A stretch of DNA of 22,901 bases, taken from positions 1 through 22,901 of the IMG/VR virus record IMGVR_UViG_3300025013_000010, one strand, 5' to 3'. Of the stretch, positions 1 to 22,901 are shown piece after piece; positions within the stretch are counted from its first letter, which is position 1, and each line of letters begins with the position of its first letter. A program made the translations under genes and the position numbers. Under the pieces are notes generated by a model, which did no database searches, was not told where the DNA came from, and saw only the letters and a program-made list of their open reading frames with translations. The stretch comes from a virus.

Positions 1-1213
1 CGCGAAGGTAACGGGCGTTGAGGGCCGAGGTGATGACGAAGTCGGCGATCTGCTCCAGGATGTGCTTGACGGTCTGCTGCCGGCGCCCCAGCATCTTGAG
101 TACCGGGAGGTCCATCTCGGAGGCAGTGGCGCGGTTGATATCGCCGCCGCCGCCGACCCAGTGCTCCGGGATGCCTTTGGGGGCGAGGATGTGGTTGCGC
201 AGGAGGCGTGCGCCGGTGTCGGAGTCGGAGGCGTTCTGGGTGGGGGATACCGCCTCGCTCTTCACCTTTTCGTTGTGGATGAACGCACCGCCGGAGCGGG
301 GGGGGCGGTATGCATTCGATTCCTTCTTGAGCTCCTCGTTGGTGGCACCCTCGACGGTGACATCGTAGTAGAAGGCGTTGTACTGGGAAAACTTCTCCAT
401 GGTGTCGGCCATGAACTGCTCGTAGCCGTCCAGGTGATCGGCGACCACGAAGAGGTCGGAGCAGCCGCGGGGCTCGTTGGTGAGGGTGTTCACCTTCCAG
501 TAGAAGCACTGGCCGTCGTCAAAGGCCTCCCTCAGCGCGCGGCCTTTGGGGGAGAGGATCTCGATCTCCTCGTCGCCGATGATGACGGCGAGCTTCCGGG
601 CGGGCTCGTTGTCCATGGTTTTGAGCCGGACGCCGATGAAGATCTTGACGTTGTAGGGGTCGGTGACGACTTCCTCGATGTCGGCGGGGTCGATGTACCC
701 CACCCGGACTTTTCCCGTGTTGGGGAGCACGAAGGCGGGGAGGCACAGTTCGCCAAAGACCCCCAGCTCGGTGACGTGCTTTTCGAAGTAGATGCTCAGC
801 TGGTTGGCGGCGTCCTCCCAGAAATCGGTCAACAGCTTTTTGACGTCTTCATTCTCGGAGGTGATGGGCATACCGCTTTCGACAACGAAGGCGACCACGA
901 TCTCGATGATGAACTGCGCCAGCGGGTTGGTTTTCCAGAGCCAGTAGCAGATCTCGAACATGCGCTCCTGGGTTGCGACCGGCAGGGTCCTGGTGGGGTT
1001 GCCGGTCAGCTTCCGGAAGCCGACTTCCTCAAAGGATAGAGAGGTGGCGGTGATGCGGGCCTGCAGCTCCTGCTCCACCCGGGCGGCGACCTGGGCGGCG
1101 ACCTGGGCGGGGAGCTCGCGGTCGATGCGGGAATTGACACCGGCGTCGACCAGGGTGGAGATCTGGTGGCCGAAAAGTTTTTCAGCCATAAATGTCATCA
1201 GCGAGCTTCGCAT
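1..1213 (-). CDS. Phage portal protein (partial, C-terminus off window)
   Basis: This frame is open from an ATG at 1213 to the left edge, giving about 404 residues with no stop in the window. The ATG overlaps the TGA of the large terminase by one base (TGATG) and has GGAGAGG upstream. A portal is the dodecameric ring through which the terminase pumps DNA into the head. Visible support is the position directly after the large terminase, the mixed alpha/beta body with acidic stretches, and the late segment GGGGDINRATASEM followed by a helix rich in Q, K and H, which resembles portal stem/clip regions. The N-terminus has a short VAAQ-type repeat and looks helical. By position it matches Mu gp29, but I do not recognise DUF935 signatures, so it may belong to another portal family. 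The portal assignment is firm from context; the family is not. Confidence 0.8.
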   Translation of the reverse strand, partial: MRSSLMTFMAEKLFGHQISTLVDAGVNSRIDRELPAQVAAQVAARVEQELQARITATSLSFEEVGFRKLTGNPTRTLPVATQERMFEICYWLWKTNPLAQFIIEIVVAFVVESGMPITSENEDVKKLLTDFWEDAANQLSIYFEKHVTELGVFGELCLPAFVLPNTGKVRVGYIDPADIEEVVTDPYNVKIFIGVRLKTMDNEPARKLAVIIGDEEIEILSPKGRALREAFDDGQCFYWKVNTLTNEPRGCSDLFVVADHLDGYEQFMADTMEKFSQYNAFYYDVTVEGATNEELKKESNAYRPPRSGGAFIHNEKVKSEAVSPTQNASDSDTGARLLRNHILAPKGIPEHWVGGGGDINRATASEMDLPVLKMLGRRQQTVKHILEQIADFVITSALNARYLR

Positions 1214-2907
1214 CAACCTCTCCTTCCAAACATGCGCCCAAAACCGTCGAAGAGGCGGCTGGTGCGCGGTACGTGGTAATCGTCTGCTACGGCCTCGACC
1301 GGGGCGACGGCGGCGGTGATCATTCCTCCCTCCAGGAGGCTCTTCAGCATCTCCAGCGCGTCCGGGCCGTCGTCGTGGCCGCCCTTGCCCTTGGCACGGT
1401 AGTAGATCAGGTGGCGGATCAGCTCACCCATGCCGTGCCGGCGGAACTTGATCCAGCCGTTTTTGATCCAGGGCTGCAGGGTGATGATGCGCAGGTCCTT
1501 ATCCTTGTTGGGCTTGACCGACTTGATGTTGATGGTCAGGCCCTTGGCGTGGGCCTCGGCCTGGAAGGTCTTGCTGAAGAACTCCTGGAACTGGATCTCC
1601 TCCATGGCGAACTCGTCGAAGCGATCGCGCTCGTGGTAGACCAGGATGTCGGTCATGATCCGGTCGGGCTGGCGCTTCTCGATGTCGGCCTCGGTCAGGT
1701 AGATGATGCCGTTTTTCATCTTGCCGCCCAGGATCGCGGAGGGGTCGGCGTGCTTGGACTTGCCCCCCAGGGAAGGGTCGCAGGCTCCGCCGTGCTTCAA
1801 TCCCTCCAGGTCGACCTCGTCATCGTCGTAGTACTGGATCCACTCCTCGAGGAAGACGGCGTCCTCGGGGTTGATCGGTTCGTTCTGCTTCTCGCTCTCG
1901 AAGTAGGCGGGGCCGTCGGAGACCCGCATCTTCATCAGGTAGTAGTACGGCTCCATCTCCGGCCAGAGCACCTCGGTGCCGGCAAGCATCTCGCTCTCGT
2001 TGGCGGCGTAGTAGTTGTCCGCCGCGAGTTCGGCTTCTTCCTTGCCTACGGTGATGTCGGCGTAGAGCTGCTCCCAGCGCTCCCAGAGTTTCACGGCGGG
2101 GGACCACTTGATGACGGCCTTCCACTTGCGACCTTTCCAGCCTGGCTTGACCAGGAGACGGGAGAGGAGCGAGTCGTAGTGCAGGATAGTGCCGACCACA
2201 ATGTAGACGGTGTCGGGCTGGCCGATTTTCAGGAGCGCCTTGAAGAACCAGTTCTCCAGCTTGCGGCGCTGCTCGGGGCTCTCTACCGACTCGTCGTTTT
2301 CCAGGTCGTCAATGATGACCAGGTCGGGGCGGCAGCTGCCGTGACGACGGCCCCTCAGCTTTTGCGATGCCCCGGCTGCCTCCATCTTGATGCCGTTTCT
2401 GGTGATGATCTTGCCGGTCCGCCACACCGGCCCCTCGCCGACTAGATCCGGAAAGTCCTGGGCGAGCCGCTCGTTGGTCTCCAGCTCGATCTTGATGAAG
2501 GAGAGGAACGACTCGGCCTGGTCTCTCGTTTCCGAAACGATGAGCGGGTACTTCCGTTTCTTGAAGGCGGCAACCCAAAGGGGGAGGCCAAAGCTGCCGG
2601 CGGTGCTCTTCGCGTTGCCGCGGGGCGCTGCGTTTGCTTCCTTGTCACCCTCGCCGGTCTGCACGGCCCGGTTGATCATGGCGAGGTAGCGCTCGGCGAA
2701 GTACTTGTGCAACCGGCTGGACGGCTTGCTAAAGTAGTGCGGGAAGTAGGTGCGGTTGAAGAAATCGAGGTCCTGTTCGGCGCGGGCCTTGCGCTCCTTC
2801 TGGGCCTTCTTGTCGTCAGGGAAGGGTCGGGCGCTCGCCTGTATCACCTGGCGCAGGGCCTCGACTTCCTTGTCGAACAGTTTTCTCTTCGCCGCGCTAA
2901 GCTGCAT
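1213..2907 (-). CDS. Phage terminase large subunit (Mu gp28-like)
   Basis: This 564-residue protein is the ATP-driven DNA packaging motor and nuclease. The N-terminal ATPase carries a Walker A-like APRGNAKST at about residues 94-102 and a Walker B DLVIIDDLE at about 195-203. A coupling-type GTILHYDSL lies near 239-246. The C-terminal RNase H-fold nuclease is suggested by ACDPSLGG (Asp 377) and HDDGPDALE near 511-519. The length is normal for the family. The ATG at 2907 has GGGAGCGGT just upstream and overlaps the end of the small terminase gene by 11 bases, indicating translational coupling. The downstream portal gene overlaps its stop. In Mu-like phages this protein performs headful packaging with host DNA attached to the phage ends. 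Confidence 0.95.
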   Translation of the reverse strand: MQLSAAKRKLFDKEVEALRQVIQASARPFPDDKKAQKERKARAEQDLDFFNRTYFPHYFSKPSSRLHKYFAERYLAMINRAVQTGEGDKEANAAPRGNAKSTAGSFGLPLWVAAFKKRKYPLIVSETRDQAESFLSFIKIELETNERLAQDFPDLVGEGPVWRTGKIITRNGIKMEAAGASQKLRGRRHGSCRPDLVIIDDLENDESVESPEQRRKLENWFFKALLKIGQPDTVYIVVGTILHYDSLLSRLLVKPGWKGRKWKAVIKWSPAVKLWERWEQLYADITVGKEEAELAADNYYAANESEMLAGTEVLWPEMEPYYYLMKMRVSDGPAYFESEKQNEPINPEDAVFLEEWIQYYDDDEVDLEGLKHGGACDPSLGGKSKHADPSAILGGKMKNGIIYLTEADIEKRQPDRIMTDILVYHERDRFDEFAMEEIQFQEFFSKTFQAEAHAKGLTINIKSVKPNKDKDLRIITLQPWIKNGWIKFRRHGMGELIRHLIYYRAKGKGGHDDGPDALEMLKSLLEGGMITAAVAPVEAVADDYHVPRTSRLFDGFGRMFGRRG

Positions 2908-3388
2908 ACCGCTCCCGGCCCCACTGGATCAGGTCGTCAAAATTGTTTTCCACCACGCGCGTCATGTCCGGGTCGATCTTGTTGCCGAACTCGATCAGGT
3001 CGCGCACGAAGGCGAGGAACATCTCGCCCTTCTGCTGGGCGATCCGCTCGGCGGCTTCCCGGGCGTTGCGGGAGCGCCGGTCGATGATGGCCTCGACCTT
3101 GGAGAGCGAGTCGAGGTAAGAGGCGGCCTGCAGCGGGGCCATGCGGATCTGCTCCATGATGGTGTCGCGCACCTGGAGAAGGTGTGCCTCATACCCTTCC
3201 TTGGCGGCGCGGGCCTTGTCCCACTCGTCCTGGTCCTCGCCGATGATCCTGGTGCGGGCCTTCCATTCGCTGAGGCTCTGGCGCGAGACGCCGAGGGTCT
3301 CCTCGATGTCGGTGAGGGTCTTCCCCTGCTCGACGAAGAGCATGCGCGCCACCGGCTCCAGGCGGCTCCTGTCCCCCTTGGCCGCCAT
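2897..3388 (-). CDS. DUF1804-type terminase small subunit
   Basis: This 163-residue protein is the likely small terminase, which recognises phage DNA and hands it to the large subunit. An N-terminal helix-turn-helix is visible in LTDIEETLGVSRQSLSEWKAR (about residues 24-44), followed by charged helices. This architecture is that of DUF1804 proteins of Mu-like phages. I chose the ATG at 3388 over an in-frame ATG at 3430 because it has AGGGAG upstream and overlaps the TAA of the preceding gene by one base (TAATG), the same coupling style used throughout this late operon. It overlaps the large terminase by 11 bases. Confidence 0.85.
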   Translation of the reverse strand: MAAKGDRSRLEPVARMLFVEQGKTLTDIEETLGVSRQSLSEWKARTRIIGEDQDEWDKARAAKEGYEAHLLQVRDTIMEQIRMAPLQAASYLDSLSKVEAIIDRRSRNAREAAERIAQQKGEMFLAFVRDLIEFGNKIDPDMTRVVENNFDDLIQWGRERYAA

Positions 3389-3633
3389 TAGCGCAGCTCC
3401 CTCTGCAGGCGGTTGATGTCGCTTTGGCATTTCTGCAGCTCGACCCAGACCATGGTGAGGTCGTCGGTCTGGCTCTGCACCTGGGGGATCTCCAGCTCGG
3501 TGAAGGGGGTCAGGGCTGTGTTGAGGCCCTGGCGGATGGCTGCGCAGAGCCCCTCGCCCTTGAGGATCAGACGCCTCTCGTTTTGTTCGAGCTCTGCCAG
3601 CTTTCCTTTCATCGCCGCGCGTTCCAGATTCAT
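3388..3633 (-). CDS. Small helical phage protein before the terminase genes
   Basis: This 81-residue protein is strongly helical (AELEQNERRL, QKCQSDINRLQREL) with a proline break near residue 50. The ATG at 3633 overlaps the stop of the upstream membrane-protein gene (ATGA), and its own TAA overlaps the next ATG, so it sits tightly inside the late operon. Position and character match the small coiled-coil proteins found between lysis and terminase genes in Mu (gp25-gp26 region). Their roles are not well defined. I do not recognise a specific family. Confidence 0.75.
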   Translation of the reverse strand: MNLERAAMKGKLAELEQNERRLILKGEGLCAAIRQGLNTALTPFTELEIPQVQSQTDDLTMVWVELQKCQSDINRLQRELR

Positions 3634-3977
3634 GATGGCCTCTCCACGTCTTTTTGTACCTTCGGGTCCTTGCGCATGATCGGGCAGAAGAGGTTGGCGT
3701 CGATGCGATCCTTCACCTGGGTCATGGTCTGAGTGGAGAGGACAATGATGTCCTGCAGCCCCTTCGCAACCTTTTCGTAATTGACCACCAGCTTCACGTT
3801 GTCCTCGTACATTTTGATCACGCCTTCGTGGCGCTTCTCCATGCCGCGGGAGATGAAGACCATGAAGATCCAAGGTCCCAGTACGACGGCGGCTATGATG
3901 GAGCCAATAGGCCAGGTTCCCACTTTTGAGATGATGGTTGAAATTGCAGTCAGGGCGGCGATTTGTTCAGGTGTCAC
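3630..3977 (-). CDS. Membrane-anchored coiled-coil phage protein
   Basis: This 115-residue protein has an N-terminal hydrophobic segment (WPIGSIIAAVVLGPWIFMVFI, about residues 22-42), a basic turn (SRGMEKR) and then a long helical, charged region. This is the layout of DUF2730-like proteins placed just before the small terminase in Mu relatives; a spanin-like or membrane-tether role is possible. The start is GTG at 3977, preceded by GGAGGATCGC and overlapping the upstream stop (GTGA). It overlaps the next gene by four bases. The exact function is unknown. Confidence 0.75.
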   Translation of the reverse strand: MTPEQIAALTAISTIISKVGTWPIGSIIAAVVLGPWIFMVFISRGMEKRHEGVIKMYEDNVKLVVNYEKVAKGLQDIIVLSTQTMTQVKDRIDANLFCPIMRKDPKVQKDVERPS

Positions 3978-4537
3978 GCGATCCTCCAGTGGGATGAGGG
4001 TTTAGCTTTTGTCGACTGTCGACGGCAGCGGTCACAGATGCCGCCATGTGGCCCCTTACGGTCTACCATGGTCAGGTTTGGCCGCTGGCAGAGCGGGCAG
4101 GTGCGTTTCGGGTGGCTAGGGCGCACCCGGCCCGATCCTCTTGGCGCCCTGCGTTGGTAGTGTGGGCTCTCAACCCATCTGCCATCTCCCATGGGTAACA
4201 GCGGGGGGAGCTTTGAGCCTCTGCCGCTTATGTGGTTCTGCCACTGCCAGTGATGCCGGGTACACCAGCCATGTTCGTTCAGCGTCTTATTTCCGTTCGT
4301 CGACTCCTTACATCCCATCACGCTGCAAGGCCGCCTGGAGCCGGCCCTCGATCCGCCCCGATATGTGAGGCCTTCGGCGATCTCCGCCGCGGTGACGATC
4401 ACTTGCAGCCGAGGGCGGGGCCAATAGGAGCCGCAGTCCCAGCATCGGGCAAACTCGACGGCTGTCGTGCCTGCATCCAGCCCTCGCTCGTAGTAGATCT
4501 CGCGGGTGAGGTACCCGCCGCATCGAGGGCAACGCAC
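3974..4537 (-). CDS. Multi-cysteine zinc-ribbon protein
   Basis: This 187-residue protein contains three cysteine groups. The first is an N-terminal ribbon with CPRCGG (residues 3-8) paired with CWDCG. The second is a central C/H cluster with CSVMGC and CTRHHW. The third is a C-terminal ribbon with CPLCQRP paired with CDRCRRQ. All look like structural zinc sites. The C-terminal CTRHH-type cluster followed by basic residues resembles HNH-like or homing-type zinc domains, but I cannot assign catalysis. The start is taken as GTG at 4537, because the reading frame upstream has no suitable ATG near the previous stop and GTG immediately follows it (TGATGTG). It sits in the late operon, so nucleic-acid binding during packaging or expression is inference. 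Confidence 0.65.
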   Translation of the reverse strand: MRCPRCGGYLTREIYYERGLDAGTTAVEFARCWDCGSYWPRPRLQVIVTAAEIAEGLTYRGGSRAGSRRPCSVMGCKESTNGNKTLNEHGWCTRHHWQWQNHISGRGSKLPPLLPMGDGRWVESPHYQRRAPRGSGRVRPSHPKRTCPLCQRPNLTMVDRKGPHGGICDRCRRQSTKAKPSSHWRIA

Positions 4538-4538
4538 A

Positions 4539-5000
4539 TCATTGCGTCCGGATCGTCGAGTAGTTGCCCAGGGCGGGGTTGCCCATGCGGTACACATTTG
4601 AGTTGCCTACCGCATCGATCAGCTCGACATGGGCCACCTTCCAATCCCCTGTTTGCGAGTACTGCGGCAAGGGCGCGGTGACTGAATAGGTGCCGCTGTT
4701 CGCAGTACCGCTGGTCCGCTGGCTGGCATCGAATCTCACGAATTTCATCTGAGAACCGGCGTTCGGGGGGATCAGGGTCAGCGTCCCGCGCAGGAAGCCC
4801 GTCAGGCCGTCCGTTATGGTCATGGCTGCAGTGACCGTCTGCTCACCGTTACTGGTATCAACGGTCTGCGGCGAGAGGGAAAACCCGGAGAGGGACGGGG
4901 CCGCCACGTCTTCAGTACCGAAGACATCGTCAAAGCAGCCGAGTGCAAAGCAGAAGAGAATCGCACTCAGGACAGTGAGGCTTGTCAAAATGGTTTTCAT
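4539..5000 (-). CDS. Predicted lipoprotein with beta-rich domain
   Basis: This 153-residue protein has a type II signal sequence with lipobox FALGC, cysteine at residue 22. The mature part is Thr/Ser-rich and beta-like: LSGFSLSPQTVDTSN, then TVTAAMTITDGLTG. This is typical of bacterial surface repeat or immunoglobulin-like modules. The ATG at 5000 has AGGAGCTGAC upstream. It lies between the tail-fibre-assembly-like gene and the zinc-ribbon gene. A lipid-anchored protein made by a phage may alter the host surface or block superinfection, but that is inference. It could also be virion- or lysis-related. Confidence 0.7.
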   Translation of the reverse strand: MKTILTSLTVLSAILFCFALGCFDDVFGTEDVAAPSLSGFSLSPQTVDTSNGEQTVTAAMTITDGLTGFLRGTLTLIPPNAGSQMKFVRFDASQRTSGTANSGTYSVTAPLPQYSQTGDWKVAHVELIDAVGNSNVYRMGNPALGNYSTIRTQ

Positions 5001-5008
5001 GTCAGCTC

Positions 5009-5752
5009 CTATACCTGCATGAGGTCAATGCCGATGGCAGTAGCCACAGCAAGAAGTTCGTCCATGGTCTGGGCGCCGTAGGCCCGGTCGATCAGGGCCT
5101 GCTGCAGGCCGAGAATCCTCCCGGACTCCCGGCGGAACAGTTCCACGTTCCCCAGGATCTTCTGGACCAGGTCCTCAAGGGTGATACCCCGGGACGAAGC
5201 CAGTGCGGCTATCATGGGTACCGGTGTCGAAGGATCGACCAGCCACGCCTCGGCTTCGCGTTGCTGCACGTGCCAGGTTTCGCGCTCGTGCCCGGCATAG
5301 GGGGTGGCAAGCCCCGCCAACTGCCGATCTCCCCAGCTTCTCGCGGCCAGTTCGGCATAGCCAGGGAGTTCCGGGAAGACCGAGACGATCTCGGCATAGC
5401 TCGCGGTCCCGGCGCTGTCCTCCCATAATTCAGCCCGAAGCTTGGGGTCTGCGCTGTAGACGTCCATGCTCCTGCAAGCCCATATCTTGCGGCTGAAAGA
5501 TGCGGGGTACACCGAGGGCGGCGCCGGGTTGAGACGATCCTCCATGTGCGAGGTTTCCGGCCCCCAGTGTCCCGGGGTCACTAAAACCTGCTCGGTCTCG
5601 ACGTAGTCACCGATCGGGTTGCCGTCATTGTCATAGGTGATGACAGGTTCGGGAGTCTCGTAAACCGGTTCGACCCAGCGAGGCTCGTCGGCAACCTCGA
5701 CCTGGATGATCTTCGGGGTGACCTGCGGGTGGTAGTAAATCGTGTATCCCAT
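5009..5752 (-). CDS. Tail-fibre-assembly-like protein (DUF4376-like C-terminus)
   Basis: This protein has 247 residues. The C-terminal third (ETWHVQQREAEAWL, then MIAALASSRGITLEDLVQKI and a helix ending near QALIDRAYG) has the pattern of the DUF4376 domain found in tail fibre assembly proteins and adjacent tail proteins. The N-terminal part is acidic and Pro/Glu-rich (VEPVYETPEPVITYDNDGNPIG). I chose the ATG at 5752 rather than the one at 5758, because AGGAG lies six bases before the former and directly abuts the latter. It follows the serine recombinase by about ten bases, a pairing reminiscent of Gin with fibre genes in Mu. A fibre-chaperone or fibre-associated role is likely but not proven. 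Confidence 0.65.
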   Translation of the reverse strand: MGYTIYYHPQVTPKIIQVEVADEPRWVEPVYETPEPVITYDNDGNPIGDYVETEQVLVTPGHWGPETSHMEDRLNPAPPSVYPASFSRKIWACRSMDVYSADPKLRAELWEDSAGTASYAEIVSVFPELPGYAELAARSWGDRQLAGLATPYAGHERETWHVQQREAEAWLVDPSTPVPMIAALASSRGITLEDLVQKILGNVELFRRESGRILGLQQALIDRAYGAQTMDELLAVATAIGIDLMQV

Positions 5753-5761
5753 ATGCATCTC

Positions 5762-6451
5762 CTATTCAGCGTGCCGTTTCAGGTGCTTGGACACCACCCT
5801 ATTGACCACGGACTGATTCCACGTGCCGCCGTTTTTTGCCGGTATCCCAGCCGCATTCAGCGTATTAGCGCACCACCGCGTGCTGCGACCTTGCTCACGC
5901 CAAGCACACATCTGCCGTAAATGACCCTGTTCCACGGGATCCTCTACCAGTCGACCATCATCCGTGGCTGCAAAACCGTATGGGGTGTGGCCGTAAACCT
6001 GCCCGTTGTCCCGCAGATGTCTTATGGCCGTGCGGGTTCTCTCTCCGATCAGTTCACGCTCCAGGGCGCACAACGCCGACAAAATCGTAAAGAGGAAGCA
6101 GCCCATGGCCGTAGTGGTGTCGATCTGCTCCTGGAGACTGGCGAGCCCGGCTCCTGCACGTTTGATACGTTCTGCTATCTCCATCAGGTCCCGCGTGCTG
6201 CGGCTGATCCGAGACAGCGAGTAAAAAACCAGGGTTGCTTTTTGCTTGCAGGCCATATCAAGAGCGGCCCGGAACTCCGGGCGGTTCTTGACCGATTTGC
6301 CACTGACCCCCGCGTCGCAGAACTCGCCGAGGACCTCCATACCCTGCTGCGCAGCGTAACTTCTGGCGCGCGACAGCTGCGCATCCAGGGAGACGCCCTC
6401 TTCGGCCTGGCCGGTAGTGGATACTCGGGTATAGATGACCGCCGTACTCAT
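5762..6451 (-). CDS. Serine-family site-specific recombinase
   Basis: This 229-residue enzyme has an N-terminal resolvase/invertase catalytic domain. YTRVSTTGQ places the nucleophilic serine at residue 11, SLSRISRSTRDL near 78-89 supplies the conserved arginines, and a long helix with ERELIGERTR near 131-140 forms the dimer arm. The remaining ~80 residues (VYGHTPYGF, then CANTLNAAGIPAKNGGTW) resemble the start of the Recombinase domain of larger serine recombinases rather than a simple Hin-type helix-turn-helix. The length lies between invertases and large integrases. The ATG at 6451 has GAGGCG upstream. Since phage integration is by the transposase, this enzyme more likely inverts or resolves a segment, perhaps for fibre switching. 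Confidence 0.9.
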   Translation of the reverse strand: MSTAVIYTRVSTTGQAEEGVSLDAQLSRARSYAAQQGMEVLGEFCDAGVSGKSVKNRPEFRAALDMACKQKATLVFYSLSRISRSTRDLMEIAERIKRAGAGLASLQEQIDTTTAMGCFLFTILSALCALERELIGERTRTAIRHLRDNGQVYGHTPYGFAATDDGRLVEDPVEQGHLRQMCAWREQGRSTRWCANTLNAAGIPAKNGGTWNQSVVNRVVSKHLKRHAE

Positions 6452-6459
6452 CGTCGCCT

Positions 6460-6789
6460 CTATAGCCCCGGTGGGGTGTAAATGCCGACTGCGCCATCGG
6501 CGGTGACCACCATGACGAGGTTACCCGCGGCGTCGCGCACCTCTAGCTTGTTCGCGGTACCAGGCTCCGTCGCTCCCTGGCGCAGGGTCAGCACCTGCGG
6601 CATCGCCTCCTTGACGGTCTTCCATTCGACGTTGCGGTCGGTGTGGGTGACCGGGTCATAGACGTACAGCCTGGCGGCATCCGAAGGTGCCGGGAGCAGC
6701 GGCTTTTCGTAGATTCGTGTCGCCTCGCCCGCCGCATAGCAGGTTCCTGCACAAAGACAGAGGCACAGCGCCATCAAAGTGTTTTTCAT
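6460..6789 (-). CDS. Exported protein with tail-fibre-like C-terminal motif
   Basis: This 109-residue protein has a signal peptide (MKNTLMALCLCLCAGTCYA, cleavage likely after CYA). The mature part ends with NKLEVRDAAGNLVMVVTADG, a strand-rich motif resembling those in phage tail fibres and trimeric surface proteins. It starts at an ATG at 6789 with AAGGAG upstream and overlaps the previous gene by ATGA. It precedes the recombinase by a few bases. A secreted protein with a fibre-like motif is unexpected, since fibres assemble in the cytoplasm; its function is unknown. Confidence 0.7.
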   Translation of the reverse strand: MKNTLMALCLCLCAGTCYAAGEATRIYEKPLLPAPSDAARLYVYDPVTHTDRNVEWKTVKEAMPQVLTLRQGATEPGTANKLEVRDAAGNLVMVVTADGAVGIYTPPGL

Positions 6790-7019
6790 GCGTCAGCTCC
6801 TTGCAAAATGGTTCCGGCCGCGCCCAGCAAAAACCCGTCAACTCCCATCAATCCTAGCTCCTCCACCGTCCCCGGGAACAAGGGGATCCCGATGCTGCCG
6901 ATTGGCCTGAAACCGGCGTCAATCCGGGCGGCAAGCTCCTGAAGCGGAACCACCCCGAGGGGAACCGAGAAGAGCGCCAGCCTGAAGGTGACACTGCCGG
7001 GCAGGCTCAATCGGATCAT
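6786..7019 (-). CDS. Hypothetical small phage protein
   Basis: This 77-residue protein is rich in Gly, Pro and Leu (PGSVTFRLALFSVPLGVVPL, then PIGSIGIPLFPGTVEELGL). It is linked by ATGA overlaps to both neighbours, which is the main reason to accept it. No domain is recognised and no clear membrane segment is seen. It may be a small tail, baseplate or fibre-related component given the genes around it, but that is only context. Confidence 0.6.
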   Translation of the reverse strand: MIRLSLPGSVTFRLALFSVPLGVVPLQELAARIDAGFRPIGSIGIPLFPGTVEELGLMGVDGFLLGAAGTILQGADA

Positions 7020-7384
7020 AAGGGGGCCTCGGGTAGCCCCTTGCGCAGCTTGAACTGGCCGGACATCAAACGGACACGGTAGCTGCCAGTCGGGCGGCCG
7101 CGCAGCACATAGTGATAGCTGATGCTGGCCGCAGGGTGATTTGCCGGGAGCAGAGCCTTCAGCACGTTCTCGTTGACTTCTATGGACAGCATGCCCAGGG
7201 CGGCGGTGACACTCCCGACAAAGTCCGCCTCAGTGGAGGATAGGGATTCGACGGCCACAAGCTCCAGGTCAGTGAAGGCGCTGAGATCGGCGGGCTGGCC
7301 ATCGATGGTCACCGCCACGGACTCCATGAACCCCGCATCAGTCCAGGCGATCAGGTTTATGTTGAGTGGGCGCTCACCGGCCAC
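7016..7384 (-). CDS. Hypothetical beta-rich protein, possibly virion-associated
   Basis: This 122-residue protein starts at GTG 7384 with GGAGG nearby (the GTG falls inside the preceding gene's last codons). The segment LNINLIAWTDAGFMESVAVTI followed by alternating polar and hydrophobic strands and NHPAASISYHYVLRG suggests a beta-sandwich such as those in upper baseplate or fibre-base proteins. It overlaps the Rz1-like gene upstream and the 77-residue gene downstream. A virion or fibre-base role is inference from fold character and position. Confidence 0.6.
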   Translation of the reverse strand: MAGERPLNINLIAWTDAGFMESVAVTIDGQPADLSAFTDLELVAVESLSSTEADFVGSVTAALGMLSIEVNENVLKALLPANHPAASISYHYVLRGRPTGSYRVRLMSGQFKLRKGLPEAPL

Positions 7385-7589
7385 GGCATTCCTCCAGCGC
7401 CTCTATGAGGCCCTCGTTATCCTGATAAAGGCGATCCAGTTCGCTCTTATTTACCGAGACTTGCGCATCCCCATCAACGACCACGTAGCGCCGCGAGCAC
7501 CCGGTCATGCTGATCAGCGTGGCGAGCGCTAAGAGCAGCAGGATCTCCCTTGCCAAGCGCCTTGCGGTAGTTCTGGATATTCGCTTCAT
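7374..7589 (-). CDS. Rz1-like outer-membrane spanin lipoprotein (nested)
   Basis: This 71-residue protein has a basic N-terminus, a hydrophobic stretch (ILLLLALATLI) and a lipobox SMTGC with cysteine at residue 31. A short periplasmic tail follows, with charged helical character. It begins inside the preceding 73-residue membrane-protein gene in a different frame, overlapping it by 116 bases, the hallmark arrangement of Rz/Rz1 spanin pairs. The ATG at 7589 has GGGAGCC upstream. As an o-spanin it would reach from the outer membrane to the inner-membrane partner and fuse the membranes at the last step of lysis. It is not proline-rich like classical Rz1, so the identity rests on the lipobox and nesting. 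Confidence 0.65.
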   Translation of the reverse strand: MKRISRTTARRLAREILLLLALATLISMTGCSRRYVVVDGDAQVSVNKSELDRLYQDNEGLIEALEECRGR

Positions 7590-7695
7590 GGTCGGCTCCC
7601 TGCTGCCGCTTCTGGTACGCCCTGATCCCCTCGACGACGAGGGGAAGCAGGTAGGCCAGGAGCGACAGGATGGCGGTGGTGATGGAGGTTGTCAT
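7474..7695 (-). CDS. Rz-like inner-membrane spanin candidate
   Basis: This 73-residue protein has an N-terminal membrane segment (ITTAILSLLAYLLPLVVEGI) followed by a charged helical tail (KRQQGADHEANIQNYRKAL). The start at 7695 overlaps the stop of the holin-like gene (ATGA), with no separate ribosome site, implying coupling. The lipoprotein gene beginning at 7589 lies inside its second half. Order and topology fit an i-spanin, but it is short for that class and could instead be a second small holin or antiholin. Confidence 0.6.
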   Translation of the reverse strand: MTTSITTAILSLLAYLLPLVVEGIRAYQKRQQGADHEANIQNYRKALGKGDPAALSARHADQHDRVLAALRGR

Positions 7696-8351
7696 TCGTG
7701 TGCGGGAGGCTTGGGCCCCGCGGCGGCCGGCTCCTCGATGATCTCACTCATGTAGGGAACCCCGGGGATCGGGATGGAGTACCCGCCCTCCTGGGGGAGC
7801 AGCGTCACAGCTTCGGAGGTGGCGCCGGCGCCGGGGATCTGGGCCAGCACGGAATGGACGATGTCCTCGGCCTGGGCTCGTGAAACCTTGGGGGAGAAGG
7901 AGAGGATGTGCTGGACCGCTATGTCGAGCTTGTTCACCCCGGTCAATTGCGTGGTGGTACCGGCCTTCTTTGCAGCCCATTCCTCGGCAAGGGCAACGCC
8001 CTGGGCGGCCAAGCGGAACAGGAAGTTGTTCTTCTCGGTAAGGGCCTGCACCTGGTACTTCTGGCCGAGACGGGTGAGGACCAGGGAGACGAGGCCAAGT
8101 ACCAGGGCGGTGATGATCGGGAAGACGGTCTGCTCAAGAAATGCCTGCAGCCCTGCGCCGAAGGTTGTCGCTGTTTCGGCCACCGTGTGGGCGGGGACCA
8201 TGTCGGCGGCAAAGGCGGGGATCACCCCGGCGACGAACAGGGTGAGTGCCAGGGCGATTTTGAACGGCAGGTCGACCCGGCAGTTCTTCGCGGTCCAGAG
8301 CATCAGGCCGGCCATCAGGACAAGGGTGGTGAAAAAGATAAACAGCAGCAT
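7692..8351 (-). CDS. Holin-like protein (LLH/superfamily 6 type)
   Basis: This 219-residue protein has three hydrophobic segments: residues 1-18, about 31-50 (FKIALALTLFVAGVIPAFAA) and about 77-95 (VFPIITALVLGLVSLVLTRL). A long helical cytoplasmic region and a Pro/Ala-rich tail follow. The sequence after the last membrane segment (EKNNFLFRLAAQGVALAEEWA, then KLDIAVQHIL) is the pattern I associate with LLH-type holins. It starts at ATG 8351 with AAGGAGG upstream and lies between the endolysin/lipoprotein genes and the spanin pair. It would form the inner-membrane lesions that release or activate the endolysin. The C-terminal extension is longer than a minimal holin. Confidence 0.7.
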   Translation of the reverse strand: MLLFIFFTTLVLMAGLMLWTAKNCRVDLPFKIALALTLFVAGVIPAFAADMVPAHTVAETATTFGAGLQAFLEQTVFPIITALVLGLVSLVLTRLGQKYQVQALTEKNNFLFRLAAQGVALAEEWAAKKAGTTTQLTGVNKLDIAVQHILSFSPKVSRAQAEDIVHSVLAQIPGAGATSEAVTLLPQEGGYSIPIPGVPYMSEIIEEPAAAGPKPPAHE

Positions 8352-8373
8352 TGGTGAGCCTCCTTTGGTTTGA

Positions 8374-8538
8374 TCAGCGTCTGATATCGAAATGGGCGTC
8401 TACCGAGGCGCCGGTGTAGGTGGATTGGCGGCCGTCCTCGTAGCTGGTCTGGCCGATGTTGCCTTTCAGGTTGTAGCCGGTGAGCTGGCTGCCGCAGCCG
8501 TAGAGGACCAGGAGCGGGAGGACCAGGAGCAGCTTCAT
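8374..8538 (-). CDS. Small lipoprotein in the lysis cassette
   Basis: This is a 54-residue reading frame read directly from the minus strand. The start ATG overlaps the endolysin stop by ATGA. The N-terminus MKLLLVLPLLVLYGC is a short signal with a lipobox-like LYGC (cysteine 15; Tyr at -2 is unusual). The mature part is about 40 residues, polar and Gly/Thr-rich, ending FDIRR. A small outer-membrane lipoprotein right after an endolysin suggests an envelope or lysis role, for example an extra o-spanin or a surface-modifying peptide. The family is not recognised. Confidence 0.65.
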   Translation of the reverse strand: MKLLLVLPLLVLYGCGSQLTGYNLKGNIGQTSYEDGRQSTYTGASVDAHFDIRR

Positions 8539-9203
8539 GCGGCCTTCTTCAGCGCCAGGTGCAGCTTCATGGCCGCATCGGCGATGCGCTGGGCACAGTC
8601 CATGCTGTTGATGATCCTGCGAGAATTGAGGAAGTCGCAGCGCTCGCCATCGATGTACCGCGGCAGACCGACGCCGGTGTAGGCGCCTTTGCGCATGGCG
8701 TAGCTCATGGTGCAGTAGGAGATTTCGAAATCCAGCATGTTGTCCGGGTCCCGCTGATCGTTGGGCTGGTCGCCGACGGTGAGGTCGAACTTGCGGCCGG
8801 TGCGAGCTTCGAAGCGGGCAACCACTTCCGGGTACTCCTTGCGCAGCGCCTGCTCGGCCATTTCGTAGTTGCTCTCGCCGGTGTTCTGGGCGAGCCCGCG
8901 GCCGGCGTAGTCGGCGCCCTCTTCGGGGGTGTCATTGCCCAACTCCTTGCCAACTCGGGTCTGGCTGCCGTAGCGCTTGATGAAATAGGCGCGGGTGCCG
9001 TACTCGTGGATGGGGCGCCAGGTATTGGCGGTCTCGTGCCGCACCGTGGCCATGATGTAGGCGGCCCAGCGCAGGTCTGTGATGTGCGGGTCGGCTTCGA
9101 GGGCGGCGAGCAGCTTCTCGATTCCGGTAACCTGCCCCTGCAGCAACGGACCGAAAGCAACGCGGTAGATATCGAAGAATGATTTTCGGTCGATCGGTTG
9201 CAT
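8535..9203 (-). CDS. Phage endolysin (GH19/lysozyme-like)
   Basis: This 222-residue enzyme should cleave peptidoglycan at lysis. ATVRHETANTW (Glu 57) and the glycine-rich ADYAGRGLAQNTGESNYE (about residues 98-115) match the active-site region of GH19-like phage endolysins. Glu 57 is the likely catalytic acid, with IHEYG close by (Glu 67). No signal peptide is visible, so export depends on the holin. The start is ATG 9203 with GGAGA upstream. It is the first gene of the late operon after the 255-base control gap, and its stop overlaps the lipoprotein start. Mu also places its lysozyme first in the late lysis region. Confidence 0.85.
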   Translation of the reverse strand: MQPIDRKSFFDIYRVAFGPLLQGQVTGIEKLLAALEADPHITDLRWAAYIMATVRHETANTWRPIHEYGTRAYFIKRYGSQTRVGKELGNDTPEEGADYAGRGLAQNTGESNYEMAEQALRKEYPEVVARFEARTGRKFDLTVGDQPNDQRDPDNMLDFEISYCTMSYAMRKGAYTGVGLPRYIDGERCDFLNSRRIINSMDCAQRIADAAMKLHLALKKAA

Positions 9204-9243
9204 GGGGTCTCCATCTCAAATCAGTGTTGAAAATGCGGCCCGC

Positions 9244-9264
9244 CCTGGGGTGACGAGTCCCAGG
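9244..9264. promoter_or_regulatory. Dyad in the endolysin leader
   Basis: CCTGGG and CCCAGG are separated by nine bases, about 40 bases upstream of the endolysin start. There is no following T-run, so a terminator is unlikely. It could be an operator or an mRNA hairpin in the leader of the late operon. Confidence 0.35.
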
Positions 9265-9315
9265 ACCGGCCAAGAACAATAAAAGGAGGGCGTGATCAAG
9301 TAGGGGGCAAAATAA

Positions 9316-9341
9316 CAAAAAACGCCCGGTTTCCCGTGACG
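9316..9341 (-). terminator. Rho-independent terminator ending the middle operon
   Basis: On the minus strand CGTC-A-CGG and CCGGGCG pair around a GAAA loop (seven pairs with one bulged A), followed directly by six T residues. It lies about 120 bases after the helix-turn-helix gene and before the endolysin gene, so it separates middle from late transcription. Late transcription must start downstream of it or read through it. Confidence 0.7.
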
Positions 9342-9425
9342 GTTTGTTGTGGTTTTGATAGTGATTTTAAAGGGGAAATGAGATTTTTGAGGGGGGGTGG
9401 CGGGCCTGAGATTTCGGCGATTTTG

Positions 9426-9455
9426 CCTGTGTACTACCAATGGGGCCAAGCTGTC
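9426..9455 (-). promoter_or_regulatory. Candidate promoter after the late-activator-like gene
   Basis: The minus strand has a perfect TTGACA just after the stop codon of the 9,459-9,776 gene. Poor -10 matches (TAGTAC or GTACAC) lie 15-17 bases further on. A good -35 with a poor -10 could mean an activator-assisted promoter or chance. It lies before the terminator at 9,316-9,341, so late genes would need to pass that site. Confidence 0.3.
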
Positions 9456-9458
9456 AAG

Positions 9459-9776
9459 TTAATCGGTGAAAAGGGACATCTGATCAGGGTGTACGGCGTT
9501 GGCGCGCTCGTAGCTGTTGTTGCGGTACAGGAAGGCCACCAGCTCGTCGTAAAGGACGCGCCGGTGGCTGGACAGCGTGTAGGAGTCGAGGCAGTCGGGG
9601 CGGCGCAGACCGCCGCGCTCATCCCGCTCGTACTTCGCTATCAGGCGCCAGAAGGTGGGCGCGGAGATGCCGAGGATTCTGCAGATTTCCCCAGGGTAAT
9701 AGCTGGCCTTGCGCGGCAGCTCCGCGAGGGCCAGCATCCCTTTGAGTTTTTCTTCGGCGTGTTCCAACTGGGTCAT
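9459..9776 (-). CDS. Helix-turn-helix protein, candidate late-gene activator
   Basis: This 105-residue protein contains a clear DNA-binding helix-turn-helix, SYYPGEICRILGISAPTFWR (about residues 25-44). A wing-like segment with SYTLSSHRRVLYDELVAFL follows near 66-84, similar to MerR/excisionase-type domains. The ATG at 9776 has AAGGTGAG upstream. It is the last gene of the middle operon, just before a terminator and the lysis genes, the position occupied by the late activator C (and Mor) in Mu. It is not obviously a Mor/C homologue in sequence. Activation of late transcription is inference from position. Confidence 0.7.
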   Translation of the reverse strand: MTQLEHAEEKLKGMLALAELPRKASYYPGEICRILGISAPTFWRLIAKYERDERGGLRRPDCLDSYTLSSHRRVLYDELVAFLYRNNSYERANAVHPDQMSLFTD

Positions 9777-9788
9777 TGCTTTCTCACC

Positions 9789-10481
9789 TTACAGTATTAC
9801 CAGCCGACCACGGCCGCTGGCGTCGCGGAGCATCTGGTAGGTGGCTTGGTCATGACCCGGCTCTATTACCGTCAACTGCTGTCTGTCGTCTGCCCAGAAG
9901 AATCTCATATCCCACTGGTACGGCAGCCCGCCCAGCAGGGCCATGATCGCAACAACGACTTCGGACTGGACGGGAGGAAGCACGGGACGCTGTCCGCCCT
10001 CTGCATGCGGTTGGCGGATGTCCCAAAGCATTACGGCAATATCGGGCAGGGCGGAGGTGGGGCCTTCGGCGCCGCAGGCGGTACAGACAAGAAAGAAGCT
10101 GTCTTCGTCATCGATCTGCATGGAGTCGAGGTACATGTTGGTGCACGCGCAGAAAGGGCAGGGTTCAGCGTTGAGGACGGGAGACGATGGGGTCACGGCT
10201 TCTTTGTGCCCGGCAATAAAGCGATGTATCCCGGCGATTATGCTCCCCGCAGTCCCGGTGGGATCAGTGACAGGGACGTCCACGCCGCCGCAGGATATGC
10301 CGCCCAGGGCGGCTGCTACGGCGCGCCAGTGGGTGCTGTGCTGGGACAGAAGGACGCGCAGGTCCTCGTTTTCGTCCTTCATCTTATTGTAGGATGACTG
10401 GCAGCGTTCATGATACTCGGAGCAGGGGAATGAATAATCACACGGCCCGTCTTCTTGGATTAATGGTTCAACCTTGTTCAT
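9789..10481 (-). CDS. Lar-like restriction-alleviation zinc-ribbon protein with extensions
   Basis: This 230-residue protein has a central zinc ribbon: EPCPFCACTNMYL and, about 26 residues later, VCTACGAEGPTS, then AVMLWD. This is the pattern of Lar-type restriction-alleviation proteins (CPFCG, C..CGA.GP, W). Lar of Rac and related proteins relieve type I restriction. Here the first knuckle is CPFCAC rather than CPFCGG. An N-terminal region with CDYSFPCSEYHERC and a C-terminal region of about 65 residues extend beyond the usual short Lar. I chose the ATG at 10481 because AAGGAG precedes it, over an in-frame upstream start at 10517. Confidence 0.65.
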   Translation of the reverse strand: MNKVEPLIQEDGPCDYSFPCSEYHERCQSSYNKMKDENEDLRVLLSQHSTHWRAVAAALGGISCGGVDVPVTDPTGTAGSIIAGIHRFIAGHKEAVTPSSPVLNAEPCPFCACTNMYLDSMQIDDEDSFFLVCTACGAEGPTSALPDIAVMLWDIRQPHAEGGQRPVLPPVQSEVVVAIMALLGGLPYQWDMRFFWADDRQQLTVIEPGHDQATYQMLRDASGRGRLVIL

Positions 10482-10539
10482 GCCGTTTCTCCTTCGCGGG
10501 TTTAACACCCGCTCCACGCCAAGGCGTGAGCTAGATTCG

Positions 10540-10875
10540 TTAAATGTTCAAAGCGAGCATTTCCGCTACTTCGCTTTCCCGCCGCTTTTCCTTCTCGACC
10601 TGCACCACAAAACTACCGCCGCTTTCCGCTTCTTCATCCAGTAGCCTACGCGCCCTTGCCACGGCTTCCTGATAGCCATCCTCACGAAAAGCCGCGACGT
10701 TGCCATACTCGGTGCCGACCACCCAAATGGGGACCCACTCTTCAGAGTCCTTGCGGGTGATCAGGCTATCAACGAGTTCCTGCGCTCGGACAAGTTGGCC
10801 ATAATCTAGGGTGCCGAGAAAATCCGCAGTACTCACACCCTGTAACTGCTTAGCGATCAACTCTTCTCTGCTCAT
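10540..10875 (-). CDS. Hypothetical phage protein
   Basis: This 111-residue protein is mainly helical and acidic at both ends (MSREELIAKQLQGVS; ARRLLDEEAESGG). A short strand-like core reads EEWVPIWVVGTEYGNVAAF. The start overlaps the previous stop by ATGA. No family is recognised. It is one of several small middle-operon genes that in Mu relatives are mostly host-takeover proteins of unknown role. Confidence 0.7.
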   Translation of the reverse strand: MSREELIAKQLQGVSTADFLGTLDYGQLVRAQELVDSLITRKDSEEWVPIWVVGTEYGNVAAFREDGYQEAVARARRLLDEEAESGGSFVVQVEKEKRRESEVAEMLALNI

Positions 10876-11162
10876 AGCCGCACCGCCCCAGCGGCCAGAG
10901 CCATTTCGAACCGCTCCTCAATGGTGAGCTTCGGCAGAGCGTGTCTGATGCCGACAATCAAGTCGCTTCTGAGGTCAGGACAGCCTTGGATCCTGATGCC
11001 TTCCTCCAGGTTGATGTTCTCAACCCTCTGAGCATGATCTTTGATCACCTCCTCCACTGTTTCTTCCAAGGCGGCGTCATTCTCTTTGGGCAAAAGACCT
11101 ACAATCTTCTGAGCCAGGAGCTGTCTTACGGTCTTCATGTTCTCAGTACACATCTGGCACAT
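10872..11162 (-). CDS. Hypothetical phage protein
   Basis: This 96-residue protein begins at ATG 11162 with GGGAGG upstream. It opens with CQMC and is then helical and acidic (LEETVEEVIKDHAQRVENI, then LTIEERFEMALAAG). The two N-terminal cysteines alone do not make a metal site. It overlaps the 111-residue gene by ATGA, so the two are probably co-translated. No function is recognised. Confidence 0.7.
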   Translation of the reverse strand: MCQMCTENMKTVRQLLAQKIVGLLPKENDAALEETVEEVIKDHAQRVENINLEEGIRIQGCPDLRSDLIVGIRHALPKLTIEERFEMALAAGAVRL

Positions 11163-11192
11163 CTTCTTTCCTCCCTTGCGACGAATCAGAAG

Positions 11193-11738
11193 TTATCCCC
11201 TTCTCGCCAGCGACCGGCCGATCTTAGTCCCGTAGCCCCAGTCGCCAGGGGAGCCGAACGCCTGAGAAACCGTCGATCCCAAGATAATATGAGCCAAGAC
11301 GCCCAACAGGTCCTTAGCGTCTGTCAGATGGTCATAGGCTGCCGAACCAGGTTCAATGGAGTCGTGAATGATAATGTCGATCTCCCCCCGCAGGTCCCGA
11401 ACTGCTGCCGCAAGGCTCGCGCCGGGCAGTCGTAGAGTTTCTCCCTCCGCGATCTCCTCACCGTTGAGGCAGCGCGGGATCTCCGCGCCGACAGTGTCGG
11501 GTGTGCGCCCGCCACCTGCAGCTTTCTGAAATTCGAGCACCCGGCCAAGGAGGAGCAGGATGCTCTCGATGTGCTCCGGGTTCGCGCCGATCCTGACACA
11601 CTCGTCGTGGTAGGCGTTAAGCGCGGCCGGGACTGCCGCATCTTTTGCACAAAGCAGGATCGAATCGGCCTCTGTGTAGGTCTTGCCGGTGATGGGGTTC
11701 AGTGCCTTGATCTGAAACTTGCGGTCGACAATGTTCAT
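11193..11738 (-). CDS. Conserved-looking hypothetical phage protein
   Basis: This 181-residue protein starts at ATG 11738, chosen because AAAGGAGAACAACC directly precedes it; the open frame runs upstream to 11807 without a ribosome site. The N-terminal segment FQIKALNPITGKTYTEADS, then LLCAKDAAVPAALNAY, looks like the globular proteins seen in middle regions of transposable phages. The rest is helical and acidic. No catalytic motif is seen and the function is unknown. Confidence 0.75.
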   Translation of the reverse strand: MNIVDRKFQIKALNPITGKTYTEADSILLCAKDAAVPAALNAYHDECVRIGANPEHIESILLLLGRVLEFQKAAGGGRTPDTVGAEIPRCLNGEEIAEGETLRLPGASLAAAVRDLRGEIDIIIHDSIEPGSAAYDHLTDAKDLLGVLAHIILGSTVSQAFGSPGDWGYGTKIGRSLARRG

Positions 11739-11803
11739 GGTTGTTCTCCTTTCGAATGTGGGCGTAGCCCCTTGCTGGTCTCTTTGCGCCAGATCGAAAA
11801 CCG

Positions 11804-12115
11804 TCACCCCAAAAGCGGGGTACCATCATCATCGCCAGTTGCCAGGTCGTCCCAATCCTGTCCACCTGGCACAGCAAAGCGCTCTCTGCTTCCGGTTAGC
11901 TCCCTGACCTTTGCGTTGAAGTACTCCCGCTTATTCATAAGCCGGAAGCCTTCGGGCATCTCCTCGGTGGCGAACTTCTCCAGCCGGGCTTTCATTTCGT
12001 CTCGGTCCGGATAATAGGCCATGCCCATGCCGATTGTGACCGTACCTGCGGTTTGCCCCTCATCGTTGATGATGGCTATTTTCAGTTCTATTTCTATCGG
12101 GCCTTGCATCCTCAT
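11804..12115 (-). CDS. Hypothetical phage protein
   Basis: This 103-residue protein has a strand-rich N-terminus (IEIELKIAIINDEGQTAGTV) and a helical middle with MPEGFRLMNKREYF, ending in a very acidic tail (DWDDLATGDDDG). The ATG at 12115 has AAGGAGAACC upstream and overlaps the stop of the methyltransferase (ATGA). The acidic tail suggests a protein-binding or DNA-mimic role, but nothing is recognised. Its coupling to the methyltransferase may mean a shared task. Confidence 0.7.
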   Translation of the reverse strand: MRMQGPIEIELKIAIINDEGQTAGTVTIGMGMAYYPDRDEMKARLEKFATEEMPEGFRLMNKREYFNAKVRELTGSRERFAVPGGQDWDDLATGDDDGTPLLG

Positions 12116-13026
12116 ATGGTTCTCCTTATCTCAGTGAAGATATCTGTTGCGACTATCGGACTGACGGCATTGCCTAACAAATGTATCGCAGGCTGTCTCT
12201 CCTTCGGGATGCGATAGCTAGCAGGGAAGCCCATCGCCAATTTTGCTTCTTGAGGCTGCAGCATCCTCATTCGGTTGCCGTCAATGATAGACCAGCGGTC
12301 TCTGGTGGTGATGGTGCCAATCGGCCGATGAATGCTGCGCCCGGTGGTCCCGCTGCCGGTCCCGTAGTAAGGCGCAACGAAACGATCACCGAAGCGTGCA
12401 CGGCCGGATGCTATCCTTCGAAGGGTCGCGGCACTTCGGCCGGGCTTGTCAATCCTGCTCCAGTCGGGATAGCTCCAGTCAATGACCTCGTTGATGCTGG
12501 CATGCTGCCGAGTCGGGAGGTCTAGGATCATCGGTGCCTTTGACCTTGTGCAGACCAAAAACAGCCTGACACGGTGCTGGGGTACGCCGTGATCCGCGGC
12601 GTCGACGATGTGCGGGCTGACCACATAACCCAGTCGGCTCATTGCGTCGAGCCACGCCGGATACAGCGTCCATGTGGCAAACTCAGATACGTTTTCAACC
12701 ACGACCACTTCCTCCCTGTGGTACTCGGCGCAAGAAACAACGGCCCAGGCGGTTGAACGTTGCAGGTCATGGTGAGGGCGGTCTTTCCCGCGAGCCCTGG
12801 CATGGCCCTGACAGCACGGGGAGGCCATCAGGATGTCGTGCGCTGGGACCTGGCTCCAGTCCGCCTGGTGAAGATCCTGGCAGGCGTGAAACGTTTCCGG
12901 GTGGTTGCCCGCATGACAGTCGACAGCAAGGCGCCAATGGTTTGCCGCCCACAGCACCTGAATACCTGCACCCGCTGCCCCGGTTGTGAACCCGCCCGCA
13001 CCTGCAAAGAGATCCACTCCAGTCAT
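12112..13026 (-). CDS. DNA (cytosine-5)-methyltransferase
   Basis: This 304-residue enzyme transfers a methyl group from S-adenosylmethionine to C5 of cytosine. Motif I is VDLFAGAGGFTTG (residues 4-16). Motif IV is ILMASPCCQGH (catalytic Cys 72), motif VI is VVENV (109-113) and motif VIII is QHRVRLFLV (150-158). The short target-recognition region includes GTITTRDRWSIIDG, and the conserved end is LLGNAVSP (283-290). The residue before the catalytic cysteine is Cys instead of the usual Pro (SPCCQ for PPCQ). It is short but appears complete. No restriction endonuclease lies beside it, so it is probably an orphan that protects phage DNA or changes transcription. The ribosome site is weak; the gene directly follows the lipoprotein stop. 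Confidence 0.92.
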   Translation of the reverse strand: MTGVDLFAGAGGFTTGAAGAGIQVLWAANHWRLAVDCHAGNHPETFHACQDLHQADWSQVPAHDILMASPCCQGHARARGKDRPHHDLQRSTAWAVVSCAEYHREEVVVVENVSEFATWTLYPAWLDAMSRLGYVVSPHIVDAADHGVPQHRVRLFLVCTRSKAPMILDLPTRQHASINEVIDWSYPDWSRIDKPGRSAATLRRIASGRARFGDRFVAPYYGTGSGTTGRSIHRPIGTITTRDRWSIIDGNRMRMLQPQEAKLAMGFPASYRIPKERQPAIHLLGNAVSPIVATDIFTEIRRTI

Positions 13027-13028
13027 GG

Positions 13029-13367
13029 CTACTGCACCAGGGCGAGGACTTCGCGGACCAGGATGGTCTGCTGCAGGGCGCGAAGGGTTTTGCCTATCTG
13101 CAGGCCGGTGGTCAGGTCGGTGTACTGCTCCAGGTGGACGGGAGTCTGGTAGGGCGCGACCAGAGAGGTGTAGGTCGAAAAGACCCCTTTGGTGGTGGTG
13201 ACGGTGTAGTCACCTGCGCCGATCCGGACCGAGGTAACCAGGGTGCCGACATCGGCGCTCTGGATGGTGGCGGGGGTGCCTCCCTGGGCCGGTTGCCCGG
13301 GAAACCACTCTACGTCTCCACATCCGCCCAGCAGTAGTGCGGCTAAAAGCATGGTCGTCTTTTTCAT
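13029..13367 (-). CDS. Predicted lipoprotein in the middle operon
   Basis: This 112-residue protein has a signal sequence with a textbook lipobox LLGGC (cysteine 16). The mature part is beta-rich with TTTKGVFSTYTSLVAPY and a helical end (TLRALQQTILVREVL). The ATG at 13367 has AAGGAGGCAGC upstream. It ends two bases before the methyltransferase start. A phage lipoprotein expressed before lysis may act on the outer membrane, for instance as a receptor block, but no homologue is recognised. Confidence 0.75.
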   Translation of the reverse strand: MKKTTMLLAALLLGGCGDVEWFPGQPAQGGTPATIQSADVGTLVTSVRIGAGDYTVTTTKGVFSTYTSLVAPYQTPVHLEQYTDLTTGLQIGKTLRALQQTILVREVLALVQ

Positions 13368-13382
13368 GCTGCCTCCTTCGGG

Positions 13383-13574
13383 TTATTTGGGCCCCAGGCA
13401 CAGTTCGGTAAGCGTTGGGACGGCTGCCTTGACTCGGTCCTGCAGCTGCTGGATGTGGCACTTGTTGCAAGGTGCCCGCTTGAGCAGCTCCTCGCGCTCT
13501 TTCCAGGCGCTGGGCGAACCTTTGAAGGTAACGGCCTCCTGGTGGCCGCAGGAACGGCGGGTCGGGATGTTCAC
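13383..13574 (-). CDS. Small cysteine-containing protein
   Basis: This 63-residue basic protein starts at GTG 13574, which overlaps the upstream stop (GTGA) and has AGAGG nearby. SCGHQ and, 27 residues later, CNKCHIQQL could form a zinc site (C/H and CxxCH). CxxCH is also a haem-binding motif, but with no signal peptide haem attachment is unlikely. A small zinc-finger-like regulator is the simplest reading; no family is recognised. Confidence 0.6.
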   Translation of the reverse strand: MNIPTRRSCGHQEAVTFKGSPSAWKEREELLKRAPCNKCHIQQLQDRVKAAVPTLTELCLGPK

Positions 13575-13864
13575 GCTGCACCTCTTGCAATCTCCGGCTG
13601 GCGCAGGAGCTTCTCAGAAAGGGCGCGGGCGCCTTCGGGGTTGGTGAGCTGGTAGATGGCGGGTTTGCTGTGGCTGATGCAGTGGCTGGAAAAGCCGTTG
13701 CGCCACAGCTCGCAGATGGCGGAGTTGACGGCGCAGATCTGGGCGCCCTGGATGATCTCCAGGGTGGTGTGAGGCTTGCCGTCCAAAAGGAACGCCAGAA
13801 GCCTCTGCAGGCGTTCGCTGGTCTTGTAGCGGGCGTAGTGGATGCTGCCGTCTCCGTGTGCCAT
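13571..13864 (-). CDS. Small winged-helix-like protein
   Basis: This 97-residue protein begins at ATG 13864 with GGGGGAAAC upstream; the longer open frame to 13945 lacks a ribosome site. ERLQRLLAFLLDGKPHTTLE followed by AVNSAICELWRNGF and YQLTNPEGARAL has the helix-helix-wing pattern of small phage winged-helix proteins. A DNA-binding role in middle gene control is plausible. No exact family is recognised. Confidence 0.65.
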   Translation of the reverse strand: MAHGDGSIHYARYKTSERLQRLLAFLLDGKPHTTLEIIQGAQICAVNSAICELWRNGFSSHCISHSKPAIYQLTNPEGARALSEKLLRQPEIARGAA

Positions 13865-13949
13865 GTTTCCCCCTGGGTGTGTGCTGTTTGACGTCTGAAA
13901 TAGGGGGCGGAGGTGGGAGCCTCCGCCCGGGACTTCATGGGTCAAGCGG

Positions 13950-14654
13950 CTATGCTTTAATGCGCAACTGGCGCTCTTTTTTGCCCTTTATCGCTCTGCG
14001 TCCCGAGTCGACCTGGGCTCCATCTCTTTTCCCACACCAGTAAGCTCTATCCGACAGATCCTCATCTTCGAGCTGCGTACTGCTCACACCTTGCGCGTCC
14101 ATCTTGGCTTGAATAAGCGCATGTTTTACAGGCACCAGGGCTGTGGTCGTAATCGGCGTCTTCTGCTTCTGCAGATTCAGCTTTTGGGAAATTACGTCTG
14201 CGCACCCCAGACAGTAGGACAGCCGTATTTTTTTCTTCCCTTTTGTCGTGAGCCTGCGTTGCTGGCTTTTCCCCATGAACTGCGTAGCGAGCCGGCCAAT
14301 GGTCCTGTACAGGTAGGCAAACGTGAAAGAAGCTACTTCGTGGTCAATGTCCACACCCACAAAGCACATGTACCCATGTGGGTGAAAGTAGCACCGGCTA
14401 TCGAAAGCCCCTGCCACGCTCGAAGATAATAAGAAGACCCAGTTGGGCGGTTTCTTGACGATCTCAGAGCTGGACAGCCCTACTTCCTTCGGAATCTCCC
14501 TTTCCGAGAAGTCCACGTCGTTTAGGTTGTAGGTTGAGAGAAGCTCCTGAGCCTTGGCGGCCGCAAGGGCCGCCTCATGCTCGTTGCTCGACTTGGCAAG
14601 CCGGAGCAGCTTCTTGATCTTCTCTATGATCTGTAGGCGCTTGGTTTCTTCCAT
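13950..14654 (-). CDS. DUF2786 family protein
   Basis: This 234-residue protein opens with the DUF2786 signature: IIEKIKKLLRLAKSSNEHEA, then KAQELLSTYNL. The remainder has beta strands with CYFHPHGYMCFVG and a basic helical end. DUF2786 proteins are common in the early or middle regions of transposable phages, where their role is not established. The ATG at 14654 follows the DUF3164 gene stop by a few bases, with GAAGAGG in the end of that gene as a possible ribosome site. Lys/Arg-rich stretches (TTKGKKKIRL) fit nucleic-acid contact. Confidence 0.85.
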   Translation of the reverse strand: MEETKRLQIIEKIKKLLRLAKSSNEHEAALAAAKAQELLSTYNLNDVDFSEREIPKEVGLSSSEIVKKPPNWVFLLSSSVAGAFDSRCYFHPHGYMCFVGVDIDHEVASFTFAYLYRTIGRLATQFMGKSQQRRLTTKGKKKIRLSYCLGCADVISQKLNLQKQKTPITTTALVPVKHALIQAKMDAQGVSSTQLEDEDLSDRAYWCGKRDGAQVDSGRRAIKGKKERQLRIKA

Positions 14655-14657
14655 GGT

Positions 14658-15197
14658 TTATGCCGCCTCTTCCATTTCGTCCGGATCGCCGGAGGCCTCC
14701 TTCAACATGGCGTTGACGATCTTGTCCACGTCGCTGTCGACGGCCTTGATCAGGACCACTTCGCCGTTGCCTTCGAGGGTGACGCCGAGCCGCTTCAGGG
14801 TCGCCGCATCGAGCTCCTCCAGGGGCTTCTTGCGCACCTTTTCGGTGGTCTTGATGTAGGTCTCGTGATCCGCCGGGTTGAAGATCTTCTTGATGCGCTT
14901 GATGACCAGAGCCTCGTCGTCGAAGATGACGGCGCCGGCGCCTTTCTTGAGCCCTACGCGGATGCCGCTGAAGATGAGAGACTTTGGCTTCTGGAACAGG
15001 TGGCGGCTGTCGCTGATCATCTGCTCCAGGACGATCCTGGTGCTGGCGGTGTCGGCAGCGGCTTCCTTGATGCCCTTCATGTGCGCGCGCTTTAGCTCCT
15101 CGATCTTGATGTGGAGATCTTCCACGCGGAGCTTCAAAAGCTCGCGGTTGTCGGCTAAAAGCCGGGTGGTGTCTTCGATTTCCCTGAGTGTGGACAT
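14658..15197 (-). CDS. DUF3164 family phage protein
   Basis: This 179-residue protein matches the DUF3164 proteins of Mu-like phages in its helical N-terminus (RELLKLRVEDLHIKIEELKR), basic centre and acidic C-terminus. The segment RHLFQKPKSLIFSGIRVGLKKG, then KRIKKIFNPADHETYIKTTE, is characteristic. The start at ATG 15197 is preceded by AGGAGGCAGT. The role is unproven; the usual location beside gemA and the transposition genes suggests early or middle host takeover. Confidence 0.85.
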   Translation of the reverse strand: MSTLREIEDTTRLLADNRELLKLRVEDLHIKIEELKRAHMKGIKEAAADTASTRIVLEQMISDSRHLFQKPKSLIFSGIRVGLKKGAGAVIFDDEALVIKRIKKIFNPADHETYIKTTEKVRKKPLEELDAATLKRLGVTLEGNGEVVLIKAVDSDVDKIVNAMLKEASGDPDEMEEAA

Positions 15198-15221
15198 GTG
15201 GTGACTGCCTCCTTTTTTTGG

Positions 15222-15252
15222 GGTCTGACGGGTCTGATGGATCTGACCGATC
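15222..15252. repeat. Nine-base tandem repeat, about 3.5 copies
   Basis: Units GGTCTGACG, GGTCTGATG and GATCTGACC, then GATCT, follow one another in the short gap between the 60-residue gene and the DUF3164 gene. The copies are imperfect. They may be a protein-binding array or slippage-prone spacer just upstream of the DUF3164 ribosome site. Confidence 0.6.
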
Positions 15253-15434
15253 TAGTTACGCCTAAAATCTGCTACCAGCGGATTGCCGGTCATCCTGCTA
15301 CCCTGAAGCGCGCCGGAGTTGATCAGGCGCTCTGCCATGGTCACCGCCTTGCTGCCTGACTCCATTCTCAAGACCTTGTAGTTGTTGCCCCTGCGGTACC
15401 AGCATCTAAACGCCGTCAATAGTCGTCTCAACAT
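15252..15434 (-). CDS. Small basic hypothetical protein
   Basis: This 60-residue protein starts at ATG 15434 with a perfect AGGAGG upstream and overlaps the end of the GemA gene by 29 bases. It is basic (MLRRLLTAFRCWYRRG) and ends DFRRN. The strong ribosome site and the fit between two phage genes support it; no function is recognised. The basic amphipathic start could contact nucleic acid or membrane. Confidence 0.6.
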   Translation of the reverse strand: MLRRLLTAFRCWYRRGNNYKVLRMESGSKAVTMAERLINSGALQGSRMTGNPLVADFRRN

Positions 15435-15921
15435 GGTCTGCCTCCTTGGATTGCTTCATCGTGGTGATGGCCTTCATGACTTTCTCTACCTGGAACGCTT
15501 TGACGAAGCGGATCGACTCGACGCCGACGATCCGCTTGATGAACTTGTCCAGGGCCTTAGACTTGGCCTCGGCATTTTCAGCCCGGGAGACCTCGGACCA
15601 GGTGGCGGCCATGAGCCTGCACTGTGCTCCATTGGCCATGCCGGGGCGGCCGTCCAGATCGGCGAAGGGGAGGGGGCGCTTCCCCTTGGGAGAGGGGGTT
15701 CCCTTCTTGGTCTGCAGCTCGTCGATCAATTCCTCGGCCTGCCGCCAGGTGAGCACCTTGGAGCTGGTCACCCGGTCATCCTTGGCCACCTGCTGGAGCA
15801 GGGCTTCATAGCTGTCGCGGTCCATCCCCAGCGCCCCTTTGAGGGTGTGGATGATCTTGATCTGCCGCGGGGAGATGCGCTGCCCGCGCCCTGTCTGTTT
15901 GGCGGAGGAGTAGGTTCTCAT
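15406..15921 (-). CDS. gemA: Mu gp16-like regulatory protein GemA
   Basis: This 171-residue protein carries the DUF1018/GemA signature ISPRQIKIIHTLKGALGMDR, then YEALLQQV, then LTWRQAEELIDELQ. In Mu, GemA modulates host gene expression and DNA topology. The ATG at 15921 overlaps the ATPase stop (ATGA), with GGAG upstream. Position immediately after the transposition genes fits Mu relatives. A basic Pro/Lys spacer (KKGTPSPKGKR) separates the N-terminal signature from a less conserved C-terminal half. Confidence 0.85.
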   Translation of the reverse strand: MRTYSSAKQTGRGQRISPRQIKIIHTLKGALGMDRDSYEALLQQVAKDDRVTSSKVLTWRQAEELIDELQTKKGTPSPKGKRPLPFADLDGRPGMANGAQCRLMAATWSEVSRAENAEAKSKALDKFIKRIVGVESIRFVKAFQVEKVMKAITTMKQSKEADHVETTIDGV

Positions 15922-17183
15922 ATCGACTCCATAACCTCTGCGGTCACCCTGGTCTCGCCCATTTCGTGGGCCAGGTTGATGGCGCGCACGGCGTGCAGGT
16001 TGACGGTAAGCGGGTAGGCGTGGGAGATGTTCTTGCCGCGCTCGTCCTTGGTGGTCAGCCGGCTAGAGAGGACCGCTATAGCCTCGTCGGTGAAGACATC
16101 CTCCAGCTTGGCGCCCACGCGCTTGAACTTGAGCTGCAGGTATTCCTGGAGGTACTCGCCAAGCCCCTGGATGCGGGCGATCTGGATGCGGCGGATCACC
16201 TCGCGCATCTCGGGGTGGTGCCGCTCGTCGAGCTTGTCTCCCAGTTCGTTCTGCCCGATCAGGACGATGGAGATCAGCTTGTTGTAGCCGTCCTCAAGCT
16301 CCCAGAGCTGCTTCAGGGTCTTGAAGGCGGGGACGGTGAGGTTATGGGCTTCCTCTATCACCAGGCAGCAGCGGTCACCGTTGCGGCTGCGCTCGAGCAG
16401 CAGGTTCTTGACCTGGCGGGCCTTCTGCTCGTGCTTCACCTTGGGCCTCTGGTCGGAGACGTCCATGATGATGCTGTCGCAGAGCGAGGCGGAGGTGATG
16501 CGGTCTTTGTCCAGGATCTGAGGGAAAACAGTCAGGATCCCCCCTTCTTTGCGCAGCAGCTCGAATACGCGCTTGCGCATTACCGATTTGCCGCTGCCGA
16601 CCTGGCCTACGATGGCGATGAGCCCCGAGTGCTTGGCGGCGTCGAGCATGGATGCCTCGATGAAACGGTGCTCGTCGGACATGAAGATGTCGCCGTCTTT
16701 CTCCACCCCTCCGTTTGCGGGGAACGGGTCCCGGAACAGCTTGAAATGCTTCCTTGCTTCCTGCGTGATCATCTCTGCCTCCACATAAGGTATGAGTTCC
16801 TCCGGGTTCCCCGGAGCTAGTGCCCGTCTTTCGGCTTGTTTGCGACGGATATTGCGGTTGGTCTGACCTGCGGGCATCTTGCCGCGCAGGTTCTGGCCGA
16901 GCGGCAACCAGATGTCGGGAAGCCTCATCCCGCGCATCCCCAGGTAATCCATGGCTTTGGGATTGGCCTTTACGACGCCCTCGATATCATCCCGGAAGGT
17001 GGGGAAGGTTTCCGGCACGTAGCCGCGGTTCAGGCAGAGGTTGATGCTGGGGCGGGATGCGCCGGTTGCCGTGGCGAACTCCCCCTGGGTGATGCCGGCC
17101 TCTACCGCGAGTTCTTTAAGCCGGATCGGGGCGAATTCCAGGCTGAACTGCGGTATTCGCTCTAAATTCTTGGGTTTTGACAC
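15918..17183 (-). CDS. MuB/ExeA-type AAA ATPase, transposition target protein
   Basis: This 421-residue ATPase should choose target DNA and activate the transposase. An N-terminal helix-turn-helix (LKELAVEAGITQGEFATATG, about residues 22-41) precedes a basic linker (NRNIRRKQAERR) and the AAA module. Walker A is GQVGSGKS (193-200), Walker B is LVIEEAH (284-290 region) and a sensor-like SIVLIGQNE follows near 305-313. MuB also pairs an N-terminal helix-turn-helix with the ATPase, but the protein is longer than MuB and its core resembles ExeA/TniB-type ATPases. The start is GTG 17183 with AGGAGG upstream. It directly follows the transposase. Confidence 0.9.
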   Translation of the reverse strand: MSKPKNLERIPQFSLEFAPIRLKELAVEAGITQGEFATATGASRPSINLCLNRGYVPETFPTFRDDIEGVVKANPKAMDYLGMRGMRLPDIWLPLGQNLRGKMPAGQTNRNIRRKQAERRALAPGNPEELIPYVEAEMITQEARKHFKLFRDPFPANGGVEKDGDIFMSDEHRFIEASMLDAAKHSGLIAIVGQVGSGKSVMRKRVFELLRKEGGILTVFPQILDKDRITSASLCDSIIMDVSDQRPKVKHEQKARQVKNLLLERSRNGDRCCLVIEEAHNLTVPAFKTLKQLWELEDGYNKLISIVLIGQNELGDKLDERHHPEMREVIRRIQIARIQGLGEYLQEYLQLKFKRVGAKLEDVFTDEAIAVLSSRLTTKDERGKNISHAYPLTVNLHAVRAINLAHEMGETRVTAEVMESI

Positions 17184-17212
17184 CTTGTCACCTCCTGAAT
17201 GAAATGGCGGAT

Positions 17213-18898
17213 CTACTGCGCCTGTGCCAGCTTGGCGCCCGTCTCGCGCCAGTCGTTTCCTGCACAGATTGCCTCAATGACCGTCTCTGCGACCCGTACT
17301 TCGATCGCGTCACCGTACTGCTGCCGCAACTCCTTGTTGAGCGCGGGTGTGATGATGCCCCCTGCAGCGCGCAGGCGCTTGAAGAACTCCATGATGGGGA
17401 TCTGCGCGGGGGTGGTGTCCCGGGTGACCTCGATGGGCGTTCCGCGGCGGGGGAGTGCTGCGACGTTGTCGACCTTTTCCGCGAAGCCCTCGAAGGCGTT
17501 GAGACCCGCGAAAGGGGTGGTCTTCTTGTCATGCTCCTTACTACCGGTGGCGAGTTCCTCGAGGCGCTTGATGGTCTTCTGTGTCTGAGTTTCCGGCTGA
17601 GCTTTGTACTCCTGGCCGATGATGGCTGCATTGACCGCGAAACCACCCTGCTCGGCCGGCAGACGCTCGATGCAGCGGGCCTCGTAGAGCTTGTTGTCGT
17701 AGGCGACGGTGATGATGCCGTCCTTGTACTTCCAGATGTTGCGGATGACCTTGACCACGGTGCCGTGCGGGATGTTGGCGTGCTTCAGGTTGAACACCTT
17801 GCTGTCGTAGCTGATCTTGTGGTTATTGACCGTGCGGGTGACCTCGGGCTTGTTCATCAGGTCGTAGAGCTCGGAGCGATCGGGGAGTTCGCGCAGCTGC
17901 TCCGGCTTGATCATGAGCCAGCAGGAGAGGCGCGGCATCTGGGTGCGGGTGTGCTTGCGCGTGGCGTTGAACCAGATGCAGAAGCCGCGGGCCTTGCGGT
18001 TCAGATCGTCGATGGTGTGGGCCGGATCGATTCGTAAGCGGGTCTCGAACCATTGCTCCCAGATGTTGTGGGACTGCTCGACGCTCCCCTGGCGGCGGGA
18101 GTTGCCGGTGGTGCCGGGGATGATTTCAACAGAGATCCCGTCCCAGAGCTGCTGTCCCAGGGCCTTGGCTTTGGCCCTGCAGCCGCCGTCCATGAGCATC
18201 TGAAAGGGCGCCCCCCTGAAGGGGAAGTTCAGCTCCGGCTTGGCCTCCCAGGCGCGGCAGAGGAAGTCGAAGAGGTTCTCGGCCGTTTCGCCGGCGGCGA
18301 GGTAGTAGTAGACGAACATGAAGCCCGAAAAGTGGTCGGTGAGGATGTAGCGCTGCAGCGGGATCTTGACCTTCTGGAAGTTGGCGAACTTGTTCTTGTA
18401 GAACTCGTCCTCGCGCATGATCGCCATGCCCTTTTCGTCCAGGTAGTACTGGATGCAGGTCGAGACGTCGACCTGGTGTACATGGTTCGGGTGCAGGGAG
18501 CGCATCTCGGTATGTGGGGTGGGTGCGTTCATGTTGTCCTTGCTTAACTGGCGCTGCCTGAGCACCCTTTGCATGCCGCCCACGCTGATCTCCCCTCTGG
18601 TCATGATGCCGTTGTCTATGGCGAATTCCATGGCGTTCTCCACCGGCATGATCGGCCCCTTGTTCTCGCGGCCGGTCTTGTAGATGACGGCGGCGACGAA
18701 CTCGATCTGCTCCTCGGCCAGCGTGCCGAGCCCCTTGTCCGCGCGCTCCTTGCGGCCCGTGGCGAAGCCGTGTTCCCGCGCTATCCGGTACAGGTGCTCG
18801 GTGCTGTACCCGTAGAGCTGCTGGTACCGCTTGAGCACCTCTTTGCGCTCCCGGGACTTCTTTTCATTCAGCTCTACGACCAGTTCTCGCTGCCACAT
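17213..18898 (-). CDS. Mu-like DDE transposase
   Basis: This 561-residue transposase drives phage integration and replication. The catalytic triad is visible: Asp 144 (HVHQVDVS), Asp 237 (QMLMDGG) and Glu 274 (GSVEQSHN). Upstream are helix-turn-helix-like end-binding segments (YSTEHLYRIAREHG; VGGMQRVLRQRQL). Downstream is a Mu-transposase-type beta-barrel (RTVNNHKISYDSKVFNL to AYDNKLYEARC). It is somewhat shorter than MuA, lacking an obvious MuA-like N-terminal enhancer-binding domain. The C-terminal segment could contact the ATPase. The start ATG 18898 has GGGGGCC upstream. Confidence 0.95.
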   Translation of the reverse strand: MWQRELVVELNEKKSRERKEVLKRYQQLYGYSTEHLYRIAREHGFATGRKERADKGLGTLAEEQIEFVAAVIYKTGRENKGPIMPVENAMEFAIDNGIMTRGEISVGGMQRVLRQRQLSKDNMNAPTPHTEMRSLHPNHVHQVDVSTCIQYYLDEKGMAIMREDEFYKNKFANFQKVKIPLQRYILTDHFSGFMFVYYYLAAGETAENLFDFLCRAWEAKPELNFPFRGAPFQMLMDGGCRAKAKALGQQLWDGISVEIIPGTTGNSRRQGSVEQSHNIWEQWFETRLRIDPAHTIDDLNRKARGFCIWFNATRKHTRTQMPRLSCWLMIKPEQLRELPDRSELYDLMNKPEVTRTVNNHKISYDSKVFNLKHANIPHGTVVKVIRNIWKYKDGIITVAYDNKLYEARCIERLPAEQGGFAVNAAIIGQEYKAQPETQTQKTIKRLEELATGSKEHDKKTTPFAGLNAFEGFAEKVDNVAALPRRGTPIEVTRDTTPAQIPIMEFFKRLRAAGGIITPALNKELRQQYGDAIEVRVAETVIEAICAGNDWRETGAKLAQAQ

Positions 18899-18933
18899 GG
18901 TGGCCCCCTAAAATTAAGATCAGGCAGGCAGGG

Positions 18934-19863
18934 CTATTGCCCCTGCGCCTCACTCCATTTCTCATAACCTGCGAGAACTTCCGGATTCATGGAAGGGTCG
19001 CCGTAGTTGGTCACCGCGGTATCGTGGGCGGCGAGAATCTGCATCTTCATATAATCGAGGGTGGAGATCAGGGCGGAGCGCATGCGCGGGGTGATCTCGC
19101 CGGCGCCTTCGAACTGGTTCATTACGAAGTCGGGATCCACCTTGAGCATGTAGCCGTCGAAGCCGGTGCGCAGGTTCTCCATGCGCTGCATGAAAGCGTC
19201 CTCAGTGGGGAGCAGGTCGCGGCCTTCGGCCTCCTTCGAGAACTTGCGGAGCTCCTTTTCCTGCTTTTTGATGACCTCACCTTTGCTGTCCAGGACGCGG
19301 TCCTTGGCCTTGATGGTGGCCTGTGCGTCCTCTATTGCGAGATCCTTTTCGTCGAGGATGCGTTCTATGGCGGCTTGCAGGTCTTCCTTGTGGTCGGCGT
19401 CCAGGGGGATCTTCTCACCGGCGATTTCGATGGTCTTGTCGGTGATGAGGAAGACGCCTTCGGCGGAGAGGTGGCGGAGTCGGCGGAGATCGCGGTAACC
19501 GACGGATAACTGCTGACACGTCGTCATAAATTCCTCGCCGAACGCTTTCAGGTTCATCAGGTCCTCGTCAACCTTCTGGCGGGACATCCCTACGGAATCA
19601 CAAAAGGTTTCCCATGTTCCAATGCCGGGAATGTCACGGTAGGTCTTGTTCTCCTTGACCTGTTTCATCCAGACTAAACTGCTGACGGTCGCGAATTTAG
19701 CGAACATGTTGGAGGTCTGGACCTGGCCGATCGCTTTGAAGCACTGGGCTATCAGCATCTCGCGTTCTTCCTGCTGCAGGCGGGCGGTATCCTGCACCTG
19801 CTTTTCGGATTCGATAACGGCCAGGGCCGTGCTGGTGTCGATGTCTTTCCTTGGTCTGCCCAT
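18934..19863 (-). CDS. Coiled-coil early protein upstream of the transposase
   Basis: This 309-residue protein starts MGRPRKDID, an AT-hook-like RPRK near the N-terminus. It contains a middle segment DIPGIGTWETFCDSVGMSRQ that looks helix-turn-helix-like, and a long charged coiled coil (about residues 180-240, with KDRVLDSKGEVIKKQEKEL). The ATG at 19863 has GGGGAGG upstream. It lies between the winged-helix gene and the transposase, a place where Mu has no equivalent. A DNA-binding accessory to transposition or replication is reasonable inference. No family name can be given with confidence. Confidence 0.75.
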   Translation of the reverse strand: MGRPRKDIDTSTALAVIESEKQVQDTARLQQEEREMLIAQCFKAIGQVQTSNMFAKFATVSSLVWMKQVKENKTYRDIPGIGTWETFCDSVGMSRQKVDEDLMNLKAFGEEFMTTCQQLSVGYRDLRRLRHLSAEGVFLITDKTIEIAGEKIPLDADHKEDLQAAIERILDEKDLAIEDAQATIKAKDRVLDSKGEVIKKQEKELRKFSKEAEGRDLLPTEDAFMQRMENLRTGFDGYMLKVDPDFVMNQFEGAGEITPRMRSALISTLDYMKMQILAAHDTAVTNYGDPSMNPEVLAGYEKWSEAQGQ

Positions 19864-19865
19864 GC

Positions 19866-20168
19866 TTACTGCACCTCCCCTAGTTTTTGGATGTCGTTGT
19901 CGATGCGGTGCCTCTCTCCCTCGAGGAGGGCTTTCTTGCGCGCCCAGATCATGGCGGCACCCATGCCGAGTTCGAAGCCGGCGCCGGCGTTGCGGACGAA
20001 GTTGTGATCCTGCAAGGTGATGATCTGGCTCATCACCGTAGCAACAGGAAGGGATACGGCCTTGGCTATATCCGAGCCGGTGACCGGACCCTTCTGTGTG
20101 GCGAGAAATTCGAGGATCCCGATCGCTTTCGATACGGCCTCGATGCGTCTGTACGTCGTGGTTGCCAT
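19866..20168 (-). CDS. IclR-type winged-helix protein
   Basis: This 100-residue protein has an N-terminal winged helix in AVSKAIGILEFLATQKGPVTG, then IAKAVSLPVATVMSQI and HNFVRNAGAGFELG, the fold of the IclR DNA-binding domain without its effector domain. The C-terminus is a short charged helix. The ATG at 20168 has GGGGG upstream. It is likely an early phage regulator or a DNA-binding replication accessory. Confidence 0.75.
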   Translation of the reverse strand: MATTTYRRIEAVSKAIGILEFLATQKGPVTGSDIAKAVSLPVATVMSQIITLQDHNFVRNAGAGFELGMGAAMIWARKKALLEGERHRIDNDIQKLGEVQ

Positions 20169-20176
20169 GTAACCCC

Positions 20177-20611
20177 CTATTTCAGTAGGCCGCGCTTATG
20201 GCGGATGTTTTGTATCTGTGTCTCGATTTCACGCTGCTGCTCCTGAAGCCGGGCCAGCTGGACTAGGTCGCGGTCCTCGGGATAGAGGACGTCGCTGCCA
20301 AGGGGCTCCAACAGATAGCCGAAAACCTTCTGGGAGCCGATTATGTGGCAGAAGGCCACCAGCATATCGGCGGGGGGGCGGTAGGAGGTGTCGCTGGACA
20401 CGTACTTGTCGAGCATTTCCTTGGACAGATCGCGTCCGGTCAACCGGCTGATCTGCGCCGCGATCAGGTAGCGGTCCGACCCGTTCATCTCTCGCGACAA
20501 CAGCTGTTTGAGCCCCAGGAGCATGTCCAGACTCCCCTCTGCCAGGGTGGTATCAAAAAGCCCCTGCTGCGTAGATAACCCCTTGTCAATTTTCGGCTTT
20601 CGATTCGACAT
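20177..20611 (-). CDS. Hypothetical early phage protein
   Basis: This 144-residue protein starts at ATG 20611 with GAGGG upstream, preferred over an in-frame ATG at 20623. LKQLLSREMNGSDRYLIAAQ, then LTGRDLSKEMLDKYVSSDTS, resembles a helical DNA-binding module (the second part is helix-turn-helix-like), followed by a coiled-coil C-terminus (QLARLQEQQREIETQIQNI). Similar proteins accompany transposases in Mu relatives. The function is unknown. Confidence 0.75.
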   Translation of the reverse strand: MSNRKPKIDKGLSTQQGLFDTTLAEGSLDMLLGLKQLLSREMNGSDRYLIAAQISRLTGRDLSKEMLDKYVSSDTSYRPPADMLVAFCHIIGSQKVFGYLLEPLGSDVLYPEDRDLVQLARLQEQQREIETQIQNIRHKRGLLK

Positions 20612-20619
20612 TGCCGCCC

Positions 20620-20907
20620 TCATTTTCCGCTGTTAGAATCAAAACCAATTTGATAGACTGCAAACCCCAAGGAGGCCCCTCGTGAAACTGTCTGAATTTG
20701 ATCAGCTGTTAGCGTGGACAATGTTGGTTGCCCAAAACACGGGATTAATCGTCGAACAGAATCAAGTAGGCAGGCCACTGACTCAGGCGGAGATTGATGC
20801 GTCGATGCACAAGAGCCACGACTTAGCAGAGGTACTGATGGACCATCTGGTTGAGAGCCGTGGATGATAGCGGCCATCAAGGCTATCCTCCGGTCAGAGA
20901 TCTTCAC
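20620..20907 (-). CDS. Possible small early protein, antisense to the plus-strand gene
   Basis: This 95-residue frame starts at GTG 20907, which overlaps the Ner-like gene stop (GTGA), and AGGAGGG precedes it inside that gene. These are good translation signals. Against it, the protein is Ser/Cys-rich with no recognisable order (SVPLLSRGSCASTHQSPPES), and a more protein-like gene with an equally good ribosome site lies opposite. One or both may be real. Confidence 0.35.
   Translation of the reverse strand: MKISDRRIALMAAIIHGSQPDGPSVPLLSRGSCASTHQSPPESVACLLDSVRRLIPCFGQPTLSTLTADQIQTVSRGASLGFAVYQIGFDSNSGK
20682..20867 (+). CDS. Small plus-strand gene inside the early region
   Basis: This 61-residue protein begins at GTG with a perfect AAGGAGG six bases upstream. 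The sequence (MKLSEFDQLLAWTMLVAQNT; LTQAEIDASMHKSHDLAEVL) has a balanced helical composition like a real protein. It runs against the flow of the surrounding early genes. No family is recognised. It might be made in the lysogen or act as a brake on early transcription through antisense overlap; both are inference. Confidence 0.5.
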   Translation: MKLSEFDQLLAWTMLVAQNTGLIVEQNQVGRPLTQAEIDASMHKSHDLAEVLMDHLVESRG

Positions 20908-21131
20908 GCTGCCCTCCTGTATTTAACCGGCGTGTCGGGCCAGAGTTCTTCAACCGGTTTCCCAACCTTCTCAGCGATAGCGGCCCTGATGCGATACCCC
21001 TGGCGTTTGCCGGCTAAGACGTAATAGACATAGGCAGGGGAAACATCTTCTTCGCGGGCTATCTCCGAATTGAGCACCCCTTTGCGAACCATCTCTGCGC
21101 GGATGAGGCGCATACGCTCTTTGTCGGTCAT
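20904..21131 (-). CDS. Ner-like early regulator
   Basis: This 75-residue protein is almost all a helix-turn-helix domain: VRKGVLNSEIAREEDVSPAY, then VYYVLAGKRQGYRIRAAIAE, ending with KPVEELWPDTP. Size, single-domain form and divergent orientation to the repressor match Ner/Cro proteins of transposable phages, which turn down early and repressor transcription during the lytic cycle. The ATG at 21131 has GAGG upstream. It is the first gene of the early operon. Confidence 0.8.
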   Translation of the reverse strand: MTDKERMRLIRAEMVRKGVLNSEIAREEDVSPAYVYYVLAGKRQGYRIRAAIAEKVGKPVEELWPDTPVKYRRAA

Positions 21132-21149
21132 AAAAACCTCGTATATTTG

Positions 21150-21160
21150 GTCTACTAGAC
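21150..21160. promoter_or_regulatory. Short operator-like palindrome GTCTACTAGAC
   Basis: A perfect 11-base palindrome (GTCTA-C-TAGAC) lies 20 bases upstream of the Ner-like start. A further GTCTA half-site occurs at 21185-21189. It may be a Ner or repressor operator. Confidence 0.45.
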
Positions 21161-21168
21161 TCTATTTA

Positions 21169-21200
21169 GTTAGTTCCTGCGAACGTCTATACCAACTAAC
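21169..21200. repeat. Inverted repeat GTTAGTT/AACTAAC in the control region
   Basis: Seven-base arms separated by 18 bases flank the GTCTATACC segment. On the minus strand TGGTATAGA between or beside the arms reads as an extended -10, so this may be a second operator over an alternative early promoter. Confidence 0.4.
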
Positions 21201-21208
21201 AGCTTCTT

Positions 21209-21234
21209 CTTTTTAATCGCATACGATTAAAAAG
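21209..21234. promoter_or_regulatory. Perfect inverted repeat, likely main operator
   Basis: CTTTTTAATCG and CGATTAAAAAG form perfect 11-base arms around CATA. It lies between the divergent repressor and Ner-like genes and overlaps the predicted early promoter, so binding there would block early transcription. There is no T-run context in the right place for a terminator, and no transcript is expected to end here. Confidence 0.7.
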
Positions 21235-21238
21235 TCAA
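21210..21238 (-). promoter_or_regulatory. Predicted early promoter
   Basis: On the minus strand TTGACT (-35, at 21233-21238) is followed after 17 bases by TAAAAA (-10, at 21210-21215), about 80 bases before the Ner-like start. The palindrome at 21209-21234 covers its -10 and spacer. An alternative extended -10 (TGGTATAGA) lies 20 bases further downstream. Confidence 0.5.
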
Positions 21239-21259
21239 CGCTATTTTTAAGCGAGTGCG

Positions 21260-21679
21260 ATGAATTTAAGTATAGGCAAGAAAATCAGGGAGTTAAGAAA
21301 GGCTCAAAAGCTTAATCAGACAGAAATGGCTGAAGCGCTAGGGGTCCACCTGCAGACGATCAGCAGATATGAGCGGGGAGAATTGACTCCTGGACCGGAG
21401 GTTTTAAGCGCTCTCGCTGAAAAATTCGGTGTGGATGTAAATGTCTGGCTGAAAATGGGAGAGACTGCCGGGGGCGGGTTTCAGGTCCAAGAGGTGATGC
21501 TGCGGTACAGCGTCCCGGAGATCCATTCAAAGGGTGAGGCTATAAAAAGGATCGTTGTGCTGCTGGAGGGGATGACCGAGGAAAAGGTGCTGGAGGTCTG
21601 GAGATACACTGAAGAAAAAAAGGAGCTGATGTTCTACCAGACTGTCGGGCGAGGCAAGAGGAACAAGCCGACGGAGTGA
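21260..21679 (+). CDS. XRE-family repressor
   Basis: This 139-residue protein has an N-terminal helix-turn-helix of the lambda-repressor type: IGKKIRELRKAQKLNQTEMA, then EALGVHLQTISRYERGELTP. A C-terminal helical region could mediate dimers. No LexA-type self-cleavage motif is visible, so induction is unlikely to follow the RecA-cleavage route of lambda CI. It is divergent from the Ner-like gene across the operator region and is the probable immunity repressor. Its ribosome site is weak (only GCGAG before the ATG), which suits low, tightly set levels. Confidence 0.8.
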   Translation: MNLSIGKKIRELRKAQKLNQTEMAEALGVHLQTISRYERGELTPGPEVLSALAEKFGVDVNVWLKMGETAGGGFQVQEVMLRYSVPEIHSKGEAIKRIVVLLEGMTEEKVLEVWRYTEEKKELMFYQTVGRGKRNKPTE

Positions 21680-21689
21680 GGTGAGGGTA

Positions 21690-22232
21690 ATGGGTGGCTA
21701 TCTCGGATATTTCAACCTTAGAGAATGGTACGAAACACTCCCTCTGGATATCCAGGGATATCTTTATATATCGTCCGGGTATGGGATAGGAACAGATCCG
21801 GAAAGGTTATTAAACGGCGAGGTCTCTTGCTTCTCTCCATCGGCGACACAATTTCTTTGTGTACACGCTGTCAATGCCCTTCATGATAGATTTCATGCGG
21901 CATGTGATGCCTTTATGGCGAAAGCTATTTTAGTTTGTTCTTCAGACGATGATCGTCAGCTTTGCGATCGCCAGTCCGAAAGGATACGCGAGGAAAAGCT
22001 GATTTACCCAGACCAAGCCGAAATTGAAAAATATAAGCCATTCGTTTTGGATTTTATCCGTGCCAACCCAGGTATCCTTCAGGCTCACCTCAAGAAGCAT
22101 TTCCCTCTGCAGCTGGAGGCGACTATTGGTCTGGCTTACTGGCAAGCGTATAAAGCTGGTAATATTTCCAGGAAACCGAAAGGCAACTCTTTCCAGCTTT
22201 TTATCTCAGAACATCCCCAGGAGGAGCTATGA
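21690..22232 (+). CDS. Hypothetical protein in the repressor operon
   Basis: This 180-residue protein is read from ATG 21690, with GAGGTGAGGG upstream; a GTG at 21681 is possible. It follows the repressor stop by about ten bases. The N-terminal half is aromatic-rich (GYLGYFNLREWYETLPLDIQ). The C-terminal half has PFVLDFIRANPGILQAHLKK, then HFPLQLEATIGLAYW, which looks like a winged-helix. Codon use is more AT-rich than in the late genes. It is probably expressed in lysogens; its function is unknown. Confidence 0.75.
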   Translation: MGGYLGYFNLREWYETLPLDIQGYLYISSGYGIGTDPERLLNGEVSCFSPSATQFLCVHAVNALHDRFHAACDAFMAKAILVCSSDDDRQLCDRQSERIREEKLIYPDQAEIEKYKPFVLDFIRANPGILQAHLKKHFPLQLEATIGLAYWQAYKAGNISRKPKGNSFQLFISEHPQEEL

Positions 22233-22579
22233 AACTTTGGATTTGCTCAATAGTACTGCTACTGGCCTCGACCGCCTACGCCGATCCGCGTGACGACGTG
22301 AAGATCAACGCGGTCCAGGGCCTGCAGCTGAAGCAGCTCGGGAACCGGGCGGTGTACAGCGTCAAGGTCGATGTGGAGAATGCCGGCGGCAGGGGCAATA
22401 TCTTCGTGAATGTGGTCGGGCTGAACGCGGCAGGCTTCCAGATCGCCCTGGTGCCGGTGTTTGGATCTTTCGAGGAGAACCAGACCAGGGCTCTCACTGG
22501 TCAGACGTTGGTGAATCCGGAAAACGGCGAGATTGTTACTTGGCAGGCCGGCAGCTTTGGTAAAAGTGTGGCGCAATAA
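22229..22579 (+). CDS. Secreted small protein, candidate lysogenic conversion gene
   Basis: This 116-residue protein has a signal peptide (MKLWICSIVLLLASTAYA) and a beta-rich mature domain (VYSVKVDVENAGGRGNIFVN, then FGSFEENQTRALTGQTL) resembling small bacterial FxLYD-like periplasmic modules. The start overlaps the previous stop by ATGA and has AGGAGGAGCT upstream. It ends just before a terminator. As the last gene of the repressor operon it is likely made in the lysogen, where an exported protein could change the cell surface or exclude other phages. That role is inference. Confidence 0.75.
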   Translation: MKLWICSIVLLLASTAYADPRDDVKINAVQGLQLKQLGNRAVYSVKVDVENAGGRGNIFVNVVGLNAAGFQIALVPVFGSFEENQTRALTGQTLVNPENGEIVTWQAGSFGKSVAQ

Positions 22580-22582
22580 AAA

Positions 22583-22600
22583 GGGCCGCGTGAGCGGCCC
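22583..22600 (+). terminator. Hairpin ending the repressor operon
   Basis: GGGCCGC and GCGGCCC form a perfect seven-base stem around GTGA, starting three bases after the stop codon of the secreted-protein gene. The downstream T-run is weak and delayed (TTCTTTT), but position and stem strength support a terminator. Confidence 0.7.
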
Positions 22601-22650
22601 GAGAAGTTCTTTTGCTGATCCAATTTTGGGGCATCAATAACCTGCCGGCA

Positions 22651-22768
22651 TGCAAATCAAAACGATTTTGACGCGGGGCCGATTTTCCCCTCCGATGTAG
22701 CCCTTTCGTAAACCATCGCCCACCACATTATGACATTTCTTGCCTACTTATTATGACGCCCCCCTTCA
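22651..22768 (-). repeat. Candidate phage left end with transposase-binding repeats
   Basis: On the minus strand three similar cores occur: GGCGTCATAATAAG (just inside 22760), TGTCATAATGTGG (from 22735) and GCGTCAAAATCG (from 22673). The first two are exactly 23 bases apart and the third is 62 bases further in. Spaced, same-orientation repeats of about 22 bases at the repressor side are what Mu-type transposases bind. The exact terminus is not fixed; a minus-strand TG at 22768 or 22735 are options. No gene is seen between 22601 and 22841. Confidence 0.5.
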
Positions 22769-22783
22769 GTTAGGGGTTTGCCA

Positions 22784-22812
22784 TTGACACCGGCTCCGTC
22801 CCGGTATATTAA
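22784..22812 (+). promoter_or_regulatory. Host promoter beside the prophage end
   Basis: TTGACA and TATTAA are separated by 17 bases (TATATT at 15 bases is an alternative). It lies outside the repeats and points into the host ORF at the right edge. Confidence 0.5.
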
Positions 22813-22841
22813 CGACGCTGCTTGGCAATAAAAGACGGGGA

Positions 22842-22901
22842 GTGGAGCGGTTGTCGTACCAATTCATTAAAGGATGGAGCCCGCTGTTGCTGCCGGCGGG
22901 G
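22842..22901 (+). CDS. Start of a host gene (partial)
   Basis: An open frame runs off the window from GTG 22842 or, more likely, TTG 22851, which has GGGGAG about eight bases upstream. The 17 to 20 visible residues (SYQFIKGWSPLLLPAG) are too few to identify. It lies downstream of the promoter at 22784-22812. Confidence 0.35.
   Translation, partial: MERLSYQFIKGWSPLLLPAG

Follow-up and report, generated by a model that had tools for sequence, protein, structure and literature searches.

A probable accessory fibre-type module with a compact serine recombinase at the lysis–packaging junction of a Mu-like phage

The G-segment of phage Mu combines the S–U fibre genes with the gin invertase, and phage invertases are typically found between fibre and assembly genes. 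Serine resolvases resolve cointegrates for transposons of the Tn3 type. The P2-like phage KS14 encodes a Gin-like serine recombinase of 225 aa, gp6, which has no integration role (PMC3091744). A host-recognition module is common to the unrelated Alteromonas phages A5, V22 and P24 (PMC10579305, PMC7289586), in which a fibre gene is followed by a gene for a DUF4376-type protein and the two are swapped as a unit between unlike phages. The DUF4376-type protein of V22, gp27, has been shown to be a fibre chaperone (PMC7289586).

The locus described here shares features with each of several such systems. As in the Mu G-segment, a serine recombinase lies near fibre and assembly genes of a Mu-like phage, but neither inverted sites nor inverted alternative genes were found in the block, its recombinase has a C-terminus of another type, and it is placed between lysis and packaging genes. 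As in the Alteromonas module, fibre-type and DUF4376-type genes occur together; however, the fibre-like protein is much shorter and is exported, the set sits between lysis and terminase genes and includes a serine recombinase and a zinc-finger gene, and no sequence similarity was detected between its DUF4376-like protein and V22 gp27. The recombinase resembles KS14 gp6 as a short enzyme of a temperate phage without an integration role, although it is not Gin-like. With the large serine integrases of Bxb1 and TP901-1 it shares the catalytic domain and the start of the recombinase domain, but it ends after approximately 60 residues of the latter and lacks the zinc ribbon and coiled coil; no att sites were found, and the phage integrates by a MuA-type transposase. 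With a probability of roughly 0.6, the block is an accessory fibre-type module (for the host surface or host recognition) that was brought into the lysis–packaging junction by ordinary module exchange, replacing a DksA-like gene, with a recombinase that is maintained but is not a demonstrated mover.

Setting and gene content of the block

The window, the whole stretch of 22,901 bases analysed here (record IMGVR_UViG_3300025013_000010), covers part of a Mu-like phage genome, and most of its genes are encoded by the minus strand. Its order is transposase, MuB-like ATPase, gp16-like gene, lysis genes, the block, terminases and a portal gene truncated at the contig end. The block comprises seven co-directional minus-strand genes at 3974–7384, between the lysis and packaging genes.

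17213–18898, MuA-like transposase
15918–17183, MuB-like ATPase
7374–9203, endolysin, holin and Rz-like lysis genes
7374–7589, minus strand, Rz-like spanin gene, left flank (weak PHROG Rz match, E of 0.03)
7016–7384, minus strand, g122, BppU-like adaptor-type protein, first gene of the module
6786–7019, minus strand, g77, small protein
6460–6789, minus strand, exp109, exported short fibre-like protein with a signal peptide and a fibre-like C-terminal motif
5762–6451, minus strand, rec, compact serine recombinase of 229 aa (PF00239, 4e-38; PF07508, partial)
5009–5758, minus strand, d249, DUF4376-like, probable fibre-associated assembly protein
4539–5000, minus strand, lipo, exported putative (lipo)protein with a DUF7035 Ig-like domain (Pfam, 5e-11)
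3974–4597, minus strand, zn, multi-CxxC zinc-finger protein
3974–3996, minus strand, 3′ tail of the displaced DksA-like gene, fused to the end of zn (aligned to the dksA ends of L004/L005 and the zn stop of L052)
3630–3977, minus strand, resident gene (phrog_25899), right flank, upstream of the terminase genes
1213–3430, small and large terminase

The accessory genes named in the first-pass annotation are all present on the minus strand, flanked by lysis and terminase genes, including the 229-residue recombinase at 5762–6451 and the exported protein with a fibre-like motif at 6460–6789; its statement that integration is left to the transposase agrees with the MuA- and MuB-like genes at 15918–18898. 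The limits it gave, 4539–7384, enclose these genes but are too short. The block starts at 3974, with zn counted in because its homologues in phage records L052 and G434 accompany the module. The grouping is more than chance, as other phages carry this string of genes too. The GC3 of the block (0.68–0.77) differs from that of the packaging, lysis and transposition genes (0.83–0.88). Elsewhere in the window, a C5-cytosine methyltransferase-like gene (12112–13026) and a Lar-like restriction alleviation gene (9789–10517) suggest early anti-restriction functions, and the contig end (22229–22579), beyond a repressor-like gene (21260–21679), codes for a small exported protein.

The adaptor-type protein g122 is homologous to a 122-aa protein encoded at the head–tail junction of L007 (blastp 3e-13; alignment score of 136, where 500 shuffles reached no more than 59). 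It matches phrog_1084 weakly, and its counterparts in L053 (1e-5) and L076 (4e-12) have phrog_1084 as their best match; direct comparison of g122 with a profile of the L052, L053 and L061 proteins was not significant. Genes of 81–88 aa in L053, L052 and G434 correspond to g77 by position and are weakly alike in sequence, a mainly positional link that weakens the module comparison. The exp109 family is found in L052, L053 and G434 (blastp 5e-9 to 9e-16 with the window protein), and its C-terminus matches an exported collagen-like fibre of L076 (5e-4).

The d249 protein has been described as DUF4376-like, which holds by fold in structure comparison; there is no Pfam DUF4376 match, and homology to V22 gp27 was considered and dropped because sequence similarity was not detected. 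Genes with its C-terminal domain come immediately downstream of fibre genes in Pasteurella phage Pmp6, L077 and L078, and adjoin a fibre-type gene in L102/L103. A fibre-associated assembly protein is therefore its probable identity. Among host genomes, the search covered one phylum, that of Desulfovibrio cuneatus, and yielded only weak matches to d249; a search of annotated phages with the block genes returned no match for exp109, lipo or zn. The identities of d249 and lipo to their L052 counterparts are 73% and 80%. The gene previously called a lipoprotein does encode a putative one, with a lipobox that is off the usual consensus (ALGC; GIGC in L052).

Signal peptides, called by eye, are present on the exp109-type protein in all four phages, on the DUF4376-like proteins of G434 and L076 and on the BppU-like protein of L076. 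The products of the block may serve adsorption or function on the cell surface. A signal peptide fits poorly with a virion fibre assembled in the cytoplasm, which makes a cell-surface role of exp109 as possible as one in adsorption. These peptides favour the reading that the module is a lysogenic-conversion set, whose exported products cover or modify the surface of the host, as in superinfection exclusion for instance, and are not part of the virion. Set against this are the fibre-type gene neighbourhood and the position of the block, which runs in the same direction as the lysis and packaging genes on either side and would be expected to be expressed late, and we regard lysogenic conversion as possible but the weaker account of the gene set. 

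Signal peptides also begin fibre-like or collagen-like proteins, some of more than 1000 aa, at L004:18150–21689, L007:18169–21171, L112:1496–7756 and L076:8168–10534; the BppU-like, fibre and DUF4376-like proteins of L076 each carry one. Virion fibres would not be expected to have them. Several relatives encode small exported proteins between their capsid and head–tail genes (L111:5602–6054, L004:17040–17480 and L052:978–1670).

The block site in related phages

Relatives were gathered by their large terminase (50 loci), and the comparison with phages lacking the block that had been proposed earlier could be made. The nearest relatives that show the region, L002, L004 and L005 (TerL identity of 76–88%), have none of the seven genes there. 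The site is occupied by one DksA-like zinc-finger gene of 72–74 aa (phrog_54, 2e-25), between the Rz-like gene, 71–86% identical to that of the window, and the resident phrog_25899 gene upstream of the terminases, which is 77% identical and directly follows the DksA-like gene. At the left junction, the end of the Rz-like gene overlaps the start of g122, and g122 begins exactly at the position of the relatives' dksA start. At the right junction, zn leaves the ending found in L052 and enters the last dksA codons, so that the aligned C-terminal ends read HWRIA in the window and HWRN or YWRS in the relatives. The replaced stretch runs from the dksA start to approximately eight codons before its stop. 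The block therefore took the place of dksA, with both joins at ORF borders, a pattern typical of module exchange among phages.

Similar gene sets occur in other Mu-like phages. In L052, which encodes a tail sheath, the same seven genes stand in the same order between gp36-like and gp37-like genes. In G434 (L118, 42.9 kb) the module lies between the endolysin and terminase genes with dksA kept, in the order BppU-like, small, exported fibre-like, rec, zn, d249-like, phospholipase-like, lipoprotein and dksA. The module of L053 lacks rec, lipo and zn and lies between the lysis genes and dksA, and the gp36 and gp37 genes of this phage are adjacent. L004 and L007 carry BppU-like, small and exported fibre-like genes, without rec, between capsid and tail genes. 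The adaptor-like, fibre-like and assembly-type genes of a fibre module thus occur together, in an order conserved in the window, L052, L053 and G434. A small phospholipase-A2-like gene (motif CDIHDWMY or CNIHDWMY) is found in the lysis region at L053:8641–9057, L028:44–382 and G434 (L138):17785–18162.

The module therefore takes two positions, the lysis/dksA junction (G434 and L053) and the head–tail junction (L052, with looser versions in L004 and L007). Because it is found at either one with or without rec, a relocated fibre-type module is supported; rec, being both present and absent at the two positions, is neither needed for relocation nor a marker of it. Of the earlier suggestion of a relocated host-range switching module, the fibre-type character and variable position are retained, whereas switching is not, given that crossover repeats did not exceed shuffles in the window, L052 or G434 and that no opposite-strand alternative was seen in the block. 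Under the preferred reading, module exchange would have carried a fibre-type set into the lysis–packaging junction, comprising the BppU-like adaptor-type, small, exported fibre-like, DUF4376-like, Ig-like (lipo)protein and zinc-finger genes. The incoming set replaced the small DksA-like gene, and zn is now fused to the dksA tail.

The recombinase and its zinc-finger neighbour

The rec protein matches PF07508 over profile positions 3–50 of 102 and retains the catalytic arginines and serine. Its AlphaFold model is confident (pLDDT of 87) and shows a long helix and a small recombinase domain in addition to the catalytic domain; the best PDB fold match is Bxb1 integrase, followed by TP901-1. The first-pass annotation had noted part of a large-recombinase C-terminus; that part is present, but the protein is not a truncated large integrase, a reading ruled out by the widespread relatives of the same length and C-terminal motif in several bacterial groups, archaeal contigs and other viral records. 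Instead, rec is a member of a compact family of serine recombinases that combine the catalytic domain with a short recombinase domain.

The protein is 70% identical to its counterpart in L052 and 65% to that in G434. Between the window and L052, the catalytic domain is 84% identical, with pN of 0.13 against pS of 0.76; synonymous sites are saturated and yet pN is low, so that the protein is functional. The rec gene is thus intact, and purifying selection on it is strong. In the same pair, the DNA-binding part is 39% identical. A mosaic swap of the C-terminus was considered and set aside, as synonymous sites are saturated throughout and a swap would look the same as fast divergence. The pS values of d249, lipo and zn (0.48–0.55) lie below that of rec, which indicates that rec has its own history.

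In all three phages that encode it, rec directly follows the exported fibre-like gene, with a stop/start overlap in G434, and zn accompanies it. The zn protein is 79–80% identical to that of L052 and 43% to that of G434, and was found in two of 42 other phage records, both rec-positive. A check of the genes around other recombinase family members showed that a zinc-finger neighbour is not a general feature. The idea that zn stands in for the zinc ribbon that rec lacks and a large integrase would have was left as speculation, as zn has no match to the Pfam recombinase zinc-ribbon family.

Crossover sites near 4.5–7.4 kb, proposed earlier as a check, did not emerge: direct and inverted repeats of 20–30 bases in the block, the window, L052 and the 42.9-kb G434 did not exceed shuffled sequence, at a few shuffles per test and in a window and L052 that are fragments, so that short att-type, weak or single sites could be missed. 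The best direct repeats of G434 (22/24), one match above two shuffles, lie inside unrelated coding regions. There are no repeats at the block ends, where attL and attR may share just a few bases, and none in the gap of approximately 10 bases on each side of rec, where res sites were sought.

The earlier alternative of a mobile cassette moved by its own recombinase was not borne out. On such an account rec, with zn as helper or directionality factor, would be an integrase-like mobility enzyme that inserts and excises the module and so gives rise to its two positions. The constant pairing of rec with zn, the Bxb1-like fold and the divergence of the DNA-binding domain (39%, against 84% for the catalytic domain) between phages with different module positions are in its favour. 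It is made unlikely by the lack of end repeats, by a dksA that was deleted and fused and not cleanly split or left flanking, by rec-less modules at both positions and by the different synonymous divergence of rec and its neighbours. The zinc ribbon and coiled coil of a large serine integrase were also not found in the 229-aa protein, and the zinc-ribbon family match is missing from zn.

The neighbourhood of rec, between fibre-like and assembly-like genes, is the usual one of a phage invertase, the relatives of d249 follow fibre genes, and the PF00239 catalytic domain that an invertase would have is present. A Gin-like switch of tail-fibre variants, with its target in the block or in the tail region, is nevertheless improbable. 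The C-terminus is a recombinase domain (PF07508) and the HTH_7-type DNA-binding domain of invertases, of approximately 45 residues, is absent; inverted crossover sites flanking a segment did not rise above shuffles in the window, L052 or G434, and no oppositely oriented alternative fibre or assembly gene was seen in the block when the ORF lists were read. Besides the window, a PF00239 match was obtained in one of 38 related records (G434 was found later), leaving 37 without it. The contig lacks the tail half of the phage, which places its own main fibre genes outside this comparison.

That all three rec-positive phages are Mu-like would suit a resolvase for cointegrates or dimers arising from replicative transposition, as serine resolvases provide for Tn3-type transposons. 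Nearly all related transposing phages do without rec, however, and the approximately 10 bases beside it hold no res-like repeats, which makes this the least probable of the roles considered.

For the accessory module as preferred here, rec would most likely act on a short site elsewhere or be a self-serving passenger gene; its strongly conserved catalytic domain argues for a useful role, which a pure passenger reading underplays. A more speculative proposal, to which we give little credence, is that rec and zn work as a serine recombination system of two components, in which a separate protein contributes the zinc finger. Such a system would act on the fibre-type modules of Mu-like phages, and rec would change its DNA-binding domain whenever a module occupies a new position. 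If rec and zn do cooperate, this would be a type of recombination system without a description in the literature searched. As it stands, the locus shows a fibre-type module that changes position within one group of transposable phages, here replacing a defined resident gene at a junction read to the base. Beside its fibre-type genes sits a compact serine recombinase under strong selection, which in the phages seen is always accompanied by the same zinc-finger gene.
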